DNA of 64,000 bases from the NCBI RefSeq assembly GCF_008017445.1, contig NZ_VRSW01000003.1, positions 108,279 to 172,278 on the forward strand, given 5' to 3'. Below the pieces are notes generated by a model, which saw nothing but the letters and a program-made list of their open reading frames with translations, was not told the DNA's origin and did no database searches. The stretch comes from Microbacterium mitrae. Lineage in GTDB: Bacteria > Actinomycetota > Actinomycetes > Actinomycetales > Microbacteriaceae. Shown here piece after piece: positions 1 through 64,000 of this stretch; position 1 is the first letter of the stretch; the number at the start of each line of letters is the position of its first letter. The position numbers and the translations under genes are program-made.

Positions 1-119
1 GCGCGCGGTTCCCCCAAAACCCCCGCGTCCGGGGGGGGCCCCCCCCACCCCGGGGGCGCCCCCCCACTCATTTTCTGACGCACCGTCTGTGGTGCCGTGG
101 TTGTGGAACCAGTGATGCG
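1..119. other. C/G homopolymer-rich window edge, no gene
   Basis: Bases 1 to about 67 are almost entirely runs of C and G (a G8 next to a C8, several C5-C7 runs), unlike any other part of the window. No ORF, terminator or RNA gene is visible. It may be a true GC-rich intergenic stretch downstream of the response regulator or a poorly resolved assembly end; sequence alone cannot decide. Confidence 0.5.
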
Positions 120-806
120 CTAGGCCAGGCCGTTGCGGTGTGCGAAGACGACCGCCGCAACCCGGTCGCGGGCGCCGAGCTTGGCGAGCACGTTGGAGAC
201 GTGCGATTTCACGGTGGCCTCGCCGATGAAGAGCGCGCTTGCGATCTCGGCATTGGAGAGCGCTTGAGCCAACAGGCGCAGCACCTCCTGCTCGCGCTCG
301 GTGAGGTCAACGGCAATGTGTGGCGCGGGCGCGGAAGCCGCGTTGTGCGCCTCGGCCGATGGCGCGGATTCGTGCGCGTGCGCCTCGGCGGCAAACCGCT
401 CAATCACGCGTTTGGTGACTTCTGGCGCCAGGAGGGCGTCTCCCGCGGCGGCCACCCGCACGGCCGAGATCAACTCGTCGGCGCCGGCATTTTTCAGCAA
501 GAATCCGCTCGCCCCGGCCTCCAGCGCTTGAAACACATAGTCGTCGCGGTCAAACGTTGTCACGACCACAATTGCAGAGCGAACGGCGGGGTCGGCCACG
601 ATCTGGCGGGTGGCTTCGAGGCCATCCATGTCGGGCATTTGCACGTCCATGCAGATGACATCGGGGTGCACGTCGCGGGCAACGGTGATGGCTTCTCGCC
701 CGGTGGAGGCTTCGGCTACGACCTCGATGTCATCGGTCGAGGCGAGAATCATCCGAAAGCCCGCGCGCATCACGGCATGATCGTCAACCAGCATCACCCG
801 AATCAT
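120..806 (-). CDS. NarL/FixJ-family response regulator
   Basis: A 228-residue DNA-binding response regulator, the output half of a two-component system. The N-terminal receiver domain (about 1-125) has the acidic pocket VDDH at 8-10, the phospho-acceptor Asp54 in ICMDVQMPD, a TT switch and the conserved Lys in FLLKNA. A low-complexity Ala/His/Pro linker (about 140-165) leads to a LuxR helix-turn-helix with LTEREQEVLRLLA and IGEATVKSHVSNVLAKL. Its ATG overlaps the stop of the upstream kinase by 4 nt (ATGA), so the two are translationally coupled and almost certainly cognate. The signal and target genes cannot be told from the sequence. Confidence 0.93.
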   Translation of the reverse strand: MIRVMLVDDHAVMRAGFRMILASTDDIEVVAEASTGREAITVARDVHPDVICMDVQMPDMDGLEATRQIVADPAVRSAIVVVTTFDRDDYVFQALEAGASGFLLKNAGADELISAVRVAAAGDALLAPEVTKRVIERFAAEAHAHESAPSAEAHNAASAPAPHIAVDLTEREQEVLRLLAQALSNAEIASALFIGEATVKSHVSNVLAKLGARDRVAAVVFAHRNGLA

Positions 807-2092
807 GCGCTCGCCTCCGCGAGATCAGCGTCGGTCGGCGCCGCCGGGGCCAGCGGCACCTGAACGCGCACCAGCAAACCGCCGCGTGCGCGCGGGATCA
901 TCTCAATGGTTCCGCCCGATGCTGCCGCGCGCTCGCGCATGCCCAACTGGCCAAGCCCTGGCCGAACCTGCAGCATGGACCGCCCCGTGTTAGTCACCTC
1001 AAGCTCGACGAAGTAGGGGTCGTAGCGCAGTCGAACATCGGCCGTCGCGTCGGCCCCGCCGTGGCGGCGAGCGTTGGTGAGGCTCTCCTGGGCAATGCGG
1101 TACAGGTTCGCCTGCACCACATTGGGCACGACGCGTTCGTCGCCCAGCACCGTGAAGGCGGTGGGCATTCCGGCCTCGTTGACGTGATCGATCAGATCGC
1201 GCAACCCCTCAAGTCGAAGCGTCGACGCAAAGCCCGCGTCGGCGCCATCGTCGGGAGTGCGCAGGGTCTCAAGCAGGAGGCGAAGCTCGGCGATCGCAGT
1301 GCGGGCCGAGGTTTCGATGGTGGTCAGCGCCTCGGCGGTGGCCTGCGGGTTCTTCGTCATCATGAGGCGCGCGGCCGAGGCTTGCACGCCCATCGCCGAA
1401 ACGTGGTGCGCCACCACATCGTGCAGTTCGCGGGCGATCGCCACGCGGTCAAGCGCGACGGCCTGCGCGGCGGTACGTTCGCGTTCCGCCTCCAGTTCGC
1501 GCGTGCGTTGGCGAAGCCTTTCGTGCTCGATGGCGGCGTGCCAGGCGCGGTCGCCCATAAACCACGCGCCACCGAAGAACCCAATGTTGATCAGCACGTT
1601 GAGCAGCATCCACGCCACGTACGGCGAGAACAACCCGACGCGCGACAGGCCGTCTTCGATCTCGACGTCGGCGGTGGCCGAGATGTACATGTTGATGAAC
1701 AGCCAGAGCATCATCAGCGAGGTGATGATCGTGCGGCTCCAAAACGCCCGGCGACGATCATTCACCCAGGCGCCGACGGTGAACAGTGCGATAAACATCG
1801 CGATATTACCGACATGCACTTCAGGAACCTGAAAGGTCACGCCCACGAAGTAGGTGGCGCACACGATGGCTGCCACGGCGATCGGATATCGGCGCCGAAA
1901 CGCGAGCGCGCCACACACGACCGTTGTGGTGAGCAGGGCCCATTCGATGCCGACCTGCGTTTCGCCGTAGAAGCTGACGACGCTCATGAGCCCCGAGCTG
2001 ATCACGCCAGCAACAAAGAGTCCGAGCGCGATCCACAGATCGGCGCGGTAGTTCTGCTCGGTCGGGGCCGGGCGGGCAACAACATCAGCCAT
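803..2092 (-). CDS. DesK/NarX-type sensor histidine kinase
   Basis: A 429-residue membrane sensor kinase that phosphorylates the adjacent response regulator. The first 180 residues hold about five to six hydrophobic segments. A charged helix (about 185-215) precedes the HisKA_3 domain with phospho-acceptor His224 in ARELHDVVAHHVS. The HATPase domain follows, with an N box (AQESLTNARRHG) and a G box (GLGQLGMRERA). The reading frame is open for another 81 codons upstream, but I place the start at 2092. There an ATG lies 6 nt from a TACGGT -10 box and begins the conserved membrane domain; the upstream extension is low-complexity and carries GGTTGCG repeats. Confidence 0.9.
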   Translation of the reverse strand: MADVVARPAPTEQNYRADLWIALGLFVAGVISSGLMSVVSFYGETQVGIEWALLTTTVVCGALAFRRRYPIAVAAIVCATYFVGVTFQVPEVHVGNIAMFIALFTVGAWVNDRRRAFWSRTIITSLMMLWLFINMYISATADVEIEDGLSRVGLFSPYVAWMLLNVLINIGFFGGAWFMGDRAWHAAIEHERLRQRTRELEAERERTAAQAVALDRVAIARELHDVVAHHVSAMGVQASAARLMMTKNPQATAEALTTIETSARTAIAELRLLLETLRTPDDGADAGFASTLRLEGLRDLIDHVNEAGMPTAFTVLGDERVVPNVVQANLYRIAQESLTNARRHGGADATADVRLRYDPYFVELEVTNTGRSMLQVRPGLGQLGMRERAAASGGTIEMIPRARGGLLVRVQVPLAPAAPTDADLAEASA

Positions 2093-2098
2093 GCTCCC

Positions 2099-2104
2099 AC
2101 CGTA
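2099..2104 (-). promoter_or_regulatory. -10 box TACGGT of the kinase-regulator operon (leaderless)
   Basis: TACGGT ends 6 nt before the ATG at 2092, so transcription would begin at or next to the start codon. The same geometry recurs at 14 other genes in the window. Confidence 0.55.
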
Positions 2105-2174
2105 GGCGGATGTTGTGAATCGCGCCTCCGCCACACGACGGAGATTTGTCGCGCCCGGAACCATGGGGTTTCGT

Positions 2175-2230
2175 GGGTCGCGCTGGGTTGCGCTGCGCGA
2201 GTGGGTTGCGCTGGGCGGGCGGGTTGCGCT
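2175..2230. repeat. GGGTTGCGCTG short tandem repeats
   Basis: GGGTTGCGCTG or a one-base variant occurs four times between the kinase start and the VOC gene, interrupted by a few bases. The 282-nt gap holds nothing else recognisable apart from a Shine-Dalgarno near its end. Confidence 0.6.
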
Positions 2231-2374
2231 GATTGCGTGGTCACGTATCGCGCTCCGCAGCGGTAACGCTCCCACCTGCGCCGACGAAGTCGCGCCAAGC
2301 TCTTGACGGTGCCCCCAGGGTTCGGCAGTATTCACTGCGGGTCCGCGGGGATTCGCTTCTCAGAGAGGCACGCC

Positions 2375-2806
2375 ATGACCATGATTTTCGTCAACCTGCC
2401 CACGTCAGATCTTGACCGCAGCAAGGAGTTCTACACGGCCCTCGGGTGCGAGATCAACCCGCTGTTCACCGACGAAAACGCGGCCTCTGTGGTGTGGAGC
2501 GAAAACGTGCACTTCATGGTGCTCACCCGCGAATACTTCGCGACCTTCACCACCAAGACTGTCGTTGACCCTCGCGACAGCGCCCAGGTGCTGATCGCCC
2601 TCACGCGCGACTCCCGCGAGCACGTCGACGAGACGCTTGCCGCTGGCCTCGCAGCCGGTGGTTCCGAGCCCCGCGAACCGCAAGACTACGGCTTCATGTA
2701 CTCCCGCTCCTTGGAAGACCTCGACGGCAACATTCTCGAGTTCTTGTATATGGAGCCGGGTGCGGCAGAGGCCGGACCGGAGGCGTACCTCGCTGACGTC
2801 GAGTAG
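2375..2806 (+). CDS. VOC-family (glyoxalase/dioxygenase-fold) protein
   Basis: A 143-residue protein with the vicinal-oxygen-chelate fold. The opening IFVNLPTSDLDRSKEFYTAL is the usual first beta-alpha unit, and the closing DLDGNILEFLYM carries the Glu expected to be a metal ligand. Family members include glyoxalases, extradiol dioxygenases and resistance proteins, and nothing here identifies the substrate. The ATG at 2375 is preceded by AGAGAGG at a 7-nt spacing, which favours it over an in-frame start 24 codons upstream. It ends 3 nt from the convergent xthA. Confidence 0.85.
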   Translation: MTMIFVNLPTSDLDRSKEFYTALGCEINPLFTDENAASVVWSENVHFMVLTREYFATFTTKTVVDPRDSAQVLIALTRDSREHVDETLAAGLAAGGSEPREPQDYGFMYSRSLEDLDGNILEFLYMEPGAAEAGPEAYLADVE

Positions 2807-2809
2807 GGG

Positions 2810-3652
2810 TTAGCCGAAAATCATCGGCACATCGTCGTCGTCGACCGGGTCAAGGTCGAGATCGACGACCACGGGTACGTGGTCGCTGGGGATCTCGCCC
2901 TTGCGCTCGTCGCGCGCGATGAAAGCACCGGAGACGGCATCGGCGAATGCCGAAGAGCCGAGGATGAAGTCGATGCGCAGGCCCTCGTTGCGCGGAAAAC
3001 GCAGCTGCTTGTAGTCCCAATAGGTGTAGCCGGTGGGAACCAGCGGGCGAACCACATCGGTCAGCCCGGCCGACTGCAGCGCGCCGAACGCCGCGCGCTC
3101 GGCGGGGGAGACGTGCGTGGAGACGCCCTCGACAATCGTGGGGTCGCCGTTGTCTTCGTCAAGCGGCGCAACATTGAAGTCGCCGACGAGGGCGAGTTTG
3201 AGCTCGGGGTTAGCGGCAAGCTCGGTCTCGGTGTAGCGGGCCAGCGCGTCGAGCCAGTGCAGCTTGTAGGTCATGTGCGGGTCATCGAGCGCGCGCCCAT
3301 TGGGGGTGTAGAGGCTCCACACCCGCACGCCGTTGATGGTCGCGCCGATCGCTCGCGCTTCAAGCGGCGCATCGGGGCCGTCGTAACCCTTCTGAAATCC
3401 GGGCATGCCGGCAAACGAAAGCTCGACGTCTTCGATCGGCTCGCGGCTCGCGATGGCGACACCGTTCCACTGGTTGAGGCCGTGAGCGACCACGTGATAG
3501 CCGGCCGCCTCAAACTCCGCGTAGGGAAACTGCTCGGGCTTGCACTTGATCTCTTGCATGGCGAGCACGTCGATGTTCTCGCGCACGGCAAATTCCACGG
3601 TGCGCACCACGCGCGCGCGAATCGAGTTGACGTTCCAAGTGGCAAGTCGCAT
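2810..3652 (-). CDS. xthA: Exodeoxyribonuclease III / AP endonuclease
   Basis: A 280-residue member of the EEP (exonuclease-endonuclease-phosphatase) family that cleaves at abasic sites and degrades 3' ends in base-excision repair. All diagnostic motifs are present in order: WNVNSIRAR at the N-terminus, QEIK with the metal-binding Glu, LYTPNG, GDFNVAP, LRIDFIL and the catalytic SDHVPVV near the C-terminus. Length matches the family. The acidic tail (DPVDDDDVP) is slightly unusual. It has its own leaderless-type promoter and no Shine-Dalgarno. Confidence 0.96.
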   Translation of the reverse strand: MRLATWNVNSIRARVVRTVEFAVRENIDVLAMQEIKCKPEQFPYAEFEAAGYHVVAHGLNQWNGVAIASREPIEDVELSFAGMPGFQKGYDGPDAPLEARAIGATINGVRVWSLYTPNGRALDDPHMTYKLHWLDALARYTETELAANPELKLALVGDFNVAPLDEDNGDPTIVEGVSTHVSPAERAAFGALQSAGLTDVVRPLVPTGYTYWDYKQLRFPRNEGLRIDFILGSSAFADAVSGAFIARDERKGEIPSDHVPVVVDLDLDPVDDDDVPMIFG

Positions 3653-3658
3653 GCCACC

Positions 3659-3664
3659 AGCCTA
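3659..3664 (-). promoter_or_regulatory. -10 box TAGGCT of xthA (leaderless)
   Basis: TAGGCT lies exactly 6 nt upstream of the xthA ATG on the minus strand, with no purine-rich ribosome-binding site between. Confidence 0.6.
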
Positions 3665-3746
3665 CGATCCCGCACCGACACCCAGCGACAGGGGTGAGGT
3701 TCCACTACGCACGGCATGCCGACGTGTGTTTGTGCGTGCCCGCGTT

Positions 3747-3829
3747 CCCACATGTCGGAGGGTTCGTGGCGACACGCCGGTCGATCACGCCGGGAGCCGG
3801 GTGCGGCGAGCATCCTTCCGACATTTGGG
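3747..3829. repeat. 83-bp palindromic element, copy A
   Basis: Terminal inverted repeats CCCACATGTCGGAGGG and CCTTCCGACATTTGGG flank a GC-rich core that contains CGACACGCCGG. The same architecture occurs at 4060-4143 and, in reverse orientation, at 32907-32988. Confidence 0.7.
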
Positions 3830-3950
3830 ACGCGCCCGCGCGCGGAACCAGGGGGGCGGAACCCAGGGTGCGGGTTCGCGGAACGAGGGGCGACGCCCGC
3901 AGGTTCCGCGCGTTCCGCGAGCCGCTGATTCCGCAGCTGGCCGCTCGCGA

Positions 3951-4020
3951 CGGGGTTGCGGTTCCGCAGCCGAGGACGAGGGAATGAAAGTGGCGGTTGA
4001 AGCTGAGGGCCGCGGGGGCT
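3951..4020 (-). pseudogene. Orphan duplicate of the PEBP gene 3' end
   Basis: The minus strand encodes AALSFNRHFHSLVLGCGTATP here, which closely matches the last 24 residues of the PEBP protein (LGFNRHFHSLARGVLIGTATP). There is no start and no upstream PEBP sequence, so this is a remnant left by the local tandem duplication. Confidence 0.75.
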
Positions 4021-4027
4021 GGCCAGG

Positions 4028-4057
4028 GCATGCCGATGTGTGTTTGTGTCGGCATGC
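4028..4057. repeat. GCATGCCGA/TCGGCATGC inverted repeat
   Basis: Perfect 9-bp arms separated by 12 nt (TGTGTGTTTGTG) sit immediately before copy B of the palindromic element. The first duplicate unit (from about 3715) keeps only the left arm. Confidence 0.6.
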
Positions 4058-4059
4058 GT

Positions 4060-4143
4060 TCCCAAATGTCGGAGGGTTCGTGGCGACACGCCGGTCGATC
4101 ACGCTGAGGGCTGGCCGCGGCGAGCATCCTTCCGACATTTGGG
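4060..4143. repeat. 83-bp palindromic element, copy B
   Basis: Inverted repeats CCCAAATGTCGGAGGG and CCTTCCGACATTTGGG; the core is similar to copy A, including GGCGACACGCCGGTCGATC. Confidence 0.7.
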
Positions 4144-4280
4144 ACAGACGCGAGCCCGGAACCAGGGGCGCGCACGGAACCAGGAGCTTGCGCCCGGAAT
4201 CACGGTGCGGGTTCTCGGAACCAATCGCGGCACCCGCAGGCTTCGCGCGTTCCGCGAGCCGCCACCCCGCAGGCGGCCCG

Positions 4281-4814
4281 CTACGGGGTGGCGGTTCCGA
4301 TGAGCACGCCGCGGGCGAGCGAATGAAAGTGACGGTTGAAGCCGAGGATCGCGGGGGTTGAGCCGGGCGCGAGATCGAGCGTTTCGACGTCGAGCGCGTC
4401 GATCACGAAGAAGTAGCGGTGCGTGCCGGTACCTGCGGGCGGGGCGGAGCCGGAGTACTGCTCAACGCGGGCCTCGTTCGGCAGCGTGATCGCGCCAGGG
4501 GGCAACAGGTCGGAGCCAGGGTCGCCAGCGCCTTCGAGGAGGGAGGTGGTAGACGCCGGAATATTGAAGACCGCCCAGTGCCAGTAGCCGGATCCGGTGG
4601 GCGCGTCCGGGTCGAACACCGACAGCGCGAACGATTTGGTGCCTTCGGGCGCGCCAGACCACGATAGCTGCGGTGATACATCGGCGCCGCCGCGCTCAGC
4701 GCTCCAGGCGGTGAGGGGCAGGGCGGAACCATCGGCAAAGTTCGCGCTGGTGAGCGTCATCGGGGCAAATTCGCGCAGTTCGGCAAGCGCGGCGTACGGA
4801 TCGTATGACAGCAT
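4281..4814 (-). CDS. YbhB/YbcL-family PEBP-like protein
   Basis: A 177-residue protein of the phosphatidylethanolamine-binding family (bacterial YbhB/YbcL, related to Raf kinase inhibitor). Visible landmarks are DVSPQLSWSGAP, FALSVFDPDAPTGSGYWHW with the ligand-site DPDAP and HW, GTHRYFFVIDAL, and a C-terminal FNRHFHS where many relatives have a related G.. motif. The physiological ligand is not known for most bacterial members. The ATG at 4814 has a strong AAGGAGGT Shine-Dalgarno, so the longer in-frame ORF is not used. The 3' end is duplicated downstream (3951-4020). Confidence 0.88.
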   Translation of the reverse strand: MLSYDPYAALAELREFAPMTLTSANFADGSALPLTAWSAERGGADVSPQLSWSGAPEGTKSFALSVFDPDAPTGSGYWHWAVFNIPASTTSLLEGAGDPGSDLLPPGAITLPNEARVEQYSGSAPPAGTGTHRYFFVIDALDVETLDLAPGSTPAILGFNRHFHSLARGVLIGTATP

Positions 4815-4884
4815 GAGCAACCTCCTTGTGGCTTGTGTCCAGGCTAGCCGCACCGGGCCGCAGGGGCAGGGTGCGCACCCCGCA

Positions 4885-4890
4885 TAGAAT
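4885..4890 (+). promoter_or_regulatory. -10 box TAGAAT of pyrE (leaderless)
   Basis: TAGAAT, then 6 nt, then ATG; no Shine-Dalgarno is visible before pyrE. Confidence 0.6.
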
Positions 4891-4896
4891 CGAAGC

Positions 4897-5475
4897 ATGA
4901 CCGCGTTTTCGTCGCCTGCCCTCGAAGCTGACCGCCAGATGCTCATTGAGCTGATCAAGAGTGAGGCCGTGTTTCACGGTGACTTCACGCTGTCGAGCGG
5001 GAAGAAGGCGTCGTATTACGTCGACATGCGCCGCCTCACGCTCGATCACCGGGCGGCCCCAGCCATCGGACGCCTGACGGCAGAGCTTGCCAGCGAGTTT
5101 GATGGCGTCGTTGCTGTCGGCGGGCTGACGCTGGGCGCGGACCCCATCGCCAACGCTGCGATGCACGCAGCCGCTGGGTCCGACCGCCCGCTCGACGCTT
5201 TCGTCGTGCGCAAGGAGCCGAAGGATCACGGCCGCGGACGCCAGATCGAGGGCGCAGAAGTTGAAGGCAAGCGCGTCATCGTCGTGGAAGACACCTCCAC
5301 CACAGGGCAGTCGGCGCTGAAGGCCGTTGAGGTATTGCGCGCCGCCGGCGCTGAGGTTGTTGCCGTCATCGTGATTGTCGACCGCAAGACCGGCGCCCAG
5401 GCTGCGATTGAAGCCGCTGGCCTGGAGTGGCGAGCCGCGATTGACCTCGACGACCTGGGTCTCGCGCCTCAGTAA
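4897..5475 (+). CDS. pyrE: Orotate phosphoribosyltransferase
   Basis: A 192-residue cytosolic enzyme that joins orotate and PRPP to give OMP in de novo pyrimidine synthesis. The flexible catalytic loop is RKEPKDHGRGRQIEG and the PRPP-binding motif is VIVVEDTSTTGQSAL; the phosphate-binding VGGLTLGADPIANA lies before them. Length matches the family. The start at 4897 is supported by the leaderless -10 box and the N-terminal SSPALEADRQMLIELIKSEAVFHGDF-type opening (first part shown only by position, residues 5-30). Confidence 0.94.
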   Translation: MTAFSSPALEADRQMLIELIKSEAVFHGDFTLSSGKKASYYVDMRRLTLDHRAAPAIGRLTAELASEFDGVVAVGGLTLGADPIANAAMHAAAGSDRPLDAFVVRKEPKDHGRGRQIEGAEVEGKRVIVVEDTSTTGQSALKAVEVLRAAGAEVVAVIVIVDRKTGAQAAIEAAGLEWRAAIDLDDLGLAPQ

Positions 5476-5544
5476 CACCCAGCGGCGCGCCTCGCGGAAC
5501 CACGGAGCGGCTCAGTCGCGCGCCGCATAAGCCTCAAAATAGGC

Positions 5545-5600
5545 GCCGCCGACCGGCGCTAAGCCAAATAGTCGCCACCGACCGGCGCTCAGCGTAAGCG
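5545..5600. repeat. CCGACCGGCGCT direct repeats
   Basis: ACCGACCGGCGCT-like units occur twice about 35 nt apart in the short gap downstream of pyrE. Each is followed by an A-rich or AAGCGCC stretch. Nothing else is seen in the gap. Confidence 0.4.
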
Positions 5601-5623
5601 CCGCAGCCTCCGCTCGTCGTCGC

Positions 5624-5743
5624 TTATTCGTTGTTGTCGTCTTTCTCGTTTTTGCGGTTGCGGAAGTACTGCCACGCGAACACGACAAGGGTGGACGCGA
5701 CGATGATGGTCGATATCAAAAACAGGATGTCGCGTTCACTCAT
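5624..5743 (-). CDS. Small single-pass membrane protein (39 aa)
   Basis: A short protein starting MSERDILFLISTIIVASTLV: one hydrophobic helix (about 6-26), then a strongly charged tail (YFRNRKNEKDDNNE). An AAGGA Shine-Dalgarno precedes the ATG at 5743. That ATG overlaps the stop of the YdeI-like gene by 4 nt, so the two are coupled. The longer in-frame ORF starts inside ydeI and is not supported. No family is recognised; by shape it is a membrane anchor or small regulatory peptide. Confidence 0.65.
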   Translation of the reverse strand: MSERDILFLISTIIVASTLVVFAWQYFRNRKNEKDDNNE

Positions 5744-6306
5744 GGGCGTTTTCCTTCGGCAGCAGTTTGAACGATGGTGGCGATGCGTTTGGTCACGGTC
5801 TGCGCAGATACCGCCATCGCGATCTGCGTGAGCTGATACTTGCGCACGCTTGCCGGATAAGAATCCCACGTTTTCTGGGCCGCGTCATTCGCCTCTAGCG
5901 CCGCCTGGAGCTCGGGCGGAACAACGCCCGCCTCGGGGCCGTCAAGAATGCTCCACCAGCCGGAGGCTTGAGCGTCATCAATCACGCGTTGCCCGGCGGG
6001 CATCATGAGACCCTCGTCAATGAGCCGCGCGACGCGCACCTTGTTGGTGGCCGCCCACGGGCTACGGTTGCGGCGCGGCGAATACCACTGCATGCGCCGC
6101 TCATCGTCGAGCGGACGGTTGGTCGCGTCGATCCACCCGAAGCACAGCGCCTCTTCGACGAGATCGTCATAGCTCGGGCGCGGCCGATCGTCACGCCATA
6201 CCACGATCCACGCGCCGTCGGAGGTGGCGTGATTTTGCTGCAACCACGCGCGCCACTGCGCTCGCGACTCTACGTGAACCTGCTCCGCATCGGCCATCCG
6301 TCCCAT
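5740..6306 (-). CDS. YdeI/OmdA-family protein
   Basis: A 188-residue protein of the YdeI/OmpD-associated family, annotated in other bacteria as involved in bacteriocin or peptide resistance; its biochemical role is unclear. Recognisable segments are the N-terminal WRAWLQQNHATSDGAWIVVWR, ALCFGWIDATNRPLDDERR with the following Y/W-rich SPRRNRSPWAATNKVRVARL, and a C-terminal helical region (WDSYPASVRKYQLTQIA). It is preceded by a leaderless-type promoter and followed by a coupled small membrane protein. Confidence 0.85.
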   Translation of the reverse strand: MGRMADAEQVHVESRAQWRAWLQQNHATSDGAWIVVWRDDRPRPSYDDLVEEALCFGWIDATNRPLDDERRMQWYSPRRNRSPWAATNKVRVARLIDEGLMMPAGQRVIDDAQASGWWSILDGPEAGVVPPELQAALEANDAAQKTWDSYPASVRKYQLTQIAMAVSAQTVTKRIATIVQTAAEGKRP

Positions 6307-6312
6307 GGCAAA

Positions 6313-6318
6313 AGCGTA
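6313..6318 (-). promoter_or_regulatory. -10 box TACGCT of ydeI-like gene (leaderless)
   Basis: TACGCT ends 6 nt before the ATG at 6306 on the minus strand. Confidence 0.55.
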
Positions 6319-6410
6319 CGGGGCAGCACCGACATCGGCACGAAGATCACGATTCGGGCAAGGGCGGGTTTTGCCACGCCGCCGGGGTCGCCGGGCCAGG
6401 AAAACCCGGA

Positions 6411-6416
6411 TAAGGT
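6411..6416 (+). promoter_or_regulatory. -10 box TAAGGT of the SDR gene (leaderless)
   Basis: TAAGGT, 6 nt, then GTG at 6423. Confidence 0.5.
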
Positions 6417-6422
6417 TGCCAC

Positions 6423-7409
6423 GTGGTTGGTTCCCGAGATTCGTGGGATGCGGGTGCGCTCCCGAGTCTTGCTGGGCGCACCTATCTGGTCACCGGAGCC
6501 ACCTCAGGGCTGGGGTACTTCTCAGCGGAACAGCTGGCTGGCGCCGGCGCGCACGTCATTTTGAGTGGGCGCAACGTCAACCGGCTGACGGCGGCTCGCG
6601 CAGCGATCGGACGCCGCGTTCCTGGCGCCTCACTGGAGTCGATGATTATCGACGTGACCAAAGGTTCCGTTGTTCGCTCGGCGGCCGCCAGCCTCTCGTC
6701 TCACGAGCGTCTCGATGGCGTCATTTTCAACGCCGGCATCGTGCACCCACCGCGCAAGCGCGAAGAGGTTGACGGTCACGAAGTCGTACTCACCACCAAC
6801 GTTCTCGGCCACTTTGCGCTCGCTGCCGGTCTGCTGCCGACGCTCGCAAAATCGGGCCGTGACTACGGCACCGGGCGCATGGTGTGGCTCGGATCGGTCT
6901 CGACCGTGTCGTGGAAGACAAACGCGATTGATCCGGAGCTGAAAGAGAACTACAGCGGTCCGCGTGCCTACGTGCAATCGAAGTTCATGGTTCAAGCGCT
7001 CGCTTCCGAGGCGCAGAGGCGCCTCGATGAGGCCGACGTCGCCGTCGAAAGTGTCATCGCGCACCCCGGATACTCGCTGAGCGGTCGCACGAATGCGGTT
7101 GCTGGCGTCAACGAGGTGCGCAGGCTCAAGCGATTCTTCGCCAACCTGCAGGCACCCGTCACGCAATCCAAAGAGGCCGGTGCGGCATCTCAGGTGCGCG
7201 CCCTCATCGACCCGCTCGTCAAGGGCGGTGACCTCGTTGGCCCGTCGCGCACCTTTACCGGCCCGCCGCGCATCTACCCGGCAGACAAAGTCACGAAGCT
7301 GACAGAACGCTCACGCCTGCCTGAAGTAGGGCGCGAAGTCTGGCAGTTCTGCGAATCGGCAACGCGGACCACGTGGCCGTTTGCCGCCTCTCGCGCGCCG
7401 CGCGTCTAA
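6423..7409 (+). CDS. Short-chain dehydrogenase/reductase
   Basis: A 328-residue NAD(P)-dependent oxidoreductase. The Rossmann glycine motif TGATSGLG sits at about 25-32, followed by SGRN where an Arg suggests NADP preference. NAG is in the FNAG segment, the catalytic Ser in VWLGSVSTVS, and the Tyr-Lys pair in AYVQSKFM. The C-terminal extension after about residue 250 resembles retinol-dehydrogenase-like SDRs. The substrate is unknown. The GTG start fits the leaderless promoter and leaves a normal short lead-in before the Rossmann fold. Confidence 0.9.
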   Translation: MVGSRDSWDAGALPSLAGRTYLVTGATSGLGYFSAEQLAGAGAHVILSGRNVNRLTAARAAIGRRVPGASLESMIIDVTKGSVVRSAAASLSSHERLDGVIFNAGIVHPPRKREEVDGHEVVLTTNVLGHFALAAGLLPTLAKSGRDYGTGRMVWLGSVSTVSWKTNAIDPELKENYSGPRAYVQSKFMVQALASEAQRRLDEADVAVESVIAHPGYSLSGRTNAVAGVNEVRRLKRFFANLQAPVTQSKEAGAASQVRALIDPLVKGGDLVGPSRTFTGPPRIYPADKVTKLTERSRLPEVGREVWQFCESATRTTWPFAASRAPRV

Positions 7410-7468
7410 CCCACACCTGAAAACCCCGCGTCGATCATCTCGCCGCACATTCATCTGAGAGGTCTCAC

Positions 7469-8404
7469 GTGAGCGCCATTCCCGTCGTTATTGATTGCGA
7501 TCCCGGCCACGATGACGTGGTGGCGCTGTGGCTGGCGTTGGGAAACCCGGCCCTCGATGTGCGCGCCGTCACGACCGTCGGCGGCAATGTTCCGCTGCCC
7601 CTCACCACGATGAATGCGCGCGTCGCGCTGACCGTCGCCGGCGTCAACGATGTTCCGATCGCCGCGGGCGCTGCTGGCCCCTTGGTGCGGGAGCTCGAGA
7701 CCGCCGAGTTCATTCACGGCGAGAACGGCCTGGGCGGGCCCGAGCTGCCAACGCCCACGATGCCGCTTGACGACCGCACGGCTCAGCAGCTGATGATCGA
7801 CGTGATTGAGAGTGCGACGGAACCTGTCGCCATCATCGCAACCGGCCCCATCACGAACGTCGCGATTCTGTTGCGCGACCGCCCACAGCTGCTGCCGCGC
7901 ATTCGCGAAGTGGTGTGGATGGGCGGCTCAACTGAGCGCGGCAACGCGACGCCGTACGCCGAGTTCAACGCGCTGGTCGACCCGGAGGCGCTGACCATCG
8001 TGCTTGATTCTGGCGTGCGCTTCACGATGGTGGGTCTTAACGTCACGCACCAGGCACTGCTGACTGCCGAGGTGCGCGAGCGCATCATCGCCATTGGCAA
8101 CAACACCAGCCGATTCAGCGACGACCTGATGCGCTTCTTCTGCGACACGAACGAGGAGATCTACGGCATGCTGGACGGCCCACTGCACGACCCGGTTGCG
8201 GTGGCCGTGTTGGCAGCGCCCGAAACCGTCGAACTCGTGCACACCCGCCTCGATGTGGAGACCACCGGAACCCACACCAGCGGGGTGACGAGCGTAGACC
8301 TGCACGGCATGCTGGGTCGCGAACCCAATGCCTACGTCGCGATGGGGCTCGATGCTGACGCGTTTTGGAACCACGTCATCGCTGCGATTGCGACGCTCGA
8401 TTAG
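7469..8404 (+). CDS. Nucleoside hydrolase (IunH/Rih family)
   Basis: A 311-residue N-ribohydrolase that splits ribonucleosides into base and ribose for salvage. The family fingerprint DCDPGHDD at 8-15 provides the calcium-chelating aspartates. TGPITNVAILL and VVWMGGS are the next conserved blocks, FNALVDPEA is the equivalent of the NxxxDPEA motif, and a late DPVAVAVL carries the last metal-ligand Asp. The GTG start has a GAGAGG Shine-Dalgarno 6-7 nt upstream. Whether it prefers purines or pyrimidines cannot be decided. Confidence 0.93.
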   Translation: MSAIPVVIDCDPGHDDVVALWLALGNPALDVRAVTTVGGNVPLPLTTMNARVALTVAGVNDVPIAAGAAGPLVRELETAEFIHGENGLGGPELPTPTMPLDDRTAQQLMIDVIESATEPVAIIATGPITNVAILLRDRPQLLPRIREVVWMGGSTERGNATPYAEFNALVDPEALTIVLDSGVRFTMVGLNVTHQALLTAEVRERIIAIGNNTSRFSDDLMRFFCDTNEEIYGMLDGPLHDPVAVAVLAAPETVELVHTRLDVETTGTHTSGVTSVDLHGMLGREPNAYVAMGLDADAFWNHVIAAIATLD

Positions 8405-8506
8405 GGCGAATTGCTTTAGGCGGAGCGCGTTTGGCTCGTCGCGACAGAGCTAGTCTGAACGCGCTCGGCTAGTTGCGACGCGCGTGGTTAGTCGAGGCGC
8501 GTTTGG
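8405..8506. repeat. Short imperfect repeats (CGCGTTTGG / GTTAGTCG)
   Basis: The gap between the nucleoside hydrolase and the convergent mntR is filled by four degenerate units of the form GCGCGTTTGGTTAGTCG. No terminator hairpin is obvious. Confidence 0.45.
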
Positions 8507-9139
8507 TTAAGCGGTGAGCCAAACGGATCGCGCCGCGCCGGGCGGAAGTCTGCGTGGTTCGCCGTCGAGAACGACGCCTCTGTCGGCGACGGTCACCGTG
8601 GTTCCGATCTGCAATCCCGCGTCTTCAACTGCACGCAACAGGTCAGGATCGTGGTCGCTGACGCGCAGAATATTGCCGGTGTGGCCGACTGGAGCGTCGG
8701 CGAGCAGCACGAAGGCCGTGAATGCGACGGCGAGGTTTTCGTCGGGAATCGCATCGCCGTGCGGGTCAAACCGCGGACGCCCCAGCTGCTCATCAATCTT
8801 CGACAGCAAGCGGTCGCTGAGTGCGTGTTCCAGGATCTCGGCCTCGTCGTGAACTTCGTCCCACGAGTAGTCGAACGTCTTCACGAGCCAGGTTTCAATC
8901 AGCCGGTGCCGGCGCACCATGGCCAGGGCGCGGCGTTGGCCCGTCTCGGTGAGCGTGACTGCACCATACGGCACGTGCGAGACGAGGTCGGCGGCGGCAA
9001 GCTTCTTCACCATTTCGGTGACGCTTGACGGTGCAATACCCAGCTTGCCCGCCAAGACCGATGGCGTGATGGCCTCGTCTTGCCACTCCGTGTGGGCATA
9101 GACGGTCTTGAGGTAGTCGTCGGCCGCGGGTGATCTCAC
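8507..9139 (-). CDS. mntR: DtxR/MntR-family metal-dependent regulator
   Basis: A 210-residue iron- or manganese-dependent repressor. An N-terminal winged helix (about 10-70) carries the recognition segment GIAPSSVTEMVKKL. The dimerisation and metal-binding region holds RRHRLIETWLVKTF, WDEVHDEAEILEHALSD and CxxDPHG-like RFDPHGDAIP. The C-terminus (about 145-210) is an SH3/FeoA-like domain. I prefer the second of two adjacent GTGs (9139) because it lies exactly 6 nt from the TAGCCT -10 box. The symbol is a family-level guess: Mn versus Fe specificity is not certain. Confidence 0.85.
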   Translation of the reverse strand: MRSPAADDYLKTVYAHTEWQDEAITPSVLAGKLGIAPSSVTEMVKKLAAADLVSHVPYGAVTLTETGQRRALAMVRRHRLIETWLVKTFDYSWDEVHDEAEILEHALSDRLLSKIDEQLGRPRFDPHGDAIPDENLAVAFTAFVLLADAPVGHTGNILRVSDHDPDLLRAVEDAGLQIGTTVTVADRGVVLDGEPRRLPPGAARSVWLTA

Positions 9140-9145
9140 CACACC

Positions 9146-9151
9146 AGGCTA
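9146..9151 (-). promoter_or_regulatory. -10 box TAGCCT of mntR (leaderless)
   Basis: TAGCCT, then 6 nt to the second of two tandem GTG codons; only 3 nt to the first. The spacing rule seen elsewhere decides the start. Confidence 0.55.
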
Positions 9152-9299
9152 CCGAACCCGCGGCCCGGTGCGGAATGCTTCATGCACCGACGTCACAAAC
9201 CGCCCCCGCGCTGCGCCTGACTCTTCGGCGCGCTGTGCCTGTCTTTCCCGCGGGGTTGTGCCTGTCTTGCCACCCTCCGCGCTCCTGGCCCGTGCTCTG

Positions 9300-9420
9300 C
9301 CTGAGTGGTTCCGCAGTTCTGCCTGCATGGTTCCGCTGTTCTGCCTGCATGGTTCCGCTGTTCTGCCTGCACGGTTCCGCTGTTCTGCACGAGTGGTTCC
9401 CTGTTCTGCACGAGTGGTTG
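9300..9420. repeat. 22-bp tandem repeat, about 5.5 units
   Basis: The unit is CCTGCATGGTTCCGCTGTTCTG or a variant, repeated head to tail from 9300. Each full unit contains one GGTTCC. There are no unique spacers, so this is not a CRISPR array. Confidence 0.8.
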
Positions 9421-9470
9421 CCCCGTTTGGCCGCGACACGCCGCAAAAACCGGCTATCTGGCGTGTTCCA

Positions 9471-9526
9471 TCGTGCATAACAGGGTCGTGGTCGTGCATA
9501 ACAGGGTGGTGATCGTGCATAACACC
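9471..9526. repeat. 21-bp tandem repeat (TCGTGCATAACAGGGT...)
   Basis: Two full units plus a third partial one of TCGTGCATAACAGGGT with a variable 5-nt end, in the same gap upstream of the Met/Cys-rich protein. Confidence 0.75.
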
Positions 9527-9533
9527 GAAAGAA

Positions 9534-9594
9534 GGGGCGGAACCACGACAGGAGTGCCGAAACCAGGGCGCGAGGGGCGGAACCACGACAGGAG
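9534..9594. repeat. GGGGCGGAACCACGACAGGA direct repeat
   Basis: Two 21-bp copies beginning GGGGCGGAACCACGACAGGA at 9534 and 9574. The whole 9143-9741 gap shows no credible gene on either strand. Confidence 0.75.
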
Positions 9595-9741
9595 CCCGGA
9601 AACTCCGCACGCCCCAGAAACTCCACCCCGCCTGAAACAAACTGTTTACCGGGCGGCTCTGGTCGCGGTCGTGGCGCGGACGTAGCATGGGCACACGTGG
9701 GCGTACTCCTCGCGTCCACCCGGATGAAGGAGCTCGCCGTG

Positions 9742-10146
9742 ATGAACATGACCGAAATGATGAAGTCCATGCCGATGGACGACACCGCCATGGCCTCGAT
9801 GGATATGGCCGTCATGCAGGAGTGTATGGAGGCGTGCAACGCCTGTATGCAGGCTTGCACGATGTGCGCCGGAACCATGGCTGGCATGGAGGGCATGGGC
9901 AAGTGTGTCTCGCTGAGCGCCATGTGCGCCGAAATGTGCCAGACGATGATGAAGATGATGATGCATCCGATGGCGATGTCGGCCGACACCATGATGCCGA
10001 TGCTTCAGGCCACGATGGCCATGTGCAAGGCGTGCATGGACGAATGCATGCTGCACGCAGACATGAGCGAAACCTGCCGCATGTGCGCGATGGCGTGCGA
10101 AGCCGCCATGATGGCCTGCGAAAAGATGACGGCGTCAATGAGCTAA
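9742..10146 (+). CDS. Met/Cys-rich four-helix-bundle, Csp/DUF326-like protein
   Basis: A 134-residue protein with 39 Met and 15 Cys by hand count. The Cys lie in CxxxC and CxxC spacings along predicted helices (QECMEACNACMQACTMC; MCKACMDECM; CRMCAMACEAAMMAC), the pattern of cytosolic copper-storage proteins (Csp, DUF326), which load Cu(I) inside a four-helix bundle. The Met load, including runs such as MMKMMMHPMAM, is far beyond ordinary. No signal peptide is seen, implying a cytosolic location. AAGGAG at 9727-9732 favours the start at 9742 (or a GTG at 9739) over longer in-frame options. Copper binding is inferred from family and composition. Confidence 0.8.
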   Translation: MNMTEMMKSMPMDDTAMASMDMAVMQECMEACNACMQACTMCAGTMAGMEGMGKCVSLSAMCAEMCQTMMKMMMHPMAMSADTMMPMLQATMAMCKACMDECMLHADMSETCRMCAMACEAAMMACEKMTASMS

Positions 10147-10220
10147 CGCCGCACGCCAATCACACCGAGCACGCAGGCACCGGCCGCGCCCCGCTAAAGC
10201 CGCGCCCCGCGAAAGTCGAG

Positions 10221-10254
10221 AACCCGCGGAACCACAGAACCCGCGGAACCACAG
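10221..10254. repeat. 17-bp direct repeat AACCCGCGGAACCACAG x2
   Basis: Two adjacent perfect copies, each with a GGAACC, in the gap after the Met/Cys-rich gene. Confidence 0.7.
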
Positions 10255-10269
10255 AACCCCCGAAACGCC

Positions 10270-10593
10270 TCAGCGCGCGACGTTGAGGTGCAACTCGCCC
10301 GCGACCAGCACCGCGTAGCGGTCGTGCACCGACACCGGCTCGCCAACTCGTAGCGTGGTGGTCAGGTCGGCGTGGTTCCACACGCGCTCGGTCGCGCCAT
10401 CGAGCGTTGCAACGGTGACCCAACCGTCGACGTCAACCGCCGACACGATGCCGTCCACCCATCCGCTGGGCGTTGCCGTTGCCAGGCGCCACTGAATCGC
10501 GCCCAGTTGGTGACCCGCACGGTCGTGCACGCACATCATGCCCTGCTCGCAGGCGGTCGCAAGGGACTGCTGGAGACGGGCGGTGATAAGCAT
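10270..10593 (-). CDS. Hypothetical protein (107 aa)
   Basis: Unrecognised. The N-terminal half (MLITARLQQSLATACEQGMM) looks helical. The rest alternates short hydrophobic strands (GWVDGIVSAVDVDGWVTVAT; RYAVLVAGELHL) and suggests a small beta-rich domain. There is no signal peptide or membrane segment. AAAGGTT precedes the ATG at 10593 at a reasonable spacing. It stands alone between convergent and divergent neighbours, so context gives no function. Codon use is like the neighbours. Confidence 0.6.
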   Translation of the reverse strand: MLITARLQQSLATACEQGMMCVHDRAGHQLGAIQWRLATATPSGWVDGIVSAVDVDGWVTVATLDGATERVWNHADLTTTLRVGEPVSVHDRYAVLVAGELHLNVAR

Positions 10594-10765
10594 GATGAAC
10601 CTTTCGATGGGGTGACATTACGGTACGTCGCCCCCACCCGAACTCCGAAACCCCTCGTCACACGACGAAACAGAAGAGCGCTGCTGCCGCGAAACCACGT
10701 TACGCGGCACGGAACCACGCGGCGCGGCACGGAACCACGCGGCTGGGTGCCAGAACGCCAGCGAT

Positions 10766-10771
10766 TAGGCT
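10766..10771 (+). promoter_or_regulatory. -10 box TAGGCT of the SpoU methyltransferase (leaderless)
   Basis: TAGGCT, 6 nt (GGATGG), then GTG at 10778. Confidence 0.6.
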
Positions 10772-10777
10772 GGATGG

Positions 10778-11398
10778 GTGAGTGAAGAAACCCCGGAGCG
10801 GTCAACCCACGGCGTCGGCCCCTGGCAGGGGGAGTGGCCCGAGGGTGACTGGTACGACCCCGAGCTGCTGCGCGAGGGTGACACTCGCAATGTGATCGAC
10901 CGGTACCGCTACTGGACGATGGAAGCCATCGTCGCCGATCTCGATACCCACCGGCACGCCTTCCACGTCGCGATTGAAAACTGGCAGCACGACATGAACA
11001 TTGGTTCTATCGTGCGAAGCGCCAACGCATTTCTTGCCGACACCGTTCACATCATTGGCCGTCGCCGCTGGAACCGTCGCGGCGCCATGGTCACCGACCG
11101 CTACCAGCACGTCGTGCACCACGAAACTGTCGAGGCGTTTGCCGCGTGGGCTGCCAGCGAAAACCTGCCCATCCTCGCCGTCGACAACGTTGGCGACGCG
11201 AAGCCCGTCGACAAAGCCGAGTTGCCGAAGCGCTGCGTCATGCTGTTCGGCCAGGAGGGGCCCGGGCTTTCTCCCGAAGCGCTCGCGGCAGCCGACGCCT
11301 TCATCGAAATTACGCAGTACGGCTCAACGCGCTCGATCAATGCCTCCGCCGCCGGCGCCATCGTGATGTACGAATGGTGCCGCCGCCACGCCAGCTAG
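10778..11398 (+). CDS. SpoU/TrmH-family RNA 2'-O-methyltransferase
   Basis: A 206-residue SPOUT methyltransferase that would transfer a methyl group from SAM to a ribose 2'-OH in tRNA or rRNA. The three SpoU motifs are visible: motif 1 NIGSIVRSANAF with the catalytic Arg, motif 2 CVMLFGQEGPGLSPEAL, and motif 3 ITQYGSTRSINASAAGAIVMYEW forming the knot. The usual N-terminal substrate-binding domain is replaced by about 60 residues rich in W, D and E. The target nucleotide cannot be inferred. It has a leaderless GTG start. The 3' end is repeated downstream. Confidence 0.9.
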   Translation: MSEETPERSTHGVGPWQGEWPEGDWYDPELLREGDTRNVIDRYRYWTMEAIVADLDTHRHAFHVAIENWQHDMNIGSIVRSANAFLADTVHIIGRRRWNRRGAMVTDRYQHVVHHETVEAFAAWAASENLPILAVDNVGDAKPVDKAELPKRCVMLFGQEGPGLSPEALAAADAFIEITQYGSTRSINASAAGAIVMYEWCRRHAS

Positions 11399-11430
11399 CC
11401 AGCACGCCAGCTAGCCGCCACGCCAGCTAA
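11386..11430. repeat. 16-bp triplication of the methyltransferase 3' end
   Basis: CGCCACGCCAGCTAGC occurs three times in tandem with one or two changes. The first copy contains the gene's own stop codon (TAG), and the others lie beyond it. Confidence 0.7.
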
Positions 11431-11448
11431 GGCCGCCGTCACGACAAC

Positions 11449-11934
11449 TTAGACGGCGCCATCCTTAGTGAGCTGAGACACGTAGATGCCCTCGCCCTCA
11501 CCCGTGATGCGCAGTGTGATGGTTCCGCCACCGCTGAACTTCAATGATTCGGGCATGGCCACTTCGCACTCGATGGTCGTCGACTCAACGACCACCTCAT
11601 CATTGACCAGAACTTCGGCCGTGACGGCGCCATCTGAAGCGCAAGCGAACTGCGCGATCCAGCCCCCTTCGGCCGCCTCGGCCGCCGTCGCATCGACGGG
11701 TTCGCCGGGTGTGAGTACGCCCTCCGAGCGCAGCGCCACCGAGGCACCGGTCGAGTTGCGCGGCAGGATCGTCTCAAACGTCGGGCCGTCTGCCAGGTCG
11801 GCTGACGACGGCGAAACGGTGATCTGTGGTTCTGAGCTGGAGTCAACCGGCGTGGTTCCGGCGGTGCATCCGGCCAGCGTGAGCACGGCCGCCACGGCGA
11901 TGGCCGGGGTGATCAACCACATTCGCTTCGTCAT
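11449..11934 (-). CDS. Putative lipoprotein (161 aa)
   Basis: A secreted lipoprotein of unknown function. The signal peptide MTKRMWLITPAIAVAAVLTLAGC ends in a clear lipobox (L-A-G-C, Cys at 23), then an acidic Ser/Thr-rich linker, then a beta-rich domain (about 60-160) with a lone Cys pair (FACASD and IECEV) that could form a disulfide outside the membrane. No family is recognised. The start is supported by a leaderless -10 box and the signal peptide. Confidence 0.8.
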   Translation of the reverse strand: MTKRMWLITPAIAVAAVLTLAGCTAGTTPVDSSSEPQITVSPSSADLADGPTFETILPRNSTGASVALRSEGVLTPGEPVDATAAEAAEGGWIAQFACASDGAVTAEVLVNDEVVVESTTIECEVAMPESLKFSGGGTITLRITGEGEGIYVSQLTKDGAV

Positions 11935-11940
11935 GTCACC

Positions 11941-11946
11941 AGAGTA
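11941..11946 (-). promoter_or_regulatory. -10 box TACTCT of the lipoprotein gene (leaderless)
   Basis: TACTCT lies 6 nt upstream of the ATG at 11934. Confidence 0.5.
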
Positions 11947-11993
11947 GGCCGCCTGCTGTCAGACGCAACCCCATGCTCGCTGGCAATCAGCGG

Positions 11994-13316
11994 TTAAATG
12001 TTGTTCTCGATCCAAGCGTCCGTGCGAATGCGCGCCCCGAGCGTAACCAACCGCACCACCATGTAGAGCCCGAAGAAGCAGATCGCCACCCACACCAGCC
12101 CCCAAGCACCCGTGGGGTGCAGCACCGCGACGAGCCAGAGCGCCGGGAGAGTTGGAACCAGGTTGAGCAAGCCGACGATGGCAAGATATTTCGCGTCGCC
12201 GGCCCCCATCAGCACGCCATCGAGCACGAACACCATGCCACAAATGGGCTGCGCGACGGCGAGCACGATGAGCGCAGGCATGACAAGAGCGGCGAGGTCG
12301 GCGCTACCCGTGAACATCAGCCCGATAACGCCGCTGAGTCCGCCGATCAGCGCGCCAACGATGACGCCAAACCACGCGCCCCACGCGAGCGTTCGCCGCA
12401 GCACCAGGCGGGCAGCGCGCGGGTCATCTCGCCCGAGCGCCAAACCGATCAACGCTTGCGCGGCGATCGCGAGCGCATCCAGCGCAAACGCCGCGAACGA
12501 GAACATCGTGAACGCGATCTGCCAGCCGGCAAGCTCTTCGGTGCCGAGAGAGGTGGCAACGGCAACCGTCAACAGCAGTGTGAGGCGCAGGCTCACCGTG
12601 CGAAGCAACAGCCAGCCGCCGCTGCGGGCATTGCCCGCGACCCCGTCGCGCTGCGGCCGCAGCCGCGCATCATGGCGGCGGGCCAATCGCGCAACGATCA
12701 ATACGTAGGCGCCGACCATTCCCCATTGCGCCACCACGGTTCCGGCGGCAGAACCGCCAATGCCCCAACCGAAGCCGTAGATAAAGATGTAGTTGAGCAG
12801 CGCGTTCGCGCCGAAGCCCGCGCCCGCAATCCACAGTGGCGTGACCGTATTCTGTAGGCCGCGAAGGAGCCCCGTCGCCGCGAACACGATGAGCATCGCG
12901 GGCAGTCCGCCCATCGAGATGCCGAGGTAGATCGTGGCCTGTGCCGCCACATCGGCTGGCGCGTTGAACCACGAAACGAGCCAGGGGGTGGCGAGATAGC
13001 CTGCGGTGGCTAGAACGGCGCCAAGGCCGAGCGCCAACCACATGCCGTCAATGCCGACAGAGACCGCCGAGCGGGCATCGCCAGCCCCAAATTTGCGTGC
13101 AACGGCGGGAGTGGTCGAATAGGCGAGAAACACCATCAGACCGACGATGGTCTGCAATACTGCCGACGCGATGCCGAGACCGGCGAGCGGAACCGTGCCG
13201 AGATGACCGATCATGACCGAGTCGAGCATGAGAAACAGCGGCTCGGCGATGAGAGCACCGAGCGCCGGAAGTGCGAGCTTGAGGATGTCGCGATTCAGGG
13301 TCGAGGGTGCCGTCAC
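11994..13316 (-). CDS. MATE-family efflux transporter
   Basis: A 440-residue multidrug and toxin extrusion transporter (DinF-like branch) with about twelve hydrophobic segments in two pseudo-repeats. The N-terminal DILKLALPALGALIAEPLFLMLDSVMIGHLG is the standard first repeat opening (residues 9-39), and AYSTTPAVARKFGAGD closes the first cytoplasmic loop. It would export a cationic or toxic small molecule with H+ or Na+ antiport; the substrate is unknown. The GTG start is supported by a TAGGCT box at 6 nt. It is divergent from the M13 peptidase, sharing a gap of under 80 nt. Confidence 0.92.
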   Translation of the reverse strand: MTAPSTLNRDILKLALPALGALIAEPLFLMLDSVMIGHLGTVPLAGLGIASAVLQTIVGLMVFLAYSTTPAVARKFGAGDARSAVSVGIDGMWLALGLGAVLATAGYLATPWLVSWFNAPADVAAQATIYLGISMGGLPAMLIVFAATGLLRGLQNTVTPLWIAGAGFGANALLNYIFIYGFGWGIGGSAAGTVVAQWGMVGAYVLIVARLARRHDARLRPQRDGVAGNARSGGWLLLRTVSLRLTLLLTVAVATSLGTEELAGWQIAFTMFSFAAFALDALAIAAQALIGLALGRDDPRAARLVLRRTLAWGAWFGVIVGALIGGLSGVIGLMFTGSADLAALVMPALIVLAVAQPICGMVFVLDGVLMGAGDAKYLAIVGLLNLVPTLPALWLVAVLHPTGAWGLVWVAICFFGLYMVVRLVTLGARIRTDAWIENNI

Positions 13317-13322
13317 CGCTCC

Positions 13323-13328
13323 AGCCTA
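13323..13328 (-). promoter_or_regulatory. -10 box TAGGCT of the MATE gene (leaderless)
   Basis: TAGGCT with 6 nt to GTG on the minus strand. Confidence 0.6.
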
Positions 13329-13382
13329 TTGGTGTGCTGAAAAATCCCCCGGAATCGGCTCCGGCGCCTGCACGGATCGGCA

Positions 13383-13388
13383 TAGGCT
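13383..13388 (+). promoter_or_regulatory. -10 box TAGGCT of the M13 peptidase gene (leaderless)
   Basis: TAGGCT, GGGGGC, then ATG at 13395. Confidence 0.6.
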
Positions 13389-13394
13389 GGGGGC

Positions 13395-15359
13395 ATGAGT
13401 GCTCCTGCGCCTTCCGGCCTGAAAACCGAAGAATTCAACGACGAAATCCGCCCGCAAGACGACCTGTACCGTCACGTCAACGGTGACTGGATCGCACGCA
13501 CCGATATTCCCGACGACAAGGCCCGCTGGGGGTCGTTCAACGAGCTGGCGGAACAAGCCGAAAAGCACGTTCACGAGATCATCGAAGAGGTCGTCACGGC
13601 AGAACCCGGAACCGATGCTCGCAAGGCGGGCGACATCTACGCCAGTTTCATGGACACCGACGCGATCGCCGCGCGCGGCACCGCACCGCTTCAGCCGCTG
13701 CTTGATCGCGTCAACGCCATCACCGATGTTCCGACTCTGCTGACCGTGCTTGGCGTGTTTGATCGCGAAGGCATCGCAAGCATCATCGGCATGTTCGTCG
13801 AGCCTGACCCCGGCAACCCGGAGCGTTACGTTCCGTTTTTGCTGCAGGGCGGCATCACACTGCCCGACGAGAGCTACTTTCGTCTCGACAACTTCGCAAC
13901 GGTGCGCGAGCAGTACGTCGCCCACATTGAGACCATGCTGACCCTCGCGGGCGTTGAGAACGCGGCCGAGCAGTCGCAGCGCATCTTCGAGCTCGAAAAA
14001 GAGCTGGCCAGCCACCACTGGGACAACGTGCGAAGCCGCGACTCCGTCGCCACGTACAACCTGCGCACCTGGGGCGAGATGCAGGAGGCGATGGGCGTTG
14101 ACATGACGCCGTGGCGCGAGGCCGTCACGCCGAACGCACCGACGGCTCTCGATGAGGTTGTGCTGTACCAGCCCAGCTACTTTGAGGGGCTCGGAACCAT
14201 GCTGACGCCGGAGCGCGTCGCCGACTTCGTCTCGTGGTTGCGCTTCAAAGTTGTGCACGCGGCGGCCCCGTACCTGACCGATGAGCTGGTCGACGCCAAC
14301 TTTGCCTTCTACGGCACGGCGCTCACGGGTGTTCCGGTGATCCGCGAACGGTGGAAGCGCGGTGTCTCGCTCACCGAGGGCGCAATGGGTGAGGCGATCG
14401 GCAAGGTGTACGTTGACCGGCACTTCCCGCCGGCGGCGAAAGACGCGATGGATGACCTCGTCGCCAACGTCGTCGAGGCGTACCGCCAGAGCATCGTGAC
14501 GTTGGATTGGATGGGAGACGAGACGCGCGAGCGTGCCCTCGACAAGCTGTCCAAGTTCACGCCCAAAATCGGCTACCCGGTGAAGTGGCGGGACTACTCC
14601 ACGCTGGACATTTCGGCAGACGATCTGCTCGGCAACGTGCGCGCCACGAACGTGCACGAACATGACCGCCAGTTTGCTCGTGTTGGCGAACCCATCGACC
14701 GCGACGAATGGCTGATGACGCCGCAGACGGTCAACGCGTATTACAACCCGCTGATGAACGAGATCGTCTTTCCTGCCGCGATCTTGCAGTACCCGTTCTT
14801 TGACGCCGACCGCGATGCAGCCGCCAACTACGGCGGTATTGCCGCGGTCATTGGCCACGAAATCGGGCACGGGTTCGACGACCAGGGCGCCACGTTCAAT
14901 GGCGACGGCAAGCTCGAAGACTGGTGGACCGAAGCCGACAAGAAGGCGTTTGAAGAGCGCACCGCGTCGCTCATCGCGCAATACGACGCCCTGGTTCCGG
15001 TTGGCCTTGATGCCTCGCACACCGTCAATGGTGCGCTCACGATCGGCGAGAACATCGGTGACCTCGGTGGCCTCGGCATTGCGCTCAAGGCCTATGAACT
15101 GTCGCTTGCCGGTGCAGAAGCACCCGTGATTGACGGCTACACCGGCGTTCAGCGGCTGCTACTCAGCTGGGCTCAGGTCTGGCAGCAGAAGTCTCGCGAG
15201 GCCGAGACAATTCGCCTTCTCACCATCGACCCGCACTCGCCGGCCGAATTCCGCTGCAACCAGATTGTGCGCAACATTGATGCGTTCTACGAGGCGTTCA
15301 ACGTCACCGAATCCGACGATCTCTGGCTTGACGCTGACCAGCGCGTCACCATCTGGTGA
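13395..15359 (+). CDS. M13-family metallopeptidase (neprilysin/PepO type)
   Basis: A 654-residue zinc endopeptidase of oligopeptides. The catalytic site is complete: VIGHEIGHGFDDQGA (HExxH near residue 488) and ENIGDLGG near 551, which gives the third zinc ligand. The substrate-positioning NAYYNP and the NEIVFPAAILQYPFFD block precede them. The C-terminus has the conserved RCNQIVRNIDAFYEAFNV. There is no signal peptide, so like most actinobacterial PepO proteins it should be cytosolic. The start is fixed by the leaderless promoter. The next gene begins 1 nt past its stop. Confidence 0.95.
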   Translation: MSAPAPSGLKTEEFNDEIRPQDDLYRHVNGDWIARTDIPDDKARWGSFNELAEQAEKHVHEIIEEVVTAEPGTDARKAGDIYASFMDTDAIAARGTAPLQPLLDRVNAITDVPTLLTVLGVFDREGIASIIGMFVEPDPGNPERYVPFLLQGGITLPDESYFRLDNFATVREQYVAHIETMLTLAGVENAAEQSQRIFELEKELASHHWDNVRSRDSVATYNLRTWGEMQEAMGVDMTPWREAVTPNAPTALDEVVLYQPSYFEGLGTMLTPERVADFVSWLRFKVVHAAAPYLTDELVDANFAFYGTALTGVPVIRERWKRGVSLTEGAMGEAIGKVYVDRHFPPAAKDAMDDLVANVVEAYRQSIVTLDWMGDETRERALDKLSKFTPKIGYPVKWRDYSTLDISADDLLGNVRATNVHEHDRQFARVGEPIDRDEWLMTPQTVNAYYNPLMNEIVFPAAILQYPFFDADRDAAANYGGIAAVIGHEIGHGFDDQGATFNGDGKLEDWWTEADKKAFEERTASLIAQYDALVPVGLDASHTVNGALTIGENIGDLGGLGIALKAYELSLAGAEAPVIDGYTGVQRLLLSWAQVWQQKSREAETIRLLTIDPHSPAEFRCNQIVRNIDAFYEAFNVTESDDLWLDADQRVTIW

Positions 15360-15360
15360 G

Positions 15361-16287
15361 ATGACCGCGCGAACACGACGGGAACAGGCCGCGGCCCAAC
15401 AGGGTCTGCTGCCTTCCCGTCGTGGGGCGCGGCACCAATCGACGCGTATTGACGCGTCGCGGCGAGGGTTCGCCACGACGCTGCGCGCGCTGGAACAACT
15501 GGCTGATACCGGCGCGCAGGTGTCGCTTCACGTGCGTGATCTGGACCGCGGGCACGTCGTGGTGGCCGGAGACGACTTCGTCGCGCAGCCCATCGGTGGC
15601 GTCGGCGTTGTGGCGGTGTTGCTCGAGGTGGCGGTGCAGTTTGACGCCGGAACCCTCGATGCGAACGAGCTTGTCGACCGCAGCACCGTGGCGCCGGCAC
15701 CGGTTGCGGGGTTGTGGAACCATTTGGCCGCGACAAATTTCACGCTCGCTGATGTCGCGGTGCTGGCGGCAGCGACGGGAGACCCGGTTGCGACCAACGC
15801 GCTTCTTGCGCGCGTTGGCACGGAGGCGGTGCGGGCGCGGCTCGAGAGTCTGGGCCTGACGAGCCTCGCCGTGCTCGATGGTTTTCGCGACGATCGTGGC
15901 CCCGATCACGCCCCCGATCACGCCGTCGGTTCGACCCGTGAAACGGCCGGCCTGTTCGCGGCCCTCGTCAACAGCAAGGTGGTGGCGCCGGCGATCAGCG
16001 CGCAGGTAGCCGAATGGTTGAGCCTCAACCAAGACCTCAGCCTGGTGGCCTCAGCGACCGGTCTTGACCCGTTCGACCACGAGAACGACAAGCATCGCAT
16101 TCTGTTTATCAATAAGACGGGGCGTGCCGACGGGGTGCGGGCCGAAGCGGGCGTGCTCGCTGGCCCTCGCGCCGGCGTTGCCTACGCCATCACGGTGTGC
16201 TTTGACGATCTCTCGATCGGCCACCGTCTGCGGGTGCACGACGCGATGCGCACCTTCGGCATCGAACTCATGGAGTACGTGTTCTGA
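15361..16287 (+). CDS. Class A beta-lactamase-fold protein lacking SxxK
   Basis: A 308-residue protein with the layout of a class A beta-lactamase or serine hydrolase. It has the N-terminal strand pair (VSLHVRDLDRGHVVV), a helix ending VAVLLEVAVQFDAGTLD, an SDN-like GDPVATN and an intact INKTGR (KTG) box. Aligning VAVLLEV with the usual KVPVLLEV puts Gly and Val where the nucleophile Ser and general-base Lys of SxxK should be, so hydrolysis is not expected. There is no signal peptide. The ATG begins 1 nt after the M13 stop, so the two are likely co-transcribed. It may act as a binding or scaffold protein; function is unknown. Confidence 0.75.
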   Translation: MTARTRREQAAAQQGLLPSRRGARHQSTRIDASRRGFATTLRALEQLADTGAQVSLHVRDLDRGHVVVAGDDFVAQPIGGVGVVAVLLEVAVQFDAGTLDANELVDRSTVAPAPVAGLWNHLAATNFTLADVAVLAAATGDPVATNALLARVGTEAVRARLESLGLTSLAVLDGFRDDRGPDHAPDHAVGSTRETAGLFAALVNSKVVAPAISAQVAEWLSLNQDLSLVASATGLDPFDHENDKHRILFINKTGRADGVRAEAGVLAGPRAGVAYAITVCFDDLSIGHRLRVHDAMRTFGIELMEYVF

Positions 16288-16345
16288 GGTTCCGTCTCGC
16301 TGCGCTCGCTCAGCGGGCGGCGCGGGCTCAGCGGGCTGCGCTCGC
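16288..16345. repeat. CTCAGCGGGC tandem repeats
   Basis: GCTCAGCGGGC-type units recur about four times between the beta-lactamase-like gene and the convergent LacI gene. Confidence 0.5.
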
Positions 16346-17374
16346 TCAGCGGGCTGGGGGTGCGGTGGAGGCGCGGACGATGAGTTCGCTGTGTACCGGG
16401 CGGATCGCAGCCTCGGCATCGGTGCCCTCGATGGTCGCGATCACGCGGTGTGCGGCCGCCGCGCCGACCTCTTCGAACGGCTGGCGCACGGTCGTCAGTG
16501 CGGGGGAGGCGTAGGCGGCGAGGGCGATGTCGTCAACACTCACAACGGAGACGTCGTCGGGAACAACGCGACCCGCTTCGTGCAGCGCGCGGATCACGCC
16601 AAACGCCATTTCGTCTGAGGCGACAAACACCGCCGTTGCGCCGGGAATGAGGGCGAGGGTTCGACCGGCACGGTAGCCAGATTCTGGTGTCCAGTCGGCG
16701 GGGATTACGGGGGGTGCCTCGATGCCGCGCTCGCGCAGCACCGCCTCCCACTCCTCGCGGCGCACGATCGCCTCTTCCCAATACTCATCGCCCGCCACAT
16801 GCCAGACGGTCTTGTGCCCCAGCTCAAGCAGGTGCTCGACAGCCAGCCGGGCGACGTGGCGCTGGTCGATGATGATGCCATCGCCTGAGCTGGTACGACT
16901 CTTCGTCGGCAGCGTGGATGGCGTTCGCTGCGTGCGCAGGCGCATCTCGGGGCTGTCGAAGTCGGTGGGAACCCCCAGAATGATGCCTTCGGCCCCCTGG
17001 CCTTCAAGGCGGTCGAAGGCGGCAAGCACGGTCTCGCGAGGCGCGTGATCGGGCACCGTCGCGGTCGTAACCGTATAGCCCTTTTCTTCCGCGACGCGCT
17101 CGATACCCACCGTCAGGGCGCCGGATGAGAATCGGTCGGTCGCCAAGATAATGAGGCCGAGAATGTGCGTGCGGCCAGAGGCTAGCGACGCCGCCGCGGC
17201 GTGGACGCGGTAGCCCAGTTGCTCGACGGCGGCCAGCACGCGCTGTTTCGTTGCCTCTTTGACATTGTCTTGGCCACTCATCACGCGTGACACGGTTTGC
17301 GTTGAAACGCCGGCAATGCGAGCAACGTCTACCTGGCTGGGGGCGTGATTGGACGACGGGCGGCGCGGTGACAT
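16346..17374 (-). CDS. LacI-family transcriptional regulator
   Basis: A 342-residue sugar-responsive repressor. The N-terminal helix-turn-helix is VDVARIAGVSTQTVSRVMSG with hinge helix LASGR, followed by a periplasmic-binding-fold effector domain (ILGLIILATDR ... DDVSVVSVDDIALAAYASPALTTVRQP). It is divergent from the GH35 beta-galactosidase gene, which it probably represses through the site at 17440-17453. The start at 17374 lies 6 nt from a TACGAT -10 box and begins just before the HTH; the upstream in-frame extension is not needed. Confidence 0.92.
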   Translation of the reverse strand: MSPRRPSSNHAPSQVDVARIAGVSTQTVSRVMSGQDNVKEATKQRVLAAVEQLGYRVHAAAASLASGRTHILGLIILATDRFSSGALTVGIERVAEEKGYTVTTATVPDHAPRETVLAAFDRLEGQGAEGIILGVPTDFDSPEMRLRTQRTPSTLPTKSRTSSGDGIIIDQRHVARLAVEHLLELGHKTVWHVAGDEYWEEAIVRREEWEAVLRERGIEAPPVIPADWTPESGYRAGRTLALIPGATAVFVASDEMAFGVIRALHEAGRVVPDDVSVVSVDDIALAAYASPALTTVRQPFEEVGAAAAHRVIATIEGTDAEAAIRPVHSELIVRASTAPPAR

Positions 17375-17380
17375 ATCGCC

Positions 17381-17386
17381 ATCGTA
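17381..17386 (-). promoter_or_regulatory. -10 box TACGAT of the lacI-type gene (leaderless)
   Basis: TACGAT, 6 nt, ATG at 17374. Confidence 0.5.
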
Positions 17387-17398
17387 GTGGCTTTCATA

Positions 17399-17418
17399 AA
17401 GAAGTCCGAGCACTTCTT
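17399..17418. promoter_or_regulatory. AAGAAGT-n6-ACTTCTT inverted repeat
   Basis: A perfect 7-bp inverted repeat with a 6-nt spacer in the lacI/GH35 divergent promoter region. It could be a second operator or a small hairpin. Confidence 0.4.
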
Positions 17419-17439
17419 GTCGGTTTCCCGTAGGATAAA

Positions 17440-17453
17440 TGTGAGCGCAAACA
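17440..17453. promoter_or_regulatory. Candidate LacI-family operator TGTGAGCGCAAACA
   Basis: An imperfect palindrome with the central CG and TGT/ACA ends typical of LacI/GalR operators, placed between the divergent repressor and the beta-galactosidase gene. Confidence 0.55.
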
Positions 17454-18569
17454 CTTCTGGCGTGAGCGCGAAATTCAGCGGTTCTCAACCTGTTGCTGCG
17501 CTAGCAGCCGCAGGTAAATGGTTCCGTTCACACAAACGACATTGACGTCAACGCCGACGCAACGATACGCAGGAGCACACATGACACCGAACAGTTCTGT
17601 CGAGACCGAGGTCACGGCGGCACTGACCGTTCGCGACGGCGAGCTGTTGCGCGACGGCAAAACGCACCGCATTCTCTCCGGTGCGCTGCACTACTTTCGG
17701 GTGCACCCCGATCAGTGGGAAGACCGCCTGCGCCGGCTTGCCGCGATGGGCGCGAACACCGTTGACACCTACGTTGAGTGGAACTTTCACGAGCGCACCG
17801 AGGGCGAGATTTCGTTTGAGGGCTGGCGCGATCTCGAACGATTCATCACCCTGGCTGGCGAGATTGGCCTCGACGTCTTCTTGCGACCCAGCCCCTACAT
17901 TTGCGCCGAATGGTCAAACGGCGGTATTCCGCACTGGCTGAGCGCGCGGGTGCATGCCCTGCGCACCTCTGACCCCGAATTTCTTCGCGCGGTATCTGCC
18001 TGGTACGACGAACTCATGCCGCGCATGGTTCCGCTTCAGGCAGCATTCGGCGGCCCGATTGTGGCGATCCAGCTGGAGAACGAATACGGCTCCTTCGGCA
18101 CCGACCGTACCTACCTCGAATTCTTGCGCGATGACCTCATCGCCCGCGGCTTCGTCGAACTGCTCACCACCGCCGATGGCATCACCACCGACATGATCGA
18201 AAACGGCTCGGTCGATGGGGTAATGGGCACCTTCACCTTCGGCACCGGCGTCGCACGTGCGGTCGAGCTCAAGGCGCCAGAGGCGCACCTCATGTGCAGC
18301 GAAATGTGGGGCGGCTGGTTTGACCACTGGACAGAGAAGCATCACGTGCGCTCGGCTGCGAGCATGATCGGAACCATCGATGAGCTGCTGGCTGCGGGTG
18401 GTTCCGTCTCGCTCTACATGGCTCACGGCGGCACGAACTTTGGGCTGTGGAACGGCGCCAATTTTGATGGCGCGCTGCAACCCACGGTGACGAGTTACGA
18501 CTCGGACGCGCCAATTGGCGAGGATGGGCGCATCAATGCCAAATTCCTCGCGCTGCGCGAGGCGTTCGC

Positions 18570-18687
18570 GCCTTACAAAGTGGGTGGGCGTGCGGGTGCG
18601 GGTGTGCGGTGTGCGGGTGCGGTGCGGGTGCGGGTGCGTTGCGTTGCGAGGCGGGGTTGCGTTGCGGGGTTGGGTGCGGTGCGGGGC
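18570..18687. repeat. GTGCGG/GGGTGC low-complexity tract
   Basis: Near-tandem GGGTGCGGGTGTGCGG-type sequence begins where GH35 homology stops and runs up to the 90-bp palindromic element. Confidence 0.7.
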
Positions 18688-18777
18688 GGAACAGGGGATG
18701 GCTACGACGATATCTCCGGGCCACCCTGCGGGTGGCCTGCCAGACCCGCCAATATCGTCTCCGCCATCCCCTGCTCC
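18688..18777. repeat. 90-bp nested palindromic element, copy 1
   Basis: The outer arms (about 26 bp: GGAACAGGGGATGGCT... and its near complement ...GCCATCCCCTGCTCC) differ at a few positions. An inner hairpin GGCCACCC-TGC-GGGTGGCC is perfect. A nearly identical copy lies at 55483-55572. It has REP/MITE-like architecture and no ORF of its own. Confidence 0.8.
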
Positions 18778-18800
18778 TTCGGAGGCAGGTGCGGGTGGCG

Positions 18801-19050
18801 AGGGGCACAGCGACCGAGTCGAGGCGGGCGGGTTGCGAGGGCCGCCGATGAGCGAAGGGGTAGGGCGACCGAGACGAAGCGGCGCGGGTTGCGGGGGTGC
18901 GCCCGTTGAGCGAAGGGGGCACGGCGACCGAAACGAGGTGGGCGGGTTGCGAGGGTACGCCCGTTGAGTGAAGGGGCACGGGGATCGAGACGAGGTGGGC
19001 GGGTTGCGAGGGGCACAGCGACCGAGATGAGGCGGGCGGGTTGCGGGGGT
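18801..19050. repeat. Tandem units of about 57 bp (GCGACCGAGACGA...GTTGAGCGAAGGGG)
   Basis: Four to five degenerate units carry GCGACCGAGACGAGG, GCGGGTTGCG and CCGTTGAGCGAAGGGG in order, with the last unit shortened. The 18910-19486 gap contains only these units and scattered GGAACC/GGTTCC motifs; no credible gene is seen. Confidence 0.7.
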
Positions 19051-19474
19051 TGCGGGGTAGCGCAGCGCGCCAGTTGTGTTGCGGTGTCGTCGCGCGTCGG
19101 AGATGTTGTTAGATGTTCCCCGACGCGCCGCGCATTCGTCCCACCAGACACGTGGCTTCCGACGTGCGGCGGCGATGGTGTTCGCAAGGCGGCCGACCCG
19201 GGGTCGCAGTTGAAACAGCGTAGGTGAGCCTGCGAGGCCGCCCCGAAACCTTGAGTTTCGTGGTTCCGTTGTCCCTGGTCGGAACCTCTGAGACTGGTGT
19301 GGCATGACTGCGGCGTGTCTCGGGTCGGGTGGCGACATCTCCGACGCGGTGCAAGTTGGTGAGCGGAACCACGGTGCGGCTACGGGCGGGCCCAGCGTTG
19401 AGCGGAACCACGGTGCGGCTCCGCGAGGGGGTGGGCGTTGAGCCGCTCAACGCGGGAGTCGAAGCGGACCGGCG

Positions 19475-19480
19475 TAGGGT
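19475..19480 (+). promoter_or_regulatory. -10 box TAGGGT (leaderless)
   Basis: TAGGGT, 6 nt, then the ATG at 19487. Confidence 0.55.
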
Positions 19481-19486
19481 TTGAGT

Positions 19487-19861
19487 ATGCTCCCCACCGA
19501 CGCGACGCCCCACCGCCGTGAGTCTGACCGCGAGGTGGTTGGCTACATTCTGCCCGCGGGAGAGCTGTGGCAAGGCATTGACGTGCTGGGCCGCGCAGTT
19601 GGCGACCCGGCCGAGTGGCTGGAGGTCGAAGAACGTCTCGAGGTGTGGGGTCTGTCGTTTCTGGCCGACCCGTGGACGCTCGAATTGCCAGAAGGCCCGG
19701 TGCGCGTGCGTCTCGTTGAGGTGACGCCCGACGGCATCGTCGCGAAGAGCGAAGACTTCGGCGCCATCGATGCGCCGTCAACGCGCTACGAGCTGCCGTG
19801 GCCGGCGCCAGTGACCCTGCGACCAACGCGACCAGACGACCCCAATCCCTTCTTCTCGTAG
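19487..19861 (+). CDS. Hypothetical protein (124 aa)
   Basis: Unrecognised soluble protein. It alternates beta-strand-like stretches (REVVGYILPAGELWQGIDVLG; RLEVWGLSFLADPWTLEL; VRVRLVEVTPDGIVAKSEDF) and ends in a Pro/Asp-rich tail (RPTRPDDPNPFFS). There is no membrane segment or signal peptide. The start at 19487 follows the leaderless -10 rule; a TTG two codons upstream is the alternative. It precedes glyS by 110 nt on the same strand, but glyS has its own promoter. Confidence 0.7.
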   Translation: MLPTDATPHRRESDREVVGYILPAGELWQGIDVLGRAVGDPAEWLEVEERLEVWGLSFLADPWTLELPEGPVRVRLVEVTPDGIVAKSEDFGAIDAPSTRYELPWPAPVTLRPTRPDDPNPFFS

Positions 19862-19886
19862 CCGCAGCCCGTGGTTCCGTCGCCCG

Positions 19887-19913
19887 TTGACGGTGCCCGC
19901 GCTCGCGTAGACT
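19887..19913 (+). promoter_or_regulatory. glyS promoter, TTGACG / TAGACT
   Basis: TTGACG and TAGACT are separated by 15 bp (slightly short), followed by a leader of about 55 nt and a GGAG Shine-Dalgarno before glyS. Confidence 0.5.
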
Positions 19914-19971
19914 TGACACATCACGCGGCCTATGCCGCGAAGCCCCACCCCTCACGACCATTGGAGCCACC

Positions 19972-21357
19972 ATGGCCGAGCAGTCCCGTCTCGACAAAGT
20001 CATTGCCCTCGCCCGTCACCGCGGGTTCGTGTTTCAAGCGGGTGAGATTTACGGCGGTTCGCGTTCGGCGTGGGACTACGGCCCCCTCGGTACCGAGCTG
20101 AAGGAGAACATCCGTCGGCAGTGGTGGCAGACGTTCGTTCGCGGCCGCGGCGACATGGTGGGCCTGGACTCATCGATCATTCTGCCCAAGCGCGTGTGGG
20201 AAGCCTCCGGTCACGTCGCGACGTTCTCTGACCCGCTGATCGAGTGCCTGCAGTGCCACAAGCGTCACCGCGAAGACCACCTGATCGAGGCCTACGTCGC
20301 GAAGAAGGGTCGGGAGCCGGAGAACGGTCTTGCCGACATCGTGTGCCCCGACTGCGGAACCCGCGGCAAGTGGACCGAGCCGAAGGCGTTCTCTGGCCTG
20401 GTCAAGACCTACCTCGGTGTCGTCGACGACGAGTCTGGTCTGCACTACCTGCGCCCGGAGACCGCGCAGGGCATTTTCGTGAACTTCACCAACGTGCTCA
20501 CCGCGTCACGCAAGAAGCCGCCGTTTGGTATCGGCCAGGTTGGTAAGGCGTTCCGCAACGAAATCACCCCCGGAAACTTCATTTTCCGCACGCGTGAGTT
20601 CGAGCAGATGGAGATCGAATACTTCACCCCGCCCACCGAGGCGCAGCAGTGGTTTGAGCACTGGGTGCAGGTGTGCTGGGACTGGTTTGTTGACCTCGGC
20701 ATCAACCCGGAGAACATGCGCCAGTTCGACGTGCCGGAGGACGAGCGCGCGCACTACTCCGCCGGAACCATCGACTTCGAGTACCGCTTCGGGTTCCAGG
20801 GCTCCGAGTGGGGCGAGCTCATGGGTGTCGCGAACCGCACCGATTACGACCTCAGCAGCCACTCCGAAGCGTCGGGTCAGAGCCTGACGTTCTTCGACCA
20901 GGCATCGGGCGACCGCTACACGCCATACGTGATTGAGCCGTCGTTTGGTCTGACGCGCTCGATGATGGCCTTCCTCGTTGACTCTTACGTTGAAGAAGAG
21001 GTGCCCAACGCGAAGGGCGGCGTCGATACTCGCACCGTGCTGAAGCTTGACCCGCGTCTGGCTCCCATCAAGGTGGCCGTGCTGCCGCTCAGCCGCAACG
21101 AAAAGCTCTCGCCGCTCGCGCGCCAGGTTGCCGACGACCTCCGCGGTGTGTGGAACATCGACTTCGACGACGCCGGCGCCATCGGCCGCCGCTACCGTCG
21201 CCAAGACGAAATCGGCACCCCGTTCTGCGTCACCGTTGACTTCGAGTCGCTCGAAGACAACGCCGTCACCGTGCGTGACCGCGACACCATGGAACAGCAG
21301 CGCGTCTCGATCGACGAGTTGCACGCCTTCCTCGCGGAGCGCCTGCGCGGCGCCTAA
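19972..21357 (+). CDS. glyS: Glycyl-tRNA synthetase, class II homodimeric type
   Basis: A 461-residue enzyme that charges tRNA-Gly. The class II motifs are in place: motif 1 region ([22 protein letters not shown]), motif 2 [28 protein letters not shown] and motif 3 [12 protein letters not shown] small Cys-containing insertion (CLQCHKRH ... [10 protein letters not shown]) looks like a zinc-ribbon. The C-terminal anticodon-binding domain begins near [10 protein letters not shown]. Size and order match the single-subunit form of Gram-positives. GGAGCC lies upstream of the ATG. A strong terminator follows. Confidence 0.97.
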
Positions 21358-21369
21358 GCCCTCATCGCC

Positions 21370-21414
21370 AAAACGGAACCTCTCCTCAAGACCTGAGGAG
21401 AGGTTCCGTTTTTC
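21370..21414 (+). terminator. Rho-independent terminator of glyS
   Basis: An 18-bp perfect stem (AACGGAACCTCTCCTCA and its complement) with a 5-nt loop (AGACC), followed by a T run. Both arms contain the GGAACC/GGTTCC hexamer. Confidence 0.9.
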
Positions 21415-21424
21415 GCATCCTCGC

Positions 21425-21913
21425 TCACCCGGCTCGAGCGACCTCAGCCACCCATGAAATCGTGCTCCGTCCCGGTTCTCCGTCGACGAGGACCAAGTAC
21501 GTCGCCGACACCACGATCACATTCGCCGTCGCATCTGGCGACATCGACAGGATGAGTGAAATTGACTGGGTAGCCCCGTCTTCAACCATCGAGCCATCAC
21601 CCGTCTTGCCGTCGTACGTCAGGGGCGGGGGCGACATCGGATCGATCGCGTCTAGGCCTTGCGGGTAGAGGCCAATGGTGAGCGTCGATGGGCTCGCAGT
21701 ATTGCTGATCGTCACCCGGATGTCGTGCGTCGTTGGCACTCGCCCCACTCGGTCGAAGTTCTCGCCCGGTGCGACATTTTCGGTCTCGTCCGTTCGCCAC
21801 TCGATCGCAAACGGAGCGACGACGACGCCATTGACGCGCAGAACCGGCGGAGTGTCCGGAAGCTCGTCAGGCTCCATGAATCCCTGGTCGTTCCCTAGTG
21901 TCTGGTCGTTCAT
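21425..21913 (-). CDS. Hypothetical protein (162 aa)
   Basis: Unrecognised. The N-terminal third is acidic and Pro-rich (MNDQTLGNDQGFMEPDELPDTPP region). The remainder looks like an all-beta sandwich (VLRVNGVVVAPFAIEWR; HDIRVTISNTASPSTLTIGL; ANVIVVSATYLVLVDG). There is no signal peptide, so it is probably cytosolic. The start at 21913 with a GAGGGCGA purine stretch is preferred to the ORF's earlier Met because the extra 21 residues are Arg/Pro-rich. It is convergent with glyS across the terminator. Confidence 0.65.
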   Translation of the reverse strand: MNDQTLGNDQGFMEPDELPDTPPVLRVNGVVVAPFAIEWRTDETENVAPGENFDRVGRVPTTHDIRVTISNTASPSTLTIGLYPQGLDAIDPMSPPPLTYDGKTGDGSMVEDGATQSISLILSMSPDATANVIVVSATYLVLVDGEPGRSTISWVAEVARAG

Positions 21914-22066
21914 TCGCCCTCGATTGGGTCGTGGCCTTGGTGGCCCGCGACGGTTGGCGCCGATTATGGCATTCACCCTGGGGCGCCAGTGTAGCCATGG
22001 TTGCCAGGATGATCACGAGAAGCGAGAATTCGAGACTCGACGTGCCGACTGTGAAAGAGTGACCTG

Positions 22067-22825
22067 GTGGTTGCACCGAATCCAGGTCCCAGCGAGGAGT
22101 CCGCTCAGCGGCCCTCGCTGGTGGGCGTCGCGGCTGTCGGCAGCCTGGTCTCCATCGGTCTGTGCGTGCTCGGTTGGTGGTGGCACGACCTACCTGACGA
22201 GGAGTCACGGCGGTTCCTAATGCTCGCGTTCGGCGGGCCTGCGATCACCGGGTTTGTCGGAACCGGTTTCGCGTACGTGCGCGGGTATCGGCCACGGGAA
22301 TTGGGGTGGTTGATCCCGGCGACATGGCTGGTGGCAACGCTGGCGGCGGCTCCGCTGGCTTTTGCGACGGAACCATCGGCTGGCTCGGTTGGCATGGCTG
22401 CGCTGGGTGCCGCGATCGCGCTTGCGACCGGTGGGCTCGCCTTCGGCTTCGTTGGTGTTCCGGTGACCATCCTGCTGCGAGCCGCATTCGCCCGCTCGAA
22501 ACCCGCGGCGTCAGCGGCGTGGTGGAGCGTTGCCGCACTGCTGTTTGCGGCCAGCATGCCGGCGGTCGTCATGGCGATTGACCCTGGTGACTCCCCGAGT
22601 TCGCGCGGCCGCGGAGTGCTGATCTGGCTGCGCATCTTCGGCGTGCCCATTGGCGAGGTGCGAAGCGACGCGACGCTATGGGTCGCACGCGGACTACTCG
22701 CGCTCGCGGCGGGCATCACGTATGTCGGCCACCGTGCGCACAAGCGCGAAAACCCGCGACCAGTGCGCCGCCAGTCGGGGCAGGGGAGGCGCCCTCGCCG
22801 CAATCGGTACCGGGCTCCGCAGTAG
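22067..22825 (+). CDS. Multi-pass membrane protein of unknown function
   Basis: A 252-residue integral membrane protein with about six to seven hydrophobic segments (for example VGVAAVGSLVSIGLCVLGWW; WLIPATWLVATLAAAPLAF; GGLAFGFVGVPVTILL) and a basic, Arg/Pro-rich C-terminal tail. No catalytic motif is recognised. It lies just upstream of the copper cluster but with its own GTG start, and no coupling to it is evident. Confidence 0.75.
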   Translation: MVAPNPGPSEESAQRPSLVGVAAVGSLVSIGLCVLGWWWHDLPDEESRRFLMLAFGGPAITGFVGTGFAYVRGYRPRELGWLIPATWLVATLAAAPLAFATEPSAGSVGMAALGAAIALATGGLAFGFVGVPVTILLRAAFARSKPAASAAWWSVAALLFAASMPAVVMAIDPGDSPSSRGRGVLIWLRIFGVPIGEVRSDATLWVARGLLALAAGITYVGHRAHKRENPRPVRRQSGQGRRPRRNRYRAPQ

Positions 22826-22872
22826 CTCTCCCAGGCGTCGGGGGAGCGGGGGAACTCTGGCAAACTAGAGGT

Positions 22873-23487
22873 ATGCGTTCGCCTCGTGTCACCCGCGTTC
22901 TTCGCGGTTCGATGGCAGCGGCGTTCGCAACCTTCATCGCGCTGATGTCGCACATCGCAGGCGGCGGCGCGCTGCCCGGCTGGGTCGGCATCGTGGTTCC
23001 GCTCGCCCTGTCGATGATCGTGTGCATTCTGCTCATGGGCCGCAAACTCTCCGCCATCCGCACCGCGGGAGGCGTCGCGGTCAGCCAGTTCTTGTTCCAC
23101 TCGCTCTTCATCTTTGGCACGGCGCCACACGCATCTGCGGGGGAGGGGACGAGCTATCACCATCACGGTGCTGCCGCCGCGCCCGCCTGGGAGTCGACCG
23201 CGACCCTGATCACCGCCGATGCCACGATGTGGGGCTGGCACGCCGCCGCTGCCGTCGTCACCGCCGCGGTGTTGTACCGCGCTGAACGTGCGGCGGCCAT
23301 CATGCATGCCCTCGCGCACGCGATTCGCGCCTGGATGCGCCGCGTCATCGTCGCGCTTGTTGGCATTCTGGTTGAACCGGCGCGCGCCACGCGCAGCGCG
23401 GTTGACACCACCATTCTTCCGGCGCTCAGCCGCCTCTTCGTCGCGACCGCCCGGCGGCGCGGCCCCCCTGCGTTCCGTGTGCTCTGA
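22873..23487 (+). CDS. Membrane protein next to the copper cluster
   Basis: A 204-residue protein with four or so hydrophobic segments and a His-rich extracytoplasmic or loop stretch (TSYHHHGAAAAP), plus other His in GWHAAAAVV and MHALAHAI. Its position directly upstream of copC-PCuAC-efeB and the His cluster suggest a metal-related membrane role, but I do not recognise the family. The ATG at 22873 has a weak AGAGG upstream. The longer in-frame ORF overlaps the previous gene and is rejected. Confidence 0.7.
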   Translation: MRSPRVTRVLRGSMAAAFATFIALMSHIAGGGALPGWVGIVVPLALSMIVCILLMGRKLSAIRTAGGVAVSQFLFHSLFIFGTAPHASAGEGTSYHHHGAAAAPAWESTATLITADATMWGWHAAAAVVTAAVLYRAERAAAIMHALAHAIRAWMRRVIVALVGILVEPARATRSAVDTTILPALSRLFVATARRRGPPAFRVL

Positions 23488-23492
23488 CTCCC

Positions 23493-23570
23493 TCCGCTGA
23501 ATAGCGGATTCCTTCACCTCGCCGCCTGTCACGGCGGGGTATCAACGCGCTGCCTGATGCCTAAGGCATC
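23493..23570 (+). promoter_or_regulatory. Three consecutive hairpins upstream of copC
   Basis: TCCGCT-GAAT-AGCGGA (23493-23508), CCGCC-TGTCAC-GGCGG (23522-23537) and GATGCC-TAA-GGCATC (23556-23570) lie back to back in the 100-nt gap, the last ending 9 nt before a possible ATG at 23580. No T run follows. They could be a structured leader or mRNA-processing site. Confidence 0.45.
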
Positions 23571-23591
23571 GGCGCGCAGATGGGTCACATC

Positions 23592-24209
23592 ATGCGTATT
23601 TCACGTATTTCGAGCGCGGCGGCAATTGTCGCGCTTCTGGTTCTCGCGCCGGCGACGGCGGCCTCCGCTCACGACGAGTTGGTCTCCAGCTCGCCCGCTG
23701 CAGGCGAGCAATTGAGCACCGCGCCTGAGTCGATCACGCTCGCGTTCTCGGCCGAGGTGCTCACCATGGGCGCCGCCATCATGGTGGTTGACGCCGACGG
23801 CACCGACTGGGTGGCAAGCGAGCCCGTCGTTGACTACGGCGAGGTCACCGCGACGCTCGAATCGGGCATGCCCGACGCCGGCTACGAGGTGCGTTGGCGT
23901 GTGGTTTCGAGCGACGGCCACCCCATTAGCGGTGTCATTCCGTTCACCGTTGGCGATGCCGAGCCGCTCGTGGCCGAGAGTGCGGCGCCGGCACAGTCGC
24001 AGGCGGCGGAACCAGGGGCTGCGGAACCAGGGGCTGCGGAACCAGGCAACCCGGAGGAAGAAGAGCAGGGCACGACAGCAGAAGGAGGGGTGCCGCGCGC
24101 ACTCCTCGTAGGAGGCGCGACGGCCATCATGGCCGGCGCCGTCTTCGCCCTTGTTTCTGTCATTCGTCGGCGCGCACGTCGTGCCGACACCGAGACGACC
24201 GATGCGTGA
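23592..24209 (+). CDS. copC: CopC-domain copper-binding protein
   Basis: A 205-residue exported protein. A Sec signal peptide ends at ASA, leaving His as the first mature residue (HDELVSSSPAAGEQL), the copper-ligand arrangement of the CopC family. The beta-barrel domain runs to VSSDGHPISGVIPFTV, with the second conserved DGH. A Pro/Glu linker with three AAEPG repeats (about 130-150) leads to a C-terminal membrane helix and a basic tail, a common actinobacterial layout. It heads a copC-PCuAC-DyP cluster for extracytoplasmic copper handling. An alternative start lies at 23580. Confidence 0.9.
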   Translation: MRISRISSAAAIVALLVLAPATAASAHDELVSSSPAAGEQLSTAPESITLAFSAEVLTMGAAIMVVDADGTDWVASEPVVDYGEVTATLESGMPDAGYEVRWRVVSSDGHPISGVIPFTVGDAEPLVAESAAPAQSQAAEPGAAEPGAAEPGNPEEEEQGTTAEGGVPRALLVGGATAIMAGAVFALVSVIRRRARRADTETTDA

Positions 24210-24240
24210 CATCGCGTCTCACAACGAAAGGCCTCTTGCC

Positions 24241-24819
24241 ATGACTATCAACGCAAAACCAGCAACACGTCGCGCCGCACGCCTCGTCGCGCTGATCGCC
24301 CTCGGCGCTCTCGCGCTCACCGGATGCACCACCGCATCAACCGCCCCTGCCGACCGGCCGAGCGCCGCTGCGCCGGCCGCAACGGCCGCGGCTGATTCCG
24401 TTGCGGTGCACGACGCGTGGATCAAGGCGGTCGACTCCGGAATGACCGGTGCCTTCGGGCAGCTGGAGAACACCGGCACGGCCGATGTGACCGTGGTTTC
24501 GGTTTCAACCGAGATCTCCCACATGGTTGAGCTTCACGAGACCGTCGAAAACGAGGCGGGCGAAATGACCATGCGCGAGGTCGAGGACGGCTTCAACATC
24601 GCCGCGGGTGACACGCTTCTGCTCGAACCGGGCGCCAACCACATCATGCTGATGGGCATCGAGCAACCGCTCGTTGCCGGCGATGTGGTGAGCTTCACCG
24701 TGCTGTTCTCCGACGACTCCACGCTGACCTTCGAAGCACCGGTCAAGGACTACTCCGGCGCCAACGAGAACTACGAGGGCGCGGAGCACGGCGACGAGCA
24801 CGGCGAGATGGATCACTAA
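24241..24819 (+). CDS. PCuAC-type copper chaperone lipoprotein
   Basis: A 192-residue lipoprotein (lipobox ALTGC, Cys near 29) with a PCuAC domain that binds Cu(I) and is associated with delivering copper to cytochrome oxidase. The Cu motif is visible as ISHMVELH ... GEMTMRE ... ANHIMLMG, i.e. the H(M)x10Mx21HxM pattern. The C-terminus is His/Glu/Asp-rich (EGAEHGDEHGEMDH) and may add metal sites. GAAAGG precedes the ATG. The stop overlaps the next start (TAATG). Confidence 0.92.
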   Translation: MTINAKPATRRAARLVALIALGALALTGCTTASTAPADRPSAAAPAATAAADSVAVHDAWIKAVDSGMTGAFGQLENTGTADVTVVSVSTEISHMVELHETVENEAGEMTMREVEDGFNIAAGDTLLLEPGANHIMLMGIEQPLVAGDVVSFTVLFSDDSTLTFEAPVKDYSGANENYEGAEHGDEHGEMDH

Positions 24820-26039
24820 TGACGCGCTCCGATTCGGGTACCCAACGGCCTGGATCGACCCGGCGGCAGTTTCTCCTCGGAGGAGCTGTCGCCGGCGTCG
24901 CGGCAGCCGCAGCCGTCGGCATCGACCACGCCCTTGGTTCCGCCGCCACGCCATCGCCGCCGAAAGCAGGCGAGCCGGTCATTCATGGTGGCGAAACGGT
25001 CGCGTTTCACGGCAAACATCAGGCCGGTATCGCGACCGACGCGCAGGCGCACGGCACGTTCGTCGCGCTCGATCTGCGGCCAGAAACCGATCGTGATGGC
25101 CTGCGTCGCATGATGCGCATCCTCACCGATGACGCCGCCCGGCTCACGGCGGGGGAGTCTGCGCTGGCCGATTCCGAACCCGAGATGGCGACGACTCCGG
25201 CGCGGCTCACCATCACCTTTGGTTTCGGCCCCGGCCTCATCAGCCGTGCTGGTGGTTCCGGTGTCTCGCAGCTGCCCGCGTTTACCATCGACCGCTTACA
25301 GCCCGAGTTCAGCGAGGGCGATCTGCTGCTGCAAATCGCGGGCGATGACCCCACAACGGTCGCTCACGCCGCGCGCATGCTGCTCAAAGACACCCGCAGT
25401 TTCGCTACCGTTCGCTGGACTCAGCAGGGGTTTCGCCGCGCGTATGGCACCGAGGCGCCCGGAACCACTATGCGCAACCTGTTTGGGCAGGTGGACGGAA
25501 CCGCAAACCCGCGCCCCGGCACCGTCGACTTTGATGAGGTGGTGTGGCGCACGGACGGTTGGTTGGCTGGCGGAACCACGATGGTGATTCGCCGCATTCA
25601 GATGGATCTGGAGGGCTGGGATCGCGTTGATCGGGTGGGGCGCGACCAGTCGGTGGGTCGCAAGCTCAGCAACGGCGCGCCGCTGACCGGGGTCAACGAG
25701 CATGATGAGCCCGACTTCGCGGCGAAGAACGCGATCGGGTTTTCGGTGATTCCGGAGTTCTCGCACATGCGACGCTCGCGCTCTGACAACCCGCGCGAGC
25801 GCATCTTCCGACGCGCGTACAACTACGACGTACCGCCGGCGGCCGGCGAGATTTCTAACTCCGGGCTGATTTTCGCGGCGTTTCAGGCCGATGTTGAGGC
25901 GCAATACGTTCCGCTGCAGCGCCGGCTCGACGAGCTTGACCTGCTCAACGAGTGGACGGTTCCGATCGGGTCGGCGGTGTTCGCGATTCCGCCGGGGTGT
26001 CAACCCGGCGGCTACATCGGCGAGACTCTGCTCGGCTGA
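24819..26039 (+). CDS. efeB: Dye-decolorising peroxidase / deferrochelatase (EfeB type)
   Basis: A 406-residue heme peroxidase exported by Tat: the N-terminus has RRQFLLGG followed by a hydrophobic stretch. The DyP signature GxxDG is in FGQVDGTANPRPG, the proximal heme ligand is expected to be the His in EFSHMRR, and the catalytic Arg lies in the NPRERIFRRAYNY block. EfeB proteins oxidise substrates or release iron from heme. The ATG overlaps the PCuAC stop, so it is coupled to copper-chaperone expression. No EfeU/EfeO genes are adjacent. Confidence 0.93.
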   Translation: MTRSDSGTQRPGSTRRQFLLGGAVAGVAAAAAVGIDHALGSAATPSPPKAGEPVIHGGETVAFHGKHQAGIATDAQAHGTFVALDLRPETDRDGLRRMMRILTDDAARLTAGESALADSEPEMATTPARLTITFGFGPGLISRAGGSGVSQLPAFTIDRLQPEFSEGDLLLQIAGDDPTTVAHAARMLLKDTRSFATVRWTQQGFRRAYGTEAPGTTMRNLFGQVDGTANPRPGTVDFDEVVWRTDGWLAGGTTMVIRRIQMDLEGWDRVDRVGRDQSVGRKLSNGAPLTGVNEHDEPDFAAKNAIGFSVIPEFSHMRRSRSDNPRERIFRRAYNYDVPPAAGEISNSGLIFAAFQADVEAQYVPLQRRLDELDLLNEWTVPIGSAVFAIPPGCQPGGYIGETLLG

Positions 26040-26058
26040 TCTGGCTCTCGCTGCGTGA

Positions 26059-26095
26059 GCGTCAGTTGACCGTCTCTGAGGCGGTCAACTGACGC
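26059..26095. terminator. Bidirectional hairpin between efeB and baiN-like gene
   Basis: A perfect 14-bp stem (GCGTCAGTTGACCG / CGGTCAACTGACGC) with a 9-nt loop sits between two convergent genes. A T run is lacking, so termination is inferred. Confidence 0.7.
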
Positions 26096-26099
26096 GACG

Positions 26100-27368
26100 T
26101 TACGTGGCTGCTACAGCGCGACCAGCTACATATCCCGTCGTCCAACAAATCTGTAATGAATAGCCGCCGGAAGGGCGGTTAATGTCCAGCAGGTCACCGA
26201 CGACGAACAGGTTGTCGATCAATTTCGACCGCATGGACTTCGTGTCGATGTCTCGGAGATCGACACCGCCATCGGCTACCACAGCGCGGTCGAAACCCAT
26301 CAGGTGGCTAATGGTCAAGGGGATGGCCTTCACGAGTTTGACCAGCTTCTTGCGATCCTCTTTGCGCAAGCTATGGACTTTCATGTCTGTGTCCAGCGTG
26401 GGCAATAGCATTTTTGGCACGTGCCACACTCCGTTCGGCAACCACTCCTTCAACACCGTCTTCAGCGCCTTGTTCTTGTGGAGTTCCAGCAGCGCCATGA
26501 GCTCCTTATCGCAGGAGCCTTCGTCCAACTGCGGAAAGAGATCGATTTCAGCCGTCACTGCGCCCGATTCCAACAACTCTCCTACGCGGGCTGCGCTATT
26601 GAGAATGGTGGGGCCGGAGATGCCAAAGTGGGTAAACAGGATTCGACCCTGAGTCTTAAATTGACGCTTGCCGTCAAGCAGAAAGGTGACTCGGCCTTCG
26701 ACCGTTTTTCCGCCGAGTTGCGCTACCCACTTCTCCTTGGTTGCCAAGGGTACGATGCCCGGGCTCGGTTGCCGAACGGTGTGCCCCAGTGATCGTAGCC
26801 AGCCGAATCCGGCGCCGGTCGAGCCGGTTTCTGGTCTGGATAACCCGCCCGTCGCGAGGATGTACGATTCGGCTCGAAAATCGCCGCGCGTCGTACTAAC
26901 GGAGGCGATCCGGTTGTCTTTGCGGTTGAGTGAGGTGACTCCACAATCGAAGACAACGTCTACCCGAGCGCGCTTGAGCGCCCGCGAAAGTACGGCCGTG
27001 ACGTCACTGGCTTTCTGGCTCACCGGGAACGCTCGGTTGCGCGCTTCGACCTGCAGCGGGAGCCGCCTGTTTTCAAAGAAGGCAAATGTATCGCTCACAT
27101 CGAACTGGGAAAACGGGCTGTACAAGAAGTTCGCCGCTTTGCCGTAATGCGCCAAAAGAGTCCGTGTGTCGTACTCGGCATTGGTGATGTTGCATCGACC
27201 ACCGCCACTGATGTTCAGCTTGTTTCCCAACGAGCTGTTCTTTTCGAGAAGTCGTACCTTTTTGCCGCCGTCTGCTGCGACAACTGCTGCCATCATTCCG
27301 GCGGGTCCGCCACCGATAACCAGGACGTCATAGTGATCCGTTGGTGGATCGATCTCAAACGTGTTCAT
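26100..27368 (-). CDS. BaiN/RdsA-family NAD(P)/FAD-dependent oxidoreductase
   Basis: A 422-residue flavoprotein of the HI0933/BaiN group. FAD-binding GGGPAGMMAA occurs at about 19-28, then the family signature SGGGRCNITN, the middle ILATGGLSRPETGSTGAGFGW and a C-terminal DINRPSGGYSLQICWTTGYVAGRA. Members reduce C=C bonds in some substrates, but most are uncharacterised. Base composition is visibly lower in GC than the flanks (many AAA, TTT, GTT codons), and no GGAACC/GGTTCC hexamer occurs in it. Both point to horizontal acquisition. Confidence 0.9.
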   Translation of the reverse strand: MNTFEIDPPTDHYDVLVIGGGPAGMMAAVVAADGGKKVRLLEKNSSLGNKLNISGGGRCNITNAEYDTRTLLAHYGKAANFLYSPFSQFDVSDTFAFFENRRLPLQVEARNRAFPVSQKASDVTAVLSRALKRARVDVVFDCGVTSLNRKDNRIASVSTTRGDFRAESYILATGGLSRPETGSTGAGFGWLRSLGHTVRQPSPGIVPLATKEKWVAQLGGKTVEGRVTFLLDGKRQFKTQGRILFTHFGISGPTILNSAARVGELLESGAVTAEIDLFPQLDEGSCDKELMALLELHKNKALKTVLKEWLPNGVWHVPKMLLPTLDTDMKVHSLRKEDRKKLVKLVKAIPLTISHLMGFDRAVVADGGVDLRDIDTKSMRSKLIDNLFVVGDLLDINRPSGGYSLQICWTTGYVAGRAVAAT

Positions 27369-27500
27369 AAGTCAGAAACACTCCGGCGCAGCTGATGGGA
27401 TTCTCGGTGTCACGGTGTCACGGTGGCGCATGGCTCGACGGCCGAAGGCGCAAGATGGGGCAAACGGCCCCCCTCAGGATAGATGAAAGCGCGAGTGGAG

Positions 27501-27590
27501 CGAGACGGAACGGTCGAGCCGCCCTCAGTGCCGGACATCGCCGTCCTCAGCGCCGGACGTCTCCGTCCTCAGCGCCGGACGTCTCGGCAT
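27501..27590. repeat. Direct repeats CTCAGCGCCGGA-CGTC
   Basis: CCGTCCTCAGCGCCGGACGTCTC-like units (shown by position) recur two to three times in the 288-nt gap between the BaiN-like gene and the M18 peptidase. The gap holds no other feature. Confidence 0.5.
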
Positions 27591-27656
27591 ATGAGAGGCG
27601 GGGGCGTTGGCTACAGAGCCCGGACTACGATGGAAATGACGACCCGGAGGTTGAAT

Positions 27657-28946
27657 TTGTCTGTCACCGCTGATGCGATTTCACATGCCGAAGATCTTGC
27701 CGACTTTGTTGCGGCTTCACCCTCGAGCTACCACGCCGCCGAAGAGGTAGCGCGCCGGCTCGAAGCCGATGGCTTCACTCGCCTGGCTGAAGAAGATGTC
27801 TGGCCAGACCAGCGCGGAGGGCGCTTTGTCATCGTGCGCGATGGCGCGGCCATTGCGTGGGCCGTGCCAGCAAACGCCACGCCGGCAACGGCGAACCGCG
27901 TGTTCGGTGCTCACACCGATTCGCCCGGCTTCAAGCTCAAGCCCAAGCCGACCACCGGATCGCAGGGCTGGCTGCAGGCCGGAGTCGAGATTTACGGTGG
28001 CCCGTTGCTTGCCTCGTGGCTTGACCGCGAGCTGCGTCTGGCCGGTCGCCTCGCGATGAAAGACGGCTCGGTCGTGCTCGCCGCGACGGGCCCGTTGCTG
28101 CGGCTGCCGCAGCTGGCTATCCACCTGAACCGCGAGGTGAACGACCACCTGGCGCTAGAAAAGCAGGTCGAAACGCAGCCGGTGTGGGGTCTCGGCGACC
28201 CGACAGAAGCTGATTTGCTGGCCGAACTTGCTGATGCCGCGGGCGTCGACGCGGCCGATATTCGCGGGTTTGACGCCGTGGTCGCCGACAGTGCACGCGG
28301 CCAGGTGTTTGGCAAAGACAATGCCTTCTTCGCGAGTGGTCGCCTCGACGACCTCGCCTCGGTACACGCCGGTGTCGTTGCACTCGGCAACGCCGCGCGC
28401 GACGGGTTTGACGGTGACCACATCGCCGTACTTGCCGCTTTCGATCACGAAGAGATTGGTTCCGCCTCGCGCTCGGGAGCTGCCGGCCCGATTCTCGAAG
28501 ACGTGCTCGTGCGCATCTACGCGTCGCTCGGCGCCGATGACGCCCAGCGGCGCCAGGCGTTTGTGTCGTCGTGGTGCTTGTCGAGTGACGTTGGCCACTC
28601 GGTGCACCCCAACTTCGCTGGCAAGCACGATCCCGTCGTGAAGCCGCTGCTTGGTTCCGGCCCCATCCTTAAGATCAACGCCAACCAGCGGTACGCGACC
28701 GATGCGGTGGGTGCTGCGGCGTGGATCGCATGGTGCGAGAGTGTCGACGTGGCGCAGCAGGAGTTTGTTTCAAACAACTCGGTGCCGTGCGGCTCGACGA
28801 TCGGCCCGATCACGGCGACGCGCCTCGGATTGCGCACGGTCGATGTTGGCATTCCGATTCTGTCGATGCATTCGGCCCGCGAGCTGGCAGGAGTCAGTGA
28901 CCTCTACGACCTCTCGCGGGTCGCGGGAGCATTCTTCACCGACTAG
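27657..28946 (+). CDS. apeB: M18-family aminopeptidase
   Basis: A 429-residue di-zinc aminopeptidase (aspartyl aminopeptidase type) that trims acidic N-termini from cytosolic peptides. Metal and catalytic blocks: GAHTDSPGFKLKP, ASGRLDDLASVHAG, FDHEEIGSASRSGA, SSDVGHSVHPNF and the last His in ILSMHSARE. I choose a TTG at 27657 because CGGAGG lies 6 nt upstream and the family N-terminus (AEDLADFVAASPSSYHAAEE) follows immediately. ATGs at 27630 and 27636 are alternatives; the ORF's earlier part is repeat-derived. A terminator follows the gene. Confidence 0.92.
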   Translation: MSVTADAISHAEDLADFVAASPSSYHAAEEVARRLEADGFTRLAEEDVWPDQRGGRFVIVRDGAAIAWAVPANATPATANRVFGAHTDSPGFKLKPKPTTGSQGWLQAGVEIYGGPLLASWLDRELRLAGRLAMKDGSVVLAATGPLLRLPQLAIHLNREVNDHLALEKQVETQPVWGLGDPTEADLLAELADAAGVDAADIRGFDAVVADSARGQVFGKDNAFFASGRLDDLASVHAGVVALGNAARDGFDGDHIAVLAAFDHEEIGSASRSGAAGPILEDVLVRIYASLGADDAQRRQAFVSSWCLSSDVGHSVHPNFAGKHDPVVKPLLGSGPILKINANQRYATDAVGAAAWIAWCESVDVAQQEFVSNNSVPCGSTIGPITATRLGLRTVDVGIPILSMHSARELAGVSDLYDLSRVAGAFFTD

Positions 28947-28980
28947 GCAAACCGCGAGGTTCGCCGACTGAGCGGAGTGG

Positions 28981-29016
28981 AACGGGGTGTGTGCTCTGAT
29001 GCGCACACCCCGTTTT
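28981..29016 (+). terminator. Rho-independent terminator of the M18 gene
   Basis: 11-bp arms AACGGGGTGTG / CACACCCCGTT around a 12-nt partly paired loop, followed by TT and then CGCG. The T run is short. Confidence 0.75.
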
Positions 29017-29146
29017 CGCGCGCCGCGGCGGAACATCACATTTTTATATATTTGAGAAATATTCCGGGTTGGGGTGTTCCCTCGGCCCGCGTGCAGTGCC
29101 AAACTGAGCGTCATACCCTTTCAGTCACCGAGCCGATGGAGGCACC

Positions 29147-30616
29147 GTGTCTACTCAGAGCAGCGACGGCATCATGACAACGTCGACCCTGATCGAGCGC
29201 AATGGCATCGAGATCATCCCCGAGTCCGAGCGCACCGCGAAGCCGTCTGACCTGTTCTGGCCCTGGTTTGCCGCCAACGTTTCGGTGTTTGGCATGTCTT
29301 ATGGCTCATTCGTGCTGGGCTTTGGCATCTCGTTCTGGCAGGCGACCATCGTGTCGATCGTCGGCATTGTGCTCTCGTTCGTGCTCTGCGGTTTCATTGC
29401 GATCGCGGGCAAGCGCGGATCGGCGCCCACCATGGTGCTCTCGCGTGCGGCTTTCGGTGTTGAAGGCCAGAAGGTTCCCGGCATCATGAGCTGGATCGTG
29501 TCGATCGGCTGGGAGACCCTTCTCGCGATTCTCGCCGTTCTCGCCACTTCCACCGTGCTCACGCAACTCGGCATCGCCAACGAGTCCAACGACACCTTCA
29601 TCAAGATTCTGGCGACGGTCATCGTTGCCGCCCTCATCGTCACCGCGTCGGTGCTCGGCTATCACACCATCATGAAGCTGCAGGCGGTGCTCACCTGGGT
29701 GACCGGCATCATCACCGTGATCTACATCTTCTTGACGGTCGGCAAGATCGACTTCGAAGCCGTGATGGCGGTGCCAGCGGGAAGCATGACCGCCGTCATC
29801 GGTGCGCTCGTGATGGTGATGACCGGGTTCGGTCTCGGCTGGATCAACATTGCCGCCGACTGGTCGCGCTACCAGCGCCGCGACGCCAAAGACTCCAGCA
29901 TCGTGTTCTGGAACACCATCGGTGGTTCCGTCGCCAACATCATTCTGGTGACCTTTGGTCTGTTGCTTGCGGCCTCCGACCCCACACTCAACGCCGCAAT
30001 TGCCGCCGACCCGGTCGGCGCACTCGCCACAATTCTTCCGATCTGGGCGCTGATTCCGTTCTTGCTGACGGCCATCCTCGCGCTGGTCTCGGGTGCCGTG
30101 CTGGGCATCTACTCGTCTGGCCTCACGCTGCTGAGCCTCGGAATCAAGATCTCCCGGCCGAAGGCGGCCGCCATTGATGGCGTGATTCTGACCCTCGGAA
30201 CCATTTACGTCGTCTTCTTCGCGACGGACTTTCTCGGGCCGTTCCAGTCGTTCCTCATCACCCTGGGTGTTCCGCTCGCCGCATGGGCAGGCATCCTCAT
30301 TGCCGACATCTTTACCCGTCGTGCCGTGTACGACGAAGATGCGCTGTTCGATAAGAAGGGCATCTACGGCGCGTGGGACTGGGTTTCAGTTGGAACCCTC
30401 ATCGGCGCCACGATCATCGGCTGGGGTTTTGTGCAGAACAACTTCGCCGCAGACGCCGCGTGGAACAACTGGCAGGGCTATTTGCTCGGGCTGGTTGGTG
30501 GCAAGGAGGGCGAGTGGGGTTACGCCAACCTCGGCGTGCTGTTCGCCCTGGTGATTGGCTTCGTGGTGACCTTCATCTTCCGTCGCGGCGTGATTCGCCG
30601 GCAGGAGGCGGCATGA
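29147..30616 (+). CDS. NCS1-family cytosine/purine permease
   Basis: A 489-residue nucleobase:cation symporter-1 protein (CodB-like) with about twelve membrane helices. Typical segments are FWPWFAANVSVFGMSYGSFVLGFG, GKRGSAPTMVLSRAAFG and the FGLGWINIAADWSRYQRR block in the middle. It imports a nucleobase or a related ring compound. The GTG start has GGAGG at good spacing. It is translationally coupled to an isochorismatase-fold hydrolase, suggesting uptake followed by amide or ring-product hydrolysis; the substrate is not determinable. Confidence 0.92.
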   Translation: MSTQSSDGIMTTSTLIERNGIEIIPESERTAKPSDLFWPWFAANVSVFGMSYGSFVLGFGISFWQATIVSIVGIVLSFVLCGFIAIAGKRGSAPTMVLSRAAFGVEGQKVPGIMSWIVSIGWETLLAILAVLATSTVLTQLGIANESNDTFIKILATVIVAALIVTASVLGYHTIMKLQAVLTWVTGIITVIYIFLTVGKIDFEAVMAVPAGSMTAVIGALVMVMTGFGLGWINIAADWSRYQRRDAKDSSIVFWNTIGGSVANIILVTFGLLLAASDPTLNAAIAADPVGALATILPIWALIPFLLTAILALVSGAVLGIYSSGLTLLSLGIKISRPKAAAIDGVILTLGTIYVVFFATDFLGPFQSFLITLGVPLAAWAGILIADIFTRRAVYDEDALFDKKGIYGAWDWVSVGTLIGATIIGWGFVQNNFAADAAWNNWQGYLLGLVGGKEGEWGYANLGVLFALVIGFVVTFIFRRGVIRRQEAA

Positions 30617-31179
30617 CGGTGCGGGTCGATCACGACGCGTGGCTCGTTGTGATCGACCCGCAGGTCATTTTCGCGGCGCCGGAGTCGGAGTGGGCATCGC
30701 CCTTCTTTGACGAGGCTTTCGTGAACATTCGCGCGCTTGCCGAGCGGTTTGGGGAGCGCGTGATCGTGACGCGGTGGCTGCCGACCGCTGATCGATCCAC
30801 CTCGTGGGGTGAATACTTCGCGGCGTGGCCGTTTGCCGACAAACCGGCCGATGACCACCTCTACGACCTGGTGCCGGAGGCCGTGGGGTTAAGCGCGCTG
30901 CCAACCGTTGACCTGCCCACCTTTGGCAAGTGGGCCGAAGCGCTGACCGACATTACCGGCCCGGCGCCGCACTTGTTTGTGACCGGCGTTTCGACAGATT
31001 GTTGCGTGCTCTGCACCGTGCTTCCGGCTGCGGATGCCGGCGCGTGGGTCACGGTCGTCACCGACGCGTGTGCTGGTTCCACTGCCGAAAACCAGGCGGC
31101 CGCGCTTCACGTGATGGGGCTGTATCCGCCGCAAATCTCCCTAGCGACGACGGCTGAGATTGTCGGCGCGACTTCGTAG
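30613..31179 (+). CDS. Isochorismatase-fold cysteine hydrolase
   Basis: A 188-residue hydrolase of the isochorismatase/nicotinamidase family. The catalytic triad can be placed: Asp in VVIDPQVIF, Lys in FGKWAEAL and Cys in VTGVSTDCCVLCTV. It would cleave an amide or vinyl-ether. The ATG overlaps the permease stop (ATGA) with AGGAGG upstream, so it probably acts on the imported compound, for example a pyrimidine or purine breakdown product; that is inference. Confidence 0.9.
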   Translation: MTVRVDHDAWLVVIDPQVIFAAPESEWASPFFDEAFVNIRALAERFGERVIVTRWLPTADRSTSWGEYFAAWPFADKPADDHLYDLVPEAVGLSALPTVDLPTFGKWAEALTDITGPAPHLFVTGVSTDCCVLCTVLPAADAGAWVTVVTDACAGSTAENQAAALHVMGLYPPQISLATTAEIVGATS

Positions 31180-31182
31180 AAT
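31177..31182 (+). promoter_or_regulatory. -10 box TAGAAT (leaderless)
   Basis: TAGAAT overlaps the hydrolase stop codon and lies 6 nt before the ATG at 31189. Confidence 0.5.
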
Positions 31183-31188
31183 GTCGGC

Positions 31189-31716
31189 ATGGCTGTGAAC
31201 GCTGCGCTCACGGCGGCCGACGCCGCGCTCGATGAGCTGCGCGCCGACGCCGACTTTGCCTACGCTCAACACGGCGACGTGTACGCCGACAGCCTCATGC
31301 ACTACCACCAGCGACTGTCTGAGCTTCTCGCGACGGCATTTTCACTGGTTGCCGCGGGGCGTGATGTCACGATGAAAAAGCGTGACCGTGCCGCTCACGA
31401 GTTGCACGCTTCAGACATCGCCGACCACATCGTGCGGGATGTGGCTGCCGTTCGCGCCAACTTCGCTACCGTGCTCTCTCGTGGTTCCGTCTCCAAACCC
31501 GGTGCGCGCGGCGTTGTCGAGGCAGCGATCGGGCAGAGCCTGAATCGTGCGGAGATTTGGTGGGATGGCCGCGTGCGGTTGGGCAAGCTCACCACACCGG
31601 CCGTCGTCGCGCGTGACACCATCACGTATCGCCCGTTTCCGAAGTGGGTACCGTGGACCGCCGGCGGCGTCGCGGCCGGCGCAGTCGGGATTCAGGCGAT
31701 TTCGATGTTTCTGTGA
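31189..31716 (+). CDS. Hypothetical protein with C-terminal membrane helix (175 aa)
   Basis: Unrecognised. The N-terminal 60 residues are helical and acidic (ALDELRADADFAYAQHGDVY), followed by a basic segment (MKKRDRAAHELH). The C-terminus has a single hydrophobic helix (WVPWTAGGVAAGAVGIQAIS), so it may be tail-anchored. It begins 9 nt after the hydrolase gene yet has its own -10 box in the leaderless position. Context gives no function. Confidence 0.7.
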   Translation: MAVNAALTAADAALDELRADADFAYAQHGDVYADSLMHYHQRLSELLATAFSLVAAGRDVTMKKRDRAAHELHASDIADHIVRDVAAVRANFATVLSRGSVSKPGARGVVEAAIGQSLNRAEIWWDGRVRLGKLTTPAVVARDTITYRPFPKWVPWTAGGVAAGAVGIQAISMFL

Positions 31717-31740
31717 GGGCGTCGCGCGTGCTGAGGGCGC

Positions 31741-32163
31741 CTACGACTCGACGCGGATGGTTCCGTAGCTCGTGTCTTCTGCCATCACCTGGTTAAACGA
31801 ATCGGTGATGATGGTGCGCAGCACGTCGAGGTTGTTCTTGTCGAGGTTTTTCAGGTACAGGCACGACTTGCCGATCGTGTGCGGGCCAACCTGCGCGAGC
31901 TCGGCAACATGGTCGGCGGTGTCGAGCAGGTAGACGCTCATTGAGGCCGCGCGCGGGGAGAACGCGATGAGTGGCATGTCGCCCGAGGTACCCGTTGGGT
32001 ACTCGTAGTGGCATGAGCCGAACCCCACGATGGTGCCCCACATTTGCGGCTCGCGCCCCGAGATTTCGCGCATCATGTCGAGCAGGGTGAGCGCGTCACG
32101 CTGGCGAATTGCCGACGGAACGGCCGCGATGAACTCCTCGACGGAACCACCGGTGGGGTTCAT
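31741..32163 (-). CDS. DUF1801-domain protein
   Basis: A 140-residue protein of the DUF1801/YdhG-like family. The helical N-terminus VEEFIAAVPSAIRQRDALTLLDMM and the MWGTIVGFGSCHYEYPTG strand-loop match the family, as does FSPRAASMSVYLLD. The fold resembles iron-chaperone frataxin-like proteins (YdhG), but function is not established. It is coupled by a 4-nt ATGA overlap to the upstream DNA glycosylase, suggesting co-expression. Confidence 0.85.
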   Translation of the reverse strand: MNPTGGSVEEFIAAVPSAIRQRDALTLLDMMREISGREPQMWGTIVGFGSCHYEYPTGTSGDMPLIAFSPRAASMSVYLLDTADHVAELAQVGPHTIGKSCLYLKNLDKNNLDVLRTIITDSFNQVMAEDTSYGTIRVES

Positions 32164-32735
32164 GACTTCTGCTCCTTCGCGGCGGCCTTCATGGCACGCT
32201 TGTGCTCGCGCACCAAGGTGAGGGATTCGGGGCTGACGATGTCGGCAACGCTGCGGTAGGAGCCTTCGTCACCGTAGACGCCGGCGGCTTCGCGCCAGCC
32301 TGCGCCGGTGAACCCGTACTGCTTGCCGAGCAGCGCGAGAAAGATTTTTGCCTTCTGGTCGCCGAAGCCGGGGAGTGCCTTCAGGCGCTTGAGTACCTCG
32401 GCGCCGGTGGGGTTGCCGCGGGTCCAGATGGCGGCGGCGTCGCCGTCCCAGTCGGTGACGATGGTGTGACACAGCGCCTGCACGCGCGCGGCCATTGAAC
32501 CGGGAAAGCGGTGAACCGCGGGCGTTTCACTGAATGCCGCGGCGAACTTCTCGGGATCGTATGACGCGATGTGCTCGGCGGTGAGGGCGCCGGTGCGCTG
32601 CTCGATCTTCAGCGGACCGGTGAACGCCTGCTCCATCGCGATCTGCTGATCGAGCAGCATGCCGATCATCAGCGCGAGCGGGTTGTCTGACAGAAGTCGG
32701 TCGGCTGCCGCGTCGTCTGTGATGTGCAGGTCCAT
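32160..32735 (-). CDS. HhH-GPD-type DNA glycosylase
   Basis: A 191-residue protein of the helix-hairpin-helix base-excision superfamily. It has the family opening MIGMLLDQQIAMEQAFTGP and a hairpin RLKALPGFGDQKAKIFLALL, the usual GPG-like DNA-binding turn. The catalytic Asp of classical glycosylases is not obvious, which is common in this small actinobacterial subgroup. The Lys-rich C-terminus (HKRAMKAAAKEQKS) is likely DNA-binding. The start at 32735 is the first Met of the conserved domain; the much longer in-frame ORF is repeat DNA. Confidence 0.8.
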   Translation of the reverse strand: MDLHITDDAAADRLLSDNPLALMIGMLLDQQIAMEQAFTGPLKIEQRTGALTAEHIASYDPEKFAAAFSETPAVHRFPGSMAARVQALCHTIVTDWDGDAAAIWTRGNPTGAEVLKRLKALPGFGDQKAKIFLALLGKQYGFTGAGWREAAGVYGDEGSYRSVADIVSPESLTLVREHKRAMKAAAKEQKS

Positions 32736-32906
32736 GCGCACCAGTATCGCACCCGTCGCGTGCCATGGTTCCGCAACCCGCGCTCGCGGGTGCTGCGTGG
32801 TTCCGGTGTCTGTGCTGGTGCGGTGCTCGCGGGTGCTGCGTGGTTCCGTGACCTGCGCTCGAGGGTGCTGCGTGGTTCCGTGCGCGGGTATTGCGGCGAG
32901 TTTTTG

Positions 32907-32988
32907 CCCAAATGTCGGAGAACTTTGGGTGAGATGCGCGTGGGAGCGGTGCCATGCGGCGTGTCGGCACGATGCCTCCGACATTCGG
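32907..32988. repeat. 83-bp palindromic element, copy C (inverted)
   Basis: CCCAAATGTCGGAG at the left and CCTCCGACATTCGG at the right. The reverse complement of the core (GTGCCGACACGCC) matches the cores of copies A and B at 3747 and 4060, showing one family in both orientations. Confidence 0.65.
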
Positions 32989-33014
32989 CAACGGCCGGCG
33001 GGATCACGGCGCGC

Positions 33015-33402
33015 GCGGAACCACGGCATGTGTTCCGGAGCCGGGCGCGTGGAACCAGGGCCCGGGGTGCGGAACCAGGCCGCGGAATCGAGGCGCGTGG
33101 AACCAGGGCCCGGGGCGCGGAACCGCGGCGCGCCAGGGAAGGAGATTGCGCCGGGGGAAGGAGATTGTGGGGCTGGAGTCCTGCTGTGGGCGTAATCTCC
33201 TGCTGCCGCGTGCGGAACCATGGCATGTGTTCCGGAGCCGGGCGCGTGGAACCAGGGCCCGGGGCGCGGAACGAGGGCGCGGAATCGAGGTGCGCGGAAC
33301 CACGCCCGGGCGCGGAGCCGCGGCGCGCCAGGGAAGGAGATTGCGCCGGGGGAAGGAGATTGTGGGGCCGGAGTCCTGCTGTGGGCGCAATCTCCTACTC
33401 TC
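33015..33402. repeat. 197-bp tandem duplication
   Basis: Units 33015-33211 and 33212 to about 33402 are nearly identical. Both include GGCATGTGTTCCGGAGCC, several GGAACC motifs and an inverted pair GGAGATTGCGCC ... GGCG(C/T)AATCTCC that could form a large hairpin. Confidence 0.8.
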
Positions 33403-33552
33403 GCGTTGGCGGGGGAGGGGAGTCGGCGGGGGCAAGGGATTCAGTGCAGGCCGCCGCGGCTCTGGTGGCTTCGGCGCGGGGCACAATAGGGTGAAAGACG
33501 ACGGGGGCTCACGAGGCGCTCGTTGTTTTGCCACTCGACGAAGAATGGATTC

Positions 33553-36264
33553 ATGAGTACGACGCGCCCGATCCGATTGCTCCGGCTGACGCGTGCCCGC
33601 ACTTTTGCGCACGGTGCGCTCGCGGCGGGCGTCGGGCTGCTGATCGCATTCGTCGTGTTTTTGGTCGCGACGCTTGGCGCATGGATCACCGTTGACACGC
33701 ATCGCGCGCTGGTGACGGCGATCGGAACCAGTGACTCGGCTGAGCTGGTGTTGGAGACTCGCGTCGGTAGCGACTCCGCGGCGCAAGACGAGGCTGCCGC
33801 ATCTGTCATTCATGGCGCTCTCGGGCCGAACGTTCTCGTCACGCGGGAGCCGGTGGGCAGCGACGGTGAACTCGTGCAATACGTCGTCACGCCTGACGCC
33901 GCTACCCTCACCCCGGCCGCGGTAACCCGCATTGCCGCAGGCATCACGTCGCTTGAAGATCGCTTTCGCACCTCAACTGCCGCGGTCGGTGGCCTGACCG
34001 TCAGCGGCGGACTCGCGGCCACCATGGCAGACGCGGGCGCAGGCGCCGTCTCAAGTGCCGCGATTTCACCGATTCCGCTCGCCATCATCGCGGTGCTGGG
34101 TTGGTTCGCGGTGATGGAACTCAGCCGGGCATGGGGGCGGGCGCGTGCGCGTGAGACCTCGCTGCTCACCGCGCGTGGAATGTCGCGGGGTCAGAAGGCC
34201 GCGCTGACGACGGGCGAGATGCTGCTCATCACGCTGGCCGCAAGCGTCATCGGATTTGCCGCAGCCTTCACGGTGACCTGGTTGCGCGCGGGCACGGCAG
34301 CACCCGCCGCCATTGCCAGCGGCCTCCCGCTCACCATCACCGCTGTCGTGGTGCTCGCGGTGACGGCCGGAACCAGCGTCGCGCGCGCTGCGGAGAGCGA
34401 AGCGCAAGTATCGGCTCGCGCCGCGCGATTCACCCAGGTGGCCTCCGTTGGCGCGCTCGCCCTCATTGTCTTTTCAGCCGTACTCGCGGTGTGGCAGCTG
34501 TTTGCCACCCGAGACACCCCGGTCGATGCGCCGTGGCGGGTGGCGTTGTCTTCGCTCGCGCCGATCCTGTCGTTGATTGCCGCGGCCCTGATCGCGGTAT
34601 TGATCTCCGCGCCGCTCGCTCGCGCCGTCGCCGCCGTCGCAGGCACACGCCCCGGCTTGTCGCCGACGCTGCCCGCGCGCAACGTCGCTCGACGGCTGCC
34701 GGCCTACGCGACCGCCGTAGCCCTCGTTGTCATCACGGTTTCTGGCGCGGTTTTTGCGGGTAGCTATGTCGCAACGTGGGAGAAGGCCTCGGGCTCTGCC
34801 GCCGCGTTGAGCGCGGGCGCCGAGGTGCGCGTGCAGAGTGGTTTTGTCTCGCCGGCAGACCTGCGCGAGGCCAACGAGTTGGGTACGGCTGCCGCGGTCT
34901 ACGCCGTTGACGTGGTGGTCGGCGAGATTGATGCCGGCCTCGTCGCCATTTCACAAGACCGTCTGGCTGACGTCGTGATCGGCATTCCCGGCCTTGTCGC
35001 CCCCGCAGCGCTGGCGCAAACCGTCGCAACCGACTCAGTCGCCCTCGAACTTCCGCCCAACGCGACCGAGCTCGAATTCACCGTCACGGCCGAGGGTGTC
35101 GAACAGCCCGTGTACACGTCGAGCGCGCAGATTTGGGTGGCTGATGACAGCGGCGTCGCGTCGCTCGTGACAGTCACCTTCTCCGATGCCGAAGAAACCT
35201 CGCGCCAACCCGACCCCAACGATGGGTTCTACGGCGACCTCGTGGTCACCACCTTGACGGGCACAGCCACCCTCCCGGCCGGGGTGACGAGCATTCTCAG
35301 CGTCGGACTCACGGCGGTTGATGGCGGGCGGTACGACGGAACCATTGTGACGTTCACCGCACCCAAGCTCTCCGCCATCGCTGACGACGAGACCGTTCCG
35401 ATTGACTTTCAACCCGCCACGCCCAGCATGATTCTCGGTGGATCGGTGCGGGCAGGCACCAGCAGCCCGTACGGCGTGCTGTGGAGCACGCGAGCCGCTG
35501 CTCCCGTGGTTCCGATCGTCGTTTCTCAGTCATTCGCGACAGAGCTGAGCCTTACCGTTGGCGACACCGTCGACCTGCGGGTCGATGGAACCGGGAGATC
35601 CTTTTCAGCACAGGTTGCCGCCATTGTTGAGGCGATTCCGGGCGTCGCATCGGCGCGCGGCGTGCTGCTGTCGTTGGACGCCGCCGTGCAGGCGGCCGTG
35701 CCGGTCGGAACCTTCCGCGACGCGCCGACGACGCCGCCCGCGCCCAACGAGATCTGGCTCGCCGGCGTCGACCCGGCGGAGGCGGCCGACGCACTCGGCG
35801 CAGACGTTTCGGTGCCGACCGATGTGGCCGCCGTGATCACGGGCGGCCTCATCACAACGTGGTGGATCGCGCCGGTGGGTGCTGCCCTGCTGGCGAGCAT
35901 CGCGCTCATCGCGATGCTCGCCTCGCTAACGGCGACGCGAGCGGGCGAGGTGCTGATCTTGCGTGCGGTCGGGGTCGCTCCGCGTGCCCAGGCGCGGATG
36001 CGCATTGTCGAGGCCGCGACCGTCGTGACCACCGCGACCCTGCTCGGGGCGCTTGCCGGGTGGGGCATGAGCGCGCTGACGGTTCCGCTTCTCGTGAGCG
36101 CCGCCGTACCCGGATCCCGCCAACTCACCCTCGCGATGAATCCGGTCATCATCGGCGCCGTCATCGGCATTATCGCCGTGGCCTTCGTGATCTCGGCCGT
36201 CGTGATTGCCGGCATGGTTCGCAAGCACGCCACTTCCACACGAATCGCGGAGGCAGCCGAATGA
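33553..36264 (+). CDS. FtsX/MacB-type ABC transporter permease
   Basis: A 903-residue permease. It has an N-terminal membrane helix (HGALAAGVGLLIAFVVF), a large extracytoplasmic domain, a first FtsX bundle (about 170-400), a second external domain, and a C-terminal FtsX bundle (WIAPVGAALLASIALIAMLASLTA ... LLGALAGWGMSALTVPLL). The architecture fits mechanotransmission-type exporters that move lipids, peptides or antibiotics. It is the first of four genes joined by ATGA overlaps. The cargo is unknown. Confidence 0.9.
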   Translation: MSTTRPIRLLRLTRARTFAHGALAAGVGLLIAFVVFLVATLGAWITVDTHRALVTAIGTSDSAELVLETRVGSDSAAQDEAAASVIHGALGPNVLVTREPVGSDGELVQYVVTPDAATLTPAAVTRIAAGITSLEDRFRTSTAAVGGLTVSGGLAATMADAGAGAVSSAAISPIPLAIIAVLGWFAVMELSRAWGRARARETSLLTARGMSRGQKAALTTGEMLLITLAASVIGFAAAFTVTWLRAGTAAPAAIASGLPLTITAVVVLAVTAGTSVARAAESEAQVSARAARFTQVASVGALALIVFSAVLAVWQLFATRDTPVDAPWRVALSSLAPILSLIAAALIAVLISAPLARAVAAVAGTRPGLSPTLPARNVARRLPAYATAVALVVITVSGAVFAGSYVATWEKASGSAAALSAGAEVRVQSGFVSPADLREANELGTAAAVYAVDVVVGEIDAGLVAISQDRLADVVIGIPGLVAPAALAQTVATDSVALELPPNATELEFTVTAEGVEQPVYTSSAQIWVADDSGVASLVTVTFSDAEETSRQPDPNDGFYGDLVVTTLTGTATLPAGVTSILSVGLTAVDGGRYDGTIVTFTAPKLSAIADDETVPIDFQPATPSMILGGSVRAGTSSPYGVLWSTRAAAPVVPIVVSQSFATELSLTVGDTVDLRVDGTGRSFSAQVAAIVEAIPGVASARGVLLSLDAAVQAAVPVGTFRDAPTTPPAPNEIWLAGVDPAEAADALGADVSVPTDVAAVITGGLITTWWIAPVGAALLASIALIAMLASLTATRAGEVLILRAVGVAPRAQARMRIVEAATVVTTATLLGALAGWGMSALTVPLLVSAAVPGSRQLTLAMNPVIIGAVIGIIAVAFVISAVVIAGMVRKHATSTRIAEAAE

Positions 36265-38999
36265 GCCTTTCGCGCCCTCGTCTGATTGCGACGCATTGGC
36301 GCCACGCCCCCGGCGCCAGCCTCGTGGTTGCGCTGATCGTGGCGCTTCTCGCCGTCGCGATTACGGTGTTGCCGCACGCGCTGTCATCAATCCGCGAAGA
36401 CACGCTCAGCGAACGCCTCGACCAGACATCGGTGACGAGCCGCGACCTCACGGCCAAAGCTGCCGACGTCTCGCTCGTTGGTTCCGGAACCAGTGAGCGG
36501 GTTCCTGCGGAGTATCGCCCGCAATGGGGTGCGATCGAAGACCGACTGCAAACGATTCGGGCGGAGGCGCCCGCCCATCTGGCCGCGGCGCTGCAAGACC
36601 CGTATTACGTCAGCATCGCGGGCGGCATGGATCCGGCACTGGATGGGCGCATTTTCATGGCGATGGATCCGCTCTATGACACGCATCTCACGCTGGTTGA
36701 GGGGCGACTCCCGGAGCTGATCGAACCCGACGGCGACACGTTTAATTTCGAGCTCGTTGCCTCCGTCGCAACCGCCGAGGGGTTCGATTGGAAGGTCGGG
36801 GAGACGCGCGAGGTTCCGCTCGGCGAACTCTTCAAGATCGATGGCGATACCGGTCAGGTCATTGCGGCGCCAACGCCGAGATTTACTCTCGTCGGAACGT
36901 ATGAGCCTGACGAACCGTCATCGTCGTACTGGGCTGCGCTGACCCCGCTGATGCAGCCAACGACCTACTACGACCCCTACGGCCAGCCCTCTATCACCGG
37001 CTACTTCTTCACGAACCCCGCGGTGATTGAACAGGTGCACTTTCAGGTGCCGACGCCAACCACGTTCTGGTTTCCGGTCGACGAGTCCCAACTCTCGGAG
37101 GCAGACACGTCGGTTCTCGTGGGAGAGCTGGCGACGTTTACCTCGGCCGTGCACCCGCTGACCCCAAACCCCGGCGCCGGATTGCAGTTTGAAACCGGCC
37201 TCGGCGATGCCCTCAGTCGCGTCGCCGCCACCAACCACGCATTCACCGCGCTCGCGCTGATCTTCGTCGCCGGCCCCGTCGGCGTTGGCGCCGCGGTGCT
37301 GATTCTTGGCGCCCGCATGATCTCCCAGCATCGACGCAGCGCCTTCGCCCTGCTGGATGCCCGTGGTGCCAGCCCCGCTCAGCGCCGACTGTTGATGGCG
37401 GGCGAAGGTCTGCTCGCTGGGCTTCCCGCCGCGATTGTCGGTGCTGGAGTGGGCATCACGCTCGTGTTGACGCTGCTCACCCGCTCGAGCGCACCACTGT
37501 TTTCACCGCTCACCGTCGTGATTCTCGTCGCTCTGGCGCTCTTCCCCGCGGCTGCTCTTGCGGCGACCGCGCCGGGGGCGGAACGCGCGGTGCGCGTCGA
37601 TGATGCCGCGCCGTCGCGCGTGCGCCTGTTTGTTGAACTCGGCGTGCTGATTCTCACGGCCGCTGCCACCATCACGTTCGTCGGTCGCGGCGCGGGCAGC
37701 CCCGAAACCGGGATCGACCCGCTGGCCACGCTCACGCCGCTCCTACTCACCATTGCCGCGGCTCTGGTGACCCTGCGTCTGTACCCGCTCGTGCTCCGAG
37801 CCATTCATGCCCGCTTGCGTGCCGGGCGCGGCTTTGTCGACTTTGTTGGTTCCGCGCGCGCCGTTCGTGAGGCATCAGCCGGTGCCGCGGCGCTACTGGC
37901 ATTGCTGGTCGGCGTATCCATCGCCGTCTCATCGACTGTCGTGCTCTCGACCATCGACGCAAGCGCGCAACGCATGGCGGAGATTCGTGCCGGTGCTGAC
38001 CTCACCCTGAGCGTGCCGCGCTTTGCCGACGACGCTGCCGAGCGGGTTGCCGCCCTCGACGGCGTCGATGAGGTCGTGGCCGTGCGATCCGTGCCCAATA
38101 TCGCCGTGGTCGTCGGCACCCGCACCACACGCCTGCCGATGTACGCGCTCGATTCTGCGGCGTTCGCTCGCATCTCGCCGCACCCTGACGCGCTCCTGCC
38201 CGGTGGCGTCTCGCTCGTGGCTGATGGTTCCATCCCCGTCATCGTGTCCAAATCCGCCTCTGAGCGTCTCGGCATTGGGCTGGGTGATCTCACCATCGGC
38301 GGCACGCAGCAAAAGGTCACTGCGACCGTCGTCGCGATTGTTGAAGGCACCGCGGGGTTCGCGGCCATGGACACCTGGATTCTGATTGATGAGTCACACC
38401 TGGCCGATGTTGTGCCGGTGGCCGGAACCGTCACCACGTTGCTGGTGGATGTCGCCGCAGGCGCCGAGCCGGCTGACGTGATCGCTGAGGTGACCGCAGA
38501 CGTCGAACCGCTGGTCACCGCGATCACGGCGGAGTCGGCCAGCGCCGACGCTTCATCGGCGTCGACCACGGCCGGGCTTCGTGGCACGCTGTTTGCCGCC
38601 ATCGCTCTGACGGCGCTGCTGTGTGCCATTGCCGTGGTGCTGACGCTCGTGCTCAACGCGCCGGCACGGGCGCGCCTGCTGGCGCTATTGAAGACGCTCG
38701 GCGCACCACCTCGCTCCGGTGCCGGCATTGTGTCGTGGGAGCTGGTTCCGCTGTGCATTGCGGCGGTCGTCGCCGGAACCGCTTTCGGGCTGGCGCTGCC
38801 CGTGCTGTTGTTTCAGGTGCTGGATCTGCGCTCCTTCTCGGGGGCAGATTCTGCGCCCGCGTACAGCGTTGATCCGCTGCTGCTCGCCGTCTCATTGGGT
38901 GGCTTCTTGCTGGTCGCCGCCCTGTTTACCCTGTTGTCGCTGTTCTTCGCACGCCGCGTGAAGGTGTCGAGCGTGCTGCGAACCGTGGAGGAATCATGA
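36261..38999 (+). CDS. FtsX-type ABC transporter permease, second subunit
   Basis: A 912-residue paralogue-like partner of the preceding permease. It has a first helix near GASLVVALIVALLAVAITVL, an external domain with several SGTS/YEPDEPSSSYW surface stretches, a middle bundle (FTALALIFVAGPVGVGAAVLILGARM), then a second half ending GGFLLVAALFTLLSLFFARRVKVSSVLR. It probably forms a heterodimer with the first permease. The ATG overlaps the previous stop by 4 nt, so the much longer in-frame ORF is not used. Confidence 0.9.
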   Translation: MSLSRPRLIATHWRHAPGASLVVALIVALLAVAITVLPHALSSIREDTLSERLDQTSVTSRDLTAKAADVSLVGSGTSERVPAEYRPQWGAIEDRLQTIRAEAPAHLAAALQDPYYVSIAGGMDPALDGRIFMAMDPLYDTHLTLVEGRLPELIEPDGDTFNFELVASVATAEGFDWKVGETREVPLGELFKIDGDTGQVIAAPTPRFTLVGTYEPDEPSSSYWAALTPLMQPTTYYDPYGQPSITGYFFTNPAVIEQVHFQVPTPTTFWFPVDESQLSEADTSVLVGELATFTSAVHPLTPNPGAGLQFETGLGDALSRVAATNHAFTALALIFVAGPVGVGAAVLILGARMISQHRRSAFALLDARGASPAQRRLLMAGEGLLAGLPAAIVGAGVGITLVLTLLTRSSAPLFSPLTVVILVALALFPAAALAATAPGAERAVRVDDAAPSRVRLFVELGVLILTAAATITFVGRGAGSPETGIDPLATLTPLLLTIAAALVTLRLYPLVLRAIHARLRAGRGFVDFVGSARAVREASAGAAALLALLVGVSIAVSSTVVLSTIDASAQRMAEIRAGADLTLSVPRFADDAAERVAALDGVDEVVAVRSVPNIAVVVGTRTTRLPMYALDSAAFARISPHPDALLPGGVSLVADGSIPVIVSKSASERLGIGLGDLTIGGTQQKVTATVVAIVEGTAGFAAMDTWILIDESHLADVVPVAGTVTTLLVDVAAGAEPADVIAEVTADVEPLVTAITAESASADASSASTTAGLRGTLFAAIALTALLCAIAVVLTLVLNAPARARLLALLKTLGAPPRSGAGIVSWELVPLCIAAVVAGTAFGLALPVLLFQVLDLRSFSGADSAPAYSVDPLLLAVSLGGFLLVAALFTLLSLFFARRVKVSSVLRTVEES

Positions 39000-39946
39000 C
39001 CGATGTGATGACCGACCCCGCCGCGACGGGCGAGCCAGACATTGTCTGCTCAGACCTGGTGCGCATCTTCGCGGTGAAGGGGCGTGACGGCAAGGCTGTG
39101 GAGGTGCAGGCCCTGCAGGGCCTCAACCTGCGCGTGGATCAGGGTGAGCTGGTGGCCGTTGTGGGCGCATCGGGGTCGGGCAAGAGCACGCTGCTGTCGA
39201 TCTTGTCGAGCCTGGACACGCCAACGGCCGGCGTTGCTCGCGTCGCCGGGCGCGACCTGCTGACGATGACTCGAAAGCAACGCGTCGCGTTTCGACGAGA
39301 AGATGTCGGATTTGTGTGGCAACAGACCTCGCGCAACCTGCTGCCGTATTTGACGGCGGCAGAAAACGTCGGCGCCGTGTTGGCGATCGTGGGCGAACCC
39401 AAGGGTGCTCAGGCTCGCGCTAACCGCGTGAACGAGCTCTTGGACCTGCTGGAGATTTCGCATCTGGCCGACCGCAAGCCGACCGCGCTGTCGGGCGGCG
39501 AGCAGCAGCGCGTCGCGATCGCCTGCTCGATCGCCCACACACCGCGCGTGGTGCTGGCAGACGAGCCAACCGGTGAGCTTGACGATGAAACCAGTGTGCA
39601 GGTGCTGGAGGCGATGCGCTCGGTCAACCGCGAGCTAGGTGTGACCACGCTCATCGTGACCCACGACCCGACGGTTTCTGAGCACGTGGCACGCACCGTG
39701 CAGATTCGAGACGGACGCACGGCAACGGAGGTGCTTCGTTCCACTCGCGTCGACGAGCACGGCGCCGAGCACGCGGTCGCCGAAGAGTACGCCGTGCTCG
39801 ACAAGGTGGGGCGTCTGCAGCTGCCCGACGAGTTCGTCTCATCACTCAACCTCAGAGAGCGCGTGCGGCTGGCGCTTGAGCCCGATCACGTTGGCGTCTG
39901 GCCCGGCCAAAAACAGGCCAACGACGACGAAGGTGAGTCATCATGA
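38996..39946 (+). CDS. ABC transporter ATP-binding protein (LolD/MacB type)
   Basis: A 316-residue ATPase: Walker A GASGSGKST, Q-loop in WQQTSRN, signature LSGGEQQRVAIA, Walker B VVLADEPTGELDD and the H-loop in IVTHDPTV. A C-terminal extension of about 90 residues (after VQIRDGRTATEV) is unusual for LolD-like ATPases and may be regulatory. It drives the two FtsX-type permeases. Start and stop overlap both neighbours. Confidence 0.95.
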   Translation: MTDVMTDPAATGEPDIVCSDLVRIFAVKGRDGKAVEVQALQGLNLRVDQGELVAVVGASGSGKSTLLSILSSLDTPTAGVARVAGRDLLTMTRKQRVAFRREDVGFVWQQTSRNLLPYLTAAENVGAVLAIVGEPKGAQARANRVNELLDLLEISHLADRKPTALSGGEQQRVAIACSIAHTPRVVLADEPTGELDDETSVQVLEAMRSVNRELGVTTLIVTHDPTVSEHVARTVQIRDGRTATEVLRSTRVDEHGAEHAVAEEYAVLDKVGRLQLPDEFVSSLNLRERVRLALEPDHVGVWPGQKQANDDEGESS

Positions 39947-40803
39947 CCGTGTTGCTCAAGGCCAGCCACCTGACCCGCACCTATTCGTCTGCCGCCGGCG
40001 ATGTGCATGCCTGCGTCGATGTGTCACTTGAGGTGTCGGCGGGTGAGCTCGTGGTGGTGCGCGGGCCATCGGGCGCGGGCAAGTCCACCCTGCTCAACCT
40101 GCTGGGCACGCTCGATAAGCCAACGAGCGGAACCATTGAGATTGATGGGCAGGAGGTGACGGCACTGGGCGAAGACGCGTTGGCGGCGATCCGTCGCGAC
40201 AACCTCGGCTTCATCTTTCAGTCGTTCGGTCTGGTGTCGATTCTCTCGGCCGCAGAAAATGTGGAGCTTCCGTTGCGGATCGCCGGCATCGCGGCCGACG
40301 AGAGGACGGAGCGCGTCGATGAAGCGCTGGTTCGGGTGGGCTTGGAAAAGCATGCCGAGCAGCGCCCCAGCGAGCTTTCCGGCGGTCAGCAGCAACGCGT
40401 CGGCATCGCCCGCGCCATTGTCTCGCGCCCGCAGATTCTGATTGCCGACGAGCCGACCGGTCAGCTGGACTCGCGCACCGCGGCAAGCATCATGGACCTC
40501 CTGTCGGTGCTGGCGCACGAGCAGGGGCTCGCCGCGATCGTGTCAACGCACGACCCGCTGCTGGTGGCCCGCGCCGACCGCGTCATCGACATTCATGATG
40601 GTCGTATCACGGCGGTCACGGAGAGCGAGGCTGTCGCTACCGCGCACGAGGCGCAACCTGACGTGCAGCCCGCGGTGGAGGTTCCGACTCCACCGCTGAC
40701 GCGCAAGGCGCTCAAGGTGCAGCGCGCCATGACCGGGGAGATTCCCATCATCCAGTTCTCGGACGAGCGTGAGGCCGCGGCGAAGCCGTCGGACGAGGAG
40801 TAA
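39943..40803 (+). CDS. ABC transporter ATP-binding protein, second subunit
   Basis: A 286-residue LolD/MacB-type ATPase with Walker A GPSGAGKST, Q-loop in IFQSFGLV, signature LSGGQQQRVGIARAIV, Walker B ILIADEPTGQLDS and STHDPLL. A C-terminal tail of about 55 residues ends very acidic. With the preceding ATPase it suggests an asymmetric exporter using two different ATPases and two different permeases. Last gene of the operon. Confidence 0.94.
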   Translation: MTVLLKASHLTRTYSSAAGDVHACVDVSLEVSAGELVVVRGPSGAGKSTLLNLLGTLDKPTSGTIEIDGQEVTALGEDALAAIRRDNLGFIFQSFGLVSILSAAENVELPLRIAGIAADERTERVDEALVRVGLEKHAEQRPSELSGGQQQRVGIARAIVSRPQILIADEPTGQLDSRTAASIMDLLSVLAHEQGLAAIVSTHDPLLVARADRVIDIHDGRITAVTESEAVATAHEAQPDVQPAVEVPTPPLTRKALKVQRAMTGEIPIIQFSDEREAAAKPSDEE

Positions 40804-40853
40804 ACGAGCGGCTAACTCTCAGACTCACGGTGAGCCAATGGGATCATGGATGC

Positions 40854-42269
40854 ATGCCTGATACTCGCGATCTCGTTGATGCGGCCCGCTCTCACACCGT
40901 GGGCATTGTCGGCGGAGGTATCGCCGGCCTGATCGTCGCGTGGGAGTGCGCCAAGGTCGGTATGACAGTGACGCTGTGGGAGGCGGCAGATGTGGGCGGC
41001 ATGACCCGCCTTGATACGGTCGGTGACACCACGGTTGATGTGGCTGCTGGTGCCCTCACGCGCAACGCCGCCGTCGATGGGGTGCTTGATGCCTTTGGAA
41101 TGACCGGTGAGCTGGTGCCGGCTGCCACGACGGCGCGCTGGCTGTTGCAGAAGACGCCGCTCGCGCTGCCTGAATCGCCCGCCCTCGGCGTGCCAGCGAA
41201 CCCGTTTGCCTCCGAGGTGACGAGCATCATCGGGTGGGGTGGCGTCTGGCGTGCCTACCTTGACCGCCTCAAGCCCGTGCTCACCATTGGCAATGCGGAG
41301 AACCTCGGTGAACTGGTGCGCGAACGCATGGGCGCGAAGGTGCGAGACCGACTGGTGGCACCGCACACGCGTGCTGAGCTGCGCCTTGACCCAGACGGCG
41401 TCGTGATTGATGTCGCGCTGCCCGAACTCAACGGGGCGCTGACGCGCGCCGGAAGTCTCTCGGGCGGAGTTGGGTTGCTTGAGCAACCGGCACCGCCGCT
41501 TGGTCTCAGCGGTGGCGTGGGGCGGATCGCCGCGGCCCTGCGTGCGCGCATTGGTGAGCTCGGCGGCACGGTTTACGACCACGCACGCGTCACCAGCGCC
41601 CGCCAAACGGGCGACGAGTGGACGCTGCAGATCGCGACCGCAGACGCGGAACCGGGCGAACCCGCTCAGCGCGAAGCGACGCAGGGCGATGCCGCGCACA
41701 GCGAAGCCACCGTGCAGCATCTCGTGATCGCGTCCGACGAGCGCGGGGCGCGCGAGCTGTTGGCCGCACACGTCGTCGCACTGCCCGCCGAGACGGCAAC
41801 CGAGCAGACCGTCGTGACGCTCGCCGTTGGCGGCGTGCCCGCGCAGTCAATTCGGGGCGCGGGACTGTACGCGGCTGAGGGCGACGCCGCGGTGGCGCGT
41901 GTCGATCACGTGACGGCGCAGTGGCCGAATATGCCTCGCGGTTCCGGGCAAGAGATTTTTCGCGTCACCATTCCAGGGCACACGATGGCCGATGATCGAG
42001 CCATCGAGGCAAGCATTTCTGCGATTGCGGCGGCGTACGCGGCGGATGCTCGCGTTCTTGACGCGCGAGTGGAACGCTTCCTGCGCGCGCAGGATCGTGC
42101 AGCCAGCGGTCATGCCGACCGGGTCGCGACGATTCGCGCCTCGATCGCCAAGCTGCCTCAGCTGGATGTGGTGGGCGCGTGGGTGGCGGGCGATGGCGTG
42201 GCTGAGGTCGTCGCGGACGCCATCCAAACCGCAGAAACAATTCGACGCCGGGCACTGTTTGCTGGGTGA
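40854..42269 (+). CDS. hemY: FAD-dependent protoporphyrinogen/coproporphyrinogen oxidase-like
   Basis: A 471-residue amine-oxidase-fold flavoprotein. The dinucleotide-binding VGGGIAGLIVAWECAKVGMTVTLWEA starts at about residue 16, and GGMTRLDTVGD and LSGGVGRIAAALRARIGELGG are the typical PPO/CgoX blocks. The C-terminal AGDGVAEVVADAIQTAETIRRR closes the FAD site. With hemD 1.4 kb downstream, a role in heme synthesis is likely; in Actinobacteria the substrate is usually coproporphyrinogen III. I start at ATG 40854; a GTG 8 codons upstream is possible. Confidence 0.85.
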   Translation: MPDTRDLVDAARSHTVGIVGGGIAGLIVAWECAKVGMTVTLWEAADVGGMTRLDTVGDTTVDVAAGALTRNAAVDGVLDAFGMTGELVPAATTARWLLQKTPLALPESPALGVPANPFASEVTSIIGWGGVWRAYLDRLKPVLTIGNAENLGELVRERMGAKVRDRLVAPHTRAELRLDPDGVVIDVALPELNGALTRAGSLSGGVGLLEQPAPPLGLSGGVGRIAAALRARIGELGGTVYDHARVTSARQTGDEWTLQIATADAEPGEPAQREATQGDAAHSEATVQHLVIASDERGARELLAAHVVALPAETATEQTVVTLAVGGVPAQSIRGAGLYAAEGDAAVARVDHVTAQWPNMPRGSGQEIFRVTIPGHTMADDRAIEASISAIAAAYAADARVLDARVERFLRAQDRAASGHADRVATIRASIAKLPQLDVVGAWVAGDGVAEVVADAIQTAETIRRRALFAG

Positions 42270-42276
42270 GACATGG

Positions 42277-42292
42277 ATGCCAGAAATGGCAT
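42277..42292 (+). promoter_or_regulatory. ATGCCA-GAAA-TGGCAT hairpin
   Basis: A perfect 6-bp stem with a GAAA tetraloop lies just after the oxidase stop and before a TATAGGG/TACGCT promoter-like stretch of the YtxH gene. It could be a weak terminator or an operator. Confidence 0.35.
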
Positions 42293-42345
42293 ATAGGGCT
42301 ACGCTGAATCACGTACCTGCAATTTTTCGCCACAAAGGGGGACCT

Positions 42346-42783
42346 ATGAAGGGCAAAATCGGACTCGTCATTGGGCTGACAGCCGGATACGTGCTCGGGG
42401 CACGTGCTGGCCGCGAGCGGTACAACCAGATCGCCAAGTTTGCCTCATCGGTGTGGAACACCGCCCCGGTGCAGAAGCAGGTTGGCAAGGCGAAGGAGTT
42501 CGCTAAGTCGTCGGCCATGGCCCTGCCTGGCGCGGTTTGGGACACGGCGGTCAAGGTGACCAAGGCCGCCTCGTCGCAGAAGACGCCCGGTGAGAAGCTG
42601 GACGCCGCGATCTCCGAAACGAAGAAGGCTGGCCCCGCCGTCTCCAGCGCTGCCGAGAAGTCGGCCGATGCGCTGAGCGATGCCGCCGAAGACCTCGTCG
42701 AAAAGGTCACCGCGGCGAAGCCTGCGCCGAAGTCCGCTAAGCCCGCGCCTAAGAAGACGACGCGCACGAGCAAGAAAGACTAA
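42346..42783 (+). CDS. YtxH-like membrane-associated protein
   Basis: A 145-residue protein beginning MKGKIGLVIGLTAGYVLGARAGRERY, the actinobacterial YtxH-like opening: one hydrophobic segment with GYVLGARAGRERY. A Lys/Ala-rich helical body and a Lys/Pro-rich tail (KPAPKSAKPAPKKTTRTSKK) follow. AAAGGGGG lies upstream of the ATG. It is first of a tight trio with Holin-X and DUF3618 proteins, likely a cell-envelope stress module; molecular function is unknown. Confidence 0.8.
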   Translation: MKGKIGLVIGLTAGYVLGARAGRERYNQIAKFASSVWNTAPVQKQVGKAKEFAKSSAMALPGAVWDTAVKVTKAASSQKTPGEKLDAAISETKKAGPAVSSAAEKSADALSDAAEDLVEKVTAAKPAPKSAKPAPKKTTRTSKKD

Positions 42784-42785
42784 TC

Positions 42786-43196
42786 GTGACGAATCCCTCT
42801 GGCTTCCGCGACCGTTCGAAAGACGGTCTCCTCACCCTCGTCGGCGAGGTTCCGGAGCTCGTTAAGAACCTCGTCATCGCCGAGGTCAACTCTGCAAAGC
42901 AGTGGGTTGCCAAGGTGTCGAAAGACGCCGGCATCGGTGCGGTGTGGTTTATCGTCGCGCTCTTCTTCCTGTTTTGGGCGGTTCCGGCGTTTGCCGCGTT
43001 TGTCATTGTGGGCCTGTCCAGCTGGTGGCCGTGGTGGGTATCTACCCTGGTCGTCTTTGCCCTGCTGTTGGTGCTCGTTGCGGTGTTTGCCTTCCTCGGC
43101 ATCATGCGCATGAAGAAACTGACCGCGATTGAAGACCCCGTGACGGCCGCGAAGACGAACATCGCGATGGTGAAGGAAATTGCAGATGAGCTCTGA
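42786..43196 (+). CDS. Actinobacterial Holin-X (phage holin superfamily III) protein
   Basis: A 136-residue membrane protein with two long hydrophobic helices (GAVWFIVALFFLFWAVPAFAAFVIVGL and WWVSTLVVFALLLVLVAVFAFL) between amphipathic ends. Despite the holin-family name it is a chromosomal envelope protein in Actinobacteria, and no other phage genes are nearby. It starts with GTG 2 nt after the YtxH stop and overlaps the next gene by 11 nt. Confidence 0.82.
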   Translation: MTNPSGFRDRSKDGLLTLVGEVPELVKNLVIAEVNSAKQWVAKVSKDAGIGAVWFIVALFFLFWAVPAFAAFVIVGLSSWWPWWVSTLVVFALLLVLVAVFAFLGIMRMKKLTAIEDPVTAAKTNIAMVKEIADEL

Positions 43197-43446
43197 CACG
43201 AACATTCCCCGTACGGCGGTTCCTTACGGCATCACCGACCCGGTTGAGGCTGCGCGCGCCGAGCTTAAGGCGGCGCTGAGCGCAATCGAAGAGAAGGTCA
43301 ACGTGCCCAAGCAGGTGGGCAAGGCAACCACCAAGGCAAAGGCATACGCTGAGCGCAAGCCAGCGGTCGCTTTTGCGGCGGTCGTGGGGATTGCCGTCGC
43401 GACCGGCGCCATTGTGTGGGGCATCGCTCGCTCGCTGTCACGATAG
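43186..43446 (+). CDS. DUF3618-type small membrane protein
   Basis: An 86-residue protein. Its N-terminal half contains ITDPVEAARAELKAALSAIEEKV, the DUF3618 hallmark, followed by a Lys-rich stretch and one C-terminal helix (KPAVAFAAVVGIAVATGAIVWG). The ATG at 43186 lies inside the end of the Holin-X gene. The trio YtxH/Holin-X/DUF3618 recurs in Actinobacteria and probably forms a membrane complex. Confidence 0.82.
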   Translation: MSSDTNIPRTAVPYGITDPVEAARAELKAALSAIEEKVNVPKQVGKATTKAKAYAERKPAVAFAAVVGIAVATGAIVWGIARSLSR

Positions 43447-43504
43447 CTCGCCACCTGGTTCCGCAAGCGCTTGCATAAGCGCGAGGCGACCAAGAATCCC
43501 GAAA

Positions 43505-43643
43505 CAGGGGTATATTCGAGGGAACAGGCAGTGGCAATGGAGCGGATACTGCCAGCGGTGAGGTTCGCGAAAATCCCAGCGGACGGCCGCTTTTCCTTGG
43601 GAATGTTGCGTTCGCAACCACCCACCGATGCCTGAGAGTTGCC
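43505..43643 (+). promoter_or_regulatory. Possible promoter and structured leader of hemD
   Basis: TATATT at 43511 is the only AT-rich -10-like box in the gap. Downstream are GGCAGT...ACTGCC (43527/43548) and GTTGC-GTTC-GCAAC inverted repeats. No known riboswitch class was recognised. Confidence 0.35.
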
Positions 43644-44444
43644 ATGAATTATCCGAGTGAAGAGAACCACAAGCCGTTAGCTGGCTGGCGCGTTCTGGTT
43701 CCGCGTGGTGGCCCCTGGGGCGATGGCGTTGCCGCCTCATTGCGTGAGCAGGGCGCCGTTCCCGTTGTCGCACCCCTCATCAACTTTGCCGCGACCACCG
43801 ATCAAGACGCCCTCGATGACGCACTGGAGCGTCTCGGCAATGGCGAATTTGACTGGCTGACCGTGACCAGCGCCACTACCGTCGACGTGCTCTACTCGCA
43901 GCGGGCCGTGATTCCGGCCGGAACCAAGGTTGCCGCCGTTGGTGAGACCACCGCCGCGGCGTTGCAGGCGGCAGGATTTCGCGTTGACCTGGTGCCGGAA
44001 AAAGACAACTCTGCCGCAGGCATGGCGGAAGAAATGATTGCGCTGGAGCAGGGGGAGCCGCGTCGCGTGCTTTCACTGCGAAGCGAAATCGCGAAGCCCG
44101 TGCTGAGCAAGGCGCTTCAAGCCGCCGGGCACGATGTTTCGAGCGTCGTCGCCTATCGCACCGTGGGTGTTCCGGTGACCGAGCGCATCATGCGCGATGT
44201 CAACAGCGGCCGCATCAACGCGATCTTGGTGACCAGTGGTTCCGTTGCCGCCCAGGTGCACGAGCAGTTCACCACGATTCCGGCCAGCACGATTGTCGCA
44301 GCCATTGGCCCGCGCACCGCAAAAGATGCGCGCAAGGTTGGGCTCGATGTTGACGTGATCGCCGACCGGCAGACGGTGACCGCCCTCATTGAGGCCGTTT
44401 CACGCTTTCCGCTGCCGCACGCAGCAGACGAGCTTCAGCCGTAA
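43644..44444 (+). CDS. hemD: Uroporphyrinogen-III synthase
   Basis: A 266-residue enzyme that closes hydroxymethylbilane into uroporphyrinogen III. The two-lobed fold is recognisable: WRVLVPRGGPWGDGVAASLREQGA, DWLTVTSATTVDVL, VAAVGETTAAALQAAGF with the conserved VG.TTA, then ILVTSGSVAAQV and VAAIGPRTAKDARKVGLDVDV in the second lobe. No hemC or hemB is adjacent, so the heme genes are scattered here. It is convergent with the CofC-like gene, 1 nt apart. Confidence 0.9.
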   Translation: MNYPSEENHKPLAGWRVLVPRGGPWGDGVAASLREQGAVPVVAPLINFAATTDQDALDDALERLGNGEFDWLTVTSATTVDVLYSQRAVIPAGTKVAAVGETTAAALQAAGFRVDLVPEKDNSAAGMAEEMIALEQGEPRRVLSLRSEIAKPVLSKALQAAGHDVSSVVAYRTVGVPVTERIMRDVNSGRINAILVTSGSVAAQVHEQFTTIPASTIVAAIGPRTAKDARKVGLDVDVIADRQTVTALIEAVSRFPLPHAADELQP

Positions 44445-44445
44445 C

Positions 44446-45126
44446 TTAGTCTCGCGCCGGTGGCGGGTCGGGCAGGTAACGCCGGTCTGAGGTGGGGCTG
44501 ATGGATGGCACAACGTGCCAGCCCCGCGTGATCTCCCGCGTTCGCGCACCGAGGGTTGCGCAGTCGAGGCTCTGCGTAAGGCTCTGAGCCGACGTCAGTT
44601 CGCGGCGGAGGGTGGAACCAGCGGGCAGCATCGTCGCCGCGGTGCCGCCGGCGAGGTGCGAAGCGTTGGCAGTGATGAGCGCGGCTACATCGGCGGGTTC
44701 TCGAGCCGTCAGCACGGTTGTTTTGGTTGACTGCTCGTTGAGAACAACCCCGATCGGAACGTCTGCGGCGGCGTCGAGAAGCGCGGTGAGTTGCGTGGGA
44801 TCGAGGGTTGCGAGCGTTGCCCGCACAACGGCGACGTTCCTGGAGTGGCCCGTGGCGGCCGCCGCGACGGCCGCGTTCGCGCTTTCTTCGTCGCCCGCCG
44901 GCGGCACGATCAGCACCGATAGGTGCGGGCCCATCGCCTCGATCTCGGCGGCGTAGGCGTCGCTGTCGGCCACGACGATGACCTGCTTGACGGCTTCACT
45001 GCGCGCGATGGCGGCGACCGTGTCGAGACCGACGGCATGCACGACCCGCGCCGTGTCTTTACCCAGGCGGCAGGCGCCTTCCGTGAGGCGCAGAAACGGA
45101 ACCACGACGATCCAGCGAGCTGTCAT
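44446..45126 (-). CDS. CofC/FbiD-like nucleotidyltransferase homologue
   Basis: A 226-residue protein whose start (WIVVVPFLRLTEGACRLG) and VIVVADSDAYAAEIEAMG resemble 2-phospho-lactate/PEP guanylyltransferases of F420 synthesis. SANAAVAAAA stands for the LN.A.. segment. The usual GDLP and GTT.L motifs are weakened (VRATLATLDP; STKTTVLTA; GSTLRRELTSA), so activity is doubtful. No other F420 genes are in the window. It may be a divergent or repurposed NTP-transferase fold. Confidence 0.6.
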   Translation of the reverse strand: MTARWIVVVPFLRLTEGACRLGKDTARVVHAVGLDTVAAIARSEAVKQVIVVADSDAYAAEIEAMGPHLSVLIVPPAGDEESANAAVAAAATGHSRNVAVVRATLATLDPTQLTALLDAAADVPIGVVLNEQSTKTTVLTAREPADVAALITANASHLAGGTAATMLPAGSTLRRELTSAQSLTQSLDCATLGARTREITRGWHVVPSISPTSDRRYLPDPPPARD

Positions 45127-45230
45127 GCAACCCAGTTTGTCATCGGGGTGGCTGAGAAAGGCGTGATGGATCGGGGGATTGTTGCCGAGCCGTGAACTTT
45201 GGTGGGGGAGGTGCGTGGCAGACTGGTGCC

Positions 45231-45671
45231 ATGGTGACGCTGTTGCTGGATTCTGCGAACCTTGAGGTTGGGTTGTCAGCCTCGGAGCGTCTGGTGAGCC
45301 TGCAGAAGAAAAACGTGCGGGTTCGTCGCAGCGATATCACCAAGGTGCAGCTAACCGACGACCTGTGGACGTGGTTGCGTGGCGTGCGAAGCCCGGGCAC
45401 GTTTGTGCCGGGCGTTCTGGCAGCCGGAACCTGGCGTTCGGTTGCCGGGGCAGATTTCGTGATGGTGCGCGGGCGCAACAAGCCCGGCGTTGTCATCGAC
45501 CTCACTCATGACGCGCCGTTTCAGCGTCTGGTGCTGACGACGCAGCACGGGCTGGCGCTCGTTAAGGCCCTCCGCCTGGACGGCGAGGTCGAATTCAACG
45601 ATGTGGTGACCCTGACGTCGCCTATTCCGACGATCAAGCCGCAGCGCACGCCAAAGCCCGCCACAGCGTAG
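45231..45671 (+). CDS. Hypothetical protein (146 aa)
   Basis: Unrecognised. It has a strongly beta-patterned first 100 residues (VTLLLDSANLEVGLSASERL; VRVRRSDITKVQLTDDLW; FVMVRGRNKPGVVIDLTH), reminiscent of bacterial PH-like domains, and a basic Pro-rich tail. There is no signal peptide or membrane helix. The ATG at 45231 lies 6 nt past a CAGACT box, one base off the leaderless pattern. The neighbours do not suggest a role. Confidence 0.65.
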   Translation: MVTLLLDSANLEVGLSASERLVSLQKKNVRVRRSDITKVQLTDDLWTWLRGVRSPGTFVPGVLAAGTWRSVAGADFVMVRGRNKPGVVIDLTHDAPFQRLVLTTQHGLALVKALRLDGEVEFNDVVTLTSPIPTIKPQRTPKPATA

Positions 45672-45725
45672 CCGGGCGGGCTGTGATCAGCGCCGCGGTT
45701 GCGGGCTTTCGGGTATCTGTGGTGC

Positions 45726-46541
45726 TCAGTCGACGTCGCGGCGCCACGTGGTGAGCGCACCGATCACGGTGAGCACCGCGGCGTAAATGGCGAGCACGAT
45801 CGCGCCAACCCACCACGCCTGCGACTCAGCGGCGCCGCCGAGCATGACGTAGAAGTTTGAGCCGGTGAGGGTGTCAGACGCGGCGCTCGGCAGGTACTTG
45901 GCGATCGGCTCGATCTCGGGCGCAAAGACGGCCGCCGTGCGAATCAGCTGTTCAACCAGCTGGGTGAATACCAACGCGATGACGATAGCCGCCACCTGGT
46001 TGCGCACAATGGTTCCGAGCCCCAGGCCAATCCAAGTCCACAGCACGAAGCTGAGCACCATGCGCGCCATCATGGTGAGGTTGTCGGTTGCGGTGAGCTC
46101 TGGATCTTGACCGGTGGCGGCGAAGATTGCAGCAGCCGTGCCGACGGTGACGGCAACGGAAATGACGCCGAGAGCCGCGCCAAGAACTGCGCTGGTGATG
46201 AGCTTGGCCAGCAGCACCGTTCCGCGCCGCGGGGTGGCAAGGAACGTCGGGATGAGGGTGCCGTGACGAAACTCGCCCGTCACGAGCAGCACGCCGAGCA
46301 GAATCGGGAAGATGTAGCCGATGTTGACCGCGAGCCCGTAGACCAGCGACGGCGATGCCGCGCCCAGCAGTGCGGCATCCGGAACCTCGTCAAGGGCGCC
46401 AGACTGCGCGAGTCCGATGGCGGCCGCGAAGCCACCCGCGAGCAGCATCAGCGATACGGCGGTGATAAGGGTGAGTACCCACCAGGTGGAGGTGGTGAAG
46501 TACTTGGTGAATTCTGAACGGGTCGCAGAACCGATGCTCAT
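45726..46541 (-). CDS. ABC-2-type transporter permease
   Basis: A 271-residue permease with six membrane helices, starting SIGSATRSEFTKYFTTSTWWVLTL-like (residues 2-25), with FRHGTLIPTFLATPRRGTVLLAKL as the conserved cytoplasmic loop that touches the ATPase. Its ATG overlaps the end of the ATPase gene (ATGA), so the pair forms one transporter. The substrate is unknown; such pairs often export drugs, lipids or peptides. Confidence 0.9.
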   Translation of the reverse strand: MSIGSATRSEFTKYFTTSTWWVLTLITAVSLMLLAGGFAAAIGLAQSGALDEVPDAALLGAASPSLVYGLAVNIGYIFPILLGVLLVTGEFRHGTLIPTFLATPRRGTVLLAKLITSAVLGAALGVISVAVTVGTAAAIFAATGQDPELTATDNLTMMARMVLSFVLWTWIGLGLGTIVRNQVAAIVIALVFTQLVEQLIRTAAVFAPEIEPIAKYLPSAASDTLTGSNFYVMLGGAAESQAWWVGAIVLAIYAAVLTVIGALTTWRRDVD

Positions 46542-49306
46542 TCCGCGGTACCGCCTTCCTGTGGCGAGTCGGAGTCTGCAGACTCAGAGTCGGGTGTCTG
46601 GTGCAGCCCGACCGAACGGAAGAACTCGTCGGCGGCGTCATCTGCGGGGGTGCGGTCGGTGCGTCGTTCCCATGCGCCGCGGTCATCAAACGACGACAAC
46701 GCAGGGTCATCGGTGTCGTCGGTCGACTCGTCAGAGTCGTTTGCTGGCTGCTCGTCGGAGTCGGAGTCGGAGTCGGTTGGTTCGGGTGATGCGAAGACCG
46801 GAATCGAAGCCGTGAAGGTGCGAGGCTCGGAGACACTCACCGTGATCACGCTGGTGGCGACGGTATCGGCGGCGCCCTCGTCAACAAACGCATCGGGGTC
46901 TTCGTCGGGGTTCTGCGAGACCGGAATCTCCGTCACGCCCTCACGCTCAAGGAGCGCCGCGAACGGGTTCTCCGTCGTCCACGACTCCGGATCCATCGCC
47001 TCCGCAATAGCGTCGGCGACGGCGGGGTCTACCGGTGCGGCCTCGGCGGCGGGTGGTGCCCACTGCGACTGGTGGCCGTTGTCGCCTTCGTCTGAGGTGC
47101 CCTCATGGGGTGAGGCTTCGTCGTTGGGTGCGTCGTCGTTGGAGGGGATTTCGTCGTTGGGCGCGGCTTCGTTCGCTGCGCCCTGGGAATCGTGCTGGTC
47201 GGCGTGCTCGTGCTCTGCTTGCTGGTGCTCGTCGTGCTCTGCGTGGTGCTCGTGCTCGTGCTCTGCTTCGGACGGCGCGGCCCACTCCGGCTGGTGCCCG
47301 GCCTCCGGTGCCTGCTCTGCGTCTGAAGATTCGGACGCTTCGGCGACCTCGGCAACGCTGATGGGCTCGGTGCGGGGAGCCCAGGGCGACAGAATCGGCG
47401 CCCACGCCGACGCCGGTAGCTCATCGGAATCGTCTGCGGCGTGAGCCGGGCCTCCGAGGGTGTCGTGGAGCGACTCATCGCCCTGCAACAGGTCGTCGAA
47501 CGACGTGTACTCGCCCGCATCGTGGTGAGCGGGCTCGTCGACGGTGGACTCGTCTGCGTCGCTATCTTCCGCCTCGCTGGTTTCGTCAGCGGCGCCTTGG
47601 GCGTTGCTGTCGTCGCCGACGTTGTCTTCGTGAGCGGAGCCTTCGCGGCCGCCTTCTTCGTCAGTTTCGTCGACGCGGTCTTCTTCAGTGCCTGCCTCTT
47701 CAGTGCCGCCTTCGTCGGTGGTGTCCTGTTCGGAGGACGTCTCCGGCGTTTCATCACCGGCGGCGGGCTCGTCGAGCGATTCCGCGGCCGCGACCCAAGC
47801 CGATGCCGGACTTTCTACCGGAGCCGCATCCTCGTGCTCCGGGTTGTCATCATCTTCCCCCGACTCGCCGTCTGACTCGTCGTCATCGTCGTCGTCCGAC
47901 TCGTCGTCCTCGTCGTCATCGTCGTCATCCGACTCATCGTCATCGTCATCGTCGTCTGACTCGTCGTCATCGTCGTCTGACTCGTCGTCGTCGTCGTCCG
48001 ACTCGTCGTCGTCGTGCGACTCGTCCTCTGACTCGCTGCCTGCCGCCTCGTCGGAGAGCGAATCGCTCTCCGACTCGTCATCCTCGCCGTTCGCTTCGTC
48101 AAGCGCGTCAGCCACGACCTCGGCATCGCTCGCCACGGTCGGCATGGCCTCAGTGTCCTTTCCGGTGTCGGCGATGGCGCTGTCAATGACAGCCTCGTCT
48201 GCCGAGTCAAGCTCGGCCGCGTCGGTGGCAACCACAGCCGCCGCAACACCGGCAAGGCCAGCGGCCTCGGCATCCGCCACCGCTGGTTCCGCCGCCGCAT
48301 CAAGAACTGCATCCGCCTCAGCGGCACCCTCGACAGCCTCAGCCGCACCCTCGACAACCTCAGCCTCGGCAACCTCCGCAGCCACTGGTTCCGCCAGCGC
48401 CTGCTGCACGCGGGCGCCGCTGACCAGATCGAGGAAGATCTCTTCGATCGAAGGCCCGCGCTTGCCGAGCGACGACAGCACAACTCCGGCTGCGGCCGCG
48501 GCGGCACCAATTTCGGCGGTCGTGGCGCCGCGCACGGTCAGGCCGGAGCGCAGTACGTCTGCCTGCAGTCCGGCATCGCGCAGGGCGCGGGCGAGAGCTG
48601 CGCGGTCGGGGGAGTCGACGGTCACCGTTTCGGTGGCATCGATTTCAATGAGGTCGCTGAAGTCGCCGTCGAAGACCTTCTTGCCCTGAGCAATGATGAT
48701 GACGGCATCCGCCATCTGCTGAATTTCGCCCAACAGGTGGCTAGAGACGAAGACGGTGCGGCCCTCGCGGGCACGGTCGCGCAAGAAGGAGCGCATCCAC
48801 TTGATGCCCTCGGGGTCTAGGCCGTTAGCGGGCTCGTCGAGCACCAGCACGCCGGGGTCGCCGAGAAGCGCGGTCGCGAGGCCGAGGCGCTGCCGCATGC
48901 CGAGCGAGAAGCCGCCGACCTTGCGGTGCGCGGCGTGCGTCAGGCCAACGCCCTCCAGCACCTCGTCAATGCGGCTGAGCGGCACGCCGCCGGCAACCGC
49001 GTACACCTTCAGGTGGTTGTAGGCCGTGCGGCCCGGGTGAAACGTGTTGGCCTCGAGAGCCCCGCCCACTGTCTGCAGCGGGTGCTTGAGGTCGCGGTAG
49101 GCGGAACCACCGATGGTTGCCGTGCCGCTGGTCGCCTTCGTGAGCCCCAACAGAATGCGAAGGGTGGTCGTCTTTCCGGCGCCGTTTGGTCCGAGAAAAC
49201 CGGTGATCCGGCCGGGCTCAATGCGAGCCGTGAAATCGGATACCGCAGTGACTTTGCCGTACTGCTTGGTGACGCCAGAGAACTCCAGCACCTGGCCATC
49301 AGACAT
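46538..49306 (-). CDS. ABC ATPase with an acidic, low-complexity tail of about 620 residues
   Basis: A 922-residue protein. Residues 1-300 are a complete ABC-2 exporter ATPase (Walker A GPNGAGKT near 39-46, signature SLGM near 134, Walker B VLVLDEP near 153, H-loop SSH). Residues 301-922 have no recognisable fold: an Ala/Glu/Val stretch, then long Asp/Ser/Glu runs (DNA about 47866-48065), then Glu/Asp/Ser/Thr-rich sequence, a His/Glu cluster (AEHEHEHHAEHDEHQQAEHE) and recurring WAP/SAW motifs. The start at 49306 begins the ATPase domain; the ORF continues upstream only by chance. Coupling to the permease shows the frame is real. Confidence 0.88.
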   Translation of the reverse strand: MSDGQVLEFSGVTKQYGKVTAVSDFTARIEPGRITGFLGPNGAGKTTTLRILLGLTKATSGTATIGGSAYRDLKHPLQTVGGALEANTFHPGRTAYNHLKVYAVAGGVPLSRIDEVLEGVGLTHAAHRKVGGFSLGMRQRLGLATALLGDPGVLVLDEPANGLDPEGIKWMRSFLRDRAREGRTVFVSSHLLGEIQQMADAVIIIAQGKKVFDGDFSDLIEIDATETVTVDSPDRAALARALRDAGLQADVLRSGLTVRGATTAEIGAAAAAAGVVLSSLGKRGPSIEEIFLDLVSGARVQQALAEPVAAEVAEAEVVEGAAEAVEGAAEADAVLDAAAEPAVADAEAAGLAGVAAAVVATDAAELDSADEAVIDSAIADTGKDTEAMPTVASDAEVVADALDEANGEDDESESDSLSDEAAGSESEDESHDDDESDDDDDESDDDDDESDDDDDDDESDDDDDDEDDESDDDDDDESDGESGEDDDNPEHEDAAPVESPASAWVAAAESLDEPAAGDETPETSSEQDTTDEGGTEEAGTEEDRVDETDEEGGREGSAHEDNVGDDSNAQGAADETSEAEDSDADESTVDEPAHHDAGEYTSFDDLLQGDESLHDTLGGPAHAADDSDELPASAWAPILSPWAPRTEPISVAEVAEASESSDAEQAPEAGHQPEWAAPSEAEHEHEHHAEHDEHQQAEHEHADQHDSQGAANEAAPNDEIPSNDDAPNDEASPHEGTSDEGDNGHQSQWAPPAAEAAPVDPAVADAIAEAMDPESWTTENPFAALLEREGVTEIPVSQNPDEDPDAFVDEGAADTVATSVITVSVSEPRTFTASIPVFASPEPTDSDSDSDEQPANDSDESTDDTDDPALSSFDDRGAWERRTDRTPADDAADEFFRSVGLHQTPDSESADSDSPQEGGTAE

Positions 49307-49402
49307 GCGTGGGCCTCTCTGTCCGGGGATGATCTGTCTATCCTCTCGGAAATTGACCCCATTTGTCTCTTCGGCACCAGAAATCTCTCCAACCGTGGGA
49401 GG

Positions 49403-49408
49403 TAACCT
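49403..49408 (+). promoter_or_regulatory. -10 box TAACCT of the acyl-CoA hydrolase gene
   Basis: TAACCT lies 7 nt before GTG 49416. A GGGAGG overlaps it but is too far to be a good Shine-Dalgarno. Confidence 0.45.
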
Positions 49409-49415
49409 GGGACGC

Positions 49416-50498
49416 GTGACCGAATTGAATCTCACTGACGAGCACGTTCTGGTGTCCTCCCGCGGCGGCCTCGGCCGAATCACGCTCAACCGACCGCGAG
49501 CCCTCAACGCCCTCTCGCTCGACATGATCCGCACGATTTCTGGCGTGCTTGACGATTGGCGTGAGAACACCGACGTCGAGACGATCGTCATTGACTCGAC
49601 CGATCCGCGCGGCCTGTGCGCCGGTGGCGACGTTCGCGCCCTGCGTGAAGCAATCATTGCGGGGCAGATGCATGAGGCCGCTGAATTCTTCCGCGCCGAG
49701 TACGCCATGAACGCCGCGATCGCGGAGTATCCGAAGCCGATTGTTGCTATCGCCAATGGCATCACGATGGGCGGCGGCATCGGTATTGCCGGCCACGCCT
49801 CGCACCGCATTGTGACCGAAACCTCGAAGCTGGCGATGCCGGAGACGCGCATCGGCTTCACCCCCGACGTTGGCGGCACCTGGCTCCTTGCCCACGCGCC
49901 CGGACGGTTGGGCGAGTACCTCGGCCTGACCGGAACAACGATGAACGCGTCAGACGCCATCGCGACCGGCTTTGCCGACTATTTTGTTCCGTTCGAGCGC
50001 GTTTCGTCGCTGATTGAGGCGCTTGAAACTCGCGCAGACCCCAGCACCGTCACCGAGCTCATTCTGCTGTTCGACGAGACAGCGGAACCATCGACGCTGG
50101 TCGCGGAGCGGGGCTGGATTGATGACGCGTTCGGGCGCGGCAGTGTCGCCGAGATTGCCGAGCGCCTGAACGAACTCAGCACCGACGCCGAGGTTGGCGC
50201 GCATGCGGCAGCGGCGCTGCAGTTGCTGACCGAAATGTCGCCCACGTCCCTTGCGGTCACGCTCGCGTCGGTGCGTCACGCGCGCACGCTTGACGGCGTT
50301 CGCGCCGTGCTCGCCCAGGAGTTCAACCTCGCCGATTGGTTGTGGGCAGAGTCAAACGACATGGTGGAGGGCATTCGCGCCCAGCTCGTCGATAAAGACC
50401 GCAACCCGCACTTTTTGCCAGCGACGATTGCCGAGGTTCCGGCCGACACCGGTGCCCGCGCGCTCGCTCACCGCGCCACGCCGCCGCTCTGGAACTGA
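49416..50498 (+). CDS. 3-hydroxyisobutyryl-CoA hydrolase / enoyl-CoA hydratase family
   Basis: A 360-residue crotonase-fold enzyme of the HIBYL-CoA hydrolase branch (ECH_2), which acts in valine breakdown. Family marks: ITLNRPRALNALSLDMI, GLCAGGDVRALREA with the oxyanion-hole GGD, NGITMGGGIGIAGHASHRIVTE, and the MPETRIGFTPDVGGTWLL block with catalytic Glu/Asp. The C-terminal half (LAVTLASVRHARTL; EFNLADWL) is specific to this branch. The GTG start matches the promoter. The next gene begins 5 nt after its stop. Confidence 0.9.
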   Translation: MTELNLTDEHVLVSSRGGLGRITLNRPRALNALSLDMIRTISGVLDDWRENTDVETIVIDSTDPRGLCAGGDVRALREAIIAGQMHEAAEFFRAEYAMNAAIAEYPKPIVAIANGITMGGGIGIAGHASHRIVTETSKLAMPETRIGFTPDVGGTWLLAHAPGRLGEYLGLTGTTMNASDAIATGFADYFVPFERVSSLIEALETRADPSTVTELILLFDETAEPSTLVAERGWIDDAFGRGSVAEIAERLNELSTDAEVGAHAAAALQLLTEMSPTSLAVTLASVRHARTLDGVRAVLAQEFNLADWLWAESNDMVEGIRAQLVDKDRNPHFLPATIAEVPADTGARALAHRATPPLWN

Positions 50499-50503
50499 GC
50501 TCG

Positions 50504-51433
50504 GTGTTCGATAGTCCGCTGTCGGCGTCTGCGTACGACATCTTGCAGGTTGCCGCCACCGCAACAGATGACGAGCTTCGTCGCGCCTACCGGGTGCGGC
50601 TGCGCCACACGCACCCCGATACCGGCGGTGATGCCGCGCAGTTTGTATTGGTGCAGCGGGCATGGGAATTGGTGGGAACCAGCGAGGCTCGCGCCGCCTA
50701 CGACCGCGGCCACGGGTTTGGCGCGGCGGCACCCTCGGTGCAGGACTTTTCCGGGTTTCGCGCGCCCGCGGCACGGCCGTCGACTCGTCCGGGGCCGCGC
50801 AGCTACGGTCACCCCGGTGGCCGCAACCGCGAGTTTTACCTCGCGGGCATCCGCGAGTGGGCGGGTCGCGGCGTGCAGGTTGCCGACCCCTATGACGCCG
50901 CGCTCGTGCGCTCGGCACCTCGCGAGCTCAAGCAAGCACTCGCGGACGCGCTCGCCGAAGAGACGACGGCACGCGTGCTGAGCGACCTCGGCATGGGGTA
51001 CACCCTCTGGCACGACGTCGCGGTGCCGACCCGCAGCGGCCACCCACTCATCATCGACCACATCGTGCTCGGCCCCAGTGGCCTTTACGCGCTGGCGTCG
51101 GAAGACTACGGAACCGCGGTGCGGTTTAAGCGCTCCGAAGTCATTGGCGAGGGTGTTCCGGCCGCCCCCATCGCGACGCTCGTCGGTGCCGCTCGCGCCC
51201 TCGGGCGCGCGGCAGGGGTGCGATTTGGCGGCGCTATCTTGGTGCTGCCAGACGATGACCTGCCAGAGAAGATCACCGAACTGGGCAAGGTGAAGTCGCT
51301 GCCGGTTGCAGTGGTGTCGCCGCAGACGCTCACCACCGTGCTGCGGCGCGGCGTACACGGCGTTCCCGATATCGGGGGCAACGAGATCTTCGACGTGCGC
51401 ACACGACTCAATCAGGTCGTGCGATTCGCTTAA
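50504..51433 (+). CDS. J-domain protein fused to a NERD-like domain
   Basis: A 309-residue protein. Residues 5-68 are a J domain with the HPD motif (RLRHTHPDTGGDAAQF) and AYDILQVAATATDDELRRAY. A Pro/Arg/Gly linker follows. The second half (about 145-250) looks like a nuclease-related NERD fold: LSDLGMGYTLWHDVAVP, LIIDHIVLGPSGLYALAS and VRFKRSE. A J domain would recruit DnaK; NERD domains are linked to nucleic-acid or stress functions. GTG start, 5 nt after the acyl-CoA hydrolase. Confidence 0.8.
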   Translation: MFDSPLSASAYDILQVAATATDDELRRAYRVRLRHTHPDTGGDAAQFVLVQRAWELVGTSEARAAYDRGHGFGAAAPSVQDFSGFRAPAARPSTRPGPRSYGHPGGRNREFYLAGIREWAGRGVQVADPYDAALVRSAPRELKQALADALAEETTARVLSDLGMGYTLWHDVAVPTRSGHPLIIDHIVLGPSGLYALASEDYGTAVRFKRSEVIGEGVPAAPIATLVGAARALGRAAGVRFGGAILVLPDDDLPEKITELGKVKSLPVAVVSPQTLTTVLRRGVHGVPDIGGNEIFDVRTRLNQVVRFA

Positions 51434-51513
51434 CTCGCTGCACGGGCGTGCGTTTCGGGTGAGACCGACGGTTTCCTGGTTCCGCTCGCGCGGCGCGACG
51501 CGCGGGTGCCTTG

Positions 51514-52206
51514 TTACAGCGTTGTGGTTCCGCTCGCTTCGCCCTGTCGCACCCAATAGTCGACGTCATCGACGTGCTGGGCCATGAGGGCTGCGGCGGC
51601 GGCGCCGTCAGCGGCGGCGATGGCGTCGACGATTGCCAGGTGTTCGGCGACGGTGCGCTCGACGATGCTGGTGTGCAGCGGGTCGAGGGTGACGTGCTCC
51701 AGCAACGGTTGCGCGATCAGGCTGGTGACCAACGCGGTGAGGTAGCGGTTGCCCGAGATGTCGCACAGCAGGCGGTGAAATCGGGTGCCGTGGGCGAGGT
51801 AGGCGGCGGGATCGGTGAGCTCGGCGACGGGCTTCAGCTCATCGCGCAGAGCCTGGACTTCTTCCGCAGTGGCGCTGCGGGCGGCTTCGGCGGCGGCGTG
51901 ACTTTGGAGAACGCGGCGAATGTGAAACATCTCGCCGAGCGCTCGGTCGTCGTGCATATCGGTCACGAAGGCGAGCGAGGTCAGCAGAACGTCGGGTTCG
52001 AGGCTGGTGACGTAGGTTCCGCCGCCGTGGCGCACATCAAGCACGCCAAGAAACGCGAGCGCCTTGACGGCTTCGCGTAGCGAGTTCCGCGAGATGCCGA
52101 ACTGCTCGCCCAGCTCGTGCTCGGGCGGCAACCGATCTCCCGGCCCCCATGTTCCGGAGACGATCATCGCCTTGATTTTGGCGATGGCGTCATCTGTGAG
52201 TGCCAT
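51514..52206 (-). CDS. GntR-family (FadR/FCD) transcriptional regulator
   Basis: A 230-residue repressor. The N-terminal winged helix is IVSGTWGPGDRLPPEHELGEQFGISRNSLREAVKAL (residues 15-50). The C-terminal FCD domain has metal/ligand residues in HGTRFHRLLCDISGNRY and AEHLAIVDAIAAADGAAAAALMAQHV. FadR-type regulators sense carboxylic acids or sugar acids; the target is unknown. The start has a TACCCT -10 box at 6 nt. It is divergent from the nucleosidase gene, across a gap containing a repeated GTTACCGTTCG. Confidence 0.92.
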   Translation of the reverse strand: MALTDDAIAKIKAMIVSGTWGPGDRLPPEHELGEQFGISRNSLREAVKALAFLGVLDVRHGGGTYVTSLEPDVLLTSLAFVTDMHDDRALGEMFHIRRVLQSHAAAEAARSATAEEVQALRDELKPVAELTDPAAYLAHGTRFHRLLCDISGNRYLTALVTSLIAQPLLEHVTLDPLHTSIVERTVAEHLAIVDAIAAADGAAAAALMAQHVDDVDYWVRQGEASGTTTL

Positions 52207-52212
52207 GGCACC

Positions 52213-52218
52213 AGGGTA
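52213..52218 (-). promoter_or_regulatory. -10 box TACCCT of the gntR gene (leaderless)
   Basis: TACCCT, 6 nt, ATG at 52206. Confidence 0.5.
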
Positions 52219-52264
52219 CGGGGTTCGCGCATGACCACCTATTTGGCGCGGGGGCCGCTCGGGC

Positions 52265-52300
52265 GTGGGTTACCGTTCGGGTGTGGATTACCGTTCGACG
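52265..52300. promoter_or_regulatory. 18-bp direct repeat TGG(G/A)TTACCGTTCG
   Basis: Two copies, TGGGTTACCGTTCGGG and TGGATTACCGTTCGAC, lie 18 bp apart in the gntR/nucleosidase divergent region. They may be regulator-binding sites or tandem promoters. Confidence 0.4.
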
Positions 52301-52341
52301 GGTGCCAGCGCCTAGCGTTGAGGCTGACCCCGGGAGGAACC

Positions 52342-52905
52342 ATGAAGCTGCTCGTTGCCGCCGCCGAAGCCGAACTGCAGGCATTTCCGTCGCACATTGA
52401 CGGATACGAAATCTTGGTGACCGGCATCGGCAAGCTGCGCGCCGCCGTGCGGTTGACGCAGGCGCTGGAGCGCGGCACCTATGACGAGATTCTGGTCGTC
52501 GGAACCGCGGGCTGCGTTGATGAGTCGCTGATGGCTGGCGTTCACGACATTTCGCGTGCGCTGCAGCACGATGTGCAGAATTTGGCCGGCGTTGTCGGCG
52601 AGCACGTGACGCTGCCGGCCGTAATCGAGCTTGAGCGCGACGGCGTGACCATCGCTACCGGTGACAGCTTCGTGGATGACTCGACCGTGGTGGCCACCGT
52701 GCGCGGGCTTGGCGCCTCGCTCATCGACATGGAATCGTACGCTTTCGCGTGGGTGGCGCAGGAGTATGGCGTGCCCCTGCGCATCGTGCGCGTGGTGTCT
52801 GACAAGGCAGAAGACGGCGCCACCGAACTGTGGGACGAGGTCGTCGCCCGCTGCAGCGTCGAGCTATGGGCCTGGATGCAGGCCGAGTACGGCGTCTCCG
52901 CGTAG
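52342..52905 (+). CDS. Nucleosidase (PNP/UDP-phosphorylase superfamily)
   Basis: A 187-residue protein of the MTA/SAH nucleosidase-like fold. It has EILVTGIGKLRAAVRLTQAL, the VGTAGCVDESL ribose-site strand, the TGDSFVDDS loop and the diagnostic DMESYAFAWVAQEYGVPLRIVRVVSDKA with the ribose-binding MESYA. It is shorter than typical MTANs (about 230 residues), as is common in an actinobacterial subgroup. It probably splits a nucleoside or SAM by-product. GGGAGG lies before the ATG at 52342. Confidence 0.88.
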   Translation: MKLLVAAAEAELQAFPSHIDGYEILVTGIGKLRAAVRLTQALERGTYDEILVVGTAGCVDESLMAGVHDISRALQHDVQNLAGVVGEHVTLPAVIELERDGVTIATGDSFVDDSTVVATVRGLGASLIDMESYAFAWVAQEYGVPLRIVRVVSDKAEDGATELWDEVVARCSVELWAWMQAEYGVSA

Positions 52906-53205
52906 GGGCTCTGGCGCGGCGCCGGGCTCTTTGGGTGCCGCACGGGCTCTTGGGCGTCGCACGACGCAGGCGCGGCCATATTTCCGGCGTCGCTCACCGC
53001 CGCGCATCATTTTGTCGTCGCTTTTGGTTCCGCGGGGCCCGAATCGGCCAATTTTCGACCACAAAATGAAATTCTGCCTGCAAAATGATGTGCTTCTGGC
53101 CCGCGGTGCTGCCGCGAGGCCGCAGTCGGCGGGCCAACTGGGTTGAGGCGCTGTCGGGCAGACGCGCCGTTGAACGAGCGTTCATTCTCGCGTTGAATGA
53201 GGCTC
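52906..53205. other. 300-nt gap with AT-rich inverted repeat
   Basis: No gene is seen. GCATCATTTTG (near 53005) and CAAAATGATGTGC (near 53083) form a loose inverted repeat across an AT-rich stretch that is unusual for this genome. GGGCTCTTGGG-like short repeats fill the first 60 nt. Confidence 0.4.
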
Positions 53206-54606
53206 ATGGACGACACCTTCGCAGATCTGTTTGGCGACATCTGGGGCATGGCGGGTGTTACTGGTGACGCCGGTGTGCCCGGTGACGCCGTGTCATTCAC
53301 CGGGCCGCGGGTGGTCTTGGCTTCGCCGTTCGACGTGACGGGATTGGCGACCGGCGCCGTGGCATCGGCGACGCTTGCGGTGGCGAGGTTGTTGGCGGAG
53401 CGTCGAGGTGAGCCGTTGGCGCCCGTGACCGTCGACAGCGGAATGGCGTGCGCGGCATTTCGGGGCGAGGCACTGTTCTCGCCGATCGGGTGGCAACTCG
53501 CCCCGCTGTGGGATCCGATTGCGGGCAACTATCGCGCCGCCGACGGCTGGATCAGACTGCACACCAACTACGCGCATCATCGAGCCGCCGTGCGCGACGT
53601 GCTCCGCGCCGAAGATCGAGATGGCGTGGCTACGGCAGTCGCAGCCTGGCGTACGGTCGATCTTGAAACAGCCATAGTTGCCGCCGGTGGGGCGGCCGCG
53701 GCCATGCACGCGCGCGACGAATGGTTAGCCTCGCCCGCGGGGCGCGCGACTGCCGGCGTTCCGCTTCTCGAATTTGACCAGGGTTCGTCGGGGTCTGCCC
53801 CCGCGTGGGCTGGCACCACCCCGACGTTGCCGTTGAGCGGGGTGCGCGTGCTCGATCTGACGCGCGTTATTGCCGGGCCAACCTGCACGAAGGTTCTCGC
53901 CTGGTACGGCGCTGACGTATTGCGCATCGACCCGCCAGGCTTTGAGGAGGTGGCATCTTTGCTTCCCGAGACGACCGTGGGCAAACGGTGTGCTGCGCTG
54001 GATCTGAACTCCATTGAGGGCCGCGCCCACTTCGAGGCCCTGTTGGCAGAGGCTGACGTTATCGTGCTCGGCCTGCGAGGGGACGCGCTCGCATCGCTCG
54101 GCTACACGGACGAGCGTTTGGCAGTGATCAATCCCGCCCTGATCGTCGCGCGACTGAATGCCTACGGGTGGGAAGGGCCATGGAAAAACCGACGCGGCTT
54201 CGACAGCCTCGTGCAGATGAGTTGCGGCATAGCAGCCGATGGTGCGGCCACGTTCGGGCGTGACGAGCCGACCCCGCTACCCGTGCAGGCACTCGACTAC
54301 GCGACCGGATGGTTCCTGGCGGCCGCCGTCGCTCGGGCGCTCACAACGCAGCTGACGAACGGGGCTACCACGCGCATTTCTGGGTCACTCGTCGCTACCG
54401 CGAACCTGCTTTACAGCCTGCCGCGCCCACCGCGCGCACTGACCGCCGCCGCCTCTGACGCCGTCGATTTGGAGGAGACAGCGACCGCCTGGGGGCAGGC
54501 GAAACGCGTGCCCATGCCAGGGCGCATCGCAGGCGTGGTTCCGCAGTGGCAGCACAACGCCGGTCCGCTCGCACGCCGCGACGCAGTCTGGAACAGCCGA
54601 GAGTAG
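53206..54606 (+). CDS. CaiB/BaiF family III CoA-transferase
   Basis: A 466-residue protein related to formyl-CoA and carnitine CoA-transferases. The signature lies in the second half: LSGVRVLDLTRVIAGPTCTKVLAWYGADVLRIDPPGFEE, then TVGKRCAALDLNSIEGR, YGWEGPWKNRRGFDSLVQMSCGIA and PLPVQALDYATGWFLAAAVARAL. The N-terminal half looks like a duplicated or degenerate CaiB domain with HTNYAHHRAAVRDVL. CoA donor and acceptor are unknown. TGAGG precedes the ATG at 53206. A strong terminator follows. Confidence 0.88.
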   Translation: MDDTFADLFGDIWGMAGVTGDAGVPGDAVSFTGPRVVLASPFDVTGLATGAVASATLAVARLLAERRGEPLAPVTVDSGMACAAFRGEALFSPIGWQLAPLWDPIAGNYRAADGWIRLHTNYAHHRAAVRDVLRAEDRDGVATAVAAWRTVDLETAIVAAGGAAAAMHARDEWLASPAGRATAGVPLLEFDQGSSGSAPAWAGTTPTLPLSGVRVLDLTRVIAGPTCTKVLAWYGADVLRIDPPGFEEVASLLPETTVGKRCAALDLNSIEGRAHFEALLAEADVIVLGLRGDALASLGYTDERLAVINPALIVARLNAYGWEGPWKNRRGFDSLVQMSCGIAADGAATFGRDEPTPLPVQALDYATGWFLAAAVARALTTQLTNGATTRISGSLVATANLLYSLPRPPRALTAAASDAVDLEETATAWGQAKRVPMPGRIAGVVPQWQHNAGPLARRDAVWNSRE

Positions 54607-54620
54607 CCGTCTGAAGACAG

Positions 54621-54662
54621 CACAACGCCCCGTCGGCTGAGCCAGACGGGGCGTTGTGTTTG
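54621..54662. terminator. Terminator between the CaiB gene and cspA
   Basis: A perfect 14-bp stem CACAACGCCCCGTC / GACGGGGCGTTGTG with a 10-nt loop, followed by TTTGTT on the plus strand. It can serve both convergent genes. Confidence 0.88.
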
Positions 54663-54669
54663 TTACGGA

Positions 54670-54873
54670 TTACAGCGCGACGATGTTCGCAGCCTGCATG
54701 CCCTTGGGGCCCTGCTCAGCGTCGAATTCGACCTTCTGTCCTTCGCGCAGCTCCTTGAAGCCTGAACCGACGATTGCGCTATAGTGCGCAAAGAGGTCTG
54801 CGGATCCGTCATCGGGAGCGATGAAGCCGTAGCCCTTTTCGCCGTTGAACCATTTCACGGTGCCAGTGGCCAT
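54670..54873 (-). CDS. cspA: Cold-shock protein (CspA family)
   Basis: A 67-residue single cold-shock domain that binds single-stranded RNA and DNA and melts mRNA structure. RNP1 is KGYGFI and RNP2 is DLFAHYSAI (LFAHY instead of the usual VFVHF). Full length and start [17 protein letters not shown] are typical. AAAGGAAAG precedes the ATG, and a short hairpin lies in the leader. Confidence 0.97.
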
Positions 54874-54894
54874 CGTGTCTTTCCTTTGTTATGC

Positions 54895-54912
54895 CGACCG
54901 CTTGTGCGGTCG
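54895..54912 (-). promoter_or_regulatory. CGACCGC-TTGT-GCGGTCG hairpin in the cspA leader
   Basis: A perfect 7-bp stem with a 4-nt loop, 22 nt before the cspA ATG. It could act in cold-responsive mRNA structure or end the upstream small gene. Confidence 0.45.
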
Positions 54913-54915
54913 CTA

Positions 54916-55182
54916 TCATCTTCTCACCATTTTGCGGGCTTTTGCACGCAAAATTGGTCGAGTTTTTGCACGAGCGTGCTGCACGGCGTCTTGCGCGAGT
55001 GCACGTGTGCGGTACTTTCCGAGGCGTTCGCCTCGGGCACCGTGGGCAAAATAGCCCGCGGCGGGTGCGACGGCAATGAAGCCGGCGTATTCGCCTTCGT
55101 GGGTTGCCACGAAGACGTCGTCGTCGGCTTGGAGCCAACGCAAATCGAAGGGCACGGCCTCAACGCCGCTGAGAACAGACAA
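54916..55182 (-). CDS. Small protein upstream of cspA (88 aa)
   Basis: Probable coding region. It reads LRWLQADDDVFVATHEGEYAGFIAVA, then GYFAHGARGERLGKYRTRALAQDAVQHA and a basic C-terminus (RPILRAKARKMVRR). The pattern of strands and a helix resembles small actinobacterial proteins of unknown function. An in-frame stop lies two codons before a TTG at 55182, so that TTG (or a later GTG) must be the start; no good Shine-Dalgarno is seen. It precedes cspA by 42 nt on the same strand. Confidence 0.5.
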   Translation of the reverse strand: MSVLSGVEAVPFDLRWLQADDDVFVATHEGEYAGFIAVAPAAGYFAHGARGERLGKYRTRALAQDAVQHARAKTRPILRAKARKMVRR

Positions 55183-55412
55183 AATTTACAACTTTCTGAC
55201 GCACGCAAACGCGCACGTAAATCAATGGTTCCGGAACCGGAACGTGAGTTGACGCGGAGCCGTCATTGGCATCTGCATCGGGAGTTGGTGGGCGGGTGCG
55301 AACCCGCGAACTCTCTACTTTAGCAGACGGCGCGGGTGGCGCCTGGGAACGGGGTGTGACCGTGTGGCTGTTCGCGGGCGCGTGGTGTGACGGGGTCGGA
55401 ACCGCCGGGTTG

Positions 55413-55470
55413 CGTTGCGTGCGTCCGTGCGTGCGTGCGTGCGTGCGTGCGTGCGGGCGTGCGGGCGGTT
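55413..55470. repeat. (GTGC)n microsatellite
   Basis: About nine GTGC/GTCC/GGGC tetranucleotide units run up to the second 90-bp palindromic element. The stretch 55183-55682 contains only this tract, the element and GGGTTGCGGG short repeats. Confidence 0.8.
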
Positions 55471-55482
55471 GCGGGTTGGGGC

Positions 55483-55572
55483 GGAGCAGGGGATGGCTGC
55501 GACGATATCTCCGGGCCACCCTGCGGGTGGCCTGCCAGACCCGCCAATATCGTCTCCGCCATCCCCTGCTCC
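55483..55572. repeat. 90-bp nested palindromic element, copy 2
   Basis: Same sequence as 18688-18777 apart from a few substitutions, with the outer arms here pairing better (GGAGCAGGGGATGGC... / ...GCCATCCCCTGCTCC) and the inner GGCCACCC-TGC-GGGTGGCC hairpin unchanged. Both copies are followed by TT(C/T)GGAGGCAGG and preceded by GTGC-rich tracts. Confidence 0.8.
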
Positions 55573-55682
55573 TTTGGAGGCAGGGACCGGGTTGCGCGGT
55601 TGGCTGGGTTGGGTTGCCGGGTTGCGGGGGTCGCTGGTTGAGCGTGGCCGGGTTGGGCTGGCCGGGTTGCGGGGGTGCTGGG

Positions 55683-56153
55683 TTAGTTGTCGTGTTCGGT
55701 TTGGATGTGGGCGATTTCTGCGTTGCTGTTGTGGCCGACGTAGATCTTGAGGCGGGCGTCGTCATTGAGCACGGCGTGGAGTGCCTCGCGGGTACTGTCG
55801 GCTTCGCGGCTGAATGCGGTGGCGATGAGATCGGCGTAAGGCGCGGTCTGCGAGTCGGCCTGCCAGACAGACGCGGGGGCAAGGGCGGTCGCAACGGCGT
55901 CGATGGAGTCAGCGGTGAGGTCGGTGCCCGAGGCCGCTGCGATCTGTTCGGCGTCGAGCTGGAAGATCGTCTTGTAGCTGTCGGAGTAAGCGATCGTGAC
56001 GAACGTCTCCGCCGGAGCGGGCGTTGGCTGCGTCGTCTCGGAGGCGGAACCACTGGGCGCGGTTGTCTCGCTGCCGGGCTGTTGCGCTGGTGCGCAGGCG
56101 GTGAGACCGAGCATGACGGTGAGGGCGATGGCGAGAACAGATGTGCGGCGCAT
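55683..56153 (-). CDS. Putative lipoprotein (156 aa)
   Basis: A secreted lipoprotein of unknown function. A signal peptide with lipobox LTAC (Cys near 20) is followed by a Ser/Thr/Pro/Glu-rich linker (about 22-50) and a small alpha/beta domain (VTIAYSDSYKTIFQLDAEQI; REALHAVLNDDARLKIYVGHNSN). The earlier Met in the frame is not needed, since the signal peptide starts at 56153 (MRRTSVLAIALTV). Confidence 0.8.
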   Translation of the reverse strand: MRRTSVLAIALTVMLGLTACAPAQQPGSETTAPSGSASETTQPTPAPAETFVTIAYSDSYKTIFQLDAEQIAAASGTDLTADSIDAVATALAPASVWQADSQTAPYADLIATAFSREADSTREALHAVLNDDARLKIYVGHNSNAEIAHIQTEHDN

Positions 56154-56273
56154 AACGGCTTTCTGGCGGCGGCGCGGCCGGTGACGGACAGAACTTTTCA
56201 CCTTAGCCGCGCGCTCTGAGCAACCCCTGGGCGGTACGGCCACGGCTTGCGGTAGGGGAGCTGCCGCACCGGG

Positions 56274-56705
56274 TTACGGCATGACGCGGGCGACAGCTTC
56301 GGCGAACCAGCGTGCGTACGCATGCCATGGTTCCGTCGTTCCGCGAATTGCCGACGTGTGCGCAACGAGTTCGGGGGCGGCGTCGAACCATTCGCCACCG
56401 AGTCGTAGGTGGGCGAACTGCTCGTGGCGGGAGTGTTCTGTGTGGCGATCGCCCGGCTCGAAGGCGAGCAGTTCGTCGTGTTTGATCGCGGCGAGGCGCT
56501 GGCGGGGGCTTGCCGTGGTTCCGATTTTGATGCGCTGGTCAAAGCGCAAGTAGTAGACGATGTCGATGCGGGGGAGGGGGATGCCGGCATCGATTGTATC
56601 GCCGACGCGCCAGCCGCAGACGCCGCAGCGTATGCCGCCGCTGTCGCGCACGCCGGTCGTCGCCCGGCACAAAAGGCACGGTCGTTCAAGCTCGACGGTG
56701 GGCAC
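56274..56705 (-). CDS. T5orf172 / GIY-YIG-like domain protein with zinc ribbon
   Basis: A 143-residue protein. The N-terminus has two CxxC pairs (CLLC and CGVC) forming a probable zinc ribbon, followed by a T5orf172-type GIY-YIG domain: IVYYLRFDQRIKIGTTASPRQRLAAI, then GDRHTEHSRHEQFAHLRLGGEWF. The family is linked to DNA binding or nicking in phages and mobile elements. The GTG start is 5 nt from a TAACGT box. It lies 1.3 kb upstream of the Wadjet operon on the opposite strand; a functional link is not shown. Confidence 0.82.
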   Translation of the reverse strand: MPTVELERPCLLCRATTGVRDSGGIRCGVCGWRVGDTIDAGIPLPRIDIVYYLRFDQRIKIGTTASPRQRLAAIKHDELLAFEPGDRHTEHSRHEQFAHLRLGGEWFDAAPELVAHTSAIRGTTEPWHAYARWFAEAVARVMP

Positions 56706-56798
56706 GATTTACGTTATCGCGGGGCGCCGACATCGCCGGATTCACCGGTGTTACTGCGGAGTAGTGCGTGTAGGGCGCGCGTTTGAGAGGATTCAGGA

Positions 56799-57893
56799 AT
56801 GAATGCACCCCTGGGTTCGTCGCAGACGCGAGAAGTTCGGTCCACGCGATTCGCGATCATCGCGTTTGTACTGGGCGCCCTGTTGGGTATTTTGGTCGCT
56901 GGTGGCAGGCATTTGCCGGTTGGCGGGCCCGAGTCGTGGGGCAACATTGCCGCATGGGTGACGGGCGCTCTCACCGGTTTGGGCTTCGCGTTGGCGTATC
57001 TGCTGCCGGGTGGCGGGCGTAGCGAGCCGCGCCTGCGGTGGCGACACGAGGTTCCGCTCGTCAAGCGCATCATCGACCTCGTTGCGCTCACCGGTGCCAC
57101 CGCGATGCTGAACTACCTGATCGTGATGGCCGTCGCAGCGGTGTTTGAGATGGGCTTTCGCGGGCTCATGATCGACCCGCTTGGCGGCGGCGTGCTGGTC
57201 GGTTTTGCCGCGGCCGCGATGACGTACGGCGCGGCGCTCGCGGGGTCTCGGGTGTCGGGAACGTCGGTTGCGACGCTCGCGATTTCGGTGCTGTTCATCG
57301 GAACCGTGGCGAGCATGGTGAGTTCGCCAGACGCGTCGTGGTGGCAACTACACTTCTCGGAGCTGGGCAATACCGCGGGCGTGACCGGCTATCGTTTCAA
57401 CCTCGCGCTCATCACGACCGGCCTCGTGATTACGGTGCTGGCGGGCTATGTGCGGCAAGATTTCGCGAGCGGTCTGCGCCGCCGAGGCTTTGACGTCGGG
57501 CGCCGGCCGAAGCTGCTCGGCGTGCTGTTTGGCGGCATCGGTGTCTGCATGATGGTCGTCGGTCTCGTGCCCGACGCGGAGAACTTCGCCGTGCACGTCA
57601 GCGCGGGGTCGGGCATGGTGGTGCTGTTTGGCGCCTTCGCGTTTGTTTCGCTGCGCTACATTCCTGACCTCCCTCGCGACCTGATCGCGTTTACGACGGT
57701 TGTCGTCGTCGGCATCATTGTCGCGGTGCTGCTGTGGGTTCCGATCGGCTACTACAACCTCACCGGCATGGAACTCGTCGCCGCCGGCCTACTCTTCGCG
57801 TGGCTCATGGTGTTCGTACGCGCCGTCGAGGCGTATGGGGCGGTTGATGATGATGATGCGGGTTCTGCGGTGGCGGAACATCGAGATGGGTAG
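56799..57893 (+). CDS. Multi-pass membrane protein, DUF998-like
   Basis: A 364-residue integral membrane protein with about ten hydrophobic segments (for example FAIIAFVLGALLGILVAGG; MLNYLIVMAVAAVFEMGF; VVVVGIIVAVLLWVPIGYY) and an acidic C-terminal tail (VDDDDAGSAVAEHRDG). The central GNTAGVTGYRFNLALITTGLVI fits DUF998-type proteins. Function is unknown. AGGA lies before the ATG. It is the last gene before the Wadjet operon and is separated from it by 137 nt. Confidence 0.78.
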   Translation: MNAPLGSSQTREVRSTRFAIIAFVLGALLGILVAGGRHLPVGGPESWGNIAAWVTGALTGLGFALAYLLPGGGRSEPRLRWRHEVPLVKRIIDLVALTGATAMLNYLIVMAVAAVFEMGFRGLMIDPLGGGVLVGFAAAAMTYGAALAGSRVSGTSVATLAISVLFIGTVASMVSSPDASWWQLHFSELGNTAGVTGYRFNLALITTGLVITVLAGYVRQDFASGLRRRGFDVGRRPKLLGVLFGGIGVCMMVVGLVPDAENFAVHVSAGSGMVVLFGAFAFVSLRYIPDLPRDLIAFTTVVVVGIIVAVLLWVPIGYYNLTGMELVAAGLLFAWLMVFVRAVEAYGAVDDDDAGSAVAEHRDG

Positions 57894-58030
57894 GAGATGC
57901 AACGGAAATTGACGTGCGGTAATGCAATCATTCGTGCGCTGTCGACAGAAATCCCAGAGCAGGTCAAGAATGTCGGCACCCACCGGCATGATTAACGAAA
58001 TTCAAGTACTTCTACGGCGAGGGCACGAAC

Positions 58031-59509
58031 ATGAGTGAGATTGGTGGTGAGTTGGCACGCACGATTGAAACGTTCGACCAGCCGACGCTGACATTGATCC
58101 ATCAGACGCATGCGCCTGTAGTGGTCGCGGTTCTCAACTCGTGCTTCTCTCGCGAGATCCGACTTGTTGGCACGGCGCGGCTTCACACGATGGTCGAGCA
58201 GATGCTTGCCGAGATCTCCACCAGCGGGCGAGACGTCACGATCCCGACAGGTACGGGTCGCGAGGTCTGCATGAAGTGGATGAAGGCGCAGTGGCTCATT
58301 CGCTCGGCGACTGAGGACGGCTCCGAGGTCTACTCATTGACCTCTCACGCACAACAGGCGATTGACTTCATGGCGAACCTGCGACAGGAGCGCACAGGCT
58401 TAAGTGAGCACCGCGTCGCGAACATAATTGCAACCGCTCGGCGCATCAACCGCGAAAGTAACCCTGATCGCAATGCTCGTGTCGCGATCCTCGAGGCTGA
58501 ATACGTCGAGATCGGTGTGGAACTTGACCGGCTCCGAGCAGGTGGAGAGATAAAGCGCATGTCGGATGACCGACTACTGGAAGGATTCGCGGAACTGCTC
58601 TCGCTCGTCGCGCAACTGCCATCAGACTTCAAACGTGTCGAAGAATCGTTCCGCGCTGTGCGCAGCGAAATCCTCGAAGACTTTCGTGCCGAGCGACGGG
58701 CGCCGGGTGACGTGATCGATCGCTACCTTGACCGCATAGATAACCTCGTCACAGCGACCGCGGAGGGTCGAGCATTTGAGGGCGCATTTGCGCTCCTACG
58801 TGATGACGCACTGCTGCAGCAGTTGCGTGCTGACGTTAACGTGCTCATCGAGCAGGGGGAGTTGTTTCTGGTCGACCGTGACCGCACAGACCTCCGAGGT
58901 ATCGTCCCGTTGATGCGTGCGGGCTTGGACTCAGCGATGGATCAGCGAAGTCGCATCACAGAGGTCCTCCGTACCTACATCACCTCGCGCGATCCTGGCC
59001 AGGATCAAGAGTTCGATGCTTTGCTTCGAGAGCTCGAAGGTGCCGTCGCGAAGTGGCTCGGCGTGGCAGGTGCACGAGCTACGGTCCCGATGGAACTACT
59101 GCCGGGGAAGCCTGAGATCGAGACACTCAAGGAGCGGTACTACGACCCCTCTGATGATCGACCGTTGCCGGAATTTGAGGTGGTGGACGGCGAGAGCCCG
59201 GAAGCAATGTCACTGAATGAGCTACGTCGGTTTGGCGGGCCGCATCTCGAGCAACTCGGCGAGGCCCTCTTCTCCGCCGAGGGGCGTATTGACGAATGGA
59301 CGCTCAGCGGAGTCTTTTCCACGCTGCCGGCGGATGCGCGCCGGCCGGTCGACATGCTCGGCCTATTTCACCTGGCAACCAACAGCGACGGGCTGATCAA
59401 GATCGACGACGAGGAGTTGTACTCCACGGTCAGGCCGGATGGCACTCGCGCAACGTTCATGGCACCGCTGTATGTGCCAGGAGAACAGCAAGCAGAGGAC
59501 GAACCGTGA
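58031..59509 (+). CDS. jetA: Wadjet defence protein JetA (DUF3375)
   Basis: A 492-residue protein matching the JetA/DUF3375 (MukF/kleisin-like) subunit of type I Wadjet, which detects circular plasmids and triggers their cleavage. The opening LTLIHQTHAPVVVAVLNSCFSREIR with winged-helix features, the helical middle (about 100-320) and the acidic C-terminus ending GEQQAEDEP are typical. It should bind the JetC ATPase heads. GAGGG precedes the ATG. The stop overlaps jetB's GTG. The GC level is lower than in the rest of the window. Confidence 0.9.
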   Translation: MSEIGGELARTIETFDQPTLTLIHQTHAPVVVAVLNSCFSREIRLVGTARLHTMVEQMLAEISTSGRDVTIPTGTGREVCMKWMKAQWLIRSATEDGSEVYSLTSHAQQAIDFMANLRQERTGLSEHRVANIIATARRINRESNPDRNARVAILEAEYVEIGVELDRLRAGGEIKRMSDDRLLEGFAELLSLVAQLPSDFKRVEESFRAVRSEILEDFRAERRAPGDVIDRYLDRIDNLVTATAEGRAFEGAFALLRDDALLQQLRADVNVLIEQGELFLVDRDRTDLRGIVPLMRAGLDSAMDQRSRITEVLRTYITSRDPGQDQEFDALLRELEGAVAKWLGVAGARATVPMELLPGKPEIETLKERYYDPSDDRPLPEFEVVDGESPEAMSLNELRRFGGPHLEQLGEALFSAEGRIDEWTLSGVFSTLPADARRPVDMLGLFHLATNSDGLIKIDDEELYSTVRPDGTRATFMAPLYVPGEQQAEDEP

Positions 59510-60228
59510 CGATCATCGGCGAGCACGAAGACGAGTTGTTTGAGGACGAAACACTCGAAGAGAGTCTTGAGGACGAAACACTCGAAGAGAGCATAGACAC
59601 TGTGCCCATCGACGACGACGCGGTGACCTATTTCGAAGGCGACGACGGAGGACTGGATCTCGCTGAGAGGCGCGCTCTTGTCGTGTTGTTGAAACATCGA
59701 TTCGTCACCGTGGAGACGTCAAACGGTGTATGGGACACGATCGTGAAGTCGCGCAAGATCATAAACTCGCGACTCAACGATCTCTTCCTTGAGCTGGTGA
59801 TCGACGTCGACCGTGAAGTCGCGTTCAAGCGCCAGGTGTCGCCGCGTGCGATGGGTCTCGACTTTCCCACGCTGTTGTTCGCACACGCTTGGCAACGCGA
59901 AGAGACCGCATTGCTGGTGTTCCTCCGCCTGAAGTTCCGAGAAGCCGAAGGCCGAGGCGAGAAATACGGACGTGTGAGCCGGGAAGCGATGTACGACTTC
60001 CTCAAGGACAACCGAGCCGCCACTGCGACAGATGAAGTGCGCGACGGCTCACGAGCCAAGCGTGCCGTTGACGCGCTGAAGACCGCCCAGTTGCTGAAGG
60101 AAGTGGACACGGACGAGTTTCGTATCTCACCGGCGATCGCCGTGCTTCTTCCGGCATCAACGCTGATGAATTTGCTGTCCTGGCTAACTGACCAGGTCAT
60201 CGGGGCGACCGAGGAGGACACATTATGA
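59506..60228 (+). CDS. jetB: Wadjet defence protein JetB (DUF4194)
   Basis: A 240-residue MukE-like subunit (DUF4194) that joins JetA and JetC. The conserved block starts LDLAERRALVVLLKHRFVT and includes WDTIVKSRKIINSRLNDLFLELVIDVDREVAFKRQV and LKTAQLLKEVDTDEFRISPAI. The N-terminal 40 residues are acidic and contain a 9-residue tandem repeat (EDETLEESL twice), from a 27-nt duplication at 59542. The GTG start overlaps the jetA stop. Confidence 0.9.
   Translation: MTIIGEHEDELFEDETLEESLEDETLEESIDTVPIDDDAVTYFEGDDGGLDLAERRALVVLLKHRFVTVETSNGVWDTIVKSRKIINSRLNDLFLELVIDVDREVAFKRQVSPRAMGLDFPTLLFAHAWQREETALLVFLRLKFREAEGRGEKYGRVSREAMYDFLKDNRAATATDEVRDGSRAKRAVDALKTAQLLKEVDTDEFRISPAIAVLLPASTLMNLLSWLTDQVIGATEEDTL
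59542..59591 (+). repeat. 27-nt tandem repeat inside jetB
   Basis: GAGGACGAAACACTCGAAGA and the next 3 nt occur at 59542 and again at 59569 without change, encoding EDETLEES twice. The perfect identity suggests a recent slippage event. Confidence 0.85.
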
Positions 60229-63200
60229 CTCTTTTGCAAGGGGATGAAGGGTTCGTCGACGCGGCTGAGAGTCAATGGCGTGCCGAAAAGCTCCAGGTGT
60301 TCAACTGGGGCGGCTTCCATGGTCACGCCGTGCTCGATCTCGCAGAAGAAGTCACCGTCGTGAGCGGCATGTCCGGTGCGGGAAAGAGCACGCTGCTCGA
60401 TGCCTACACTGCACTAATGATGCCGCCTACCGTGGCGTTCAACGGTGCGTCCAATGACTCCGGAGCTGGGCGTGCTCGCTCCGCCGAACAGCGCAACGTG
60501 TTGAGCTATCTGCGAGGGAAGATCGACGACACGCTCGAAGAAGGCGAGGTCATTGACGACGTGCTCCGCGGCCGTGACGCGCCTGTTTGGGGCGCTGTGG
60601 CGATGACCTTCATCAAAGAAGCGGGCCAGCGTTTCACTGCTGTGCGGGCCTATTATGCCGCCGCCCGACTGGTGAAGTCGTCCGAGGTGACCACACGAAA
60701 CATGACAATCCACGCCACATTCGACGTACGGGAATTGCAGGAGTTTGCACGCATCGGGGAGTCCAACTTCCCGGCACGAAACCTGAAGGCGAAGTGGCCG
60801 GGGCTCAGCACCCACGAAACGAACGATTCGTTCTCGCAGACGTTGTTCACAAAGCTCGGTATTGGACTGAACGGTGACGGCGCGAAAGCATTGCGATTGC
60901 TCGCACGAATCCAGGCGAGCGCCGACATCCCGACGGTAGACAAGCTCTATAAGGAACTCGTAATTGAAGAGCCTGACACGTACGTCAAGGCAGACAAGGC
61001 GATCAACCACTTCGACCAACTCGATGACGTATACCAGGAGATGATCACGGCTCAACAGCGAGCCGATCTGCTGGAGCCGATCACGGAGGCACACGCGGCG
61101 CTCGTCGAGGCTCAAGAGGCGATCGTCAACGGCGACGAGCTGGGTGACGTGCGTAGCGATCACACTTCTGCGGGCCTCTGGCGGCTCCGCAAGCACAGCA
61201 CACTCTTGCGTGAAGCGGTGGCTACGAACCGTACGGAAGCACAGCAGGAGCGCACGAACGTCGCGGAGCTGACCCTCTTCGAGCAATCGACGAGGTCGTT
61301 GCTCGAAGCGACGAAAAAGGAACACCGGGAAGCCGGCGGCGACCTTCTATCAGAGCTGGCCCTCCAAATCGATCAGATAAGCGCAACCATCGCTCGGCGA
61401 GAAGACGTGCGTCGACGATTCATCACCGCAACTCAAAGTCTGGGGCTCCCACTGGCGACGCGCGACGAGTTCGACGCGGCGAGAGACGCGGCGGCGGAGT
61501 TCGGGGCCGAGTACGTCAGTGCGAGCACCGAGTTAGGCGGGCGCCGCGATGCGATGCTTCGAGACTCCTATCCGATGCACGAGCGAGCGAAAGAGATTCG
61601 TCAGGAACTTACCTCGCTCAAGACACGTACCGGTCGAATCGACGAGCACTTCCACGAGATGCGTCTCGCGGCAGCACAGGCATCGGGGCTTCCGATTTCC
61701 GATCTGCCGTTCGTCGCGGAGCTGATCGATGTGCTCCCCGAGGAGGCCGATTGGCGGGTCGCGATCGAGACGGCACTCCACTCGAGCGCACGCACGATGC
61801 TGGTGCCGATGGAGTATCTGGCTGAGTTCTCCCGCGCGATCGATCCGATCGAGCTGCGGGGGCGCCTTACGTTCCAAGGTGTACGTCGTAATGTGCCAGC
61901 ACGTTCCGCGGCTCGGGACCCTCGGCGCGTGGCAGGCAAACTGCAGTTCAAGGAGTCACCGTATAGAGGCTGGGTGCTGGATCACGTCGCAGACGGATCA
62001 CGCAACGCCTTGTGTGTGGATTCCCCGGACGACCTTGGTGGCGACGATCTTCGCATCACGTCGGCCGGTCAGACGAGGCGCGGAGCGCGTGGCGCGCACG
62101 GTCGTCAGTCACAACGTAACGTCATCGGCTTCGACAACGTTGATCTTCGCGGGGAACTGGCAGCGGAGCTCGCTTCGACTGAGGTGGCTTTGGTGCGACT
62201 GAATGAAAGCAGCGCCGGAATCGCACGCGAACTCCAGGAACTGGAAGCGAAGCGGTCGGCATTTCAGCGCGTACTGGAGACGAACTGGTCGGAGATTGAC
62301 CTAGCGGGCGTCACCGCGGAGCAGGCTGAGCTGGAGAAGCGTCGCAACGACATCCGTGACAACAATGACGTCTTGGCGGCACTTGATCAGCAGATCATTG
62401 ATCTGGAAACGAATCTGGACGAGACACAACGTCAGCGGCATGCAAGCGCTGAATCGGTGACGCGACTGGACTTGAGACATGCGGAACTCGTCGACATCGA
62501 AGACCGGATAAACCCGGCTCTCACCTTTGCTGATTCTGATGACACGATCGTGTTGCGCGACGACTTGGTGGCAGGCCTTGACCGTATCTGGGACTCGCTC
62601 GTCGTTGGCGATCCTGTGACACCTGCCACGTTTGATCGCTATGCGTTGCGTATCGCGGATGTACTTAAAGAGCGAGTGGCTCAGGCGCAAACCGAGGTAG
62701 CTCGGATGACTCAGCACATCGAAGGCATTTTCCGCCGGTATCTGGCGCAATGGCCGGAGCCGAACCTGATGGCGACCGTCGACTTCTACGATGACTTTGC
62801 GGCGATTCTCGCATCGATCGTGGAGTCAGGTTTGCGTGAGCGTCGCGACGAGTGGCGCCGTCGTTTGTTGCAATGGAGCGGTGAGCACCTGCAGCAGCTG
62901 GCGACTTCGTTGACGACTGCGGTGGAGGACATCGAGAACCGCCTCTATCCGATTAACCAGATTCTTCGCGATTTGCCGTTCGGCGCGACAGATGACCGGC
63001 TGCAGATCGATCTTCGCAAGCTTTCGTCAGAGGCCGTGACAAGGTTCCGCAAGGAACTGACAGCGCATGCACGAATTGCGACGACCGGGCTGGACGAAGA
63101 AGCATTGGAGAAGCGGTTCAAAGACCTGCAACGATTCATGGCGCAGATCAGGCGGAAGGATGACTTACGTCTTCCCCGCAACCTCATGGATCGTGCAGAC

Positions 63201-63623
63201 CGTGATCGACTGCTTGATGTACGTCGTCATGTTGAAATCACTGCGCAACGTGTGGATGGGGACGGTGAGGTGCTGAGCGTGTACAGCACGTTGCGTGGCA
63301 AGAGCGGCGGCGAGATGCAGGAGCTGATCGCTTTCATCGTCGGAAGCGCTCTGCGGTTTCAGCTCGGCGACCAGGAGCGTTCGCGACCAACGTTCGCACC
63401 CGTGTTCCTCGACGAGGGTTTCATCAAGGCTGATGGCCAGTTCACGGGTCGAGCGGTTCAGGCGTGGCGCAAGCTCGGCTTCCAGTTGATTGTGGGTGCC
63501 CCGATCGACAAAGCTCCGGCGCTGGAGGCTCACGCCGAGTTGGTGGTGATGGTTACGAAAAACCTGACCACGCACCGCTCCTACATCGCCGATATTCGCC
63601 GACATGACGACGTGACACCATGA
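60225..63623 (+). CDS. jetC: Wadjet defence protein JetC (SMC/MukB-like ATPase)
   Basis: A 1132-residue SMC-type ATPase, the motor of Wadjet, which extrudes DNA loops to measure circle size. Walker A is GMSGAGKST (about 48-56). Long charged coiled-coil stretches flank a central hinge-like region (about 480-640; ISDLPFVAELIDVLPEEADW). The ABC signature lies in GKSGGEMQELIAF near 1025, and Walker B in FAPVFLDEGF near 1060. The ATG overlaps jetB and the stop overlaps jetD. It holds only one GGTTCC, at 63043, unlike the host genes. Confidence 0.93.
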   Translation: MTLLQGDEGFVDAAESQWRAEKLQVFNWGGFHGHAVLDLAEEVTVVSGMSGAGKSTLLDAYTALMMPPTVAFNGASNDSGAGRARSAEQRNVLSYLRGKIDDTLEEGEVIDDVLRGRDAPVWGAVAMTFIKEAGQRFTAVRAYYAAARLVKSSEVTTRNMTIHATFDVRELQEFARIGESNFPARNLKAKWPGLSTHETNDSFSQTLFTKLGIGLNGDGAKALRLLARIQASADIPTVDKLYKELVIEEPDTYVKADKAINHFDQLDDVYQEMITAQQRADLLEPITEAHAALVEAQEAIVNGDELGDVRSDHTSAGLWRLRKHSTLLREAVATNRTEAQQERTNVAELTLFEQSTRSLLEATKKEHREAGGDLLSELALQIDQISATIARREDVRRRFITATQSLGLPLATRDEFDAARDAAAEFGAEYVSASTELGGRRDAMLRDSYPMHERAKEIRQELTSLKTRTGRIDEHFHEMRLAAAQASGLPISDLPFVAELIDVLPEEADWRVAIETALHSSARTMLVPMEYLAEFSRAIDPIELRGRLTFQGVRRNVPARSAARDPRRVAGKLQFKESPYRGWVLDHVADGSRNALCVDSPDDLGGDDLRITSAGQTRRGARGAHGRQSQRNVIGFDNVDLRGELAAELASTEVALVRLNESSAGIARELQELEAKRSAFQRVLETNWSEIDLAGVTAEQAELEKRRNDIRDNNDVLAALDQQIIDLETNLDETQRQRHASAESVTRLDLRHAELVDIEDRINPALTFADSDDTIVLRDDLVAGLDRIWDSLVVGDPVTPATFDRYALRIADVLKERVAQAQTEVARMTQHIEGIFRRYLAQWPEPNLMATVDFYDDFAAILASIVESGLRERRDEWRRRLLQWSGEHLQQLATSLTTAVEDIENRLYPINQILRDLPFGATDDRLQIDLRKLSSEAVTRFRKELTAHARIATTGLDEEALEKRFKDLQRFMAQIRRKDDLRLPRNLMDRADRDRLLDVRRHVEITAQRVDGDGEVLSVYSTLRGKSGGEMQELIAFIVGSALRFQLGDQERSRPTFAPVFLDEGFIKADGQFTGRAVQAWRKLGFQLIVGAPIDKAPALEAHAELVVMVTKNLTTHRSYIADIRRHDDVTP

Positions 63624-64000
63624 AGTCGTCAGCCGAGTTCGAGCGCGATGTGACACGACGTCTCGAACGATCGTGGGCGGAGGAGCTCGTGGGGCCGACG
63701 GGGGATTGGCCGCGGAAGTTCCCACTCGGGTTGGAGTCGGCGGACGTGCTCGGCGCGGACTTCGGGAGCTTCGTCGGCCAGATTGATGCGTGGCGACGCT
63801 ATGCCCGTGAGCGAGGGTTGACGCTTCATGAGACCGGCAGGCGGGTGGGCGCGGTGACGCATCGTATTCCGTCGCACGTAACGGTGGAGGACCCGGGTGA
63901 GGCGGCGGCACTTGTCGGCTCTGGCTGGCCGGAGCGGTTGGCGCGAGGCGCCGTGCGTGTTCGGGAGGTGGGGGCGAGGTTCCCCGCGTTTAACGGGGTC
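63620..64000 (+). CDS. jetD: Wadjet nuclease subunit JetD, N-terminal part
   Basis: The first 127 residues are seen; the gene runs off the window. It starts MKSSAEFERDVTRRLERSWA and continues with WPRKFPLGLESADVLGADFG, IDAWRRYARERGLTLHETG and RIPSHVTVEDPGEAAALVGSGWP, the DUF3322 N-terminal domain of JetD. The catalytic Toprim/topoisomerase-VI-like part that cuts the plasmid (DUF2220) would lie beyond the edge. The ATG overlaps the jetC stop (ATGA). Confidence 0.88.
   Translation, partial: MKSSAEFERDVTRRLERSWAEELVGPTGDWPRKFPLGLESADVLGADFGSFVGQIDAWRRYARERGLTLHETGRRVGAVTHRIPSHVTVEDPGEAAALVGSGWPERLARGAVRVREVGARFPAFNGV

What the first reader, a model, noticed from the sequence alone, without database searches (positions are those of the whole stretch)
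58031..64000. Type I Wadjet (jetABCD) anti-plasmid operon
Four genes with 4-nt overlaps match JetA (DUF3375), JetB (DUF4194), JetC (SMC ATPase with Walker A, signature and Walker B) and the start of JetD. Wadjet is established as a plasmid-sensing SMC defence system; its presence here is read from motifs. The operon is complete except for the window edge, and no other classical defence gene adjoins it inside the window.
Basis: partly seen in the sequence, partly recalled or inferred. Interest (0 to 1): 0.75.

Follow-up and report, generated by a model that had tools for sequence, protein, structure and literature searches.

The report
Complete type I Wadjet anti-plasmid operon
This is a complete, apparently intact copy of a known bacterial system that detects and cuts small circular DNA such as plasmids; the kind is common in this group of bacteria, although many of its near relatives lack the DNA-cutting part.

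Summary
JetA, JetB, JetC and JetD lie head to tail with 4-nt overlaps. Past the window edge JetD is complete (393 aa, window frame 63620-64801) with DUF3322 and JetD_C domains. PADLOC names for all four are the '1' (type I) models, and JetC matches solved Wadjet JetC far better than MukB. Five acidic JetD positions are kept in 20 of 20 actinobacterial JetDs. Mechanism, inferred from studied systems: JetABC extrudes loops on small circles and activates the JetD nuclease. A new member of a known kind.

(1) JetD is often absent in relatives: in 33 of 46 JetA-positive genomes of a 99-genome genus sample no JetD was detected, and 64 of 75 assessable named JetC loci lack it nearby. The JetC tree needs at least 8 switches and JetC and JetD trees do not conflict, which favours repeated JetD loss. 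(2) Just past the window lies a tRNA-Phe site with tandem att-like repeats and an Nsn-labelled gene pair; in relatives it carries other defence-type genes.

The parts
58031..59509 (+). jetA, kleisin-like subunit (DUF3375), 492 aa
   Evidence: JetA1 8.3e-149; DUF3375 1.8e-97; PDB JetA 8dk1 6.2e-15
59506..60228 (+). jetB, KITE/MukE-like subunit (DUF4194), GTG start, 240 aa, acidic N-terminus with a duplicated 9-aa segment
   Evidence: JetB1 2.1e-60; DUF4194 9.4e-33; repeat; no PDB sequence match at E 0.001
60225..63623 (+). jetC, SMC ATPase, 1132 aa
   Evidence: JetC1 E=0, 1224.5 bits; PDB JetC 8as8 1.5e-56
60366..60392 (+). JetC Walker A (GMSGAGKST, residues 48-56)
   Evidence: read; G48, S50, G51 and G53-T56 invariant in 7 of 7 aligned JetC
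63300..63320 (+). JetC ABC signature (KSGGEMQ, residues 1026-1032)
   Evidence: read; K1026-E1030 and Q1032 invariant in 7 of 7
63399..63416 (+). JetC Walker B (PVFLDE, residues 1059-1064)
   Evidence: read; V1060 and L1062-E1064 invariant in 7 of 7; Pfam SbcC_Walker_B 995-1082
63620..64000 (+). jetD nuclease, first 127 aa; the gene continues past the edge to 64801 (393 aa in all, L002:7899-9080)
   Evidence: JetD1 1.5e-90; DUF3322, JetD_C; PDB MksG 1.9e-19, JetD 9.5e-8 and 2.4e-6

Best explanation
A complete chromosomal type I Wadjet system. JetA (kleisin), JetB (KITE) and JetC (SMC ATPase) form the loop-extruding core; on small circular DNA extrusion runs to completion and switches on the JetD Toprim nuclease, which cuts the circle. 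Shown here: the four families, their order, intact frames and kept catalytic positions. Inferred from studied type I systems: complex assembly, extrusion, shape and size sensing, cleavage, and lower plasmid uptake or copy number. The operon was probably acquired horizontally.
For: Family assignment of all four genes and PDB relatives of JetA, JetC and JetD. JetD E240, D284, D286, E363, E365 are kept in 20 of 20 JetDs; four of them align with MksG E236, D279, E349, E351. JetC ATPase motifs kept in 7 of 7. The closest named homologue, Mycetocola miduiensis (JetC 59% identical), also has jetABCD, and the own-Mycetocola distances of JetC (0.75) and JetD (0.88) are alike, so JetD is not obviously decaying. 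Horizontal gain: GC3 0.65-0.74 in the jet genes against 0.73-0.81 in 17 of 21 predicted ORFs at 38996-57893, and no JetA closer than 43% identity in the 98 other genus genomes searched. Mechanism: PMC10586767 (passages; section 7) and PMC10123090 (passages).
Against: No activity data. The IFDR motif that PMC10586767 reports at the JetB N-terminus as a JetD contact is not present as letters in this JetB. JetB has no PDB match by phmmer. Many near JetABC relatives do without JetD, so the core may have another role. Four of 21 upstream ORFs have GC3 of 0.62-0.71 too, so the composition argument is modest.
Confidence: 0.92

Rival explanations
1. A MksBEF-type chromosome condensin in which JetD is incidental or inactive.
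For: Many close JetABC relatives show no JetD (33 of 46 JetA-positive genus genomes; 64 of 75 assessable named loci). PMC10586767 cites P. aeruginosa MksBEF as a precedent (passage).
Against: JetD is full length, overlaps jetC by 4 nt, and keeps all five checked acidic positions; own-L057 JetC and JetD distances are alike. In C. glutamicum the JetD-bearing complex did not contribute to chromosome folding (PMC7083940, abstract and passages).
Confidence: 0.06
2. A type II or III Wadjet, or a MukBEF system, misread as type I.
For: Remote MukB matches.
Against: The Wadjet models hit by the four proteins are all named JetA1, JetB1, JetC1 or JetD1 (reading the 1 as type I is recalled); the fourth gene is DUF3322 + JetD_C; MukB matches are far weaker.
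Confidence: 0.02

Closest known systems
MksBEFG of Corynebacterium glutamicum (called a type I Wadjet in PMC10123090)
   Same: MksG (8b7f) is the best PDB match of this JetD (1.9e-19); its metal-binding E and D and both C-terminal E are kept.
   Different: MksG Y258, proposed there as the active tyrosine, aligns with Arg (R262) here and is Tyr in only 4 of 20 actinobacterial JetDs. MksB, MksE and MksF were not compared.
Type I JetABCD of E. coli GF4-3 and P. aeruginosa PA14 (PDB 8as8, 8q72, 8dk1-3, 7til; strain names from PMC10586767 and PMC10123090)
   Same: JetA and JetC match (best 6.2e-15 and 1.5e-56), JetD matches mainly in the Toprim part.
   Different: Distant; JetB has no PDB match by phmmer; no literal IFDR motif in this JetB.
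jetABCD of Mycetocola miduiensis (L057)
   Same: Same gene order, JetC 59% identical over residues 1-1129.
   Different: Nucleotide matches of 66-73% (and one 52-nt piece of 85%) lie inside the operon only; the 2.3 kb before and 0.9 kb after it that were compared do not match.
JetD-less JetABC (MksBEF-like) of the same genus and of Nocardioides, Cryobacterium, Curtobacterium
   Same: JetA, JetB and JetC in the same order.
   Different: No JetD nearby and no substitute gene shared beyond single genera next to JetC.

Membership tests
Wadjet type I | JetA with DUF3375 | tested here: met
Wadjet type I | JetB with DUF4194 | tested here: met
Wadjet type I | JetC SMC ATPase with Walker A, signature, Walker B | tested here: met
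Wadjet type I | JetD with DUF3322 and Toprim-type C-terminal domain, complete | tested here: met
   by sequence profile, no structure was predicted
Wadjet type I | Order jetA-jetB-jetC-jetD on one strand | tested here: met
Wadjet type I | Toprim acidic residues kept | tested here: met
   20 of 20 JetDs at five positions
Wadjet type I | JetB N-terminal IFDR motif (reported for a studied system; not a definition of the family) | tested here: not met
   Not present as letters; reported in PMC10586767 section 7
Wadjet type I | Cleaves or restricts small circular plasmids | not testable with these tools
   needs an experiment
MukBEF / MksBEF condensin | No nuclease subunit JetD/MksG | tested here: not met
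   JetD present

The most novel reading that the evidence does not exclude
In Actinobacteria the type I JetABC core has repeatedly parted from its nuclease: JetD was lost many times while JetABC stayed intact, so plasmid defence and a JetD-free, condensin-like role are neighbouring states of one machine. The window's operon would be one of those that kept the weapon.
Probability: 0.55. Interest if true: 0.5.

Novelty: new member of a known kind. Interest (0 to 1): 0.3.

Why it matters
The operon itself is ordinary: 42% of actinobacterial genomes were reported to carry a Wadjet (PMC10482375, passages). Its use is comparative. Sister loci with and without JetD (two Kineosporia, several Nocardioides, and genomes of the window's own genus) would let one test what JetABC does once the nuclease is gone. 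[quoted passage not shown] The variable residue at MksG's Y258 position argues against a general tyrosine mechanism in JetD.

Tried and rejected
A single-sequence scan of genome contigs with JetC found no relative; the alignment query did. A typed tRNA-like pattern found nothing; the repeat finder and ARAGORN had already located the tRNA-Phe repeats. Homologues of the upstream neighbour (21 of 38 genomes, best other 33% identical) and of the gene beyond the tRNAs (37 of 38) were sought to find an empty site; the upstream gene gave no shared position, so the left boundary stays unknown. A replacement fourth gene in JetD-less loci was sought and not found: apart from the JetD family itself, downstream gene families were shared by at most 7 loci (the largest in Curtobacterium). 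That JetABCD is itself cargo of the tRNA-Phe site is left open: it lies outside the leftmost repeat, separated by about 0.8 kb that by eye is a frameshifted transposase remnant, and genes left of it match the left flanks of only 2 of 10 relatives, at unrelated places. L036 was left out of the trees because its JetC is split in two frames. A sigma-70-type scan upstream of jetA gave one weak site (9 of 12), not used. Plasmid records hold distant JetC relatives (15 records, best 37% identity); not followed. No structure prediction was run.

Full report
Observation. The window is C4:108279-172278 of an unnamed 2.82-Mb, 10-contig genome. The stretch C4:164000-183000 (L002) carries the sequence past the edge. 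The genes are jetA 58031-59509, jetB 59506-60228 (GTG start, my choice), jetC 60225-63623 and jetD 63620-64801 in window frame; each junction is a 4-nt overlap. Pfam, PADLOC and PDB matches are given in the observation check and parts; NCBIfam had no match at its cut-offs. In the own genome one place matched JetC, one JetA and one JetD.

Activity marks. JetC keeps Walker A (48-56), signature (1026-1032) and Walker B (1059-1064), with the key residues invariant in 7 of 7 aligned JetC. In JetD, E240, D284, D286, E363 and E365 are kept in all 20 JetDs aligned: own, 8 from the genus and 11 from named genomes. In the alignment E240, D284, E363 and E365 stand opposite MksG E236, D279, E349 and E351 (roles from PMC10123090, passages); one numbering offset of the PDB chain fits all of them and Y258. 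That paper proposes Y258 as the active tyrosine, reports drastically reduced cleavage in Y258A with residual activity, and says the residue seems conserved in actinobacterial homologues. The aligned position is Arg here and Tyr in 4 of 20, all four in L043-L046 from the two divergent genus clades. Two rows (L107, L117) have an extra residue at that place, so their letter is unsure.

Mechanism. From PMC10586767 (passages; [quoted passage not shown] I apply this by homology; nothing here tests it.

Origin. The jet genes have third-position GC of 0.65-0.74 (the jetB value is for the over-long ORF); of 21 predicted ORFs at 38996-57893, 17 have 0.73-0.81 and 4 have 0.62-0.71. Overall GC is 0.57-0.64 over the operon against 0.65-0.66 just left of it. 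In 99 genomes of the genus (own included) the best other JetA is 43% identical, four more are 36-39%, most others 29-34% and some 24-28%. The nearest named relative is Mycetocola miduiensis; own and L057 are sisters for both JetC and JetD. This fits horizontal gain, but I did not find the boundaries.

JetD is often missing in relatives. In the 99-genome sample JetA was found in 46. JetD, searched with a 9-row profile, was found in 15 genomes, two of them (G052, G074) with fragments only and no JetA. So 13 of the 46 JetA-positive genomes have a JetD somewhere and in 33 none was detected; in that search usually only 19 candidate places per genome were scored, so misses are possible. Of 20 genus loci that I chose and read (L027-L046, best and weaker matches), 8 have JetD after JetC and 12 do not. 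Of 80 named JetC loci kept by the tool out of 543 relatives (itself a capped list), 11 have JetD, 64 have none within the DNA held, and 5 (L069, L088, L111, L123, L136) have under 1 kb downstream and were set aside. Of the 11, L066 is split in two frames and L119 has about 1.4 kb between JetC and JetD. The query alignment held 5 JetD-less rows of 7, which may bias the 80 loci towards JetD-less ones. JetD was sought genome-wide only in the genus genomes, not in the named ones.

History. On a quick tree of 95 JetC rows (19 with JetD; L036 and the 5 short loci left out) presence of JetD needs at least 8 changes. The count gives no direction, 22 of 92 inner branches are weak and the tool warned of long branches. 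Some contrasts are close: two Kineosporia (L071 with, L080 without, end branches 0.039 and 0.034). Trees of JetC and JetD for the 18 rows with intact JetC and JetD (L036, L066 left out) show no conflict among well-supported groups, though the JetD backbone is largely unresolved. This is expected if JetD was inherited with JetC and lost repeatedly. The JetD distance exceeds the JetC distance most in Nocardioides (L081-L095: 0.89 against 0.13) and Glaciihabitans (1.10 against 0.38), and least in own-L057 (0.88 against 0.75) and L058-L071 (0.59 against 0.68) (the two trees used different models, so ratios are rough). I read the Nocardioides excess as relaxed constraint on JetD; diversifying selection would look alike. 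No substitute fourth gene recurs in JetD-less loci beyond close relatives. In print I saw one statement of this kind, that P. [quoted passage not shown] My searches listed no title on JetD loss in Actinobacteria, but they cover open-licence papers only and I read passages and one section, not whole papers.

Neighbourhood. Beyond the window, a tRNA-Phe gene (L002 16959-17032, minus strand) and two partial copies of its 3' part with adjoining sequence (9916-10034, 96%; 12645-12755, 93%) bound two tandem units of about 2.7 and 4.2 kb. The second holds genes with PADLOC labels NsnC (1e-42) and NsnB (2.4e-55). Among 8 ORFs of these units scanned with Pfam there was no integrase; three smaller or overlapping ORFs were not scanned with Pfam. 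Partial copies of the same tRNA-Phe end lie on the contig of the full copy in at least 10 other genus genomes (listing truncated). I read 6 of these 10 and scanned 20 of their ORFs: AbiU-like plus tyrosine recombinase (L047); an ApeA-type N-terminal domain, a DNA methylase, a DndB/DpdB-like gene and an IS481-type transposase (L048); GmrSD/HEC-06 (L049); NsnB-like (L050); C5 methylase, AAA ATPase and tyrosine recombinase (L051, Pfam only); NsnA/PD-T4-2-like plus Fic (L052). In four other genomes read (L053-L056) only the full copy was seen. The Wadjet sits about 0.8 kb outside the outermost repeat, so it is a neighbour of this site, not shown to be its cargo.

Verdict. What deserves follow-up is the recurrent separation of JetABC from JetD.

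Noticed in passing
L002:9900-17076 (window frame about 65621-72797): tRNA-Phe site with three att-like copies and two tandem units; the same site carries different defence-type genes in the 6 relatives read (one by Pfam only), some units with a tyrosine recombinase, others without one in the ORFs scanned.
   Followed up: partly
L002:12895-15592 (-): Gene pair with PADLOC labels NsnC (1e-42) and NsnB (2.4e-55; Pfam AAA_21/AAA_15) inside the second tRNA-Phe unit.
   Followed up: partly
L002:10690-11106 (-): Helix-turn-helix protein in the first tRNA-Phe unit, with unassigned ORFs beside it.
   Followed up: no
L002:9081-9915: Frameshifted remains that by eye look like an IS3-type transposase, between JetD and the first att-like repeat.
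   Followed up: partly
window 59540-59591: Two exact 25-nt copies, 27 nt apart start to start, duplicate a 9-aa acidic segment in the JetB N-terminus.
   Followed up: no
L036, L066: Broken Wadjet loci: JetC in two frames (L036) and JetD in two frames (L066); sequencing error not excluded.
   Followed up: no
JetD R262 (own JetD, L002:7899-9080): The position aligned with C. glutamicum MksG Y258 is variable: Tyr in 4 of 20 actinobacterial JetDs.
   Followed up: yes
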